Assembly: GCF_018143015.1 (NCBI RefSeq)
Contig: NC_054741.1
Location: forward strand, 14,259,736-14,323,735
DNA length: 64,000 bases
Direction: 5' to 3'
Origin: Lytechinus variegatus
Lineage: Eukaryota > Echinodermata > Echinoidea > Temnopleuroida > Toxopneustidae
Both the position numbers and the translations under genes were made by a program. A model generated the notes under the pieces. That model saw only the letters and a list, made by a program, of their open reading frames with translations. It was not told the DNA's origin and did not search any database. Position 1 is the stretch's first letter; each line of letters opens with the position of its first letter. Positions 1 through 64,000 of this stretch are shown here, in pieces.

Positions 1-2054
1 TCTGTATTCACTTAGGCCTACATATAGACCCTATTTTCTACGTGTAGATTAATCTTTGATATACTAGATATTTCTAACTTTCTCAGTTACTATACTCCCA
101 AAGTGCAGCTCTGCTCAGCTCAAGAAATAGGAAAAGGCTATTTTTCAAATACCCCCTTTTCTATAAATGGACAACTCTTTTCATATTTCTTTGAAATGTA
201 CATGTGCATTTAGTGCCGATTTTTAGGGAATTTTGTTCGCAACCTCCCTTTATAACATTTAACATCCATATTGAATATGTGGAAATCGTATTTCCATAAG
301 TGAAACTGGACGAGTTTCGGGGTTTTGCCGAGAGAGGGTTCTTCTTAACTGATAGGGTGATTCCATTTTACAGAGGGGGCGACCGATTATTGCTAAAAGG
401 GATGCAACAGCCCGTCTCATCGTGCGATTAGTGGTCGTCGCGGGTCTCTGGGTCTATTTAAGGGCTCTTTTTTTTCGTTCCAGTCGGGGGGAATTGTGGA
501 TTGCGGACAGGACGGTTTAAATTAAGGATTTTTAAAGTCGCCCTCGTGTAAATCAATAAGCTATTTCCAGTTCAGTGCCTTCCCTAATGAAATGAACTGT
601 TTCAGGAAATAACTCGAATGATAAAGAGTGCCGATTTTCCCCTCATCCAGACCTCTGTAAACTGCTTTGTAGACGGGCAACATAATAGCAAGATAAGGAC
701 GCAATAAGATCATCTCTTAATTTTACTTATCACTATTGATCGATAATTATATTGGATTATTATCATTGATGCATATATATACCGTTTTAATGCATTGTGT
801 GATAGGCCTATTTTGAACTATTTAGAATGATTTGATGTTAAAATGTTATTCAGGTCTTTCTCTCACAATCTATAAGGGCATGCAGCGATTTATAATACTG
901 CTAGGAAGAAAAATATGTTATGCCATCTCACACATCTACAAAATTGCATGGATGGTATATTTTTAGTCCCTGATAAGAAAATGGAATCACCCGTAACTCT
1001 TCATGAAACATTAAAAGTAACAGAATATTCCATTTTCTTGTCAGGGGTGTTGGTGAAATTCAAATTCAGTTAATCCTTCTCTTTTCCTGATTGTTCCACC
1101 ATGGTCGCAGTCGCTTTCTTTTTTTTCTTTTTTTATTGATTTGTATTTGAGGAGCTCGTCAGCTTCATATCTTAGCCCAAGCATGATTTTTTTTGGTGTT
1201 AGTCATCATAAATTCAAAAAGATGAAAAGGAAGATAATCCTACACAAAATTTAAAAAAAATGAAACGGATCCAGATTGGCAGAATAGTGTCCAGCTGAAT
1301 AATTTCGATTTATTTTTAATCTTAAGGGTTAACTGAAAAGATTAAATTTAAACCCGTTATATAGGTGAAATTCACAATTACGGTTTAAATATAAATTCAA
1401 TACTCGGATGGTCGATCGACAGCCATTGTGGATTTATTTTCTTGCAATTTTATAGAGTTATTATATCGAATGTGAACTTCATTATTCCCACCTAAAGTGC
1501 AAAAGCAAAACAAAGTTAGGGCATACTCAGTCGATCGCGATGAAAGCCAAATGTTGTAACAAAGTCAGGCTGACGAGGTTAATTAGTCACTGACCACTTA
1601 ATGAAGTTGTTACTCCTCGTTAACCTCCGTGGTTTTCTTCATCAGTTTCCTCCAAACCACCACAGTGCCCCCCAAAGTGAAAACTCCTGTGTGGTCGCTT
1701 TCATGAACCACCAGTCATGCCAGTTATCCTGTGAGGTCTACCGAGCTGGGTTGACACCCACAAGGAATATTTCCGTGAATGCCACCGGCCCTCCCCACCC
1801 TCGTGCGGATGTTGAACGACAAATTTTAATTGCCCATCTTCTGTATATTTCACTAAAATGGAAGAGTCTTGTTTGGACGCATCCATTTTTATCAGGTAGA
1901 CCTCCATGTTAGTTGCTTGCTCCTTGATATCATTTTTGTTGTGTTTAAAATTGATTTTGAAAATGCGTTTTATTGGTATATAACATGGCTTTATCTAATT
2001 ACTGATGGTTGCTCAGATTTGTTTTTGCTAATTAATCACCAATTTATATTCATT
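1..2054. other. Intergenic, no gene recognised
   Basis: AT-rich sequence with scattered simple runs. A 68-codon open frame on the minus strand near 1701-1907 has protein-like composition, but no splice context or family could be assigned. Nothing else is supportable. Confidence 0.4.
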
Positions 2055-2840
2055 TTAAAGGGGAATGAAACCTTTGGAACACATAGGCTTGTGTAGAAAC
2101 AGAAAAATCACAGAATAAGAATGAAGAAAGTTTGAGACAAATCGGACAAATAGTGAGAAAGTTATGAGCATTTCAATATTGCAATGGGTTATCCAACCGT
2201 CTGTTGTCTTAAGTTTGATCTTTTAACTTTCTTAACATGTTTCAATCAATCACTTTTTTGTAATCAATGTTTAGAATCATTATGTATGTATATGTTACTC
2301 CTTGTATCTCTTGTTTATATATTGTTATGTATTTTTTTATGACGGAAATAAAACAAACAAACAAAAGCAATCACTAATGCTATGGAGATCTTCGCATTGG
2401 CAATGCGATAAGGATGTGTGATGTCACTGATCATTAGTGAACAACTTTCCCTTTGGTGGACTATAAAATACCCTCAAAATGTCTCTTTTTTGCTTTTTCT
2501 TATGATGATAAAAACTCTTTATCCATGATGTATTCTTAAAAAATATGTATTACATGCCCTCATGTAGAAATAACACATGATTTATGGATAGATGTGATAA
2601 AAGAGGCAATTCAAGTGAAATATATACTAAAGTAATGGGGAGAGTTGTTCACAAGTGACATCACACATCTTTGTCGCATTTCCAATTTGCTATCTCCATA
2701 GCATTAGTGATGGCAATATTCAAATGCTCATAACTTTCTCATTATTTGTCCGATTTTTCTCAAACTTTCATTGATCTGTTTCTTTGATTTTTCTGTTTTC
2801 ACACAAGCTATCTTGTTCCAATGGCTTCATTCTCCTTTAA
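2055..2840. mobile_element. TTAA-flanked fold-back MITE, Kolobok-like
   Basis: Ends are TTAA followed by AGGGGAATGAAACC on the left and the inverse GGCTTCATTCTCC then TTAA on the right. The two halves are inverted copies of each other: GACAAATCGGACAAATAGTG on the left mirrors CATTATTTGTCCG on the right. TTAA targets are typical of Kolobok and piggyBac elements, and the lack of any ORF marks it as non-autonomous. A retroposon has jumped into its left half. Confidence 0.7.
2186..2366 (+). mobile_element. 5'-truncated retroposon tail inserted in the fold-back MITE
   Basis: A 181-bp segment interrupts the inverted symmetry of the host MITE. It is flanked by GCAAT on both sides, which fits a 5-bp target-site duplication, and it ends in AATAAAACAAACAAACAAAA, a short-period A-rich tail like those of LINE 3' ends. 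No coding part remains, so it is a LINE 3' stub or a SINE of unknown family. Confidence 0.55.
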
Positions 2841-3147
2841 AGTTATTTCCCGACTTTTGCAGTCGAGTTAATCGGTTGCACACCCCTGACGAAAATAGTA
2901 TAAGCTCTGTAAGCTTACATTAAAAAACTTGCGATGCAAATGTCAACATATTTTTAAATATGATACATTCCCATATACTGCCGATGTTACATTCAAAATT
3001 CTGATATTATGTCTTCAAGTTGAAATTTATTCATACAGCTATATAGCCAATTCGAAGTTACCTCATAATCAACTTTTCTCGAATGGCCTGTTCCATTATG
3101 AGAATGAGCGGAAGTGGCGCAATGAGCCCAAAATTTTGAGGGGGCTA

Positions 3148-3200
3148 CAGGGGCGGATCCAGCCTTCGCCAATAGGGGGGCAGAATTTTTTTTCATCTAT
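3148..3200 (+). mobile_element. hAT-like terminus (CAGGGGCGGATCCAG)
   Basis: The sequence CAGGGGCGGATCCAGCC followed by a G run is the same terminal word seen inverted at 17957-17972. It looks like the left end of the repeat holding the GCGAGCGCGAAGCGCGAG array that follows. A matching right end with target duplication was not found. Confidence 0.4.
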
Positions 3201-3430
3201 ATTTCCCCTATCGGCTGCTTGAAGATGATTCTATGTTTGTTTCTTTGAAGGTGCAGTCCTAATAGTCACTTCTTAGCTTTATTCTTATAAATTATCCTTA
3301 AATTTTTTTATTTTATTTTATCTTTTTATGTACTTTTTCCTAAGATTTGAATATTCTGGGAAATGTTTATCCTGAAAAAATGTGTACGAAAGTAAGTAAT
3401 TACTACGAACGCCTGCGTCTCGCGAGCAGA

Positions 3431-3925
3431 AATTTTGGTTACACTTCGTAATTCCGAAGGTTCTTTATTCCGAAGGTTCGTAATTCCGAAACACGTAAAT
3501 TGCCTATACCTCGATGTTCGTTAATCCGAAAACGTAAAAGCGTTCGTTAATCCGAACATTTGTGGCGTAATTCCGAAGGTTCGTTATTCCGACGGTTCGA
3601 TAATCCGAAAACGAAATAAGGTTCGATGTTTCGAAGGTTCGTTAATCCGAAAACGAAATAAGGTTCGTTGTTCCGAAGGTTCGTTAACCCGAAAACGAAA
3701 TAAGGTTCTTTGTTCCCGAAGGTTCGTTAGTCCGAAAACGAAATTACGTTAGTTAATCATTTCGTTTCGGACTAACGAACCTTCGGAATTACGAACCTCA
3801 TTTCGTTTTCGGACTAACGACCCGTCGGAATTACGAACCTTCGGAAATACAAACCTTCGGAATAACGAACCTTCGGAATATCCGAACCTTCGGAATAACG
3901 AAGCTTCGGAATTACGAATGTATGC
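3431..3925. repeat. Head-to-head minisatellite (TTCGTAATTCCGAA words)
   Basis: About 310 bp is built from degenerate units of about 25-35 bp around GGTTCGTTAATCCGAAAACG. It is followed by about 165 bp of the same units in reverse orientation (CGGACTAACGAACCTTCGG), with the switch near 3745-3765. The tract can therefore fold into one long imperfect hairpin. No coding potential. Confidence 0.8.
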
Positions 3926-4019
3926 GGAAATTTTAATACACGTTTAGAACTCAGATCAAAAAGGTACCTGTTAAGGACTGCTTGCAATTAACCATATAGA
4001 CGTTACATATTTCAACAAT

Positions 4020-5850
4020 CAAATATAGCCTTATGCGAGCGCGAAGCGCGAGTTGAAATTTTTGGAATTTCTACCTAATCAATGAAAATTCTAAGTACTT
4101 TTTGTAACTTAAACAGGATATAATTCAACAATTGATGCGAGCGCGAAGCGCGAGCGGAAAATTCGAAATTTAGACATAGAAACGAGACACTCTAATCATG
4201 TTTTGTAAATCATGAAAAGGATGAGTAATTGGGTATCTTCCTTACATGGATGATGCGTATGCAAAGCGTGAGCAGAAAATTTTTATATACTTATTTGAAA
4301 AGATCGTAAAGGTACTGTTAAGGATTTCTCGCACTTAGCCATGAAGACGTTACATATTTCAACAATTGAATAATGCGAGCGCGAAGCGCGAGCTGAAATT
4401 TATTTGACACTTCTACATAAAGAATGGAAAATTTTGATCAATTTTTATAATCGTGATCATGATAGCTACATATTTCAATAATTGATGAAACAATTCGAAA
4501 TTTAGACCTAAAACAGGACACTCTATTAATGTTTTGTAAATCATGAAAAGGATGAGTAATAGGGGATATTCCTACATTGATAATGCGAGTACAAAGCGCG
4601 AGCAGAAATTGTTTGATATTGTGATCTGAAACTGGAAAAGGATTTAAATGGAGAACAAGTTGAATAATCATGCCTCCAGATTTAGACCTAGAATCTAGGC
4701 ATCTAAATACATCTTTTATCAAGAAAATAAAATAAAGCGAGCGCGAAGTGCGAACTTAAAATATATGATATTTTGATCTAAAAAAGGGGTCGATTTCAGC
4801 TCTATATTTCAAACACTTTGTAGGAAAATTGTGAGGTGGATGTGGATCGCACTTCATAAATAACTGATATTTTTCATTATTAGTAGGCCTACTTGAGTTT
4901 TGACATAGGACCGGGACAACCTTAGGGCATGTCATCATTTGAAAATGATGACCATCTATTCCTTTTGCTAAGCGCGAGATAAAACAAAAGGGACAATTTA
5001 ATTATCAAATTAATATCTTATTTATTGATATTATATGCCTAATGAGGGCGCGAAATCTGATGATATTATGGCCTGAAAACTGGACATTTCAAGCACTTTA
5101 GTAATTATGAATAGGATACATGAGTAAACATATTTTTAAGAATTAATGCGAGCGCAAATTGCAGCCGAAATTTTTTATAAAAGCTGTCATGAAATGGGGA
5201 TTTTAAGTAGTTTGTTGTATTATCAACATTGAGACGTGCGAGTGTGTTGCGCTAGCTGATACGTTCTGACAATCAGACCTGAAAAGGGATATTTTGAAAA
5301 CTTTATGGAATACACAAAAATGATAGGACCTGATAAATAAAAATTTGCGAGCTTGCAGCCCGAGCAGAAAATGTTAATATTCAGACCATGGCCCCACTTA
5401 AAAAAATCAATTTGTGAATCAAACAAAATAATGAGAATTCGATTTCCGAGGCCACCCCATTCTCTGTACGCCAATAGTACTTCAAATAAAGATCTTGCGT
5501 AAGCCGGCTCGCGACAATTTTTTTTATATAGGGCTAATATTGCAATCATCTACGTTCTTACAAATTTGGACCTAACTTGTGGAATATCTTTGGTAGCCCA
5601 TTCTATAAGCCATCTATTATGAAATTAATATTTGATCTTTGAATTCCTGAAAATGAAAATCGGTTGCCTTTTCAGCGTGGTAGACCTCACCCCCTATAGT
5701 TCCCAAGCCATGTTTCCACCACTAGTCTCACCATTTGCGTAATGATACAAAGAGTTTGATGGGCCATAGGGCCATACATTACGTACCTGCCAAATGTCTA
5801 TGCTGTGAGCGCGTGAAGAGAGCGAGCGAAAATTTTACCTGTGTAATAAA
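4020..5850 (+). repeat. Degenerate tandem array with GCGAGCGCGAAGCGCGAG core, + orientation
   Basis: The core GCGAGCGCGAAGCGCGAG or close variants recur near 4034, 4137, 4374, 4584, 4738, 5044, 5148 and 5347. The spacing is roughly 80-200 bp, in AT-rich filler that usually continues as CTGAAAATTTTT. Units are diverged. The same array appears inverted at 16.8-18.5 kb and again in + orientation inside the 20.3-25.7 kb transposon. Confidence 0.75.
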
Positions 5851-6500
5851 AAAAAATCTAATTTTGTGAAAAATTATGAAAAAAATATTCAGGAAACAGT
5901 TTCAGAAGCGTAATTCATCCTTTTACCTTCCGTTTCGTTCTTTCTCTCATTTTTTCTAGGTCTTGGTTGATTTCTTTTATGTAGGGGATCCATACCCACA
6001 AGCCCCCCCCCCCCTTCTGTACGCCATTGGGTCTCACGGACGTCTCCGTGCAGGCACACACTTATTCTACTAACCAATGATGACGGATATGGCTGAACCC
6101 ATCGAAACGGTGCTGAATATAACATGAAGTTTTCAGCTGTTTAAAGATCCGAAAAATAATTACGTCACAAATAAATTTAATCAGCTTGAAATGTTGATGC
6201 ACATTATCACGTTATCTTGTCTTAAAACATATTTTCAAAAAAGGGACCATATAACATATCACTCTGTCATTCTATCTTCATCACTCTCCCTCCCCCTCTC
6301 TCTCCCTCTCTCTTCCTAAATAATGTACACTCTCGCTTTCTCCTCGTATCCTTCCGTTTACAAAGTATTTGAGAGACAATGATGCAAGTAAAAAAAAATC
6401 GAGCAATTACCATACATGAATTCCAAAACAGACAATATGAAATCAAAACAGGAAGTTGAATAAACTTTTCATTTCTTTGTATTATAATTATTCCTCAGCC

Positions 6501-7017
6501 CACTGGCGTGTAGATGGGAGCTATAACCCCCCCCCCCGTGAAATAATGAAAAAAGAAAAATGTCAGGGGCCATCCATGGCGAATGGGGCAAACGTTTCTA
6601 AAAAAAGAATAAAAAGCTGCGAGAGAGCGTAGTGAGAGAGCATAATTTTGACCGACCTTAATCATTTTGTGATGGATTTTTACATATGCAAAAAAAATGA
6701 TATGATATTTTAATCCTTTCCTTTTCCTTTTCTTTCTTTCTTTATTTTTCTTGGTCGTGATTTTTTTTAGTTCATGGTCCCAAAGCCCCCAACATCTGTA
6801 CGAAAGTGCTCCCCCAAAAAAGTTCCACAACCAAGAAGTAGGAAATAAAAAAAGAGAAATAGAAAGAAAAGAAAAGTAAAGAAAATGAAAATGTGTATTT
6901 CGAAGATCAACATTTTTTGCTCGCTTGCTACGCTCTCTCGGGATTATTAAGAAAGTTTGTCACATGCATGTCGCGCCCCACATTTTTTTTTTTGGGGGGG
7001 GACTCATTACGCCACTG
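6501..7017. mobile_element. hAT-like MITE (CACTGGCGTG / inverted CAGTGGCGTA ends)
   Basis: Left end CACTGGCGTGTAGATGGG with a C run, right end TCATTACGCCACTG. Flanking octamers CCTCAGCC and CTTCAACC match at 6 of 8 positions, consistent with an old 8-bp hAT duplication. The interior carries variants of a GAGAGCGTAG word but no protein. Confidence 0.5.
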
Positions 7018-8084
7018 CTTCAACCGAGAACGTGGTCATACATTTTGGTTTAGTTGAATTTCTTACACTTTCATTAATTGACTGTATGAGGACGGGCACT
7101 GACTTTCTGAGCGAGGCTTGTATTTTTCGAACTCCCTACTTCCCTGTTTTTGCTGTGGAGTCCAAATCAATCTTGTATGAGTTGAAACACCACATCAAGG
7201 TAATTATTCCTTCTTCTTTCGTAGGCTACAAAAAATAATCAGATTAATGTATAATGAAAGAGATGTGCACAGGGTTGACTTATAAAACTATTATAAGTTC
7301 TAATCGCGAGTAAATCACGCCTATAATGATTGGTTTTTATTGCAAGAAGATTTCAGAATTATGGCTCTATAAATTTTCATGTGTCTTGAATGAGAGAAAA
7401 ATCATTTCTGATAGATAACCCGTTGTTAAATACAGTGTTAATATAATTCATGTATTTCACCTCAATGGAATATTGATCCTTCATGCCAGGGAAGGGGGAT
7501 TGCAGGAAAGACAACCTGATGGTGGCTTTATATTTAACCACTCATTAAAATAACTGGAATATTGTAGAATTCAACGACCAGGATACTGTTTATTATTTTG
7601 CCATCTTTCTTTCTCTTTTTCCCCCTCCTCTGCTTTTTCTCAATTAAAAAAAAATGATAGAGAAAGTTGCCCCTGCATGCAGCCCCCTCCCATTCAAGTG
7701 GGGGTGGCGCCGCCTGTGGTTCTAGATACTAATTCTTTTTTTTTAATTAGTAGAATCACTACACTCTGATCTATCACACCAAGGAGATATTAGAGTGATA
7801 TCTCCATGATCTCCTTGATCCATCCAAGACTTCACTCTAAACAGCGTTGGGTAAATTTTGCTCAACATCGGGCTAATAGGGAACACATAATGTGTATGTT
7901 TGCTGGGTATATATCCGGGAACAAAAAGGCATGGAGGTAAAATACCCTGTAAAAATCATGTTGTATGGATCAATTTTGATAAATTTCACTTCCAGTCTGA
8001 CACTGCATGCGTAAAATACATCTGTTTTGTTTGTTCTTAATGTCTGCCAACCTGCAGGCTCGCTTTGAAGCAACTATTGGAGAA

Positions 8085-8120
<36 letters not shown>

Positions 8121-8196
8121 ACAAAAATAATATAGGGTATTTATATTGCTCACATATCCACCTTGTTAGGTGCTCAAGGCGCTCCTACACAGCTTT
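7018..8196. other. Intergenic, only low-complexity DNA seen
   Basis: Contains a small T-rich stretch, a (TA)n microsatellite at about 8086-8116 and no supportable gene. Confidence 0.5.
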
Positions 8197-8755
8197 TTAA
8201 AGGACAAGTCCACCCCAACAAAAACTTAATTGATTTGAATAGAAAGAGAAAAATTCAACAAGCATAACACTGAAAATTTCATCAAAGTCGCATGTAAAAT
8301 AAGAAAGTTATGACATTTTAAAGTTTAGCTTAATTTCACAAAACAGTTATATGCACATCTCGGTCGGGATGCAAAGCTGATGACATCACCCACTCACTAT
8401 TTCTTTTGTATTTTATTATATGAAAAATGAAATATTTTTATTTTCTCGTCATTGTCATGTGAAATGAACGTGGAATTCCATTATTTTAACATTTTGTGCT
8501 TCAGGCAAGGAGGTCCTAATCGTCAAATTCGTAAAAGTTGAAATATTGTATAATTCAAACAATAAAAAAACAAATGAAATAGTGAGTGACATCATCGACT
8601 CTCTCATTTGGATGTAACTGGCTCGTTCATATAACTATTTTGTTAAAAATAAGCGAAATTTTGAAATGTTACAACTTTACATCCGATTTTGATGAAATTT
8701 TCAGCATTGTGCTCGTTTGATTTTTCTCTTTTGATTCAAATTTACCTCACCTGGG
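8197..8755. mobile_element. Kolobok-like MITE of the AAAGGACAAGTCCACC family
   Basis: Begins TTAA-AAGGACAAGTCCACCCC as in the copies at 48.1 and 57.9 kb. It has the same inverted internal pattern (CATCAAAGTCGCATGTAAA on the left, ACATCCGATTTTGATGAAA on the right). The right terminus is degraded and lacks the TTAA. Confidence 0.75.
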
Positions 8756-8759
8756 TTGA

Positions 8760-9050
8760 GTGCAGCACACTGTAGAGGGGAAGGAGGGGGGGGGGGGAGT
8801 TGTCAAAGAGTTGCCACATTTATATATATATATATATATAAAATATGGCAACCCTTTGACATATACTCTTTGATATACTCTGATATATATATATTTCCCC
8901 TCTCCCTTTCCCTTCCCCTTTTCTCTCACCTCTGTCTTTCCCATTCCCTTTCTTTCTTCTTTCCATTTTTTCTCTTCCCTTTCTCCTCTCCTGCTCTCCC
9001 TCTTTTCTTCCCCTTATCTCCCTCTCTCTTTTTTGGGGGGGATACAAGGC
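8760..9050. repeat. G-run, (TA)n and polypyrimidine tract
   Basis: Low-complexity stretch of a G run, alternating TA, then about 150 bp of C/T only. The long open frames here on both strands are composition artefacts. Confidence 0.85.
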
Positions 9051-9174
9051 CCCTCCACCCCCTAGATCCGCGTCTGATGGACCTGGTATCACCTATTTGT
9101 GAGCAAGGAGAGAGCGACCTTGAAAGCTTTTATTTCTACTGTGTTATTAACATGAATAAACTGCATGTATGATG

Positions 9175-9328
9175 CAGGGGCCGTGGAACTGGGGGGGGGG
9201 GGGCTTCAGCCTCCACTTTTTTTCAAAATCCGTGTACAAAAACGTAAAAATGACCATATGATTGTGATTTTTAGCATGGTCAGCCCCCCCCCCCCACCAC
9301 CACTTTGAAAACCGTTCCGCGGCCCCTG
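9175..9328. mobile_element. Short hAT-like MITE (CAGGGGCCGTGGAAC ends)
   Basis: A 154-bp element with imperfect terminal inverted repeats, CAGGGGCCGTGGAACTG and the inverse of AACCGTTCCGCGGCCCCTG, with G and C runs just inside. Only TGATG is shared by the two flanks, so the target duplication is uncertain. Confidence 0.6.
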
Positions 9329-10436
9329 TGATGGCCTAATGGGAATAGCCCAATGAACAAATTATTATCCAAAATGGAAATTAGATAAATTGGAAATTAC
9401 TGAAAGTGAAAGTGAAAACTCTTTGATTTGAAACATTCGATGTTAGTACAAATCGTTAAAACTCTATAAAAATATTGATTATTATTAAAATACAACACGG
9501 ATATTCCTTATCCGGGTCGCGTTCCCGCATTTCCTTCCCAAAATAAAAGCTCATACATCTATGTATGATTATGAAAATAATACAGACTGACTGAACATGA
9601 ATTTGTTTTCTAAAAAGATATTTGAAAATATTGTACCAAGTATAAAAATAGACTCACACACATTCCCTCATGCACACATGCATTCCCCTAAGGCACACAC
9701 ACACACCCAACCTCACATAATATACATCGCAAACACACACACACATATAATTATGTGAGGGTCTTTATGTGTGTGTGTGAGGGTGGGTGTGTGTATGTAT
9801 GTTTGTGACAAAGTTCATATACAAGTGCTTTGGCAACTATTCTTATTTAGATTATGTTGTGAAAGAAATTGGAATCATGGTAGGCGTATAGCTAAAATCA
9901 CAATTACACAGAACTATCCTCCCCTTTGAAAACTTTGGTGGGGCCGAAAACAATGTCTCTGCTGGGAATCGAACCCGAGCCCAGTTGATCGTCGTCACCA
10001 AATTTCTAATTTTTTGTGAAATGTTATTGGATGGCCTATAGTCAGATAAAACACACGGTTATTTGGTGACAAAAGCTAATTTTGCGATCTCGATGTAATT
10101 ATTGTTTGTTTTTGAGAGCTTTTGATATATATTTTTTAAGTAGGGTTCTAATGCAATTTTAAGGGGAAAAAAGGTTTTCACTAAAATGGAAATCAACGGT
10201 TCCCAACAATTTTGAAAAGTAAAAAAAAATAATAAAGAAAAGGGTTTCACCTAAAAATGAATGTCATTTTGGTTACATTTTTTCAATTTTTTACACATCT
10301 TCCAGAATTGGGGCGCTGCATTATGGAGAATAATACACGCAGTACCCCCTATATAGGAAATTTCCCCAGCACCCAATAATCATGATAATAGTAACTTTTA
10401 TGCGACTTACGGGGCCCTGATCTATATGACAAATGT
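9329..10436. other. Intergenic with inverted CA/TG microsatellite
   Basis: Around 9661-9812 a (CA)n-rich stretch is followed by (TG)n, giving an inverted simple repeat. A segment ending near 10360 (GAGAATAATACACGCAG) recurs in the centre of the large palindrome at 22890. No gene seen. Confidence 0.5.
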
Positions 10437-10502
10437 AAAAACGGGTTGTTTTATTTTTCTTTCTTTCTTTCTTTTTGGATGGATTGCTCCAATCACAAGC
10501 AT

Positions 10503-10554
<52 letters not shown>

Positions 10555-10889
10555 TGTACAATCTATTGTACAATATACTGGATTATATGTACGACAAATA
10601 TAAAAATATCCCGAGTGCAGGTTTATTTCACCGAGGCCGAAGGCCGAGGTGAAATAGGCTTGCACGAGGGATAATTTTATATTTGGAGTTCATATAGTCC
10701 AGTAATATTGTATGATAGAACGTTCACTATTTATTATAGTAAATAGATCCCTTAATCTAAGCCCCCACCATGGATTTTGCCATCCAAAAATCGAAAGTTA
10801 TATTGTACATATGTACAATATAACTTTTTGAAGGGAGGTCACGTGATACAAATCCAGCCAATCACAGCTCGTATTTTACTACCACTATT

Positions 10890-10923
<34 letters not shown>

Positions 10924-10988
10924 TTGTGATTGGAGCAATCCATCAAAAAAGAAAGAAAGAAAAATAAAACAACCCGTTTTTAAATTTG
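10437..10988. mobile_element. Fold-back element upstream of the Toll-like receptor
   Basis: Arms of about 70 bp are inverted copies: AAAACGGGTTGTTTTATTTT to CAATCACAAGCATA on the left, and TGCTTGTGATTGGAGCAATC to ACAACCCGTTTT on the right, each bordered inside by (TA)n. The interior holds a second imperfect palindrome (10563-10716, centred on the CACCGAGGCC / GGCCGAGGTG pair) and a perfect 34-bp palindrome at 10794-10827. Non-coding. Its right end lies about 100 bp before the receptor start codon. Confidence 0.8.
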
Positions 10989-11087
10989 TATTCATTTTGA
11001 TTTCAGTTTTCTATTCTTTTCCTTATCATATTTTGGCAAGGTGGAGAAGCTATCGGAAAGTACTGCTCTGGTGATTTTATCAACATT

Positions 11088-13691
11088 ATGACGACAATGA
11101 CTGAGTTCTGCTTGTTGCTCTCCATAGGGTCACTCCTTTACCAATGGACCGACATCCATGCGGCGTCATGCCCTCAGGACCTCAGTCTGAAGGCTGCTTT
11201 CTGTTCTAGTATGGGCTTCACGTCTGTTCCTACCGATCTTTTACCCGACCTCAGAAAACTTCGCCTCGATGACAATCTCATAACGACGATAAAGAATGAG
11301 ACATTTACAAGGTATCCCAATCTCCGTGCTCTCACACTTGGTCAAAACAATATATCCTGCATTGAGGAAGATGCCTTCGAGCCATTGAAGAGCCTGGTCA
11401 GTCTTTTGATCACAGATAACCATCATTTACCAGCATTCAAAAGGTCTATGTTTAGCTCTAATAGTTTGTCGTTGTTGAACGCAGCATCTTCTAATTTAGA
11501 GACATTCCCGGGCGATGTCGTTGAGCTCCTAACCAGTAGTACGATCTTAAGTCTTTCTTCTAATAGAATACGCAATATCAACTGGACGAGCTCGAATCCC
11601 CTCAATAGTCTTTACCTTGATTCAAATAGTTTCCGGCAAATTTCAAATGAGTCGTTTGTATTGAATAACCCGCTGGACACCCTAGATTTGTCTACAAATC
11701 CACTAGAATTTATCGAAGCTACCGTTATTGCTTCGTTGAATATCAAACGAATTTATTTGATGAATACGCATATTGCACTTAATCAAATACGGAATTTCTT
11801 CCATGGTATCAGCTTATCAACGTACATCGAAGAGCTTAATCTTTCTGACACCGAACTCCATGCCATCCAGGCCGGATTATTTACACCTCTCAAGGGAAAG
11901 AGTTTAGCCAAAGTCAACATTGAACTAAACGACATTAATGTGATTGAAGACGGTGGTTTTGATGGATTGGGGGGTGTGAATCAGCTTCAGCTTGGGTGGA
12001 ACAACCTTAAACTCATCAAACCAAACATCTTTAAAGGAATGACTGCCCTTCGTTACCTTTCGTTGGATAAAAACAGAATCGTAACCCTAAATGAAGACGC
12101 TGTCCCATGGAATGTCTCACTCATAGAGCTAAACTTAGCAAGTAATGAAATAATATCCATCAACAGCTCCGCCTTTCATGGATTAAAAACTCTAAGGAAA
12201 TTAGACTTAAGTGAAAATCACAAACTTCAGTTAATTGAGAGTGATTCGTTTGCCAGTTGCCCATTTATTGCAGAGTTAGATTTGTCCAACACACACATTT
12301 TTCATCTTCATTTTCCTTACCTCCCTTTCCTCACTTCCTTAATACTACAATATTCATTTTGCCCTGACAAATTGATTCGACCTGGTAATCTTGAGACTAA
12401 AGCACCCTCTTTATCAACACTCAATCTTATCGACAATATATTAGGATCTGAAAAATTATGGGATTCATCTACTAATAAATCTTCTTTCTATGGCTTGCAA
12501 AATCTATCTCGATTGGAACTTTCAAGTAATCCCTTGTTGTCTATTCCACCAGGCATCTTCAAAAATTTGTCAAATCTGCAAATACTACGTTTAGACGACT
12601 GTTTACTCGTAGTGTTAGAAACTGGTATTTTTTCAGATCTCAGCCATCTTATCTTATTAAGTATGCAGTCAAACCACCTGCGTGCGATTTCCACTGGTTT
12701 ATTTGATAAATTACAGGATTTGCAATATTTGTTTTTGCCAGGGAATGAATTTACATATCTTGATGGGAATGTATTTCAATACTTATCAAATCTCGTGTTT
12801 ATTGATATTTCCAAAAATCGCATATCGGGCCTAAACCATTCCACGTTTAGACCTCTGTCAAATCTCAGAAAGCTTTACTTATCTGATAATCCAATCGTGT
12901 GTAATTGTGACTTAAAATGGTTCCCTGTGTGGTTAAAAGGAGGTAATGTAGAGCTTATAGATTCATTTGAAACCATATGCCTTGACACTGTAGCGACTTT
13001 AAAGCAATTCAGAGGTAAACAATTAATAACTTTTAATCCTACGGGCGACTGTGATGCAAACATCGTCCTGTACAGTTGTTTAGCCGTTGTAGGTATGGTG
13101 TCCATCTTTACCCTAGGTTTGATCTACTATCAGAGATGGTGGATCAGATATCGGCTGTTCCTTCTTAAACTTTGCTTCGTTGGGTACGAAGTCATCCACG
13201 ACGATGCTGATCGAGAAGAATACCAGTACGACCTCGCCGTCATGCTCCACGAAGCTGACGATGAGTGGGTGGACCAACATTTGCGACCAGCTCTGATAGA
13301 ACGACTTCCAGATTTCAATCGAATCGTATGTGGCGATGAGGAGCTCATGCTTGGCATGTACTATCTTGATGCTGTCCATTACGCTACAGAACGAAGTTTC
13401 AAGACGATTTTCGTGATCAGTCGTGCGGCTTTGCAGGACCAGTGGTTCCTCATGAAGTTCCGAACTGTTCTTGATCACGTCAATGATGTTGGTACAGAGA
13501 AGATGGTTATTGTATTTGTGGAAGATATAGGAGAGGACGAACTTCCTTTCCTAATCAGACTGTTTCTCAGTGATCATAGACCATATCTGATTTGGCCAGG
13601 AGATGAAAGAGGACAGTATTACTTCTGGGAGGAATTGACCAAAGGTCTGACGGTCAATCTCAAATGCAATCAACTGATACCACCTAACTAA
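11088..13691 (+). CDS. Intronless Toll-like receptor (vertebrate-like, single LRR-CT)
   Basis: An 867-residue type I membrane receptor for innate immune sensing. Residues 1-25 look like a signal peptide. Cys28 and Cys39 form a short N-terminal cap, followed by roughly twenty leucine-rich repeats to about residue 600. A C-terminal LRR cap follows with Cys605, 607, 631 and 655. A transmembrane helix spans about 659-681, and a cytoplasmic TIR domain about 712-850. TIR box 1 is YDLAVML, and box 3 keeps the FW pair at 846-847. The BB-loop is GDEELMLG (749-756), so the usual RDxxPG proline is leucine here. The whole protein is one exon, as in the large sea urchin TLR expansion. Two in-frame start codons lie three codons apart (residues 1 and 4); the first gives the longest signal peptide. 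Ligand unknown. No stops or frameshifts are visible, so it looks functional. Confidence 0.97.
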   Translation: MTTMTEFCLLLSIGSLLYQWTDIHAASCPQDLSLKAAFCSSMGFTSVPTDLLPDLRKLRLDDNLITTIKNETFTRYPNLRALTLGQNNISCIEEDAFEPLKSLVSLLITDNHHLPAFKRSMFSSNSLSLLNAASSNLETFPGDVVELLTSSTILSLSSNRIRNINWTSSNPLNSLYLDSNSFRQISNESFVLNNPLDTLDLSTNPLEFIEATVIASLNIKRIYLMNTHIALNQIRNFFHGISLSTYIEELNLSDTELHAIQAGLFTPLKGKSLAKVNIELNDINVIEDGGFDGLGGVNQLQLGWNNLKLIKPNIFKGMTALRYLSLDKNRIVTLNEDAVPWNVSLIELNLASNEIISINSSAFHGLKTLRKLDLSENHKLQLIESDSFASCPFIAELDLSNTHIFHLHFPYLPFLTSLILQYSFCPDKLIRPGNLETKAPSLSTLNLIDNILGSEKLWDSSTNKSSFYGLQNLSRLELSSNPLLSIPPGIFKNLSNLQILRLDDCLLVVLETGIFSDLSHLILLSMQSNHLRAISTGLFDKLQDLQYLFLPGNEFTYLDGNVFQYLSNLVFIDISKNRISGLNHSTFRPLSNLRKLYLSDNPIVCNCDLKWFPVWLKGGNVELIDSFETICLDTVATLKQFRGKQLITFNPTGDCDANIVLYSCLAVVGMVSIFTLGLIYYQRWWIRYRLFLLKLCFVGYEVIHDDADREEYQYDLAVMLHEADDEWVDQHLRPALIERLPDFNRIVCGDEELMLGMYYLDAVHYATERSFKTIFVISRAALQDQWFLMKFRTVLDHVNDVGTEKMVIVFVEDIGEDELPFLIRLFLSDHRPYLIWPGDERGQYYFWEELTKGLTVNLKCNQLIPPN

Positions 13692-14529
13692 GTAATTATG
13701 TCTCCAAACGAGAGCATTTGCTTTTTGAAATATGACTAGTTTATCTCATTTTTTAATATATAATATGCCATTTGCAGGGCCAAATAATCCTATACTATGT
13801 TTATAGGTGGGGTTAGCCCACTTTGCAAAATCGCTGTGCAGAAATAAAGCGGGGCTAAACTGAATGGCAATTTAGCCACGTACTAAAGGTGTGGCTAAAT
13901 GGCAATTAGCCCAACCTGTACAACGGAAATTTTCGCAAGTATAAAAAGCATGAAAACTTTTCCTGTTTTTCTGAACATATTCACTTATTTTAGCATGAGA
14001 CTTCTCAACTTAAGCATGAAACTCCGAAGATTCTATCAGTATCAACGTGAGTTTATGTCAACTGATTTTTTAAAAAGAATACTGAGCCTCGTTCAATAAT
14101 AAACAAATAAAGACATGATCTTCATTAAATTTTGAGCGATGGAGTTAATAGATTATTGCGTACATAGTCTGAATAAATTGACGTATTAATGAACGCTATA
14201 CATATTGTTTTTCTGAGCTGCATAATATTGTAAATTTGTACAGTTGTGTAACTATTTACATGTGTAACTTTGCAGAAAATTATAGTCTCCATAATATTTT
14301 TAGTACATAAACCGAGTTAATTATTGTGTGTATAATTTTGTTGAAGTATATTTTCTTTAAAAAAATCAATTGCAGTGTAACTGGCCCAATAACCATTGTC
14401 AGTATTATAATGTATATATTTAACCAACCTATAAAAGGCAGATTTGCATTGAAATATTAAGATGTCTTTTCTCTGAATAAATCTGCATATAAATCTACAT
14501 TTAGAAGTTCAAGGTTTACAAGTTGCAAA
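13692..14529 (+). other. Toll-like receptor 3' UTR and downstream spacer
   Basis: AT-rich sequence after the stop codon. Candidate polyadenylation signals are AATAAA words at about 14098-14111 and again near 14477. The short open frame inside is not gene-like. Confidence 0.5.
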
Positions 14530-14564
14530 TCCCACGATGAAACTCGCGTCCTTTAGCAAGGGGG

Positions 14565-14803
14565 GGTGGAGAGGGGGAAAGAAGCTAGAGAATAAAAAAG
14601 AAAGAGGAAGAGGGGGAAGGAGAGAAGAAAAAAAGAGAGAGGAAGAGGGGGAAAGCAAGGGAAGAAAAGGAGAGAGGAAGAGGTGGGAAAGAAAGAGAGA
14701 AGAAAAAAAGAAGAGGGAATGGGAGAAAAGAAAGGGGAAAGAGGAAAAGCGAAAGAAAAAAGGGGAAAATGAGAGGGGAAGAGAAAGAGAGAGAGAGAAA
14801 ATT
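14565..14803. repeat. Polypurine (GGGGAAAGA) tract
   Basis: About 240 bp almost entirely A and G on the + strand. It could form triplex or other non-B DNA. Open frames on both strands are compositional. Confidence 0.9.
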
Positions 14804-14836
14804 AACCAATAAATGAGCGGAAGCGCCCATATGATG

Positions 14837-15180
14837 TTGACTGGGGCACAGATTTGGCAAATTGATGATCAAACTAGGGGAACGCCGAATTGATGTTCGA
14901 ACCACAGGGCGCCGAATTGATGTTCGAACTAGGAGGCGCCGAATTGATGATCAAAGATGGGGGGGGGGCTGAAATGATGTTCGAATTACAGGGGGTGTAG
15001 AATTGATGTTCGAACCAGGGGGCGTCAAATTGATTTCGAACTAGGGGGCGGCAAATTGATGTTCGAAAGAGGGAGGCGCCGAATTGATATTCGAACTAGG
15101 GGGCGCTGAATTTGTGTTCGAACTAGGGATGCCAAATTGATGTTCGACCTTTTGAGCGCCAATTTGAAGTTTGACCGGGG
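14837..15180. repeat. Minisatellite, ~30-35-bp unit around GAATTGATGTTCGAAC
   Basis: About nine degenerate copies of GGGGGCGCCGAATTGATG plus TTCGAACTA, with the spacing varying by a few bases. Related decayed units reappear near 15480-15545. Confidence 0.85.
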
Positions 15181-15671
15181 CGACTAATTCATGTTCTGAG
15201 GCCTTCATCAATTTCAAGCTCTAAGCTTAAAATGAAGGTCTCCCACATTTCAAAATGTACTATGTTGATATATGTATATATATATATGAATTTTTTCTGC
15301 TATTTTTTGTAACAATTAAATAAAAATATCAGGTATAAATATATTTCAATTAGATTATTAGATTATAATTGTTATTAATTATATCGTTTACTTATGTTAT
15401 ACTAAGAAAAAAAATGATTTCACTTATATATGCTTTTATTGGAATGTGGAAATAAAGAAATCAAGTCAAATGTTTCAGGGGGGCAAACTCATTTTTCAAA
15501 AAGAGGCGTCAAATTCAGGTTCAACCGAGGCCGCCAAATTGCTCCTATCCCGTTCTTAAGAAAATGTAAGAAAAACAATGTGCTCACGATTTAAGTCTGT
15601 TTACCGAGATAAGTATCTAGTTCAGGATCACAAAAAAGCTGAATATAAAAGTCAGCTCGCGTTACGCCACA

Positions 15672-15850
15672 ACTGGGCGTTGTGGCGTGCGCCTGTAATC
15701 CAAGCTGTGGGGAAGTTACAAAGTGATGCAGAGGTTCGAAGTTCGAGCCCTGGTCACGTCTTTCGGATGGTGACGTTAAAGGTCGGTCCCAGACGTAAAT
15801 AGTCATATCTGATTGATACACGTCTGACAAAACTCAAATACACACACACG
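15672..15850 (+). mobile_element. SINE with 7SL-like front and pol III B-box
   Basis: The first 45 bases include GTGGCGTGCGCCTGTAATCC followed by AAGCT, a close match to the Alu domain of 7SL RNA. A pol III B-box-like GGTTCGAAGTTCGAGCC follows about 60 bases in. The body (TTTCGGATGGTGACGTTAAA then GGTCGGTCCC) resembles the conserved body of many invertebrate SINEs, and the element ends in a CA-rich tail. Subfamily not assigned. Confidence 0.6.
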
Positions 15851-16737
15851 CGCTCGCAATATTTGATTAGTGAGTTAACCCGGCTCACCATGCTCACTAT
15901 GCGATTTATTGCGATCCGAATTTCAAAGGAATTGTGATAACATTTGATATATGGACGTTCCAACTAATAAAATCCTACGGATCAGAGTTAAAGGTATTGT
16001 TTAACTTTGTGAGCAGCCGATTTAAAAAATTCTCAAACCAAGATGAAACATGTGTACAAGTGAATGTATTAGAAATAATAAACCCTGAAAACAACCATTA
16101 TTGAGAATCAAAAGCTAAAACTACAAGGCAAACCCCGATTTTTTTAAATAGGCGTCTTGTATACGCCTAAGTAGTACACATAAGTGAATGGGATGAAATT
16201 AAGATGGTGTTTCCGGTCACTTTATATTTCAATTTTTGAAGCACTGAATAATTATTTTCGAACGCAATTTTTTCTGGGCTTCATTTTTGTAACATATCAC
16301 AGACACAGGTGATAAGTGTGACCTTCTAGCTCAGATTTTTTTTAAAATCAAACCAATGTTAACCAATCACTTTAAGAATAGTGGTTTTGACTACTGAAAT
16401 CGAAATCCAGTTCGAGCCTCCCTGAACTGCTGAATGAATAAAAACAAATTCAATTCTAAATCGTAATGACGACGTACATCATCGGCTGCGAATTAAAGCC
16501 GATTTGGACTTCACTCCGACCACAGGGCTTGCCGCAAAGTTAATATATGATTTCAGTATTCCTAACATCATGCCAAACTTCATATTAAAGAATTTTACCT
16601 CTTGGAACTTCAATATTTAACACAAAATGCGATTTCTTAAAAAACCGCGTCGCATATGTGAGCTGGGCTTTACATATCCTCTCCATAGATCCCACGTACA
16701 TAAGTCATTAAATTGTTAGTTTTTTCAGGTCATTGTG

Positions 16738-17972
16738 CATAGGCGGATCCAGGGGCAACCCCCCCCCCATGGCGGTGCAAAAACAATTGGGGAAAGAAAA
16801 ACAAAAAATAGAAGAAGAGACAAAAGAATTAAAAAAGGAATCAGAGCATAAAATAGTCTTTGTTAATTCAGCTCGCGCTTTGCGCTCTCATTTATCATTT
16901 TTTATGGGGTTATACACAGTGTGTTCTATATTAGAAGTCAATTAAAATGTTATTTTTTTCTTAGATCGGAATATAAAAAAATGGCTCGCTCTTTGCGCTT
17001 GCCTCATTTATTAAGTGAAGATATCCATCCTTTTCATTGTTAAAATAGTACATAAAATGTCCCATTTTGGGGTCAAAATCTAACGTCCCCAAAGGAAAAA
17101 AAATAGGTCGCGCTTCGCGTTCGCACAAATTGTAAATTAGGTATCAATTCTGTCAAAAGTGCTCAGAATGTCCGTTTTTCAGGTCGTAAAATTAAAAAAA
17201 AAATCCTTTCACGCTTCATTTAAATCGTTTGATCAGATACCCATTCTCTTCATGGTTACAAAAAGTAGGCTATAAAATATTAACTTTACTAGTCGGAAAA
17301 TAAACATTTTCAGCTCGTGCTTCGCTCTCGCATCAGTTGTTTAGTTCGATACCTATTCTGTTCATGGTTACAAAAAAGTGCTAAAAATTGCAGTTTAAAA
17401 GTCGCAAAATCTAAAATTTTCAGCTCGGGCTCGCATGAATTGTTTGATTAGGTTTGGTTAAATATAGATACCTATTATGTTCAATTTTATTTTAAAAATG
17501 TGCTTATAGTCTATTATACTGCTCGCATTTCGTGCTGGCATGATATGATTAGTGAAATATATCGTTTTCATGAGTCACTGGAAACTGTCATTATCAGGTC
17601 GCTTTTTAAATCAGTATATTGAAATTTTCAGTTCACACTTGAAATATCCTCTTCATCGGTCACTGCAAAATCTCATACCTGGTCCCTTTTCTGATCAGTG
17701 TACTGATTTTTTTTAGCTTGCGCTCGCGTTAACAATTTTTTTACACATGCATCTTGCTCATGATTATAAAAAAACTGCTCAGAATATTAAATTTTTATCA
17801 TTATACACGAAATATTACAAACATCGGGTCACGTTTCGCGCTCGCGTTATATTTTAAGCCTTATCTTGTCTGTAAGAACAAACCTGAGATGTAGTTAAAA
17901 CTTCAGTCTTTTCAGAGGAATACCCCCCCAAAAAAAAAAATCAGCTTTTGGCTAAAGCTGGATCCGCCCCTG
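16738..17972 (-). mobile_element. hAT-like element carrying an inverted GCGAGCGCGAAGCGCGAG array
   Basis: Ends are CATAGGCGGATCCAGG on the left and CTGGATCCGCCCCTG on the right, an inverted pair. Between them the array core reads in reverse (GCTCGCGCTTTGCGCTC, GGTCGCGCTTCGCGTTCGC), with units of about 100-150 bp. Flanking octamers do not match, so the insertion is old or an end is mis-set. Confidence 0.55.
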
Positions 17973-18590
17973 AGTATATGGATTTTTTAACTTGCACATA
18001 AGCATTGCATTTGCATTTCATTGTTAGATATGTATTCTGTTCATGATTTAAAAAAAAATTAGCTCTTGCTTTGAATTCTCATCATTCATTTATTGATATA
18101 CGTATCCTCTTTCCTGCATGTTAAAAAGTGCTCAAAAGGTTCCCACTTCTGGTCATTATAATAAAATTTCAGCTTGCGCTTTGGGCTCGCATCATTCATT
18201 GAGATACAGTACACAAATTGTTCTTTATCTAAATACGTGCTTAAAATGTCAAATTTTCAGATGGGAATATGAAAAATATTCCAGCTCGCGCTTCGCGCGC
18301 TCGTTTATTTATTGATTCGCGTGATACACAGCTATTTTTTTATATTAAAACATGCTTAAAGTTTTAAGTTGTTAGGTTGGAATAATTGAAAATGTCCTTT
18401 TTCATTTTATTATTAAAAATTTCAGCTCGCGCTTCGCGCTAGTATTTATTCTTTGATTAGATCTGTATCGTGTTTACATGAAATATAAAAACTTCGGTCT
18501 GTATCCCCAAAAACTTACATTCGTGCCCCCTACAAAAGTTCACCCCGTGCGCCCCTGCTGAATAAATCCAGCTACGCCAATGATAAGGAG
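17973..18590 (-). repeat. Continuation of the inverted array
   Basis: More diverged units with CAGCTCGCGCTTCGCGC cores near 18170, 18285 and 18423. It ends at a C-rich segment, CCGTGCGCCCCTG, and CCAGCTACGCCAATG, which look like further hAT-type termini. Confidence 0.6.
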
Positions 18591-19504
18591 ATTGAGTCGA
18601 TTGCCTTCGATATTGCATTGGCTATTCTAAAACGACTTAAACTCCTAAATGCGCTCTCAATATTTTTTAAAGTGATATTACATTATATTCACGAATTATT
18701 TCCTTCATGAAAACATCATTTAAAAAGTGGTCTTCAATTGACTATAAAATAATATAATTCAACATGTAGTTGAAGCACTTAAAATGTTTGCCAGGCGGGA
18801 ATCGAGGGAGAAGTACACAGGGGCGCCTAAATCAGGCCAAATTTGCCCCCCACGCGCCTGCAGTAAAGCCTATAGTTGTTTAAAAAATTACCATAGACCT
18901 ACTTAATATATTGGAAATCAAATACAAAGAAATCAAGCTTTATACGTATCTTAGGATTTTAAAGACTTCAGCAAAGTTCATATAGTAAACAGTGTTGTCT
19001 TAACATTTTAAATAAAGTTTTTACTGTGTAACAGTGGGATGTAAAGTCAATCTGATGAGAGTGATAGGTCGCAGTCAATTCTAAGCCGACCGATCGTACG
19101 TCGTTAAAGAATTGATCGGTCTGGAGTGGGTGTTATTGGTGTGACTGAATGATTCCCATTATAACTCCCAGTTAATTGTTTTTGCTCGCGCTTCGCGCGC
19201 GCAATCACAACATTGTTATGTCTATTAATAAGGGCATTGATAAAATATAGCCTTTCATATATATATATTTATATGGAGGAGCTTCGAATATATTTGTATT
19301 TCATGTAATTTGGTAACAGTTAGTGGTGTCCTAATTATCTTTTCATCTGCTGTAATTAAAATCTATACTTTACATGATTTCGTATTCTAATCATTTCTCT
19401 TAAACAATTAGTGTGGCACTTAAAAAAGTATAAAAATGGAATAGATACATTGTAAATGATGATAAATCACATTAAAAAACAGATGTGTACACATTGGCAG
19501 ATAA
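18591..19504. other. Spacer, single array core only
   Basis: No gene seen. One isolated copy of the array core, GCTCGCGCTTCGCGCGCGC, lies at about 19182. Confidence 0.5.
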
Positions 19505-19945
19505 TATACAAATCAACTGAATTCAATTGGATCCACTTGGGTAACTGGAAAAAAAAAACAATTGGAAACCAACCGGGAAACTAATCCAAACCAATTGGAA
19601 GTCATTTCCAGTTACCCACTGGGTTAGGATCTCCAGTTACACTACCCAACTGGTTCCAGTTAGAATTTCCAGTTACCCAACTGGTTCCAATTAGAAGTCA
19701 TTCCCAGTTACCCAACTGGTTCCATAGTTAAGATTTCCAGTTACCCAACTGGTTCCAGTTCGGATTTCCAAATACCCAACTGGTTCCAGTTAGAATTCAT
19801 TTCCAGTTGGAAGATAACCAAGACATTTCCAGCTAATTCAACTGGTTAGCTATGATTCCCAGTTGCCCAACTGGTTAATTGGAAATCGTTACACTCCGGT
19901 TAAAGCCAATTGGAACCAGTTGGAAATCCAACTGGTTTCAATTTG
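19505..19945. repeat. Minisatellite of CCAGTTACCCAACTGG words
   Basis: About ten degenerate units of 30-40 bp made of GGTTCCAGTTAGAATTTCC and CAGTTACCCAACTGG. The unit is close to self-complementary (CCAGTT/AACTGG), so both strands can form nested hairpins. Confidence 0.85.
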
Positions 19946-20932
19946 ATTTTGGTCCTGGGCGTGAGATAAATAATGATCTGCTGAAGAGGATATCATGGGA
20001 TCAGATTTTCAAGTCAATATGCAAGATTCTGCTCACGATTTTAGGCCTCCATTTAAATATCGGCTCGCGCTATGTGCTCGCATTATAATGAAATGGCGTA
20101 CGTATATAGGCCTGTCCTCTTAATGAATTCTCACAAACACTTCCTAAAAATACCCAGTATACCAATATTCGTGCATGCATTCGCATTACTTGTTTAGTTT
20201 GATACGCATCATTACTAAAAAAAAAATGCTCAGAAGGAATGTCGCCCCCCCCAAAAAAAGAATGTAACTCGCGCTTCGTGCTTGCATCACTTTAAAGTGA
20301 GATCCATGTCCTCTTCATAATTATATTTTGGGTCATTTACAGTGGCGTACCGTGGGTTACGACATTGGGGGGGCACCAGCAAAAATTTCGGGTCACTTAG
20401 GGAGCGCGCGAAGCGCGCTCAGTTATCAGGTATACTGACCTAATAGAGAAATTTTAAGGACATGCAGTGCCATCAAACGGATATGTATCTCACTGATTAA
20501 ATAATGCAAGCGCGAAGTGCGAGCTGAAAATTTTTGATATTGACGGCTAAAAATTGGCATTATAAGCGAATTGTTTTGTAATCATGATACTTAACTGTCT
20601 CGCTAAACAAACAATGCGAGCGCGAAGCGCGAGCTAAAATTTTTGTATATATTGACCCTAAACAAGGAAATTTTAAGAATTATATTTTAGAATCCATTAA
20701 GAGTATAATTATCTCACCATATTCATCTAATGATATTGCCATCCTTTGCTGATTTTTGTTATAGAATTACATCTAAACACAGTCATGAAGCACCTTTTGT
20801 AGTCATGTAATCATGATTATCATACGCATCTTACTAATCAAATACTGCAAGCGCAAAAGCGCGAGCTGAAAATTTAGGAAATATAGACCTGAAGAGGGGC
20901 ATTCTAAGGGTTGTTTGTAGGAATTCTCTAAG

Positions 20933-23900
20933 TAGTAGACTTGTTAACTGCAAAAAAAGGGGTGAACGCTGCATTTTTTAGTACAAATGTCCCACTTGGC
21001 ACAAATGTTCCTTGAGTCAAAAGAAAAAGATTCATCCAAAGAGACACGCTGTATCTATGCAAATAAGCAAGTAATTTGCATAAATTTGCATATTATGTCG
21101 ATATGTAAAAACAGGTAATTCATACTATATATTTCATCAGAACTGCCCTAAAATTGAAAATAAAGACTTAGGGTAAGACAGGGAAGAAAATTGTCATGAG
21201 ATAATTGGGATATCCTTGTTTATTATTACCTAATTTACATAAATTATGCAAATTATAATTTGTAAACAGAGTATTTTTTCAAGAATCCTGAACTGTTTTA
21301 TAAATAACAGCAATTAATACAAAATGTCAACATTCTACATGAAAGAGAATATATTAGCGAAAACATCGATTGCTTCATGACAGTATTAGTGTCTTAATTT
21401 GCTTAGAAAGAGGGCAAATATGTCAAAATGTATGACGTGATATTGCGCTAAAACGAGACCAAAACAACCTCTATGTCACAGTCACACTCACGAATCGGAC
21501 AATAAAGCGATCAATGGTATGTCATTCGAGATAACACAATCTCAAAACAATAGCTTCCATCGGCTTCTCGTATCGCTTTTGTTGGTGTGTCTGCCACACC
21601 GTAATCTATGATACATACGGGCAAAATGCATTATCGGTAAAACACTATTAATTTTGTTCTATTTGTTTCTAAATTTTTTTCTCTTGGAAAATTTACAGGA
21701 GACATTGCTTTGCAGCTTACTGCTTAAATGAAGCTCTGGCACATGAATCATGACGAATGTACCCCACCTCAATACATATTTTAACTTTGTTGAAATATAT
21801 GTCTTTTGGAGACCCCAAAGTGGCAAAACTGCATTTCCCCGCGGCATTCCCGCTACTTTACAAAAGCAGTTTGACTTGTATTATCGACTTGGAAAGCACA
21901 GATGTATTTATCAGTTAACATGTTTCCTGAAAAAAGTTTTTTATTTTTGTTTATTTGAGCCCACGGGAGCCCTTCGAATTTACCCCATCCCCTCTCTGTA
22001 TCGACACTAAATAAAAACAATATCGTGTTTAAAAGCCACCGGCAAGGCAAATTGCGTTTTTGGTATAATAAAGCAACTTTTATATCTATATTTCATATTT
22101 ATCTATATTAATATTATCATTAATGTTATTATCATTATTGTTCTGCAGTTTGTAATAATGCTCTAGCACAGTAAAGGCTATAACCCAACAGGAGCATGCC
22201 TAGGATACCCTTTCCCCTTTTGGTTTTATGTATTCAAAAAATAGTTTATTGTCTTTAGAACTCTTAAAAGATTACTTTTGTTTGTATTGATATCTTGGAA
22301 TAGATTGAGGAGAAAATACTCTACAATTGACATGTAGAAGAGCTGTAGTACATTGAAAAAAGAAGCCACACGTAAGCTCTATAATACTCAATTCCCGTTA
22401 TTGCTTCCACTCCATGTTAAATTTAAATATTTTCAGAGCCCATTCGGAAGAAAGATACATTTCTACTACACACGGTAAAGCCTCTTTACTTTCTCCTCTT
22501 GAAAAAAAAACATAGAAGGCATTGTTTTATATCGCATAAAATAAGTTCGTGTACATGACGGTGGCCTGTCGAAGTTGCCCAACCCTTTATTTTGTTTTGA
22601 CAATATATATTTAGAATATCGTCTAAATGAAGCCCTCATCTGGAAAAGGGCACTTATTAAAGGCAGCATCTACATAGGAGGCCTTGGCACTGGGAAGAGG
22701 GGGCTGAAGCTTGTTTAATTTCTTGGGACCAAAATTTTACATTGAACCTTTTTTGATTTTCAAATTTACATCAATAAATTTTACAGGCAAATAAACAAAA
22801 AGGATTGCACTACAAAATGAAGTTTTTGGGGTAACGTTTCTTTTTTTTTGTCACATCTGCCGGAATTCCAGGGGGTGCTATCTATCGAGAATAATACACG
22901 CAGCAACCCCCCTCCCTTCCGGAAAATCTTGCAGGTGCTTCAGCCCCCGCTTTCAAGTACCAGGGCCTCCTCTATATAATGCAGATGCTGCCTTTAATAA
23001 GTGCCCTTTTCCAGATGAGGGCTTCATTTAGACGATATTCTAAATATATATTGTCAAAACAAAATAAACGGTTTTGGCAACTTCGACAGGCCACTGTCAA
23101 GTACACGAACTTATTTTATGAGATATAAAACAATGTCTTCTATGTTTTTTTTTTCAAGAGGAGAACGCAAAGAGGCTTTACTGTGTGTAGTAGAAATGTA
23201 TCTTTCTTCCGATTGGGATCTCAAAATATTTAAATTCAACATAGAGTGGAATCAATAAAGGGCCGTGTGGCTGTTCTTCAATTTATCACAGCTCCTGTAC
23301 ATGTCAGTTGAAGAGTATTTTCTCCTCAATCTATTCCAAGGTATCAATACAAACAAAAGCAATCTTTTAAGAGTTCTAAAGACAATACACTATTTTTTAA
23401 TACATAAAACCCAAAAGGGAAAGGGTATCCTAGGCATGCTCCTGTTGGGTTATAGGCTTTATACTGTGCTAGAGCACTATTTCAAACGGCAGAACAATAA
23501 TAATAATAGTAATAATAATAATAATATTAATAATAATATCAATAATGATGAATGTAAATATAAAAATATATATATAAAAGTTGCTTTAGTATACCAAAAA
23601 ACTAAATTTGCCTCAATTGCCGATGGCTTTAAAACATGATATTTTTCAATTTAAAGTCGAAATACGGAGAGGGGATGGGGTAAATTCGGAGGGCTCCCGT
23701 GGGCTTAATTAGACAAAAATAAAAAACTTTTTTTCAGGAATCATGTTGTCTGATGTCCCATACATCTGTGTTTTCCAAGTTAATGATACAAGTCAAACTG
23801 GTTTTGTAAGGTAGCGGGAATGCCGGGGAGATGCAGTTTTGCCACTTTGGGGTCTCCAAAAGATATATATTTTAACAAAGTTAATATATGGATTGAGGTG

Positions 23901-24721
23901 GGGTACATTCGTCATGATTCATGTGCCAGAGCTTCATTAAAGCAGTAACCTGCAAAGCAATGTCTCCTGTAAATTTTCCAAGAGAAAAAAAATTAGAAAC
24001 AAATAGAACAAAATTAATAGTGTTTTACCGATAATGCATTTTGCCCGTATGTATCATAGATTACGGTGTGGCAGACACACCAACAAAAGCGATACGAGAA
24101 GCCGATGGAAGCTATTGTTTTGAGATTGTGTTATCTCGAATGACATACCATTGATCGCTTTATTGTCCGATTCGTGAGTGTGACTGTGACATAGAGGTTG
24201 TTTTGGTCTCGTTTTAGCGCAATATCACGTCATACATTTTGACATATTTGCCCTCTTTCTAAGCAAATTAAGACACTAATACTGTCATGAATCATATCGA
24301 TGTTTTCGCTAATATATTCTCTTTCATGTAGAATGTTGACATTTTGTATTAATTGCTGTTATTTATAAAACAGTTCAAGATTCTTGAAAAAATACTCTTT
24401 TTAAATTATAATTTGCATAATTTATGTAAATTAGGTAATAAAAACAAGGATATCCCAATTATTTTATGACAATTTTCTTCCCTGTCTTACCCTAAGTCTT
24501 TATTTCCAATTTTAGGGCAGTTCTGGTGAAATATATATTCTGAATTACTTGTTTATACTATATCGACATAATATGCAAATTTATGCAAATTACTTGCTTA
24601 TTTGCATAGATACAGCGTGTCTCTTTGGATGAATCTTTTTCTTTTGACCCAAGGAACATTTGTGCCAAGTGGGACATTTGTACTAAAAAATGCAGCGTTC
24701 AACCTCTTAACAAGTCTACTA
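20933..24721. mobile_element. 3.8-kb palindromic fold-back element
   Basis: Two arms of about 1.78 kb (20933-22716 and 22928-24721) are near-identical inverted copies around a spacer of about 210 bp. Matching stretches run from the ends (TAGTAGACTTGTTAA with its inverse TTAACAAGTCTACTA) through the middle (GTAATCTATGATACATACGG at 21601, inverse at 24045) to the centre (AGGAGGCC, inverse near 22965). It splits an array unit: AAG lies on both sides of the insertion, while an undisturbed copy of that unit near 25055 is continuous. No protein-coding ORF of note is present. Confidence 0.9.
22717..22927. other. Spacer of the large palindrome
   Basis: Non-palindromic centre. Its right half (CAGGGGGTGCTATCTATCG, then AGAATAATACACGCAG) resembles 10300-10350, so it shares ancestry with a dispersed repeat. 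Confidence 0.6.
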
Positions 24722-25716
24722 AAGACCCTACGTATTTGACTAACCAAATGATGCGAGCGCGAAGCGCGAGCTGAAATTTTTGTATATATTGACCACAAAC
24801 ATGGATATTTTAAGGACTATAGTTACGAATCCATTAAGTCAGAGTATACATATCTCACCATAGTCATCTAATGCGAGTGCCAAGCGCTTGCTGATTTTGT
24901 TAGAATTACATCTAAACACATGGAGCACTTTTTGAAGTCATTGTAATCATGATTATTATACGCATCTCACTAATGAAATACTGCGAGCGCGAAGTGCGAG
25001 CTGAAAATCTAGGAAATTCAGACATGAAGAGGGGCATTCCTAGGCTTGTTTGTAGGAATTCACTAAGACCCCCACGTATTTCACTAACCAAATGATGCGA
25101 GCGCGAAACGCGAGTTAAAATTTTTTGATATTTAGATCAGAAAAATTGACATTTTAAGGACTGATTTTAGGAGTTCATGAAGAGCAAAAATCTCACCAAT
25201 CCGCTAATGCGAACGTTAGCACGGACAGGAAATGTTTTATATTAAGACCTTAAAATAGGGCAATAACTTTACGGTCATGAAAAATAAGAATATATCACTA
25301 CTTAAAACAATAATAACTCTAATTGCGAGGAAATATATTATTTTGTTGTATATTGATTTGAAAACGGGAGGCTTTAGTACAGCAGGTTTATATATCTCGT
25401 TAAAAAGTCTATGCGAGCACCGGGAACAATGAAGACACAATAAATTAAGCAAATAATGTTTCATTTGAAGGTGTGAAAAAACGCTTTGTATGGTATATAA
25501 TATAATATAACACTATGATAAACAACAATTTCTTCTTCCCCCACTACGTTTCTCTTCCTTTTTCCCTCTTTTTCTCCTTTTCCCCGTTTTTTTTTTTTTG
25601 GCCAGCCGATGGGGGGGGGGGGCACGTGCCCCCCATGCCCCCCGTAGTTACGCCACTGGTCATTTATATAAAAAACAACGTTTTCGCTGTTAATGCTTTA
25701 GCTAGCTCCAGCCCGC

Positions 25717-27616
25717 TGCGCGCGGGCGGGCCGCGCGTTTCCGTTTTACACCCTGGCGAAGGCATTTTCCGGAAAAGTAGCCAAAAAGCGACTAGTGAAG
25801 AGTCTACGTCTACGTTTGTTTACATTATCAGCTGGGCGCGCGATCCAAAGTCCGCACCGAAGTTATCCGCAGAACGTACTTGCAAATGCAGCTGAGCTTA
25901 TACTTTCCAGGTTCAGTACGAATGTTTGCCTTGATCATTTGCCTTGCCGATTTGCTGATGTCTGTCTTTCTCTCTATCTGTCTATATATCTATCTCTCAA
26001 ATTCCATCTCTATCTATCTATCTATCTAACTATCTATCTATCTATGTAACTGCAGTATCTATCTATCTAATAATCTTCTCTGTCTCTCTCATTCTTTATC
26101 TAACATCTATCTATCTCAAATTCTCTATCTCTCTCTATCCATCCATCTGTCTGTCTTTCTCTATTTCTCTCTCTCTACCTACCTATGTAACTACAGTATC
26201 TATCTGTTAATTTGTCGCTCTTCTCTCTCATTCTTGATCTATCTGATATCTATATCTATCTCTCAAATTCTCCAGCTCTCTCTCTCCCCTATCCATCTGT
26301 CTGTCTTTCTTCTATCTATTTATCTATCTATCTATGAAACTACAGTATCGGTTAATTTGTCTATCTTCTCTGTTTCTCTCATTCTTTATCTATCTAACAT
26401 CTATTTATCTCTCAAATTCTCTATCTCTCTCTCTCCCTCTATCTATCCATCTGTCTGTCTTTTTCTCTATTTCTCTTTTTCCGTCCATATATCTATAACA
26501 TATCTCCATCTCTCAAGTTCTCCCCCCCCATCTATCTATCTATCTTCTATCTATTTTTGTAACTACAGTATCTATCTATCTGTTAATTTGTTGATAATCT
26601 TCACTGTCTCATTCTTTATCTATTTAACATCTATCTATCTCTCAAATTCTCTCCCTATCTATCTATCCATCTGTCTGTCTTTCTCTATTTCTCTCTATCT
26701 ATTTTTTTAACTATAGAGTATCTATCTACCTGTTGATTTGTTAATATTCTTTGTCTCTCTCCCTCTTTATCTATCTCTCATCTATCTATCTCTCAAATCC
26801 TCTATCTATCCATCTGTCTGTTTTTCTCTATTTCTCTCTATCTATATATCTATCCATCTATCTATCTATCTGTTAATTTGTCTATCTTCTCTGTCTCTCT
26901 CATTCTTTATCTTTCTATCTATCTAACATCTATCTATCTGTCTCTCAAATTCTCTATCTCTCTCCTTCTCTAGCATCTGTCTGTCTTTTTTCTCTCTCTC
27001 TCTTTGTCCGTCCATATTTCTATCTATAACATTTCTCCCTCTCTCTCTCTATCTATCTATCCTTCACTCTCTAACTCTCTCTCCTCTCCCTCTATATATC
27101 GACCTCTCTGTCTCTCCCTCTCTCTCTATTTATCTATCTATCCATCCATCTCTCCCTCTTTCTCTCTCTTTCTATCTATCTATCCACCTCTCTCTCTCTC
27201 TCTCTCTCTAATTCAGTCTTCTATATCTATCTTTCGGCAGCTTCTAAGTGTATCAATCCATCAAACTTCAATTTGTCTTTCCATTATAAGTATCTGTTTA
27301 TTTTGATTTTGTCTGTCATTCTATTCATTTAGTTCATAATTTATTTTTAGAAAAAAAAACTATCATAAACCATGACTGCAAAAGCATGTTCGGATTTCAT
27401 TCCTGACTGCCGCTCTCTCTGTACATGAAGTGCCGAGGAACTCTGTGCTCTGATCAGTAACTGTGGAAATTGCATGCGGTGGTGGACTCGCCTGTGTCGC
27501 ACGCTGCATGCAACCAGCGACGTGTGTAGACTCTTCACTAGTCGCTTTTTGGCTACTTTTCCGGAAAATGCCTTCGCCAGGGTGTAAAACGGAAACGCGC
27601 GGGCGGGGCTGAGCCC
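25717..27616. mobile_element. 1.9-kb fold-back element with microsatellite core
   Basis: Terminal inverted repeats of at least 75 bp (25732-25806 and 27526-27599) include CGCGCGTTTCCGTTTTACAC and ACTAGTCGCTTTTTGGC and are essentially identical. The tips are GC-rich. The interior is an unusually long TCTA-type microsatellite and no protein. The overall plan recalls the fold-back TU elements described in sea urchins, but identity with that family is not shown. Confidence 0.8.
25968..27230. repeat. Interrupted (TCTA)n/(TC)n array with ~150-200-bp higher-order unit
   Basis: About 1.26 kb of TCTA, TCTC and TCTG repeats. Landmarks such as ACTACAGTATCTATCT, GTTAATTTGTC, CTCTCATTCTTTATC and CCATCTGTCTGTC recur in the same order about six times, so a complex unit has been tandemly amplified. 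Long open frames rich in Ser, Leu and Tyr here are artefacts. Confidence 0.9.
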
Positions 27617-28204
27617 AGGGGCTTACCGTGTATTTTGGCGTGATTTATGGTCTAAATATTTCTCCAAATGTATTGTGAAAACATAAATTATGCACTTACC
27701 ACGATTATATGGATGAATGTCTAACGAGTGGCATGCAGTTTCCTGACATCTTGGCACAAACTGGACGGAACCTCAAAAAAACCATGGATCCTACGAAAAA
27801 ACGAAAAGTTCTAGCTCTCCTTCTACCCATAGCAGTAGGATCCATGTTCTACCCCAGTCTCGATCGGCCATTTTGTTACGATTCATAACAAAGAAAAAAA
27901 AACACAATAAACCATACAGGGGGCCAAACCAAAGAAGAAATTTTGATATGCGCTCTCGATAACATGTGCTAACCCCGGTCGGCACCGGCCCTCACTCAGT
28001 CTTATTTAGGTTACGCCTATATATGCTCGTTCCCTCCCTTTGAAAGCACCCCCCTATCGAGGGTCTGCCAAAGATTACTGAACCCCCCACCCCTTTCGAG
28101 GGCTTTCTGCGGCGGGCTTTTTCTGCCTTAAAGACCCCCTTAATTATTCCGGAACACTGCTCAATGTACAATGTACTTTACTTTTCAAAATGAAATAGAT
28201 AATA
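27617..28204. other. Spacer, nothing recognised
   Basis: Mixed sequence with no gene, RNA or element termini that can be supported. Confidence 0.4.
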
Positions 28205-28636
28205 ATCCTGAATGAGCTTTCAAAGTCAGGAATTTCATAAATTTGCCCCGGCTAAATTTGAACTTGCGGGATTTGATCAATTTTCAACGTTATTCAATGT
28301 GTTTTTTTAAACTCAGCCGGTTTATAAAACACAGGGCCGTCGCCAGGGGGGGTGCGGAGGGTGCGAACGCACCCCCCTTCAGAACCAAAAAAAAATAAAT
28401 AAATAAAAAAAATAAAAAAAAAAATAAAAAAAACGGAGGGGGGGGGGGGGGGTAGGGATACTTGAGGGCTCTTTTGAAAAAAAAAACGTTGTTTTTTGTG
28501 TTTTTTTTCATAAAAAGCACCCCCCCTAGAAAAAAGCTGGTGACGGCCCTGAAACACATCGAATAACGTTGAAAATTGATCAAATCCCGGGTTCAAATTT
28601 AGGGCAAATTTATGAAATTCCTGATTTTGAACCTCG
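28205..28636. mobile_element. Palindrome with a hAT-like insert at its centre
   Basis: Arms of about 90 bp (28205-28300 and 28551-28636) are inverted copies, sharing AATAACGTTGAAAATTGATC in one and its inverse in the other. In the loop lies a 220-bp segment, 28332-28551, with ends CAGGGCCGTCGCCAG and CTGGTGACGGCCCTG, an A-rich run and a G run. Only a partial AAACA repeat flanks the insert. Confidence 0.7.
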
Positions 28637-30690
28637 TTTTTAGATTTTTAAGGAATTCAAAGAGAGAGATATAAAAAAACACCCCCCTTTTAAAGAAATC
28701 TCCGGGTGAAAATACAAATACACCCCCTTTTTTTTTCTTTTTTTACAATTCGCGGGCCGGACTGGTCAACTTCATTTGTCCCGCGAAAAAGTACCCCTTT
28801 ACCGGACATTTTGGGAACACGCATGCGGTCCTTCCGACCCCGGAGTGGGGGGGGTGCTAACCCTTCACTCGATTTAAGGGTCTGAATGTGCAGCCAGCCT
28901 ACTCATGCCCTGTGTAGCAAGTTTTGTCTTTGCTAGTCTTTGTGTGGAGACAGACTTGTTGGTCAAAGTTTCAGTCATGTAAGTGTCTCTTAGTCTACAA
29001 ATGTAGACCCACATCTGCAGTGTGTGTACCTCAGCTGATTCAACGAGTCTGCATAGCAGACTAGGTCTACTGAGGCTGCAGAAATGGCTCACTTCGCTTG
29101 CCCTTTCAGGCTGGTTTGCTTCGCAAACCAGTGGCAGATCCCACCTCACGAGCCATTCAGAGTCTGCATAGCGCTAGCAGACTAAGGGTCTCTTGCTTGC
29201 AATGTAGTATGTAGTATACAGCTCGATCGTGTGTGCGTGCCATATCCATGCGTGCGTGCAGCAAGTGCGCGCACGTCTCGTGTCAATCATTTTGTGATGC
29301 CGAGGTGACATTGGTGGGAAGGTATGAAAAATTCGTCGTTTTCCGGGTTAGATAATGTCATGTTTTATTTGTTATTTACTGCAAACTTTGTAGAAATATG
29401 CTTTTAATTGCTTTATGAGTATATTCATAGTTGATCGTGTTGTGAGAGCGAGATATTTTTGGATTCTATACTCCATAGAATAACTTCAAGATTTGTTAGT
29501 TACGTGAGTGAAAGCCTAGGCACGCATGATTGTCAATGTTAACACGTGGATAGGCCTAACACTCGGTTACATGTAGGTCTGCCACGATCTGGCACGATGG
29601 GTATCCTCTTTTAGGAAGACATTCATTTAGCATCCAATCCAACGTGGCAGAAACAATTAGTTATCAAGGTCTTATTCGGTTTGAAGAGACAATGATCATG
29701 ATGATGCACCAATTAAGATCAATGTAAATTGGTTATTTCAAGTGTTCTTTCAATCTTTGGACTTGGTTATTTAAAAATTCAAGTGTTCTTTCACTCTTTG
29801 ACTCTGGTTATTTCAAGTGTTCTTTGTTCTACAGTGTTCTTTGTTGGTGTTGTTGGCAGTGTTGAGAGAATAAAAAGGCCGCTGAATTGAATGAGCTCCA
29901 ACACCGAGCTTGATTCAGTTATCGATAGACGATAGCACATGTCATGCCTCTGACTCTGTGCTGCTAAATCATCTCAACTTGCGCGAGAAGCTAGAAGTCT
30001 CAACAACGAAAATGAAAATCGGAGAGAACTGCATTAAATTCTCAGTAGGCATAGACCTACAGAATGCCAACATGACCATTGCAATGCTTTAATTCATTCA
30101 AGAATTCGAAAGAGTGAACATTATTCTTCATCAAAATAAAGCTCAGCCTCAAAATGATTTGTACTCATTGTAACCAACTGTTAGAATCTTAAATGCTAAT
30201 TTTACTGGGATGTTTTTTCATCATGTTTGCCGCCTTTTCATGAGCATGAGATTGTCAACACCAAACTTGAAATCATACAATCATGACAATTCAGGGGTTG
30301 GTGACCATGGTGACATGGGGAAATTACACGTAAATCGTCAACTCAAGAGTTCATTTCCATTCTGGCTGTGGGGAATCTACTATAGGTAGCAATGCTGTAC
30401 ACAGCACACACATAAAAAATCATTTGAATATCACTTTTGTGACCAAAAACACTAATTTCCATACAGTGGCAATGTATTTTTCAGTAGTTACTTGGAAGTA
30501 ATTTTTCTATTTACTAGAGGGCTTGAAAACCTGAATTTTGGGCATATTTTTGTGTACGCCCTCTATTGGTGGAAAATAATTTGGCAAGACAATTGTCATT
30601 TTTCAATCTTTATTTTTAATAAAGAAAAAATAATTTGAAAGAGTCAAATTATCTCAAGAGCCAAGTTATAGCTATGTGCGAATACGGGGC
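28637..30690. other. Intergenic with a weak candidate two-exon transcript
   Basis: A CpG-containing stretch near 29235-29321 ends in a good donor (GGTGGGAAG then GTATGA). An acceptor, TTCTTTGTTCTACAG, ends at about 29842 and is followed by sequence with an AATAAA near 30136. No reading frame of note joins them. This may be a small non-coding transcript or chance. Confidence 0.2.
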
Positions 30691-30699
30691 ATCGCGAGC

Positions 30700-30958
30700 G
30701 CTGGTTTTGGTGGCACGGTTTTCGCGCGGGTTTTGCTACGAGTGGCATCGCCTCTGTCTGGGCGGCTCATTGAAAATGGGGTTTAATGCGCATGCGCACA
30801 TAGTAGGTGCAATCTCGTGCCTTTTAACAGACAGCTGAAGATGTGCTCTTTCTGTACATATAAGTTTCAATGTGGATACTCGCCTGTAAAGTGTGGATAT
30901 CGGAGCTTGAAAGTTCATCAAATTTTTGGACGCGTAAATGTTCGAAATTTTTAAATGG
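30700..30958 (+). promoter_or_regulatory. Candidate NRF1-type promoter and first exon
   Basis: A GC-richer island (CGCGAGCGC, TTCGCGCGGG) holds the palindrome TGCGCATGCGCA, the NRF1 consensus, at about 30788-30799. It is followed 150 bp later by a strong donor, AAATG then GTAAGTAA (30959). A short frame from ATG at about 30841 has a Cys-rich start but stops before the donor. No downstream exon was identified. Confidence 0.3.
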
Positions 30959-31070
30959 TAAGTAAAACAAGAATCCGATTAGGTATACAATTTGACTGGA
31001 AATATATTTGAATTATCAAAAAATCCAAACTTACGCGATTCTGACGTTGCGCAGTCCAGATATAAGAGAT

Positions 31071-31207
31071 GCCAGCTACCCCTGTCACAGCCGGTCTCGG
31101 CAGTCGAGCTGCCCGATGCGCCTGCCGTTGGCAGGGCGATGCTACCCTTGTCACAGCCGGTCTCTCGTCAGTCGAGCTGCCCGATGCGCCTGCGGTTGGC
31201 AGGGTGA
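31071..31207. repeat. Two tandem copies of a GC-rich ~68-bp unit
   Basis: CTGTCACAGCCGGTCTC to GCTGCCCGATGCGCCTGC to GTTGGCAGGGCGATG occurs twice in a row with few changes. It is GC-rich against an AT-rich background. Function unknown. Confidence 0.8.
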
Positions 31208-31483
31208 TGGGAGCGGTCGATAGTGAGTCGTTCATGCTGGATTGAACTAGATCGTAAATTGCTTACTTGATGATTATGTTGTGCCTTTTTTGGGAAATCT
31301 CTGTCATTATACCGTAGATAATTATTCTGATATTGATTTTAATACATTCATTTGTCACAGAAAGATTTTATCATCCCAAGGTTATGTGACTCAAGAGTCT
31401 AGGTGGTTGATTATCGTTTCATTTGGAAACTGGATTTGCTTTTGACAGTGGAATATCAATGTTGACTTTTCTAAAATTAAATT

Positions 31484-31932
31484 CATGGGTGGAAATCCCA
31501 GGGGGACACGTCCCCCTACCCAAAATAATAGGGGGACATGTAACAATAATACATTTTTTTCTTTTTTGGTCAAACTTTTTGGGGTGAAAATGACCTTACA
31601 ACAGTTTGGGGATAAACTTTTTTTTTTAACTTGTCAGAGTTGCCAGCATCCATAGGCGGCGAAAGCTGGGGGAAGTGTACCCCCCCCCTTAATTTGAGGT
31701 GGGGGACGATCCCCCCACCTCAATTTTTTTTTTTTTTTGATAACCTTTTTTTTCTTTTCTTTTTTTTTTTTGCTTGTCAAATTTAGTTTTCTGCGTCCCC
31801 CTATAATTTTTGGTTGATAACCTTTGGTGTATTTTTTTGATTATCAAAATAATTTGGTGGTCCCCCTAAAACTGTTGGCTTTCGCCACCGATGCCAGCGT
31901 CCCCCTACCTTTGGGGCCAATTTCCGCCCATG
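31484..31932. mobile_element. hAT-like MITE (CATGGGCGGAAAT ends), host of a nested element
   Basis: Ends CATGGGTGGAAATCCC and AATTTCCGCCCATG are inverted. Flanks ATTAAATT and ATTAAAAT are an 8-bp duplication with one change. Same family as the element at 57304. A second element interrupts it. Confidence 0.75.
31648..31890. mobile_element. Nested MITE (GGCGGCGAAAGC ends)
   Basis: Lies inside the previous element. Inner ends GGCGGCGAAAGC and GCTTTCGCCACC are inverted. The flanks share TGCCAGC, a likely target duplication. The interior is T- and C-run sequence. Confidence 0.6.
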
Positions 31933-33137
31933 ATTAAAATGCAAAAAATTTGTTGTTTAATTTTTCACTCTCAGAGGAAATATTTCACTTCCACATGGCT
32001 CTATTGTCTATTTTTTTTTATGTTATTCATTTTTTTCTATTTTATTATAATTATTATTTTTTTTTTTCAAGAAGGGTGCCGGGGGGGGGGGGGGGTTGTG
32101 TTCATAAGTTGAAATGGGGATGGGATTTGTATAAGTTTTTGTGTCACTTTTGTTCTCTTGTTTTGAGTGTTGGAGCTTTGATGCCTGTTTTTGTTGCTGT
32201 TCAGAGCTTTATTTATGTGCAGTGATTTCGCGCTAGAATATGAACTTATTTTTCATTAAAAAAGGAGTGCTCGAACATGGCCTTTGTTGTAATCATACAT
32301 ATCCAAGAAATGCATATATTAAAGCTTAATTTTTATGTTTCCTTCTTGATACTTGAATTACATTCAATGCTACATCTTTACACCCTCAGACTCTGCTGCT
32401 CATCCTTCCTTAAAAAAATTGTAATCGAATGCCCACGGTCTCCAAAATGAAAGGTACATTATCCATCTATAAACAAATTGTTGAAACAATAAAATACATA
32501 AAGAATTGGTGAAACAATCAAATACATCAGAAAAGCACACTTGTATTTTTATACCATACAAAGTACATGTACAAAAGGAATGATATTTTTTATTTGTAAA
32601 AAAAGACCCCATACATACATGTACACAATACTAAAGTTGAAAAAGAGCTAATTGTAATTTATATCAGAAAAACAAAGAAATACATTAGAAATTACAAAAA
32701 CAATACTTTAAACAAATTCATTTAGGAAATTATCTACATGATGCTGTTTTGATGCCAACTAAATTATATACAAATTATCTCTCATTATTACTTTCATTTG
32801 GCAAAAAAAGAGGCGAGTAATTGTAATTTGCATAATTAATTAGAATTAATTAAAAGAAATTATTTTACACATAAGAAAAATTACCAAGTGAAATGATTAC
32901 ACATCAATTGAGTTTTCTTTCACCTTTCCATTGATACCTAAATTACTTCAAAGGGCTCAAAAACAAAGAAGTTAGAGCCCGTTGAAGACTTGGGTTCAAA
33001 ATGGTCACAAAATGGTCACAAAAATCGGTTATGCACTCCATTGACTTTACATTAAGACAATGACCACAAATTTGGATAAATATGCGCGACTTAAACTGGA
33101 ATAACTTTATAATTTCTTGATGAAAATTTGAGTTCTT
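31933..33137. other. Intergenic, simple runs only
   Basis: T-rich and G-run segments, then AT-rich sequence. No gene or element termini supportable. Confidence 0.45.
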
Positions 33138-33180
33138 GGTATCATTTGAAAGGTCTTTTTAAGGGCTTTCAAATGATACC
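33138..33180. repeat. 15-bp-stem hairpin
   Basis: GGTATCATTTGAAAG and CTTTCAAATGATACC are perfectly inverted around a 13-base loop. It is probably the centre of a decayed fold-back repeat. Confidence 0.7.
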
Positions 33181-33547
33181 AAATTCATTGAGATTTGAGG
33201 ATTTTCATTTTTTTTGTCACATACCTACAAGTTAAAGACAAAGTATGAATAGCTGTAATAGAAACTGACAATTTCAAATTGTCAAGCATTTGCCCCAAAG
33301 AAAAAGAGAAAATAAGCCAAAATTTGCCATCCTTATTTTACCACACAGAGTAGTACTAGTAGTAGTAGTAGAGAACAAGGTTATATCATAACCTTGTTCA
33401 TTGAATGAGTGGTAAGTCGGTAACACCAGCAGCAGTGCTGGGTTCAGCAGACAATATTCAACACCATCCTTCAATACGAACTGCAAGAAATATGTCATAT
33501 TTTCTGGGATTTTCCAAGGTCAATCCCAAAATCATGCACCAGCCCGA

Positions 33548-33627
33548 GTTCAAGTACAATGTGGCTGGTGTTGGTGACTTGGTGTAACAACACCAACACC
33601 AGATTTCAACACCGTACTTGAAATCAC
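33548..33627. repeat. Imperfect palindrome, ~35-bp arms
   Basis: TTCAAGTACAATGTGGCTGG to GTGTTGGTG is mirrored by AACACCAACACCAGAT to CGTACTTGAA. It overlaps a 60-codon open frame (33405-33587), which is therefore doubtful as a gene. Confidence 0.6.
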
Positions 33628-34080
33628 CCAATGTATATGTAGGCCTAGAGTAAAGTGCCCAAATATCAGACACCTGTCTTAAGCATGAAAATACAATCAT
33701 TGAATCAAATAAAAATGTTTATTTTCGTAAAGCACAAATGTTGAATATTAATGTCATAGAAAATTCAAATTGAAAAAATTGTGGTAAACAGAAATTATTT
33801 ACTTCAAAAGAACGACACGATGCTAAATTGAAGACGAAAATAAAGAATAGAACATAACATTCTAATAAACAGAACATTTTTCGAGGTGTCGCACATCGTC
33901 AGCCTGAAAATTATAAACAGAATTATTGGTGCATGTACATGTATTTATACAGTTAGGATGTCGAGTAAAATTTCAAGAATGTAGTTACATTAGATTACAA
34001 GGTGTGAATTCAATGGTTAAATGGAATGAAGTAAAAAAAAATTTGCAGTGTCTGGATTTATCAGATAGGGGTGGGTTAAA

Positions 34081-34480
34081 TTAAATGGATAACATTATTT
34101 GGTAATTGTACACCTGTTGGTTTAGTTCAGGTTGTTTCCAATTGATGAAAAGCCCTTTTATTTTTAGTTGAAAATCTGTTATAGCAGTATCGAGAATTTT
34201 GAAACAGTGGGTATTGCATTCTAACAAGCATTGGGGTGATGATTGCAGGTGTTTCCATATAGGAGTTTTTGTCCTTCCCCATGTGCTCCTGTACTCGTGT
34301 CTTATAATGACGCTTGGTTTGACCAATATAGCGAGCTTTACATCTCGCACATGTAAATTGGTATATGACACGAGCACGAAGCTCCTGGGGAATGGAATCT
34401 TTTACAGAAAGTAAAGAACTGAGCTTGAAAGATGAGAAAGAAAGAGTGATATGAAGATCTTGGCAATATTGTTTAACCAT
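34081..34480 (-). pseudogene. Penelope-like retroelement fragment: GIY-YIG endonuclease end
   Basis: The minus-strand product contains YQFTCARCKARYIGQTKRHY then TRVQEHMGKDKNS. This matches the GIY-YIG endonuclease domain with its zinc-binding CxxC that follows the reverse transcriptase in Penelope-like elements. A neighbouring frame continues with the C-terminal part (CFKILDTAITDFQLKIKG, then FINWKQPELNQQVY). Reverse transcriptase motifs are not found upstream, so this is a 5'-truncated copy. The frame is broken. The 3' flank down to about 33.75 kb may be its untranslated tail. Confidence 0.8.
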
Positions 34481-34787
34481 AATGTAATGTTGATTCTCTT
34501 TTCAAGTTCCTATGATGCTTTACCAATATAAGGTAACTTGAAAAATCTTGTCTTTTTTTTTTCTTGATCCTTGTTTGGGTTTTGGATGTTTTGGTTCAAT
34601 GACCTTTAGACTTCGTTCTGAAAACGAGCACGCACGTCAACAGCACGCATTTCCCAATCAATTGGCCATTACGTCCTATGTTTGGGATCGTGCCATATTT
34701 GGAAGGGTGTTGAATTTCCCACCAAAGGGAACCCCATTGCAGATTTTTTTTTGCGATCAATCATGTGCGATCTCGGCGGAGATATTT

Positions 34788-34860
34788 CTGGCGGAAGTCA
34801 CTTCCCCCTTGCAAGAGTTTTTTGGGTCTTCGATCTTTTGGAGTCCATAATTAGCGAGGC
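34788..34860 (+). promoter_or_regulatory. Candidate promoter and first exon of the snoRNA host gene
   Basis: GGCGGAAGTCACTTCCCCC contains two opposed ETS/GABP cores (GGAAGT and ACTTCC). It leads into the pyrimidine run CTTCCCCCTT, which resembles the terminal-oligopyrimidine start of snoRNA host and ribosomal protein genes. About 60 bp on, AGCGAG then GCAAGTATG would be a GC-type donor. The first snoRNA lies 120 bp further. Inferred from motif order only. Confidence 0.35.
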
Positions 34861-34981
34861 AAGTATGGATTTTTACGTTTACCCCTGGAATATTTATTGC
34901 CCATTGCCCATACTAACCTTGAGAGATGAATCGATGAATTGCTATGACAATCAAGACTCATTGTTGGTGGAGGGGATTCAA

Positions 34982-35077
34982 CAATAGCAATGATGATCAT
35001 TCACTTGCCGCTCTCAATGCTTTACAAGCAAGTGTGGACGAGAAGTGTTTTCAATCCTGGTTATGACTGAGCTATTG
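34982..35077 (+). ncRNA. C/D snoRNA, family A copy 1
   Basis: Terminal stem CAATAGC/GCTATTG, C box ATGATGA and D box CTGA. The body has TCACTTGCCGCTCTCAATG. Before the D box, AATCCTGGTT is complementary to AACCAGGATT near the 5' end of 28S rRNA. Intronic, 84 bases before the exon at 35162. Not matched to a named vertebrate snoRNA. Confidence 0.85.
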
Positions 35078-35327
35078 TGACATTCCTACATGTGGTCTCC
35101 TTCAGCTTGTGTTGCGAGATGTCAAAGTACTTAAAGGCATTTTTTAATCATTTTTCTACAGGTCTTTGTGGCACATCTCTTTTCTTCGAAAGAAAGACTT
35201 CCTGATGAAGCGACCAATTAACATGCCACAAATCAATGACAAGTATGCACAATGTAAGTTCATTTTAGCTTTGTTAATTGGAATATTGTACGTTATTTCT
35301 GTTTAGACCGAACCTGAAAACTATTCT

Positions 35328-35423
35328 CAATAGCAATGATGATCACTCACTTGCCGCTCTCAATGCCCTACAGGCATGTGTGGATGAGAAGTGTTTTAAT
35401 CCTGGTTTTTAACTGAGCTATTG
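35328..35423 (+). ncRNA. C/D snoRNA, family A copy 2
   Basis: Same 7-bp terminal stem, C box ATGATGA (35336-35342) and D box CTGA (35413-35416). A possible C'-like GGATGAG lies in the body. The sequence is close to copies 1 and 3 across its length, while the flanks differ, so selection has kept the RNA. Lies 174 bases before the exon at 35598. Confidence 0.85.
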
Positions 35424-35767
35424 TACCCTTTCATTGACTTGTTTTTTTTTATGGAAACAAGTTTTATAATAGACCAAACATGTTTTATAAATGTTTATTG
35501 ATTCTATGATTTTTCAATGGTAAACTATTTTTGTCATATTGGTCATTTATGAGGAGAGAATTTCACTGTTTTATATTCAAATTTCTTATTGCCTTAGCTG
35601 TGCAGCATCATGGACCTACTGATGAAAGAAAACCTGTGGTATTCTGTCATTAAATTTGATGACATCATGAGCCCTCTTGATTTCTGATATCTCATCTTGG
35701 TAAGATGCACATTGTCTCCTTATTCTTGGCTAAAAAAAAGACTATTATGATTCCAAATTAATGGCCT

Positions 35768-36527
35768 TTAACCCTATCTAGGCCGGGGGGGGGCCTCAGC
35801 CCCTCAACGAGTCGCGCGATATTTTTGCCGCGCAAAATTTTTTGACCACGCCGCTCACTGACTTTTTACTTTCAAGTCTTGCGCAACTTTTGAGACCAAT
35901 TTTGCATCACCCGGGTACGTGGTTCCGAAGTTACACAACGTGATGTAAGTGCATGTCAGACCAAAAATTGCTCAAAAACGTGATTTCGTGTACAAAGTCA
36001 ATGTAAATTGTTTTTTCAACCAAAAATCATAAATGTATGATTATTTTCAGTTTTGCTGGCCTAAATGTATGTATTTTATGCTGTTTATGATCTTAGAAGA
36101 GCCCCCAACAAATTTCATTGAAAAAACAATGAAAAACAAAAGGTCCTTAAAACCAAGAAATACATAAGAAATTGCAAAAACAATATAATACATAAGAAAT
36201 TGATCTGATATCACAATTTTTTCATGTACACTTGCTAAGAACATCACAGAGTTTCTATGCCAAGAATTTGAACATTTGGATCTTTATTTATGGAGTTAGA
36301 GGAAAAAGTATGATTTCACATACTAATTACGCATAAATTAGCATAATTATGTATTATCAATTCGCATGAAATAAATTACCATTTTGTAGAATATATTCCA
36401 GACAACCTGTGTGCCAATTTTCGGCGCGATCGCGCAGTCAACGGCCGAGATCTCAAGGGGGGGCCTGGGAGGCCCCCCCCCCTCGGCCATATGAACTCCC
36501 AAAATACCCCGGCCTAGATAGGGTTAA
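35768..36527. mobile_element. TTAA-flanked transposon (CCCTATCTAGGCCGGGG ends), 760 bp
   Basis: TTAA then CCCTATCTAGGCCGGGG at the left is mirrored by CCCCGGCCTAGATAGGG then TTAA at the right. There are long G and C runs just inside and no ORF of note. Lies in an intron of the snoRNA host gene. A TTAA target points to Kolobok or piggyBac type; the latter is not excluded. Confidence 0.85.
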
Positions 36528-36972
36528 GTGACTCGGTGTACATGTATTACTGGATGAGGGGTTGAAAAGTTGAGGTGCCCATTTAATTTTGATATTTTTA
36601 CCATGAATAATTTCAACTTTTTGTTTTCAATAAGACACATTTTAATTCATTTGGTTTTAGCATCCCTGCTCATTATACAGTCTTCACTTTATTTTCTTTT
36701 TTTAAGTGTTGACATGAAGCTGCTTTCTGATTGAGCAGCCTTTCAATGCATTGTTTTGAATAATCTAGGCATGTTATTGTCATATCCAACATTTTCCAGT
36801 TAAATTTTAACCTTAGCGCCCCCCTAAAAAAGAAAAATTTTAAAAATTAAAATAACTATTGCCTTTGCCCTAGGATGAAATCAACACTACAGGGGATCTC
36901 TGTACCAGTTATGCTAGAATTGAAAGCATAAAAGTAATAGTGAGTTGTGTATGGAAATAGACGAGAGAGTGA

Positions 36973-37068
36973 GAGAGCACTTCTATGATGATCCACCTAG
37001 CTCGCTTCGAGTGTTTCAGTGAAGAAAATTCTTCGTTCCCTATTTATGAAGATTCTGAGAATGCTCTC
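36973..37068 (+). ncRNA. SNORD29: U29-like C/D snoRNA, copy 1
   Basis: Terminal stem GAGAGCA/TGCTCTC, C box CTATGATGA, D box CTGA (37055-37058). The guide CCTAGCTCGC pairs with GUGAGCUGGG of 28S rRNA (two G-U), the target of vertebrate U29, which has CTAGCTCAC at the same place after the C box. About 15-20 bases longer than the human RNA. The following exon starts 99 bases on. Confidence 0.85.
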
Positions 37069-37493
37069 TAACATCAAGCTCGAGAAGTCTAGCCGTTACT
37101 AAATGTGTAGAATTGTACTGTTATTTTGGTAAACTTGTGATTATCCCATCTTTTCTCATTTTTACAGGGCAGTCTTTGTAAGACCTGTTGGAAATCCTGC
37201 TAAGAGAAATAGGTAAATACTTCCTTTATTGTGAACATTGTATTGAGGATGTATGCAGGAAATGCCTCTATTCCATAAAACTTAAAATAAAATATTAAAC
37301 ATAAATTCTCCAGGTATTGCAACCTTCCAATTTATATAGAAAGGTATGAATAGATGAATAATACTTTCAAATTGCTATAGCTAAAGTAGTTAACAATAAT
37401 TTTTTTAGATAGAATGTACAAAGGAGTTGATATTTGTATGGAATATATAGCGCATGTTCCTTTTTTAGATGCCACTCTAAAAAACTGGACGCA

Positions 37494-37585
37494 GTAGCAA
37501 TGATGATTACTCACTTGCCGCTCTCAATGCCCTCCAGGCATGTGTGGATGAGAAGTGTTTTAATCCTGGTTTGTAACTGAGCTAC
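37494..37585 (+). ncRNA. C/D snoRNA, family A copy 3
   Basis: Stem GTAGC/GCTAC, C box ATGATGA, D box CTGA, with the same TCACTTGCCGCTCTCAATG and AATCCTGGTT blocks. Separated from copies 1 and 2 by the first U29 copy and the TTAA element. Lies 151 bases before the exon at 37737. Confidence 0.85.
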
Positions 37586-37964
37586 AGTGCCCACATTTCT
37601 ATCAAGTTGTCATTTTATTACCTTTCCAAAGTAATTAATATTGATTTTCAATTATAATTGAAATATTTTGGTCAAATTAATCATCCATCCATGATTACTG
37701 ATATGACAATCTAATATCATTTCTTTTTACTTATAGCCTACCAGCATTGACAAGCTTCTAGTCCTTGGTATTTGCCACTTGGTGCATATTTTGATGCCAT
37801 CAAAGACTCATGGTCATGGTAAGTTTCTTGTCAGTTGAAGTTCAGAATAGGGTTTGTGTTGAACTGAACTGTGAAAAACAGTTCACAGCAACCTCTGTTG
37901 TGTATTTTTCTTTGAAGTTGACTGTCGAGTAAAAGCACAGGCAGTACAGTAATGCATGTTACGA

Positions 37965-38068
37965 GTTGAGACTCATGGTGATGATTTTGATCTTTTTTCC
38001 CCAGCTTATCGATATATGCTGATAACCATGTGAAATTAAGCCAGTACGAATCTGAATGAGGTCTCAAC
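37965..38068 (+). ncRNA. Candidate C/D snoRNA, orphan
   Basis: Twelve-pair terminal stem GTTGAGACTCAT against ATGAGGTCTCAAC with one bulged base. C box GTGATGA (37978-37984), D box CTGA (38052-38055), internal D'-like CTGA at about 38019. Possible guides CTTATCGATATATG and AAGCCAGTACGAAT match no rRNA or snRNA stretch I can recall. Intronic and on the host strand. Next certain exon is 1.5 kb away because repeats follow. Confidence 0.6.
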
Positions 38069-38281
38069 TGCATGCACCTTGTAGCCATCATTGATAAATC
38101 AAGTGAAGAGTTTCCTAATATATTTGAATAGCAAAGTGCCTCATCAGGTAGATCTGTGCTACCATAGGTGATCATACTTTTTTTTCATGAGGCTTTTCGA
38201 TTGTGTGACGATGATGATGCATAACACAATGTGAACTGTTTATTTATCCAGGGTCATGATTCCTGCCAACTTGCAGTAGCA

Positions 38282-39260
38282 GAGATGCCAACCCTGCCGA
38301 TTTCATCGGGAGGCTCCCGAAAATTCATCCCAACTCCCGCCCTTACGATTACCATCCTTATCCTCCCGAAATTACGAATTTTTTTTTGCATTGATCAAAT
38401 TGGATTGGAAGTACATGTATCGTCTGCTAACTTAAGTATTAAGTCCATTACGTTCGCTGCTACCAAATTCTGTGTGAAAGGCAGACAAAGAAGGAGCAGC
38501 GAAAAGCTGGGGTGCATGTGATATGCCCAACGGGAATCCACTGTGCACCAGGCCGGTAGGCCCGGTTAGCTTCGTGAGCCGTGTGCGCTCGCGGCTGCTG
38601 GATTTGTCGAGTCGTGCGGTTGAATATCGGTGTGTTTCGGCGTGTTGATGGGTTGATATTGACACGAAATGGCGGAAAATCAACAAAAGAAGACCAAGAA
38701 ATGGTCTCAGAAGTATAAGACTGAATACAGTCTCTAGTAACCGTGAATTCGGAAGTCGTAAAGAGGAATTTACCATGCATTTTGCACAATTTGCAGCGTG
38801 GACATTTCAGTTGAGTACGGAGGTCATGATGATTATTCGGAAGCACTTTCGGAGCAAACGGCATACGGGCATTGCGAAGACAAGATCTTTACAGGTAGAC
38901 GTTACCCGCGCTGAGCTTTTCTTTACTGAATTTATATGATAACCTGCCTATGGCTGATAATTCCTCATTATTGTTGAACGGGTACTTATCTTCTATTGTT
39001 CCCTCATTTTTTTTTACATGTGAAAATGCATATTTGAGATTTTTTGTTAAAAAAGTGGGAACAATGTTTTTTTTTAAAACATTTGAAATGCTCCAAAATA
39101 AGGGTCATATTGCACCAGAGAGCATCTAGAAACCCAGAGCTTCCAGGGCCCTAAGGAGGGCCCTGGACCCCGGCCGCAAGGGTCGAGCGCTCTGCGCTCG
39201 AGATGTGACCTACGCGCACATAATTTGGTGTCGGTTACAAATCCTCCCTAATTATGATTT
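38282..39260. repeat. Repeat-derived intron segment
   Basis: Contains a CCCTGCCGATTTCATCGGGA block, a degraded zinc-finger exon (separate entry) and a GGGCCCTAAGGAGGGCCCTG block. These explain why this intron is long. Confidence 0.4.
38669..38890 (+). pseudogene. Degraded BED/hAT-type zinc-finger exon
   Basis: The ATG at 38669 opens MAENQQKKTKKWSQKYKTEY, a basic lead like those before BED-type fingers, but it stops after 22 codons. Downstream, CTICSVDISVEYGGHDD and, one frame over, IRKHFRSKRHTGIAK complete a C-x2-C ... H-x5-H finger. A stop and at least one frameshift therefore break it. A donor-like ACAG then GTAGAC follows. It is probably the N-terminal exon of a hAT-type transposase or a gene derived from one, stranded in the host intron. 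Confidence 0.5.
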
Positions 39261-39863
39261 CCAAAAGTTGGCATCTTGCAGTAGGTGTATCCATGGATGT
39301 TTCGGATAATTTTATTTAAAAGCTAATCATTTTGTGCCTCCCCTCCCACCCTTTTACAATTTTTACTGCATCCCGCACACCAGACTGCTCAAGCTATGAT
39401 TACTTGAAAGAATGACAACTTTTTGTGTGATTGAAAAGACCAATCATGTTAGGCAGGTTCCACCGAAAGGTGGTCAGACGTACATATTTAATTGAATTGC
39501 TTACATCTGCATTTATTTCTTTGCATTTCCTTTGCAGAAGTTGGTGCAGGGTCTACCTGAAAAGTCATATGACATCAGAGTCAACTGACCTTCATCCGAG
39601 GTCACTGGACCTATGCGAAACTGGAGGGAAAGGTGAAACGAAAAGGGGTTGAATAAAGGTAAGAATTAAAGAGGGAAAAATATCTAAATGTCTGAAGTTT
39701 TCAATTGCATGATAGGTTTTTAACTTGGTGCTTTTTCTGTTTGACTCGTGTCACACTTTTTTGTAGCAGTTGCATTGCTACCTGATTGACAACATATAAC
39801 CAATTTTTGCAGTTGTATGAATGCACAGGTATACATTGAAAATCTTTACATTCTATATTGTTA

Positions 39864-40092
39864 TTGGGCCTGTTTCAAAAAGAGTGTGGTAATTCTTGCA
39901 ACTACCATGGTAACGGGGGCCCAGCAGCCAATGAAAACCAAGGTTTTCATGGTAGCTACCAAAATCAATGGCAAAGTTACAATAATTTCAGGGGCCCGTT
40001 GCAGAAAGAGTTTCGATCAAACGCAACTCAACTCAAAAAGTCTTGCGCAACTTTTTCTGCAACAGGCCCCAGATATTTGTGAAATGAGCCCC
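39864..40092. repeat. Paired GGGCCTGTTTC / GGGGCCCGTTGC palindromic repeats
   Basis: GGGCCTGTTTCAAAAAGAGT starts one unit, and a second unit runs GGGGCCCGTTGCAGAAAGAG to CTTTTTCTGCAACAGGCCCC, a near-perfect inverted pair. Such ends are dispersed in the window (47291, 51281, 55612). Confidence 0.6.
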
Positions 40093-41438
40093 AGATAAGA
40101 GTTGCTTTCAGTTGAGCTCGGAATAGAAAAGCTGTCAAATATATTTTTTATTCTTGTGCCTTGATCATAGATTTGAATATCTTCCCCTATGTGCCTGCTT
40201 TGCTTTGTATTGAGATTTTGTTTAAAGGGGGATCTAATGACTCCTCAATTTCCCATTAATTATTAACTGATAGCCTCCTTTTCTTGGCATCTCTTGAACT
40301 TCCACCATGTTTATGAGATGAATGCAACCAGGAGGAAGATTAACATGATGAACCTTCGGTGTCAAGGGTGTCTTTATCCCTTGATCCCATCCTCTAGCAT
40401 CATCACATTCTTGCTCTGTACATCCGTAATCTTTTTATGTTATTTCGGGAAAAGGGCAGCCATGAAAGTTGAATAGCTGATGCACACCAGTGATATGTGG
40501 TTATTTGTGTATCAAGAATTTCACATGGCAAACTAGAATATTGTCACTTCCTGATACATGGTGAAGAAAAATTGCATTGAAATTAACAATATCAGCCCTT
40601 TATTGGACTAGCACACAGTAGTGTACTGATGTTTTGTAACACATACTACTTGGCCATTTCCGATACATGAATTATTGAAGTTTGCTTTTATAATGTAACT
40701 TGATATGTTCAAAGATCCCACATCCTATCTTCAGGTTGGACAAGATGACCCAACATTCAGTTTTGACTAATTGGACTTTATTTGTTTAGGAATACTGGCA
40801 ATTGTTTGGCCAATTCATGCTAATAAAAAAAAATGAAATGCAAAGAGACTTTGTGCTCAATTTGATTGTGATTAGATTCTAACAAATTCACACATTTCTT
40901 TATCTTTCAGATAGGGATGATGAGACTCTGCCAAAGGTCAAAGAGATGTTTTACCTTGCTATCTCTCAAATCCAATCAAAGGTATGTATTGAACTGTAAG
41001 CTACGAGTATACATTTACTACAACTTCTATTAATGCATTTTCTTCCTTTACTAAGGTGTTGTTTTTATTTTTTCACTAGATATTTTATCATCGTCTTGTT
41101 AATTTCATGCTGCCAAATAAGTTAGTTTTAGGCCAAATAAAATGAAACTTGTAAAAGATGCCCAAAAGGAAGTAAAGGATATGAATATGATATCATATTG
41201 GTTGATGCACATTTCTTTTTACCTTGTATTTCATAATTTTAGTATTTAAAATAGAAATGGCGCAGAATTCTGAAAGAAACGCATTTTCAAAAAAGGGAGA
41301 ATGACTTGAATACTCAAGAATATTGCTTGATTAACATTGTCGAAAACTTGCACTGGATCACACTAACCAATGTATGATTTATACATTATGATATCCTGTG
41401 CTGAAAATCGCACACCATACACATTGTGTATGGAAATA

Positions 41439-41530
41439 GAGCATTTCTATGATGATCCACCTAGCTCGCTTCGAGTGTTTCGGTGAAGAAAATTCTTCGT
41501 TCCCTATTTATGAAGATTCTGAGAATGCTC
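41439..41530 (+). ncRNA. SNORD29: U29-like C/D snoRNA, copy 2
   Basis: Same C box, CCTAGCTCGC guide and D box as copy 1, with a GAGCATT/AATGCTC stem. The upstream flank TGTGTATGGAAATAGA is shared with copy 1, so the intron segment and not just the RNA was duplicated. Lies 100 bases before the exon at 41631. Confidence 0.85.
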
Positions 41531-42552
41531 TCCAACGTCAGATAAAGCTGAATATGACTACTTGCTGTGATGAGAATTGTAATTCTAGTTCTAAATTTCT
41601 CGTGTAATTATCCCACACTTGCTCTTACAGGACACTCTGGGACAAATTGGAAATCACTGGCAATGTCAACCAAGAGGTAAAATATTCTAGTATGTTTTGA
41701 TAACTGATGCTGTGAGAAAGTCCATCTAACCCAGGGAAAAAATTGTACGGGAGAGCTATTGTGCTTTCTGTTAATTTTTTGATGGTCTCTCTGGAACCCA
41801 TTGGTCATTTTAGGGATTGATTTACAATAGGAGTGGATGCATAATGCTCTCAATTGTGGGGTTGGATGTACAAAGAAATTAGGTGATCATATCCTGGAAG
41901 TGTCTATGACACCATTTACACATAAAAGGTAAAGGCGGCATGATGCCGGGCCTAGAACATATGTGTAACTACACATGTGGACTGACGCTGCCTTGAAGCC
42001 GGTCCACCTTTAGAGGTGGTTTGAGGGGACGTAAAGCCGCCTTCTGGTATGTGTAAATACAAAGCAGACCGAGTTCAGCTTTTGGGAGTCATGTGATCAC
42101 TGTAATTAATAGTTGGGATATGTCATGGATCTAGCTCTATTGCATTGACATCGGTATCGCGCACTTCCAAGTTTTATGATCTGAACACCAAAACCAACTT
42201 CTTGTACAAGTAATCAAACTAATTTTTTTGTGATTGATGTTGCTTCATTGGAGTATTTGCATCCAAAATGGGGGACCAAACTGGTGAAAAGCACTGAAGT
42301 AGTATAGTAGTAAGAAAATCGCGTAATAAAGATAAACAAATTTTAGATCGTAAACAAAGTAAAAGACCACAGGAAAAGAAATAATCATTGTTTACATGAA
42401 TAGTGTCCCAATGTCAAACTCATGAAAGTGCCGTGGGCTGCTGTAACGTCTTGGTAAATGGGGGGTTGTCAAGCTGACCTTTCTGCTATGTGTAAACACA
42501 CGGCGTGAGGCCGACTTGATGAAACGGGGTCTATGTTGAATTTTATAGGAGG

Positions 42553-42670
42553 CAGTGGCGGACCGTGACCCCGAGAAGACAAAGCATTGGGGGGCACGGC
42601 ATTGTTCACAAACAATGCAGTGCCCCCCCCCCCCAATGCTTTGTCTCCTCCGGGTCACGGTCCGCTACTG
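42553..42670. mobile_element. Palindromic hAT-like MITE, 118 bp
   Basis: CAGTGGCGGACCGTGACCC at the left is mirrored by GGGTCACGGTCCGCTACTG at the right. The flanks carry a perfect 8-bp duplication ATAGGAGG (42545-42552, 42671-42678). The internal halves are also inverted (CAAAGCATTGGGGGG with CCCCCCAATGCTTTG). Confidence 0.9.
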
Positions 42671-42801
42671 ATAGGAGGGATGAATTGAATGGCTCGGTAG
42701 TCTTTTTTTGTGTTAGTGTATTAAGCATATATTGTTTATAAGCATTGTGATGTTATGTTGAAAGTAATATCCGTTATCTGAAAAGTTTGATAACAGTTTG
42801 T

Positions 42802-42900
42802 GTGAAGCATTTCTATGATGATCCACCTAGCTCGCTTCGAGTGTTTCGGTGAAGAAAATTCTTCGTTCCCTATTTATGAAGATTCTGAGAATGCTCTCAC
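42802..42900 (+). ncRNA. SNORD29: U29-like C/D snoRNA, copy 3
   Basis: Body identical to copy 2 over the C-to-D region, with a short imperfect terminal stem (GCATT/AATGC plus GTG/CAC). The next exon is 310 bases away, further than for the other copies. Confidence 0.8.
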
Positions 42901-43309
42901 ATGAATTGATATATTGAACGAGATTATATCTGTTTTCAATGATATGATACTAAATATGATATTACAGTTAAGTTTCATAAACACACCTTCGTATTTGAGT
43001 TCTTTTCTTGAAAAAAAAGAAAATATGTAAGAAAATAACTTTTAAAGATTTGTTGATGCAAAAGACCATCCACAACTAGTGAGTTGCTTGCTACCCCACT
43101 GCACTTATTTACAAATGGAAAAAGTCTTGTCACTCAGTGAAAAATAATGACTTTAATATTATTTGGAGCCATTTTCTGAACTTGTTTCCCCTTCATTGAA
43201 TGCCTTCAGATTCCAGTGGCTGAGATCTGTCAATGAAGCTCTTAAGAAGAAAGGAACCTTGTTGACTGACATGAAAGGTAACTTTTCATCTAACCACAAA
43301 GTAGTTAAT

Positions 43310-43620
43310 GTCATAAATTAAAAAGTATATGGACGTAGTTCATGAAACTTGGACATAAGGGTAATCAAGTATTTTTAACATCCTGTTTGAGTTTCAGTTC
43401 ACATGACCAACGTCAAAGGTCATGTAAAGTGAATGAACTTTGGCTATATTTGAGGGTTTTTGTTGAATTGCCATCATAACTTTGAAAGTTTATGGATATA
43501 GTTCATGGAATGTGGACATAGGGGTAATCAAGTATCACTGATCTTCTTGCACAAATCTTAGGTCACATGGTCAAGGTCAAATGAAATTTAGGGTCAATGA
43601 ACATAGTATTTTTTTTCAAA
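43310..43620 (-). repeat. Single unit of the GGTCATGTGACC-type repeat
   Basis: TAATCAAGTAT, AACGTCAAAGGTCATGTAA and GAATTGCCATCATAACTTTG are in reverse order relative to the tandem array at 59.47-60.5 kb. It is a dispersed copy within a host-gene intron. Confidence 0.55.
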
Positions 43621-43823
43621 TGAAATGTCCCTTTTATGAATAATTTTTCTATAGCTGATTTCAAAGTTAGCACTGCTGCTATATTGAAACGCGTAATGCA
43701 GGCTAGACTGCCAGAGGTGCTCCACTTGTTAATACTTTTTTTTTTTAACATAACACATAGTGCAATTTTTCGAATTTGATACGTAGTGGAGATGAACGAT
43801 ATTTTGAGCCTAAATTATTTCTG

Positions 43824-43904
43824 GACCATATCGTGATGATTGAATTGCTTTACAGACCTGTTCTGAATATATCAGTGTTGATAATCAAGCAACTGAATGT
43901 GGTC
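43824..43904 (+). ncRNA. SNORD25: U25-like C/D snoRNA
   Basis: C box GTGATGA (43833-43839), then TTACAGACCTGTTCTGA. Human U25 has CACAGACCTGTACTGA at the same position, a guide against ACAGGUCUGUGA of 18S rRNA with CTGA as D'. The final D box is CTGA at 43893, and a GACCA/TGGTC stem closes it. Lies 204 bases before the exon at 44109. Confidence 0.9.
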
Positions 43905-44382
43905 TTGAATTTGCAGGGATTTATTTAATAAAGATCAATGATTAATCATGTGTTTTACACATTCTCCACTCAGATGATGTTGAATAACACTTTTAGTATG
44001 GCCTACATACTAAAAGTGAGAGAAACATGAATAGATATGAAATGAAATACGAGTCTGGACAAGTAATAGTAGTTGATCTATTTATACATTGTCATTCTCT
44101 TGATACAGAAGACTGTGTATACTCCCTTGTTCATACAGAAGTTTGAGCTGGAAGATCTTCTGAACAAGCGTAAGTTGACAAAATAATTCAATATATTTTG
44201 TCTTGAGGAATCGAGTGTTAATCCATGATATTTAATGAAAAAGGAATAACTTTTCTCTCTTTGTGTACACATGTTAGGTGCACAACTCATACCTTTTTTC
44301 CTGTTTAATTATCATTCAAGGTATGCTGCTCTCATAGATGAATGAATGCTATGATTAAAAGCAATAACACTTTATATAACTT

Positions 44383-44458
44383 GAGCAATCAATGATGCTA
44401 ATTTACAAGCATATGTCTGAATGTTGGTGATAGACATCCAAGGATACTGAGGTTGTTC
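44383..44458 (+). ncRNA. SNORD27: U27-like C/D snoRNA, copy 1
   Basis: C box ATGATGC, guide ACAAGCATATG followed by D' box GTCTGA, and D box CTGA (44447-44450). Human U27 has ACAAGCATATGGCTGA; the guide pairs with CAUAUGCUUGU at the 5' end of 18S rRNA. GAGCAATC pairs with GGTTGTTC to close the stem. Exactly 79 bases before the exon at 44538. Confidence 0.92.
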
Positions 44459-45019
44459 GAAGCTTGGAAAATTGAGCCAGGCACAAGTGTATTTTATTCG
44501 CCAAATTGAACTCAATTTTTTTATCATTACTTTGTAGCTCTCTGGTTCCTTTGCTTGCTTCACCCATGCACGACGGTCTATGACAGAGGTATGTATATTC
44601 TTTGGTAGATTGTAATTTATTTATGAATCCTTATATTCCCCCCCCCCCCAAAAAAAGGGGAACCCTCAAGGCAGACTTCAGAGATGCAGGATTATTGTTC
44701 ACTGATTGTTAGGTGTAGATACATGAATACCTAAAGTCACATTGAAATAAGTGCTAATTGGTCTGGTTAATAACCAAGAAGAAAAGGTCAAAGTGACACT
44801 GATTCCTAAATGCTAATGCCGGGGTAATAATAGCCAACTGAAGTGCCTACCCTGGGTAAATATGCCGCTATTATTATTATTAAAAGCTTCGTAGGTATTC
44901 ATATGAGTGCTCCTTTTTTTAAATCAGAAAATTTTTTCCCTCAAAACGAGTGAAGATGATGTCTACAAGGTCCTGTATAGTGTATCAAACTCTAGCTTTG
45001 CAAAGCAGATTTTTTTTTT

Positions 45020-45091
45020 GCAATCAATGATGCTACATAACAAGCATATGTCTGATTTCTTGTGACAGACACTATAGGATACTGAGATTGC
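45020..45091 (+). ncRNA. SNORD27: U27-like C/D snoRNA, copy 2
   Basis: Same ACAAGCATATG plus TCTGA guide and D' unit, with stem GCAATC/GATTGC. It differs from copy 1 between D' and D while the guide is unchanged. Lies 79 bases before the exon at 45171, the same spacing as copy 1, so intron and exon were probably duplicated together. Confidence 0.92.
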
Positions 45092-45887
45092 TCATAAGCC
45101 GTTAAATGTTTCTTTGTTTCAATAAGTTATTAATGTGTAATAAGTTTTATTTCTCCCTTCAATGTTGTAGTTCATGATTGTTCTGTGTTTGGAAGATGAT
45201 GAGCAAGAGGTCCTTGGCGAAATTAACTGATGAAGTGTTTAGGTATGTATTCAACTCTGACCTGATGGGTAACGCATTAGTTCTTTATAAGCTTGTTTTT
45301 TGCCAAATTAAAGTGAAATGCCAGTAGTTGCAGTAAGCACTGATTTCATGAGAAAGTCTGTAAAACCAGGCTTCATTGTCAGTATATCATCGAGGATCTA
45401 GATATGGTACAGTTACATAAACTGAACTTTGTGAAATCTTGAAATCTACGCTGAAAAATGTTCACACTGAAGATCACCAACACAGATAGGCACACGTGGG
45501 ACAGTGCATTATTGCTGGAATAAAGACGCGACAGAAGTGACCGAATCCGCGCTTGTTTTGCTGATTTCTCAGCAATTACACAATTTCTTCCAGATTCCTT
45601 TGGCACATATTTTTTTATTCATACAGACATTTGGGTGGTCATTATATTAGATTCTGTAAAAAGTCATTTTGAGATAGTTACCAAAACTGGAATTTATCTT
45701 TAAACAGAAATAAGAATTATCCCACTTTTTTTTTCATTTCATTTTCTCCCTCTTCGCCCCTCTTTAATTTTTTTTTACCCTAACAAGCCAGGTTATTTTG
45801 ACCCATTTCACATCCGGGGGGTTGAAAAATTCCCACGACGGAGTTATCACAAAAAATTAACAATTGTTACTTATTTGCCACATGGAT

Positions 45888-45962
45888 GAGCTGTGATGAG
45901 ATTAATTGTCTCGTTCGTATGATGTTTTCATATGATTAGTACCCATTATGTAATCTGAGCTC
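45888..45962 (+). ncRNA. SNORD30: U30-like C/D snoRNA
   Basis: Stem GAGCT/AGCTC, C box GTGATGA, D box CTGA (45955-45958). The guide TCTCGTTCGT pairs with AUGAACGAGA of 28S rRNA (one G-U), the site of vertebrate U30, which reads ATCTCGTTCGG. Lies 232 bases before the exon at 46195. Confidence 0.8.
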
Positions 45963-46436
45963 GAAACAGTAACAGAGATATTTGGATCCTTGTGCCTGAG
46001 GTGGTGTCACAAACTTTGTCTAAGAAAATGCACAAGATTTGGAGTCATTTGGACAAAATTGGATGAGACATTGATTCAGGACAGATTTGAAGTTGTAAAA
46101 AAATTAATGCTTTAGTAATTGCATGTATATGATTTTCGCCAGAGATTTGATGCATCGCTTTGTTGACAAAATCTCAATTGTTTTTTTCTCTCAGGTATGC
46201 TGTATTAGCTATGTAGCACTATGCTGCCTTTACCAACTCGTCAAGTTGCTATTCATTTTCACAACTTATATAGCTATCGGTGAAAACTAACTTCTGAAGA
46301 GAGGCTGGTCATATTCGTGTGGTGCATTTTTTGGATGAAGGAAATGTCAGATGAGTTCTGGAGGTTTGTATATTACCCTTGGAAGTTTTCAGTATTGACC
46401 AGATTATACAACTCCCAAGAATGTTCTGTAATCTGA

Positions 46437-46570
46437 TTGGTCCAAATCGGACCACATGATATTCAGCGAATTGCACTATTGAATCCAAAATGCACTATCC
46501 TGCATTCTGACGTCAGAGTGCAGGATAGGTCTGGAATTATCTAGAATAATCTAGAATAAAGATTGAATAG
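46437..46570. repeat. Short palindromic repeat (CCTGCATTCTGACGTCAGA)
   Basis: CTATCCTGCATTCTGACGTC and its inverse GACGTCAGAGTGCAGGATAG form a perfect or near-perfect hairpin. Probably a MITE remnant within an intron. Confidence 0.55.
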
Positions 46571-47191
46571 AGCATTCGGGGCAATTCGGTAACATGGGTG
46601 ATGAGGGGGGTTGTATAAAAAAAACAATGCACGCATTCTTGTGCATATCAAGGACCTAAATAATGAACTCTGTGCTCGACTCGCCAAATGGATATACTGC
46701 ACTTGGTCCCATTGGCTCTTCTCACACATCGTGCATTATTTGTATACTATTGATTATTGAACAAAATATCCTCTAGGGTGCCCAGGTGACCTCACAAAAA
46801 AATCGCACTTTCATGACTATTTTGATGATGCATTGTGAAAAAATTTCACCAAATTTGACTTGAATCGGTTCATAGTGACCAAAGATGTGGCCAGATGAAT
46901 TGCAAATGCACCCCATTGAAATCAGTGTAAAAATGCTTGATTCTTGGTGTTGTTCAAACCAGTGGAGTAGTTGTGGGATTAGCTTTAGTAGGTAGTCGTG
47001 TGGCCACATCTGATATTGTGTCATGTGAAGGCTCCCTAAGACATGTGAATGAATATATAGACATTGCTGACCAATCACCCAGGAAATACATATCATTTGA
47101 ACAAAGTTTGGCTGTTTTAACAATCGCACTAGATATTCCAGCCTAGACCAGTCTTTGGGAAAAAACAGCTTCATCAAACATCTGTGAGATA

Positions 47192-47266
47192 TATTTCTGT
47201 GATGAAATACATACCGCCCCAGGCCGACTACATCATGGTGGATTGGTTTATTATTTCTGAGAAATA
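47192..47266 (+). ncRNA. SNORD31: U31-like C/D snoRNA, copy 1
   Basis: C box TGTGATGA, guide ATACCGCCCCAGGCCGA, D box CTGA (47257-47260), stem TATTTC/GAAATA. Human U31 carries ATACCGCCCCAGTCTGA, which pairs with CUGGGGCGGU of 28S rRNA. Next certain exon is 581 bases on. Confidence 0.92.
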
Positions 47267-47599
47267 AGTCAAATCTGAATTTCAATCAAGGAGCCTGTTT
47301 CATAAATACACCTCTAGAGTAACTTGCCATAGTCATTGGTCTTGATAAATCAGGAACCTGCTGCTGTTTCTTGTCCATCTCATCTAAAAGCCTTGTGAAA
47401 TTACACTGGCTGGTGGTATTCATGTGTCCATTCTAATATATCTAGGTATTAAAAATACCATTTGTATTGCTTTCATACTTTGGGGAGGGGTGTTTGCAAA
47501 TACATTATTACCCCATTCGTTGGAACCTGGCTTATCTGCATACAGCATATGCAGTTTTTTGGCTTCCTTGGGAGCAGCAAGGTCTTTGTTGAACATCAG

Positions 47600-47700
47600 G
47601 GGCCATTTCACAACTTTGCCCTTGAAGCAACTACCATGGCAACATGACTCGGCAGCCAGTAACAATCGAGGCTCCCATAGTTGTCATTTTGGCAGTTAAT
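47600..47700. repeat. GGGGCCATTTCACAAC-type dispersed repeat
   Basis: Resembles the unit at 39.9 kb (CAACTACCATGGTAAC, CAGCCA). The minus-strand open frame across it is not a gene. Confidence 0.4.
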
Positions 47701-48071
47701 ATATGTAGTTGTAACTCGTGTGAAATTGGCTCATAAAGTTCTTTATTTTGTGTAGTCACATTTTACAGTGTGTTTTGAAGCTTATAAAAGAAACATGGCC
47801 ATCTGATTTGAAACTATAAATGTTTTTCTGTTTTGTTGTATTTTCAGGCTCTCTTTCATCAGTGGATAGACAATTACATGCACAATGATTGCATGGCTGT
47901 TTACTCTTATCTACATTTGCCATTCTAAGGACTGAAAGTAATTATCCTATTCTTCAAAGCACAGGTATGTGAGTAAATGTTAAAAGAAAAGTGCAGAGTA
48001 TTGGGGGGGGGGTAAGTAAATGGTTCATGTTTATACCATTGAAAAAAATATAATTATCCTCAATGTGAAAA

Positions 48072-48667
48072 TTAAAGGACAAGTCCACCCCAACAAAAAC
48101 TTGATTTGAATAAAAAGAGAAAAATTCAACAAGCATAACACTGAAAATTTCATCAAAATCGGATGTAAAATAAGAAAGTTATGGCATTTTAAAGTTTCGC
48201 TTATTTCCAACAAAATAGTTATATGAACGAGCCAGTTACATCCAAATGAGAGAGTTGATGACATCACTCACTATTTTGTATTTTATTATATGAAATATTT
48301 TGATTTTCTCGTCATTGTCATTTGAAATGAAGTTTCATTCCTCCCTGAACACGTGGAATTTCATTATTTTAACATTTTGTGCTTCAGGCAAGGAGGTCCT
48401 AATCGTCAAATTCGTAAAAATTTAAATATTGTATAATTCAAACAATAAAAAACAAAAGAAATAGTGAATGAGTGAGTGACATCATCGACTCATTTGGATG
48501 TAATTGGCTCGTTCATACAACTATTTTGTTGAAAATAAGCCAAACTTTGAAATGTCATAACTTTCTTATTTTACATCCGATTTTGATGAAATTTTCAGCA
48601 TTGTGCTTATCTTATTTTTCTCTATTGATTCAAATCAACATTTTTCTGAGGTGGACTTGACCTTTAA
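48072..48667. mobile_element. Kolobok-like MITE, AAAGGACAAGTCCACC family, complete
   Basis: TTAA then AGGACAAGTCCACCCC at the left, GAGGTGGACTTGACCT then TTAA at the right. Halves are inverted (GAAAATTTCATCAAAATCGG with CCGATTTTGATGAAATTTTC). It lies within the host-gene intron between the two U31 copies. Confidence 0.9.
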
Positions 48668-48726
48668 TCATATGTGCAAGATGGTGGGTGCTCACATTTC
48701 AATGATCTAGATTATCCAAGTTATTA

Positions 48727-48799
48727 ATTTCTGTGATGAAATACATACCGCCCCAGGCCGACTACATCGTGGTGGATTGGTTTTTTATTTCTGAGAAAT
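48727..48799 (+). ncRNA. SNORD31: U31-like C/D snoRNA, copy 2
   Basis: Differs from copy 1 by only a few bases from C box to D box and has the same ATACCGCCCCAGGCCGA guide; stem ATTTC/GAAAT. An acceptor (CCTTTCCATTCCCAG) about 145 bases on may start the last host exon, which I could not close. Confidence 0.92.
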
Positions 48800-49059
48800 C
48801 TGGTTAAATTTTCAGGGATGGACAGTAGGGGTGTGTAAGTTTGTTTACACAATTTGGAATTTAAAAGGATTGATTGTGGCTCATATGCAACTGTATGGGA
48901 AAGTAGGGAGGGATGAATATGGGCAGTTGTCCTTTCCATTCCCAGCTTGGTACTCGATGGCGGCTTTGAAACTATATTTGATGCAAGGAAAAAATACATG
49001 GAGCCCTGAGGAAAAAAGGGCCCTTGAAAATCCCCATTCACTGCAGTGTTAAAGATAAA

Positions 49060-49445
49060 AGACAGTAGTTGCAACAAACAACCATTTAATTAGAAAGTCT
49101 TTTCAATCGAGGGTTATTGTCAAAATATTCTCATACATCTAGATCTTGGACATTGAAATGAAAATATCTATGTGAAATCGTGAAATTTTAACTGAAAACC
49201 CATAATTCTTATGATCACTGACACAAAAAGGCATATGTGGGAGAGTATATTAATATTCCTTTGAAAAATATATGCAAAATTTGATGGAATTTGATGCTTA
49301 TTTTGCTCATTTCTCAGCAATTACACATTCTTACAGAGCTATTTGGCACATATTTTTTATTTTTATGTACAAACACTTTGGTGATAATTTCATTGGATTC
49401 TCTTGGAACTCCTTTTGAGATCGTTGGTATTGGAGGTTGTGAAAA
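49060..49445 (+). repeat. Second copy of a duplicated intron segment
   Basis: Follows 45325-45720 in order: CAGTAGTTGCA, AGAAAGTCT, TCATTTCTCAGCAATTACAC and TTTGGCACATATTTTTTAT all recur. This looks like an ancient segmental duplication inside the host locus. It is diverged and lacks a snoRNA. Confidence 0.7.
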
Positions 49446-50202
49446 GTAGCCCCCCCCAATTTTTTTTTTTTTTTCAATTTTCTTTTTCTCATTTATATTT
49501 GTCTTGTTACTGCCCTAACAGAAACCATGATGCAATCTTGATGTAGGACTGTGAATACCCCGCCCAAGACTCGGATATGAAATCTGGCCTAGATTCCCCC
49601 ATCGGACATGATTTCCCAAGCCAGAGATGTCCCACATACACTTTTTCTTTTGAAATAGTAGGACATTTTACAATGAGTAGGGTGTATGAAGTACAGGGTG
49701 GACATAATCAAAGCCGCACAAACTGGAGATATCCCAGTCCGATCTGATCTTTTAGAACAGATCTTATGATGGAGATATAATCATCTTGGCCTCATTTTAT
49801 GAAGTTTGTCATGTATAGGGAACAGTGCTCATCCACTCAAAATCAGTCATTTGGCTGTAGGTTACATGAAAAAAAAACTTGTCTGTGATTAGAATGGTTA
49901 GGAACAGAGATAGTTCATGATGTCTGTATGAATTCAAGTGATGAAGAACAGAATAAAAAGAGGCAAAAATTATATTCTTTCAGATTGTGTGCGTTTGTTA
50001 GTGTGTCATTATATGCAGTTTTTTTCTATTTCCATTGAAGTAAAGGTCTCGATATATTGTGTGTATGCAGTAATTTTTTATTGGTGTTCAGATTTTTAGG
50101 TGGAAAGTGTAGGTGATCCACTTCGCTGTTTAAGGTGACAATTTTATTTGTGAGATTCCATGAAAACCAAACAAATATTCTGTATGTGGGACAGTATAGT
50201 GT
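49446..50202. other. Spacer, nothing recognised
   Basis: No gene or element ends seen. It could contain the 3' end of the host transcript, with an AATAAA at about 49951. Confidence 0.3.
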
Positions 50203-50771
50203 TTAAAGGAATTGTCCAGGCTGGAGATATATCAAATAGAGTAGAATTAACAGAGCATAATGCTGAAAATTTGATCAAAATGTATAACAAATAATGAAGT
50301 TACTAATTTTAAAGATTTTCATTATTCCAGTGAAACAGTTCTAGGTATGTGTTGATAAATATTCATTAGGTGGGCTGATGTCATATCCCCACTTGTTCTT
50401 TTGTATTTTATATGAAATTAGGTTCATTCAAAAAAAATTTCTACCAAGAACTAAAACGATTGGATTGACAACTGATAATGAGCATTAGTTATTTATTGCT
50501 GCATCATAATGGAGACACATCATTTTTAATACACATGTATGAAAAAATGAAACCATTGTGATTTCATATAACATAAAAAGGAAAGTGGGGATATGACATC
50601 AGCCCACCTATGAATAGTCATGATGTGCATATAATTGTTTTTACAAAATATTGATGAACTTTGTAATTCGGTAACTTTATTTGTTATCTGATTTTGATGA
50701 AATTTTCAGCATTTTCTCTAAATTTTACTCTATTGAGATATAAATATTTTCAGCCCGGACCATCCCTTTAA
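50203..50771. mobile_element. TTAA-flanked MITE, related subfamily (AAAGGAATTGTCCAGGC)
   Basis: TTAAAGGAATTGTCCAGGC at the left, GCCCGGACCATCCCTTTAA at the right. Inverted halves share GATGTCATATCCCCACTT and its inverse. A sister family to the AGGACAAGTCCACC elements. Confidence 0.85.
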
Positions 50772-51280
50772 GTACCTTGAAATCACACACCCCTCCCCTT
50801 ACTCCTCTTGGTGAAAATATTTAGGGTCTAACACGTCCAAAATTATGGGAAGCTGAAAATGTCAAAATGAACAGAGGTACTTGCATGTCTAAGTGTGCAC
50901 ATCAAGAAGTCCCTACTGTCGGAACTGAAACTTAATCATCACCCTCAAAGGAAGTTTCTGAAAATGTTGGTTTTAATCAAAGAAAAAAGAGTATAAGAGA
51001 AAAATATTGGTTAACATTCGATGAAAGTCCAAAGCATAAGAGTTAAGAAGTTCTAAACTATTTAATTTGTGATGTCATAAGCAAGCAGCTCCCCTACATA
51101 CTAGTATAATGTAATGTGAATTTCATAGATTCAATTTTTTTTCTAATGGAGCACAATGAATATTTTTGTCATACAAGTCTGATAATATACACACCTTACA
51201 AGTGTCATTTCACTTTTTTTGGGGGGGGTTATCAATATCTCACAAGATGTGGAGGAGCTGCACATCTGTGATGTCACAAT

Positions 51281-54200
51281 GGGCCTGTTTCAAAATTGTC
51301 GTAATCATGTCGGACGGAATTTGATAGCAAAAGAAGCTGTCATTTTTGTTAGAGGTAGTTTTCTTTAGACTTCTGTACAGGGACATGGAGAGCTTACATG
51401 ACTTTCATCATGTATAAGTAACTTCCCAAGTATCTTTTCAAAATTTGTCTGTAAAAGGGCAAAAACTGACCATGTCGGACGGAATCGATAGAAATGAGGA
51501 CCCTTGACTTTTCTTATTCAAGTTATTATTCTATCGAAAGTTTAAGTGATAAGTGAGCAATTCACAGTCAAATAAACAGAAGAACAACCAAACATTAAAT
51601 TCTCAAAAAAATCTTTATTCAAGGATTGTTGTTATGGCAACAGGAACTATTCAAAAACACATCATGTCGGACGGAACCAATCATGTCGGACGGAATGAAA
51701 ATGTTACTTTTTTAGCAATTTGCCCAAATCATTAATTCCTTGCCTTTTGTAGAAAGGTCATCATGGGTACTAATGTTTTTCATAGTTAAAAAGTTCTGAC
51801 ATCTATTTATAACTTTGTTACCATAGGAACATTGATGAAATTCCGTCCGACATGCTAGGTTCCGTCCGACATGATTAATAGCACACAGTCAAAATGCACT
51901 TAGCTGTTCAGTACAATTTTTGTACGATTCATTATTTCTCAGTAATGAAATTACCAGAATTACAGCATATCGTATCACCCCAATTTTTTTCTAATTTCAT
52001 GAATTATGAGACTTTCAAATCGCAATAGTATTTTTGGTGAACAATGAACAATAAACAGTCTTCCCGTCAAAGTTGAATAACAATGCAATTCAAAAGAAAA
52101 TGATTGCATAAGACCTCACAGAAAGTGGTGCAAACTTTCACTCAAGTTTGACAGCTTTAATATCAGAAATTAGTGCTGAGTGCTTCGTGCTGAATGGACT
52201 GGATTTAGATGGTGGGGTAGATGGTTTGGTGGTGCATGCTGGCTCAGGAGTAGAAGCAGAGAATGTAGAGGATGTATTAGCTGTATTAGGAGCATGGATG
52301 GCAGTGGAAGCAGACGAGTTAGAAGTGGGATCAGAAGTTGCAGACTGATGAATAGTTGAGATAGAAGACAAGGAAGCATTTCTTGCTTTCATTCTCTTAC
52401 GACACTTGTCTTTCAGAAGAGCAGACTCATATTTTTCCTTGTTTTGTTTAAGTTTTTGTCTTTCTTGACGTTTTCTATTTCTGTCTTTTTCTTTTCGATC
52501 TTGAGGGATCAAGGGAGTCACGCCAATTTTTGCATCTAATTGCATTTTTTGAACGCTCCGACATTCTTGCAACTTCAAGGACACTGAAAATCACAACCAA
52601 AACACGATAGCTTTTTCGCGAAATAAATTCATCAGGATGGTAAATTAAATAAGTTTTAAGTTCTTTGCACACATCCAGAATTTTTTTCTTTTTTTCACTG
52701 TTTATTTTTAGGATGTTATAACAAATTGTGGGATACAGTTTCATAAAAATTGAGAAACAAAAATTGATTTCAGGTATTATGAAAAATTATTTTTATCATT
52801 TTTATCATTATTATTTACCCTATTATTATTATTATCATTCACAAATTCAGATGTAAAACAGTGCACTCTCATATTGAATTGTAAAACAAGCAGACAATAT
52901 TGCAGTCAAGTATTATTTTAACTTTCCACAAGACACTTGATAGATTTGTGCATAGGCTATAGCCCATGCACTGAGTTGCTAAAGTGCACAGAGTCCTCCC
53001 TTCCCCAATCCAAAAACATGAGCATCTTATGAAGTAGATTATCATTTTCTTCAGCTATATTTTGGGCAAATTTTGTATCCCACATGCATCTCTGAGTTTT
53101 AAACTTCTTACTATTCATTTAGAAAATGCTTAAAGCAATACATAATGTTAGTTTTCTACAGTAAAACAGGACACTACCTTGGCCAGTAAAACACAAGTAT
53201 AGTGAGTGATTGTATTACCAACCGGCCTTGTATTACCGAACGCCGCATCATATGCGTCAGAAAATAATCAAATACGCTCAAACCTTTGCAACTTCCTTCC
53301 AAAGGGAACTTAAATAGAAAAATGATGAAAAATTATCAAAAACACAATTTCGAAGTCTTTATATCCTCAAAACAATAAAATATGGTCAAAATAGCTCATC
53401 AGTATCTTTGTTGTTTTCCCAACTTTTCCCATAGAAAACACACGTTCGGTAATACGATACCTTTTCAAGTGACCAAAATATTTCACTTGCGAAGAGGGGT
53501 CCGATTGGAAGCTGATGTCGTAAAAATGAAAAACAATTTCGGCAAAATTTCTGCATGTTTATATTTTGTAGGTATTTGTGTATTTATGGTGAAAGTTTGG
53601 TGAATTTTATTGGAATAATGTGTTTGATATGATCAAATTCATGAAAAGTGTTTGGTAATACGATCCACTACCATACTGGAAAGGTGAAAGCAAGAGGAAG
53701 GTCCCAAGCCATGTGCTTTACATATTGAAAGTGTACATCACTTCTGACCAATCAGATTGCAGGAAAAGACCATACCTAAGTACTGTTTAATTGTGTGTAA
53801 GTTCGTGTATTTTGTGTGTCCAGAATCTGAACTGTAATATATGAGGTTATTGTACACTGAAAGCTGCAGAACAGAAGTGTAATCTGTGCTATCTCAATAG
53901 ATTCCGTCCGACATGCCACTTTCATGTCGGATGGAAAAAAAAGTTATCCTTATTTTTTCCTACTTAGGTGCAGGTAAATTTTAAAAATCATCATTCATTC
54001 TAAGACTACAATCAATTCATTGATACTTGGCTGGGAAAAATCTATAAAATTGTCAATGGTTTTTCTGAGGGAAAACTTCTTGGAAATTTTTTGCATGTCG
54101 GACAGAAAATTTTGAGTTACCTTTTCTAAAATTGCAGGAATCATTCATTTCTACATATATGATTCCAGTTAATGCATAAAAAGGATGATTGATATATATG

Positions 54201-54471
54201 TTAATATTTATAAACATGCAGTTTCAAAACAAAGATATTAAGTGTTACCTAGGACCATTTAATTTCAGAGAAAGAATTCCGTCCGACATGCTTTCAAATT
54301 TGCATCACGTTATAAAATTTGCGAAAAATTCAAGAAAAGTTGTAAAAATTGAATGGATACTTATACTTCATGAAAGAGGAGATATGAATCATCAATAAAA
54401 AATGAGAAAACATCGTTTAAAAAAATTTTCAAAAATAAGCATGATGGTTACCAATTTTGAAACAGGCCCCA
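51281..54471 (-). mobile_element. 3.2-kb DNA transposon with CATGTCGGACGGAAT subterminal repeats
   Basis: Terminal inverted repeats GGGCCTGTTTCAAAATTG and CAATTTTGAAACAGGCCC; CAAT occurs on both sides and may be the target. The word CATGTCGGACGGAAT or a one-to-two-base variant occurs about ten times: at 51306, 51471, 51663, 51682, and inverted at 51840 and 51861, then at 53901 (inverted), 53923, 54093 and 54276 (inverted). All lie within about 600 bp of an end, as expected of transposase-binding sites. A second word, GTATTACCGAACG, recurs at 53218-53660. A minus-strand coding remnant lies between. Superfamily not assigned. Confidence 0.8.
52138..52744 (-). pseudogene. Coding remnant of the 3.2-kb transposon
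   Basis: Two overlapping minus-strand frames. The first ends with MSERSKNAIRCKNWRDSLD then a Lys/Arg-rich run. The second continues as KLKQNKEKYESALLKDKCRK followed by a Ser/Thr/Pro-rich tail. Lead sequences of this kind, RxxNWRxxL...KYExxLxKDxxRKR, are common at the N-terminus of large transposon-encoded proteins in aquatic animals. No catalytic core is present. The change of frame suggests a single frameshift, or the first frame may be spliced. Confidence 0.45.
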
Positions 54472-55158
54472 ATGTTAAAACTGACAGGGGAGTCTAGCCC
54501 AAATAAATAGCTCTTTTTAGAGGAAAAAGTAAAAACAGCAAAGTAGAAAGTTTGAATAATATCAAACAACAAGAAAGTCATGACTTTCTATAAGTTGCTG
54601 ATGTGGTTTATGGTACACCATGTGGAGTGTTATAGAAACAGTGGATAGAAGAGAAGAAATGGATAGGCGAGAAAGTAGAGATTTGAGAGTAGAGTATTCT
54701 TTCTTGAAAGTAGTCCTGAAAAGGACTGTAAACCAGAAGGAATGTTGAGTGAGAACATCTTGAGTAGTAGAGCTGAGATGCTGGCTTGAGTTGGCGAGTG
54801 GAGATGATGAGAAGTAGTAAAAATTGGTAACCCTTTTACCCATGGAGACTTTAAATTGGCTGAATTGGTACACAAACTGACCAAAAAAAAATCTTTTTTT
54901 ATACACGCTACCTGTGTTTTTTTTTATTACTGCCCCAGGGGAGGAAATCACAATTTCCAGAAGTAAATGGTCTATACAAATGAAATTAACAGTTGAGGGA
55001 TTATATGATAAGGTTGGATTTCCCAATAATACTTCCCAGAGTGAGGCATAAAAATTTACAACCCTTTATTTTTTCATAAAAAAAAATAAAACCAAGGGTG
55101 AGCTTCATGTCTTATGCATCCTACTCGCAGTCAGAACTTGCAGGGGGTGCAATATGCT
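54472..55158. other. Spacer, nothing recognised
   Basis: Open frames on the minus strand here have no domain features. No element ends or RNA genes seen. Confidence 0.4.
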
Positions 55159-55577
55159 TTAAAGGAAAAGTCCACCCTAAAAAGTTGATTTGAATAAAAA
55201 AAGAAAAATCCAACAAGCATAACACTGAAAATTTCATCACAATTGGATGTAGAATAAGATTATGACATTTTTAAGTTTTGCTTAATTTGCATATACTGGT
55301 CGGTATGCAAATGAGGAGACTGATGACGTCATCCACCCACGATTCCTTTTGTATTTTTTCACTCATTGTCAAGTGAAACAACGATCATTGAACGTGTGGA
55401 ATTAGCATTGTTTAATTTGCATTTCACTGAGTGGTGCATATCACTGTTTTGTGAAAAATAACAGAAACTTGAAAATTTCACATCCGATTGTGATGACATT
55501 TTCAGCATTATGCTAGTTTGATTTTTCTCTATTTTATATTCAAGTCAACATTTTCCTGGGGTGGACTTGACCTCTAA
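55159..55577. mobile_element. Kolobok-like MITE, AAAGGACAAGTCCACC family, shortened
   Basis: TTAAAGGAAAAGTCCACCC at the left, GGGGTGGACTTGACCTCTAA at the right (TTAA mutated to CTAA). Shorter than the copies at 48.1 and 57.9 kb. Confidence 0.8.
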
Positions 55578-55611
55578 ACACGCACCAATTTTGCAACACT
55601 ACACATTCATG

Positions 55612-55732
55612 GCCCTGTTTCATAAAGATTTGAAGTGCACAATTTCTGTAACAGATTTATCACCAGCCAATTAGATTGGAGGATTTCAGTAACTTTCAAT
55701 CTTATTGTAAATTTGTTATGAAATGGACCCCA
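55612..55732. mobile_element. Short MITE with GGCCCTGTTTCATAAAG ends
   Basis: GGCCCTGTTTCATAAAGATT is mirrored by AATTTGTTATGAAATGGACC about 100 bp away. Belongs to the same broad group of GGGCCTGTTTC termini as the 3.2-kb transposon. Confidence 0.6.
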
Positions 55733-57295
55733 GGTTCCCACCATCTACAAAAGTAAATCACATCTAATATTTGACTTCAATATTTCTTTCAATAAAAAGA
55801 CTTTAATTGTATATTGGAGGTAAATTTCACATGAGAAAATATGTATAAATGAAAGAGATACATAGATATATAGAAAATTTGGATGATGCTGCATCATTAA
55901 TAAACATAATTGAAAGCAAATTATACAAGAGGCTATAATAAGTCAAACTGGTTTTACAAAAATTCTTATGCACTTGTTAAAGAAAATATCTCAAAACAAA
56001 ATTTCTAATGCATTGTGGGACATTTGACCCTCACTTTAATATTGATAAGGCTCAAGAGGTTCATGGGTCCTGGGTGTTATAGGGGGAACATATAAGCCAC
56101 TTCGTAGTTCCTTTCTGCGCATGATCAAAAGATTCTACGCATGAAGAAGGTCATTTGTACTAAAGTGACATGGTGCTTTAAAATCTAATGAGATAAGCAC
56201 CAACTTTGATGTCTTGATTATTCATATATTCTTTTGAATTGTCGTTTTCATTTACATCCACAAAAAACAACAATGCTTCCACGAACGACTGGTATTTCAC
56301 AGTTTGTCAAGTACATTGTGCAACATGCTAAGATATGCATCCAAAGTAGGATTGCAACAAATACCTTCATTAAGTGTTCATTGGTGTGCTATTCTAGTCA
56401 CCTGGTCTATTCAATTTCTTCATCCTGCTATGTAAGGCAAGCTTATGTAACATCTCGCTTTGAAAACTGCCTATCATGATGAAAGAAATGAAAGGTCATT
56501 TGACCAAAATTGCCCATGAAGTAACTACGAACTGGTCTATTGACCAATACTGATCTCTTGTCTTGATACATAACGTTTCAGATAACTACATGTAAATCAG
56601 CCTTTGTGAGAAGAAAGGTCTTGATCAGCTACTGTTATACTGCAGTACGATGAATGTATTGAGCAGTGAACTAGCATGTTTACATTTATGTGGGCCTGTA
56701 TTACATGACTACACTGCACAGAACGTTACATTTATGGGTTAGGACACTGGCCAGAGGTGGTAGAGGACTCGAGATGGCTGCCAGCTCATATCTGCTTACA
56801 ATTCCTATAGTAAAGCTTAATTTCCACAAAACCTCCAAAGAACAGTTATGGTAGCATGATGGTCCTAGTGTAAAAAACACAGCCTTTATATGTGCTTTTA
56901 CAATGATGAAACCGACGATTGGACCATCTGTGTATGCATCAACTCTGACATTTCGTCAGCCCTCCAGTTCTTACGACCGCTTTCAGGACTGATCAGCATT
57001 GCACTGAAAATAAACATGACACAACAGTGTTTCGGTGGTGTGATACTTTTCATTACATCAACATGAGTATATCCTGCCAGTCTTAAAACCCAAAAGGAAT
57101 TTACTAGAAATACAGAGGCACTGTAATACCCGATGGCACAGATACGGTTGTCAACCATGGTAGTAGCATCTGTCCTCTAAAACAGAAGCTCCTTAATGAG
57201 AAAAGCAGCACAACCATCCCTCTCATAACAAGCCCTGTTCCTTTTGTTTATCCCTGATAATGAATTATTTCCAACCCTTCCAAACTTAGCTAAAA
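55733..57295. other. Intergenic, possible minus-strand exon only
   Basis: A minus-strand acceptor, GTTTATTTTCAG at about 57001, precedes a 34-codon frame ending with a stop at 56898 (AMLISPESGRKNWRADEMSE is part). It could be a 3'-terminal exon of an unrecognised gene. No other support. Confidence 0.2.
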
Positions 57296-57303
57296 GTAAT
57301 GAT

Positions 57304-57553
57304 CATGGGCGGAAATCTCTCCCCAAAGGTAGGGGGGACCAGGGTAGCTGAAAAATTTCACAAGCAAAAAAAAACAAAAAACATCACCTAAAAAGGTCCA
57401 AAACACATGTTTTATTTCAATTTTGAATTATGTATTTCTTTTGATCATAAAAGACCAAAAAGAGTGGGGGGGGGGGACATTTGATATTGTGTCTCCCCCT
57501 ACTATTTTGGGAAGGGGACACGTCCCCCCCCCCCCCTGGGATTTCCGCCCATG
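57304..57553. mobile_element. hAT-like MITE (CATGGGCGGAAAT ends), complete
   Basis: CATGGGCGGAAATCTC and GGGATTTCCGCCCATG are inverted ends of a 250-bp element. It is bracketed by a perfect 8-bp duplication GTAATGAT (57296-57303, 57554-57561). Internal G and C runs. Same family as 31484-31932. Confidence 0.92.
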
Positions 57554-57862
57554 GTAATGATAAGACAGTGCTTGTATAGCACATATCACTGCCCATGAGC
57601 ATCTCTTATGCGTTTAATAGGAAATAGACAAAGAAAGAAGAGTTGATTAAAGCTCTTATGTAGACTGTCTCAATGCGTTCTGAGGCGACTTTTGAATGTA
57701 GAGCATGTAGATGCCTAATTAATGGAAGATAGAGATCTCATTCCAAAGTTAAGGGGCAGCATATAAACAAAATTACCCCTCCCATAGAACTTGGTCTGAA
57801 CAACTGTGAAGATCTAAGATCTTTACTCAACCTCACAGTCACTCAAATTCTCAATTCAATTA

Positions 57863-58464
57863 TTAAAGGACAAGTCCACTCCAACAAAAAAATGATTTGA
57901 AAAAAGGAGAAAAATTCAACAAGCAAAAACACTGGAAATTTCATCAAAGTCAGTTGTAAAATTAAAAAGTTATGACAATTTAAAGTTTCGCTTAATTTCA
58001 CAAAACAGTTATATGCACATCCTGGTCGGTATGTAAATTGGCAGACTGATGACGTCACCCACTCACTATTTCTTTTATATTTTATTACATGAAATATTCT
58101 AATTTTCTCCTTGTCAAGTGAAACAAAGTTTTATTTCTCCCTGAACATGTGGAATTACCATTATTTTAACAGTTTATGGTTAAGTCAAGTTGGTTCTTAA
58201 TGTCAAATCTGTAAAAATTGAAATATTGTATTATTCAAACAATAGAAAACAAAAGAAATAGTGAGTGATGGACATCATCGACTCTCTCATTTCCATACCG
58301 CTGAGTTGTGCATTTAACTGTTTTGTGAAAAATAAGCGAAACTTAAAAATGTCATAACTTTCTTATTTTACATCCGATTTCGATGAAATTTGCAGCGTTA
58401 TGTTTGTGTGATTTCTCTCTATCGATTGAAATCAACAATTTTCTGGGGTGGACTTGACCTTTAA
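57863..58464. mobile_element. Kolobok-like MITE, AAAGGACAAGTCCACC family, complete
   Basis: TTAAAGGACAAGTCCACTCC to GGGGTGGACTTGACCTTTAA with a TTAA at both ends and inverted halves. Aligns with the copies at 8.2 and 48.1 kb over its length. Confidence 0.9.
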
Positions 58465-59469
58465 TTTTCCAACCCATTTCTTATGACCCCTGGTATGCAG
58501 GCACAGACCTTGACTGAAATTTTGAACAAGAGGATTTTGAGACAAGACTAAGTACACAAATATAACTTGTTGTATCAAGGTCACCTTCTATGCACAACTT
58601 TCAGTCTGGGACACAAGGCTGCATATTCAGAATTTCATTGAGTGAATCGCTGGCACAGTAAACCACATGACACCATGCATGCAATTATGGACATTGATAA
58701 ATGCATATCATTTACAATATTATCAGAATTATAACATTTTCATCATTTCACATCTACAAGTATCAGATATAAAAAAAAAGAGTACAACATTATATGTCAA
58801 ATGGAATGAAGAAGTAGAATGTACATATTAATTGGAATTAATGTGTGCGGATGTGGAATATTTCTCTCTTCTTTTAAAAGAAATTTCTGTCAAATTAAGA
58901 AATATTGTTGCTCTTTCTTTCTTCATGTACAATCTTTTTTTTTAGAGACTGAGTTACAGTGAAAACTCAAAAGAACTAAGAAATTATCTGGCAAGACTAA
59001 TAGAAATAAATACATAAAATCAATTTATGTATGAGATTAAAATCACATTTCAGGCATAATGACATTAAATACTACAAATTCATCTAAACTCTTCCTAAAA
59101 AAAAATCTTTCTAAAAATAAACTAAGAGAATTAATGCCAATGAACAATCATGGAATGCAAAAACAGTACTATTTACAAATGGTAAATATCTTATGAATGC
59201 CTATAAAAATAAAGGTTTAGTGTAAAAGCAGAATCACCATATCACCATAATTCAACATTGATGGTATTTCTTTAGTTCACATATATAACATTCGTAAAGG
59301 GGAAAAGTATCAATTGTGCTTTGGCAGTGGCATATTAATAAACAATGAAAATGTATAATACAAGTAGTGAGAGAAACAAACAACAAGTGGAATGCCTCTG
59401 GCCGTCTCACCTGCATCACGCGGTTCAATATAGCAGCAGTGCTGACTTTCAATACTACTCTAACTCGCA
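58465..59469. other. Spacer, AT-rich
   Basis: No gene or element termini recognised. Confidence 0.4.
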
Positions 59470-60500
59470 CAAGATGTTCAGTGATACATGGTTACTCTTA
59501 TGTCCAAGTTTAATGAACTAGACCACTTTTTATGAACTAGACCAATAAACTTACAGAGATATGATGGTTATTCAACAAAAAACCCAACATGGCCAAAGTT
59601 CATTGACCTTACATGACCTTTGACCTTGATCATGTGACCTGAAACTCGCACAGGATGTTCAGTGATACTTGATTACTCTTATGTACAAGTTTCATGAATC
59701 AGATCCATAAACATTCAAAGTTATGATGGTAATTCAACAGATACACCCAATTCGGCCAAAGTTCATTGACCTTTGACCTTGGTCATGTGACCTGAAATGA
59801 GCACAGGATGTTCAGTGATACTTGATTACTCTAATGTCCAAGTTCAATGAACTAGACCAATAAACTTTCAAAGTTATGATGGTAATTCAACAGATACCCC
59901 CGATTCGGCCAAAGTTCATTGACCCTAAATGACCTTTGACCTTAATCATGAGACCTGAAACTTGCACAAAATGTTCAGTGATGCTTGATTACTATAATGT
60001 CCAAGTTTCATGAATCAGATCCATAAACTTTCAAAGTTATGATGGGAATTCAACAGATATCCCCAATTTGGCCAAAGTTCATTGACCCTAAATGACCTTT
60101 GACCTTGGTCATGTGACGTGAAACTCATGCAGGATGTTCAGTGATACTTGATTAACCTTATGTCCAAGTTTCATGAACTAGGTCCATATATTTTCTAAGT
60201 TATGATGACATTTCAAAAACTTAACCCCAGGTTAAGATTTCGATGTTGATTCCTCCAACATGGTCTAAGTTCATTGACCCTAAATGACCTTTGACCTTGG
60301 TCATGTGACATGAAACTCTAATAGGATGTTCAGTAATACTTGATTAACCTTATGGCCAAGTTTTATGAACTAGGTCCATATACTTTCTAAGTTATGACAT
60401 CATTTCAAAAACTTAACCTCAGGTTAAGATTTGATGTTGACGCCGCCGCCGCCGTCGGAAAAGCGGCGCCTATAGTCTCACTTTGCTTCGCAGGTGAGAC
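59470..60500 (+). repeat. ~160-bp tandem array (GACCTTTGACCTTGGTCATG) with terminal hairpin
   Basis: Six units begin near 59478, 59656, 59806, 59969, 60134 and 60324 (ATGTTCAGTGATACTTGATT), each followed by CCAAAGTTCATTGACC and GACCTTTGACCTTGGTCATG. The array ends in a GC-rich segment with GCCGCCGTCGG and the hairpin GTCTCAC...GTGAGAC at 60475-60500. Tandem ~160-bp cores capped by a hairpin resemble Helitron-related Tsp/pearl elements of urchins and bivalves; the assignment is inference. Confidence 0.75.
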
Positions 60501-61307
60501 AAAAACGGCACACATGAAATGTTTGTCACATTCTGAACTTCAGCAATCTGTTGTTAACAAAAGATTAAACAAGGCACTTTGTTTGCATGGAACCTGGGGC
60601 TCAAAATATGTAATCATGAAAAAAAAATTATTTTCTCAGCAAATCACAATAACTAATGGACACAATACGATCTGATGACACAATTTAAAAAAAAGACTGT
60701 TTCCATTGTAAACTTAATTCCTAACAATGAAAAAAACAGTTCTTTTTAACGGTACTATATATTCTAATTCATAAATATTTCATTGTGATAAACATTTCAC
60801 AATGTTCAATAAAGGCATGATGGCATTATACCACGCACACTTATCAATCAAGTACACAATTCATCTGAATTATTTTTACATGATTCCTGACAAAACATGT
60901 TCATAACAAAGCACATGATTTATGCTGTATAGGCATGCAACTGTGCAAGACCTGAATACAAGACCCGATAATACATTCTTCATTAAATTATGCAGGAGCA
61001 CATTCCACGAGGTCCAAAGTAACACTGACAAAAAATTACTACTCTCTATGTGCAATAAAAAAAATGGAACAAAATAGCTCATTCTCTGTGAAAAATATAT
61101 TTTTTTTTAAGATAAAAAATCAGAGTCAAAGCTACTTTAGCAATCATCTTTACAGAAGGACCACCTGCCTTCAAAGATAAACATTTTGCTTTCCCTTGAA
61201 TATTATTTCCCCATTGAAATTCTTCTTGATCTCTAATAAAGACATGGTGTACAACTACTGTATGACAGGAACCTGTCCATGAATAAACCAACCTACTCTT
61301 AACTTAC
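60501..61307. other. Spacer, possibly intron or 3' UTR of the minus-strand gene
   Basis: No certain exon. A minus-strand stretch after an acceptor-like TCTTTATTAG near 61225 stays open (EEFQWGNNIQGKAKC) and could continue the candidate gene upstream of it. Confidence 0.25.
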
Positions 61308-62129
61308 TCTTCTTTGGGTGGCCTTGATGGACTGGTTTCACTGTGAGAATTTTCAAAAAATGTAATTCACTGTACAAAATGAGAACAGGACAAGCCTTTT
61401 GATCATAAGTTATGTTTTCACTTTCAAATATTTTCATCAGAAATCTAAATGCCCCCCCCTCCAAAAAAAAACCAGTCAAGTTCAGGGTTAATTGTCCAAT
61501 GTGAGACTCTTTGCACCAGAGAGAAATGAGAATGTCTGACCTAAGGATGAAATCAAATCCATCGCCTTGGCTGTTCAAGGAAACATCATCCTTGTGTGTC
61601 AACTTGGGTTTAAAAAAAAGTCGAAATTCAGTGTCACATATTGATGTCTTTGGAAGGATAGCCGAATTATGGCCTTGATTTTAGTATATAGGCATGATTG
61701 GGACTTGTGCCTTGGTTCCTTTGAGTCCCATCATATCAAGTTCATATACGATCAAAAACTTGAAGATGAAAATATATGTGTATAAAGTTGTGTGTAACTT
61801 ACAACCATCTTTACGACCCCCACTCCAATATGAGTACGATAACCACACTAAAGTGTCCTAATCTTACATTTCAGATGCATGTATTCTTTGTCATGGAAAT
61901 AATGGACCGATCATTTGCAGAGAAAATTAGTACCAAGATATTTTTAGAAAATAGCATGAAAATGATATAAAAGCTCACAAATTACTTTTCATCTTGCCAA
62001 GAACTGGAATCCTTCTTTATAATGACATACTGTATCATGGTATGCATCATTTAGGTGACCATTGGCCTTATAAACCATAATACGTCAGCGAATATGAATT
62101 TATAGTTATTTATCCCAAGCTCTGAATTA

Positions 62130-62179
<50 letters not shown>

Positions 62180-62741
62180 TTTGATCCAATGTAGAAGAAT
62201 GTCAGTGAGTACCTCAAGTACAATGGAGAAAATTGGATTAGATATTTGGGGTTCACTCGGACATACTTGCCCAAGCTCAGTGAATCTCCCAGCAATCTGC
62301 AAAAATGTAAAGGTCTCAAAAAAACTCTTGATATTCTAGTTTATATTTGACTTTATAGTGTTGGATCCAAAGGGGGGGGGGGGGTGCAAGGGATGCACCC
62401 CCTCTATATTTTGAGAATTGCCCATTGAACATGTATTAATGTATTAAAATCTAAGAAAATGGAAATCTGCACCCCCTCTATTTCCAAACTTGCTACTTGT
62501 GCGGGAAGTTGCGCCACTTCTATTGCAAAATCTTGAATTTGCCACTGCTTTATAACTTATTCACTGTTTTGGCTGATTCCAGAGAACCTCGCCTGGCGAC
62601 TTATTGTTGATTTTGAGGCTGAGAGACACAGACATACCCTACAAGTATAATTACCATCTTACAGGCACCTTGTCCTAAGGCAGAGCCGTGTCTTTTCTGC
62701 AGGAATCCTTCAAGTGACTTTGACAAATTCTCACATTTCAT
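61308..62741 (-). CDS. Candidate start of an unrecognised multi-exon gene
   Basis: Four minus-strand segments with splice signals and compatible phase. The first (62741-62655) opens at an ATG: MKCENLSKSLEGFLQKRHG then SALGQGACKM, donor GTAATT. The second (62296-62213) follows TTTTTGCAG: IAGRFTELGQVCPSEPQISN then PIFSIVLE, donor GTACTC. The third (61602-61541) gives LTHKDDVSLNSQGDGFDFIL. The fourth (61340-61308) gives ETSPSRPPKE, donor GTAAGT. The start lies only 194 bases after the AGXT2 stop. The chain was assembled by eye, so individual exons may be wrong. Family unknown. Confidence 0.33.
62115..62177. repeat. (TA)n microsatellite
   Basis: About 60 bp of alternating TA within a putative intron. 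Confidence 0.9.
62359..62547. mobile_element. Short hAT-like MITE
   Basis: Flanked by CTTTATAG and CTTTATAA, an 8-bp duplication with one change. The right end, AATTTGCCACTG, inverts to CAGTGGCAAATT. The left end, TGTTGGATCC with a G run, is degraded. Confidence 0.55.
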
Positions 62742-62934
62742 CGTAGAAAAAATAATGGAGAATGCAAGAAAGTGGATATGAAGAGATGTAAAATGTTTTT
62801 GTAATGGGATTCCTGATGAAAGATGCAACACAGACTTTTGACAAGCTTCCTTAACTCGCCAATTCCCTGAATTCCCTGACTGGCATGTTGGGAATGTAAT
62901 ACTGGTTCAAAAGAGTCGATGGGAAAGGAGGCAC

Positions 62935-63045
62935 TCATTTCTTTGCTTGACGGTCTCTGTGCCTGAGGAGTGCCTGACGTATCACTGCTACTGTGAAGTC
63001 AGCGTCATCCTTGGTGATACACATAGGGGGCTTGATACGGAATAC
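62935..63045 (-). CDS. AGXT2: AGXT2 (alanine--glyoxylate aminotransferase 2) last exon, partial gene
   Basis: The minus-strand frame reads VFRIKPPMCITKDDADFTVA then VIRQALLRHRDRQAKK and stop. Human AGXT2 ends with [20 protein letters not shown] and HMERRAK, so length, motif and stop position agree. The protein is a mitochondrial PLP-dependent class III aminotransferase acting on alanine/glyoxylate and dimethylarginine. The exon starts right after an acceptor (CACCCTTTTCAG on the minus strand), in phase 0. No other exon of it was recognised in the remaining 950 bp, so the catalytic part lies beyond the window. Paralogues such as ETNPPL end differently, which makes AGXT2 the best call. Confidence 0.85.
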   Translation of the reverse strand, partial: VFRIKPPMCITKDDADFTVAVIRQALLRHRDRQAKK

Positions 63046-63800
63046 CTGAAAAGGGTGACAGAAAGTGTGGAAATGTATCAAAAACAATGTGAGAGAGGGA
63101 AAGATGTTCAATAATGAACCCTCAATATGATTCAGGGATACACATGGGTGGAAAGGGGGGGGGGGGTCTGATATTTCAGTAACCAACAACTTGATGAATG
63201 ATTGAAAACCAACCAATCCTTTTCAAACCCTATTTTGATTTAAGGAGGTTGTAGGTCAAATGTATACTTAATTTCTAAAACAATATGTAATTAATCCAGG
63301 TAACTAGCAGCTTTACAAACATGTACATGTAGCGCAATCCATCTGTCTCTGGCTTTATTATCCCAATTTTGACTGTAAATCAACCTTACAGAGACAAGAC
63401 ATATCTCTCCAGGATTTTTTTTTCTAAAAGAGAGTAATAACTAAGCTCAAAGACACAAAGATTCAGCCTAATTTTGCTTTGCATCCTAATGAGGTAATAA
63501 CTTCTTTGCTTGTTCTTTCTTTTCTGTTGACTAGTCAAAAAGAAAAAAATAATATGCTTTCTTTAAGTTTGCAGGATTTATCCAAACTGGAAATGATGCT
63601 ATGCTTATGTCATAGGATTAAAATTCATTGTTATGTCGATAAGTAACACAACTTCCTACAAGAAGTCAATTCTATACAATTCTTCTTTTGCAAATAGTGT
63701 AAAAGACTGATATCTTCTGAATCATTAACAAGGACATGATTAACAAACGCTATAGATATGAAACCATGAAGAGTGGTACACAGACTGTATATTAAAATGA
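63046..63800 (-). other. Presumed AGXT2 intron
   Basis: No exon recognised. Ordinary AT-rich sequence with a G run near 63160. Confidence 0.5.
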
Positions 63801-63809
63801 ATGGTAAAT

Positions 63810-64000
63810 TGCCAATTCGTCTACTGCCAACTCGTCCACTTACCAAATGGTCTACTTTCATTTAGTCTAATGCCATTCGTCCATCAAAATTTCGTCTAAC
63901 AACCATTTCGTCTAATATCCATTTTCTTTTCATTCATTTCGCCCAATTTACACTTAGACCAATTAGACCAAATGGTATATGAACTAAATGGCTATTGGAC
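63810..64000. repeat. Minisatellite of ATTTCGTCTAA / CCATTCGTCC words
   Basis: Degenerate units of about 15-25 bp (GCCAACTCGTCCACTT, TGCCATTCGTCCATC, AATTTCGTCTAACAACC), continuing past the window edge. The last 40 bases switch to the opposite sense (AGACCAAATGG). Confidence 0.75.

Follow-up and report, generated by a model that had tools for sequence, protein, structure and literature searches.

Within the 64,000-nucleotide stretch of the Lytechinus variegatus genome analysed here (hereafter, the window), the sequence gives good support to a predicted multi-snoRNA, non-coding host gene that holds five of the eight snoRNA families of the vertebrate UHG gene. We favor the interpretation of this locus as the counterpart of UHG, that is, as a UHG/SNHG1-type host gene, and it is quite probable that the cargo common to the two genes descends from one ancestral host. 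The plus strand of the segment 34801-49000 contains 13 C/D-type snoRNA candidates and one H/ACA-type candidate (Table 1), namely, D1, a candidate new C/D snoRNA, and the U29-like form in three copies each, U27 and U31 in two copies each, and single copies of SNORD12, SNORA57, U25 and U30. These include seven C/D families, five of which belong to the vertebrate UHG set, whereas SNORD12, SNORA57 and D1 lie outside it. The preliminary description had placed homologues of U25, U27, U29, U30 and U31 in one unit, and these are indeed present on the plus strand inside 34800-49000, complete with C/D boxes and rRNA antisense elements, but its inventory was incomplete in that D1, SNORD12 and SNORA57 were missed. 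The G+C content of the window is 36.2%, and ARAGORN detected no tRNAs in it.

snoRNA families and database matches

Rfam was run in two ways, at gathering scores over the whole window and in E-value mode over positions 34000-50000. Across the whole window, SNORA57 was the sole match at its gathering score, and none of the five named UHG families reached theirs. In E-value mode, the five models for which a check had been proposed earlier gave a mixed picture, with clear matches to SNORD31 (two, gathering score 40) and SNORD27 (two, gathering score 52; at U27a, with 35.3 bits, this model is outscored by SNORD121A, with 38.0 bits and E 3.8e-4) and weak ones to SNORD29 (25.8, 25.8 and 25.3 bits against a gathering score of 48), whereas the SNORD25 and SNORD30 models themselves were not among the matches listed for 34000-50000, a listing that keeps the top-scoring match within a clan and from which one match was dropped for this reason. 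The weak matches at the U30-like and U25 candidates were to the plant-type snoU30 model (26.8 bits) and to the yeast snR56 model, which belongs to the Rfam clan of SNORD25. SNORD12 also fell below its gathering score of 43; despite these sub-gathering scores, the boxes and guide sites agree with the assignments to SNORD31, SNORD27 and SNORD12. Altogether, 6 of the 14 snoRNAs had matches at E<=0.01 and 11 at E<=1; in the other 48,001 bases of the window, which served as a control, there were three snoRNA-type matches at E<=1 and none at E<=0.1. One D1 copy matched SNORD103 at E 2.9, and the other two had no Rfam match.

Table 1. Candidate snoRNAs and predicted exons of the host gene (window coordinates)
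Feature	Positions	Strand	Remarks
D1a	34982..35077	+	C/D, no Rfam family; antisense elements to 28S 5' end
D1b	35328..35423	+	D1 copy
U29a (SNORD29-like)	36977..37067	+	E 0.31; interrupted terminal stem, absent from C/D filter list
D1c	37492..37587	+	D1 copy
SNORD12/SNORD106 homologue	37968..38065	+	39.0 bits, E 3.8e-5; guide to LSU GGGGAAAGAAGA
SNORA57 (U99)	40274..40410	+	H/ACA; 49.3 bits, gathering 40, E 1.9e-8
U29b (SNORD29-like)	41441..41531	+	E 0.22
U29c (SNORD29-like)	42807..42897	+	E 0.22
U25 (SNORD25-like)	43824..43908	+	13-pair guide to 18S G1490; snR56 E 0.65
U27a (SNORD27-like)	44385..44459	+	12-pair guide to 18S A27; SNORD27 E 5.8e-3
U27b (SNORD27-like)	45020..45094	+	12-pair guide to 18S A27; 39.5 bits, E 5.4e-4
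U30-like	45886..45963	+	11-pair guide to 18S A1383; snoU30 E 0.34
U31a (SNORD31-like)	47192..47266	+	38.2 bits, E 1.3e-5; guide to LSU CUGGGGCGG
U31b (SNORD31-like)	48726..48800	+	39.7 bits, E 5e-6; same guide as U31a
Predicted exon 1	34801..34858	+	opens with 5'TOP-like tract CTTCCCCCTT; donor AG/GCAAGT, GC-AG type by eye
Predicted exon 2	35162..35253	+	
Predicted exon 3	35598..35699	+	by eye, uncertain; script's best pair 35782-35914
Predicted exon 4	37168..37212	+	script's best pair ends 37343
Predicted exon 5	37737..37818	+	
Predicted exon 6	39538..39658	+	
Predicted exon 7	40911..40981	+	
Predicted exon 8	41631..41676	+	
Predicted exon 9	43210..43277	+	
Predicted exon 10	44109..44169	+	by eye; script's best pair 44139-44320
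Predicted exon 11	44538..44588	+	
Predicted exon 12	45171..45242	+	acceptor by eye; script's best pair 45627-45791
Predicted exon 13	46195..46363	+	
Predicted exon 14	47848..47964	+	script's best pair ends 48011
Predicted last exon, start	48946..49400	+	end arbitrary

Boxes, guides and target sites

A filter that required a CTGA D box, no more than one mismatch in the C box and a terminal stem of 4 bp or longer recovered 12 of the 13 C/D candidates; U29a was missed, presumably because a mismatch interrupts its terminal stem. Pairing was assessed against the human 18S sequence and an LSU reference from distant contaminant contigs; viral contigs searched for eukaryotic LSU and SSU patterns gave no matches. 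The guides of U25, U27, U31 and U29 coincide with published sites, and the U30-like guide fits 18S A1383, not the published 28S A3804. The E-value-mode matches of U29, U30 and U25 are weak (0.2-0.7), and their assignments rest on guides, the U25- and U29-like snoRNAs being named by guide and site and the U30-like one by a guide to a site other than that published for U30. The proposed identity or near-identity of the guides to those of vertebrates holds, by site, for U25, U27 and U31 and is looser for U29 (11 pairs, two of them G-U), and U30 has 8 pairs, one of them G-U, with the sequence of its published site. When the 20 nt preceding each box were shuffled 50,000 times and pairing was scored at that one site, the observed pairing was never reached for U25, U27a, U27b and U30 at A1383, and was reached once for U31a, three times for U29b and five times for SNORD12. 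With pairing free across the whole rRNA, shuffled guides equalled U31 in 25/200 and 32/200 cases, U29 in 78/200, and D1 in 19/200 and 13/200.

The two antisense elements of D1 are predicted to pair with the 28S 5' end within a chosen stretch of 130 nt, a result reached by 2 of 2000 shuffles; because this stretch was picked after looking, from roughly 50 in the rRNA, the corrected chance is about 5%, and we do not take the pairing as proven. No convincing snoRNA for the U26 and U28 target sites was found by guide search in 34000-50000, and U22 had no Rfam match, either in the whole window at gathering scores or in 34000-50000 in E-value mode.

Several other candidates were set aside. At 35671 an antisense element makes 10 pairs with the target region of U26/U81, but no terminal stem is clear by eye. 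Another candidate, C/D-like and with 10 pairs to 18S around 1576, occupies 38826-38914 and forms part of what seems to be a transposon insertion, flanked on both sides by CTTGCAGTAG. The matches to MIR1858, MIR1094, mir-2005 and similar families at 42550-42672, all far below gathering scores, trace to a single long hairpin that gave matches on either strand. A match to the archaeal sR3 at 45192-45262 (E 0.21) overlaps predicted exon 12 and was excluded from the snoRNA count.

Relationship to vertebrate UHG and other host genes

Under a crude model of random draws from a pool of 120 to 80 families, the probability of finding five of the eight UHG families among the seven C/D families here is 6e-6 to 5e-5. 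Relative to the vertebrate set and order (PMC4124155, PMC4378963), four of the five families are colinear, with U25-U27-U30-U31 in the vertebrate order once U29, which here is upstream of U25, is set aside; as 17 of the 120 orders are at least this colinear, the order is within chance, and colinearity was rejected as proof of orthology. The equation of the locus with UHG made in the preliminary description is the best reading; U22, U26 and U28 were not found, and the order by itself is no better than chance.

We consider it improbable that the locus is a genuine multi-snoRNA host that is not an orthologue of UHG, the five common snoRNAs having assembled independently by moving between hosts. 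The chance-level order would be compatible with such convergence, as would the absence of SNORD12, SNORA57 and D1 from the vertebrate UHG set (PMC4124155, PMC4378963); moreover, snoRNA mobility is the theme of PMC3511168, and Neurospora has UHG-like hosts with different cargo (PMC2780460), so architecture alone is uninformative on descent. By contrast, the sharing of five of the eight families is improbable under random drawing, and four of them keep the vertebrate order. Descent from a common UHG-type host remains the reading that we prefer.

The locus resembles vertebrate UHG/SNHG1 in its predicted non-coding exons, the (here predicted) presence of one snoRNA per intron, the putative TOP-like start and the U25, U27, U29, U30 and U31 cargo, and differs in its additional D1, SNORD12 and H/ACA-type SNORA57, in the position and triplication of U29 and in the three families not found. 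ZFAS1, the human host of SNORD12 copies, is not known to have any other family in common with the locus. Judging by the FlyBase names, Drosophila Uhg1 presumably also hosts U27, U29 and U31, in which case their linkage would predate the protostome-deuterostome split; the origin of the host gene before the deuterostome split that the preliminary description put forward is tentative. Like the predicted gene described here, Uhg1 is a non-coding snoRNA host, but with 16 snoRNAs; five rRNA positions are targeted solely by Uhg1 snoRNAs (PMC4430873). Vertebrate gas5 is similar in its short non-coding exons and intronic snoRNAs, and a TOP start is reported for the chicken gene (PMC2653536), but its snoRNA set is different, and no gas5 family was assigned here. 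The locus spans about 14 kb with repeats, compared with 3-4 kb for UHG in alligator and turtle (PMC4378963). Because selection hardly constrains the exons of snoRNA host genes, whose evolution is almost neutral (PMC11405852), the intron cargo is the best means of tracing these genes.

Among the titles and abstract openings listed in a search of the open-access literature, without subscription journals and hence a weak negative, none described a counterpart of UHG for echinoderms or other invertebrate deuterostomes. Nor did the open literature searched place human SNORA57 together with the UHG band, 11q12.3. The neighbours of human UHG are WDR74 and SLC3A2; in the 30 of 139 listed ORFs that were searched with Pfam (27 of them outside the gene), there was no WD40 or SLC3A2-type domain. 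The sole strong match among these 30 was to LRR, in the ORF at 11001-13691; the one-frame LRR ORF in the window also has a sub-threshold TIR match, and Toll-like receptors are expanded in sea urchins. Three other ORFs had sub-threshold matches to GIY-YIG, NUDE_C and FWWh.

Predicted exons and coding potential

Over the 13 gaps between the 14 snoRNAs, the best exon signals sum to 229.6, compared with 155.4 (sd 17.5) for random gaps, none of 300 of which scored as high, and with 165.4 on the antisense strand. A spliced transcript with a single snoRNA in each intron is predicted from these signals, but this arrangement is not independent of the snoRNAs, because the exon search was confined to the gaps between them. 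For three of the 13 internal exons the pair adopted is not the one that the script scored best, and for two more it departs from that pair at one end. The putative start is the 5'TOP-like tract, and a single AATAAA/ATTAAA occurs in 48801-51000, at 49952. The splice signals and the absence of coding potential back the single non-coding transcription unit that had been proposed, at the level of sequence.

Many snoRNAs are hosted by protein-coding genes, as is generally known, yet an unrecognised gene of this kind is a very improbable host here: the predicted spliced RNA (with the arbitrary last exon) has no ORF longer than 66 aa, a length reached or surpassed by 120 of 500 shuffles, and none of the three tested ORFs that lie in the gene or overlap it (38460-38888 and 46773-47285 on the minus strand, 34622-34984 on the plus strand) matched Pfam at E<=0.01. 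Least credible of all is that the snoRNAs are clustered pseudogenes or retrocopies with no working host, which would account for four families in two or three copies and for the interrupted U29a stem but not for the C and D boxes retained in the D1 and U29 copies, the single strand or the exon-like signals between snoRNAs. Identity among the U29 copies drops at the snoRNA ends.

Proposed expression and evolution

We infer that the host gene is transcribed and processed, that its exons decay and that it is an orthologue of UHG. RNA polymerase II would produce one long transcript from the 5'TOP-like start near 34801, from which about 14 introns would be spliced, each with one snoRNA, debranched and trimmed to snoRNAs shielded by core proteins; the spliced exons would be by-products and probably degraded. 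The UHG transcript is reported to be decayed by NMD (PMC7277114). The C/D RNAs may guide 2'-O-methylation of 18S, U25 at G1490, U27 at A27 and U30 at A1383, and SNORA57 may guide pseudouridylation. In 28S, the methylated positions would be, in presumed human numbering, G4166 for U31, A4493 for U29 and G3878 for SNORD12; for D1, the candidate positions near the 5' end of 28S would be A69 and G91. The extra copies of U29, D1, U27 and U31 have probably arisen by duplication within the gene after its ancestral stage.

A more tentative and rather doubtful extension is that the ancestral host was larger, combining the UHG core with SNORD12 and SNORA57, and was later divided among several vertebrate hosts, with the three D1 copies representing an undescribed C/D snoRNA that would hold neighbouring stretches of the 28S 5' end in a clamp between its two antisense elements and would act as a folding chaperone more than as a methylation guide. 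Be that as it may, D1, for which pairing to the start of 28S is predicted, offers a new snoRNA candidate that can be tested. A UHG counterpart outside vertebrates would make the gene datable by its cargo and would display the gain, multiplication and movement of that cargo; the UHG-like arrangement of snoRNAs may predate vertebrates.

Content and organization of the locus

When examining the + strand from 34801 to approximately 49000, we observed 14 snoRNA candidates, arranged in the order D1a, D1b, U29a, D1c, SNORD12, SNORA57, U29b, U29c, U25, U27a, U27b, U30, U31a, U31b, where the letters denote copies and D1 is a C/D candidate without an Rfam family. Judging from the sequence, the locus is a real, well-organised multi-snoRNA host. 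The best acceptor and donor pairs in the 13 gaps between the snoRNAs total 229.6, compared with 155.4 (sd 17.5) for random gaps of equal lengths elsewhere, none of 300 draws reaching the observed value, and 165.4 for the antisense strand; because the exon search was confined to the gaps, these totals measure signal strength and are not an independent gene model. Exons 3, 10 and 12 were picked by eye over the best pair of the script, and exons 4 and 14 were given different ends. In the predicted spliced RNA, in which the end of the last exon is arbitrary, the longest open reading frame is 66 aa, a length matched or beaten in 120 of 500 shuffles, and the run CTTCCCCCTT at 34801 is compatible with a 5'TOP start. 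The single non-coding unit proposed in the preliminary description is supported, as a prediction, by splice signals above 300 of 300 random draws and an open frame not above shuffles.

At gathering thresholds, SNORA57 was the sole Rfam match in the entire window. In E-value mode (34000-50000), SNORD31 (twice), SNORD27 (twice) and SNORD12 gave clear matches, yet under gathering scores, and at U27a the SNORD121A model outscored SNORD27. Among the five families named initially, U27 and U31 are recognized by E-value, none at gathering thresholds, and the others are not significant alone: U29 (E 0.22, 0.22, 0.31), U30 (a plant-type model, E 0.34) and U25 (yeast snR56 model, E 0.65). As a control, the other 48,001 bases yielded three snoRNA-type matches with E<=1, all of them above 0.1. 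Four of the five direct-repeat families are multi-copy snoRNAs; the fifth is listed in the table.

A search of both strands of the whole window for a C box, CTGA and a terminal stem produced 57 C/D candidates, 29 of them, many overlapping, inside 34800-49000 (+). Guide scores of at least 9 were found for 20 candidates inside vs 16 in the remaining 113.8 kb of strand, of at least 10 for 12 vs 2, and of at least 11 for 3 vs 1; none in the window, on either strand, reached 12. The 12 candidates inside with scores of at least 10 represent six distinct places, five assigned to SNORD12, U25, U27a, U27b and U30 and the sixth doubtful (table); U31, U29 and D1 guides score below 10.

Features of the window
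Position	Strand	Observation
11001-13691	+	896-residue open frame, strong LRR matches (E 1e-69); TIR match E 0.0013, 19 bits, slightly under Pfam cut-off 21.3; looks like a single-exon Toll-like receptor
15672-15764	+	metazoan SRP RNA match, sub-threshold (35.2 bits of 70, E 9.3e-6); perhaps a fragment
34127-34501	-	weak GIY-YIG match, E 0.0017, under Pfam cut-off; directly upstream of host gene; perhaps a retroelement remnant
38283-39276		predicted intron 5; apparent transposon insertion, CTTGCAGTAG flanking both sides, ends GATGCCAAC / GTTGGCATC
38826-38914	+	C/D candidate, doubtful; within the apparent transposon insertion
42553-42670		hairpin, 42-nt arms, 93% complementary; origin of sub-threshold microRNA matches
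43311-43535		predicted intron 9; 62-nt unit, 2 copies, 84% alike, starts 163 bases apart
45192-45262		archaeal sR3 model, E 0.21; one further snoRNA-type match with E<=1, overlapping predicted exon 12
48071-48250 / 48489-48668		predicted intron 14; inverted repeat, 180-nt arms, 88% complementary
51306-54290		CATGTCGGACGGAA at 51306, 51471, 51663, 51682; its reverse complement at 51841, 51860, 53902, 54277

The G+C content of the window is 36.2% and CpG observed/expected is 0.67. Both values, together with the LRR open frame and its TIR match, fit a sea urchin without being diagnostic of one; for a source outside the echinoderms the reading as a host gene would be unchanged, but its dating would differ.

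Guide pairing to rRNA

Guides were placed by the rule that the modified base pairs with the base five positions upstream of box D or D', using the human 18S sequence (length obtained 1869), from which site numbers were read directly, and, for LSU, eukaryotic contaminant contigs within bacterial genome records. The U25 guide falls on 18S G1490 (13 pairs including one G-U), both U27 guides on A27 (12, one G-U) and U30 on A1383 (11). In LSU, SNORD12 pairs to a G of GGGGAAAGAAGA (12, one G-U), both U31 guides to a G of CUGGGGCGG (9), and U29b and U29c, with D' box TCGA, to GUGAGCUGGGU (11, two G-U); the U29a guide is identical in letters. We take the U31 and U29 sites to be human G4166 and A4493, and that of SNORD12 to be G3878. 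U30 is also known as a guide for A1383.

Restricted to the single expected site, shuffled guides attain the observed pairing in 0 to 5 of 50,000 cases (one copy per family, but both U27 copies). When pairing is free anywhere in the rRNA set, the observed value is matched by 0 of 200 shuffles for U25, 6 and 5 for U27, 3 for U30, 7 for SNORD12, 25 and 32 for U31, 78 for U29b, and 19 and 13 for the two elements of D1a. U29 and U31 are thus carried by agreement with the expected site, not by pairing strength.

Published human sites are G1490 for U25, A27 for U27, G4166 for U31, A4493 for U29 and A3804 (28S) for U30, A1383 being assigned to a row that names snR53, not U30 (PMC3511168). Judged by site, the claim of guides identical or near-identical to the vertebrate ones stands for U25, U27 and U31, and is looser for U29 (11 pairs, two G-U); U30 fits A1383 rather than the published A3804, at the sequence of which it forms 8 pairs including one G-U.

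The D1 and U29 elements

The three D1 copies have their boxes in common, and their terminal stems comprise 8, 7 and 5 pairs. They also share two antisense elements, UUCACUUGCCG (in two copies UCACUUGCCG) and AAUCCUGGUUA (in two copies AAUCCUGGUU), directed to adjacent parts of the 5' end of LSU, CGGCGAGUGAA and UAACCAGGAUU, respectively. Human 28S holds both targets; contaminant LSUs L001 and L003 have the second only (one G-U), and L004 the first only. The D-box element of D1b and D1c begins too far from the box to obey the five-base rule. By eye, one pair of the small hairpin between the halves changes from U-A (D1a) to C-G (D1b, D1c), and the next inner pair is lost.

The three U29 copies are near-identical within the snoRNA and divergent at its ends, as would be expected from duplication kept for the RNA. 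A second element, CGUUCCCUAUU, is antisense to human AAUAGGGAACG, adjoining the guide site; 7 of 2000 shuffles reach two elements within the chosen 59 nt. No second element of this kind was found in L001, the sole contaminant LSU tested, the letters of which are shared by L003 in that region. Two-site pairing of D1 and U29 would suit a folding role.

Relationship to other host genes

The human and pig SNHG1 order is SNORD25, 26, 27, 28, 22, 29, 30, 31 (PMC4124155), and another paper puts 29 ahead of 22 and gives 3-4 kb for the alligator and turtle loci (PMC4378963). Published accounts describe UHG as non-coding, with a 5'TOP motif and NMD decay (PMC7277114), UHG-like hosts carrying other cargo in Neurospora (PMC2780460), and Drosophila Uhg1 as a snoRNA host, the published basis of the fly parallel (PMC4430873).

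Five of the eight vertebrate SNHG1/UHG families are present at the sea-urchin locus; under a rough model in which 7 families are drawn from 80-120, sharing at least five by chance has a probability of 5e-5 to 6e-6. With U29 set aside, U25-U27-U30-U31 keep the vertebrate order; with U29 included, 17 of 120 orders are at least as vertebrate-like as that observed.

The parallel with Drosophila Uhg1 depends partly on the names of its snoRNAs (U27/U29/U31) and, if it holds, a pre-vertebrate age of UHG would be expected. The surprise for the specialist is likely to be moderate, but the mixed cargo and D1 merit further attention.
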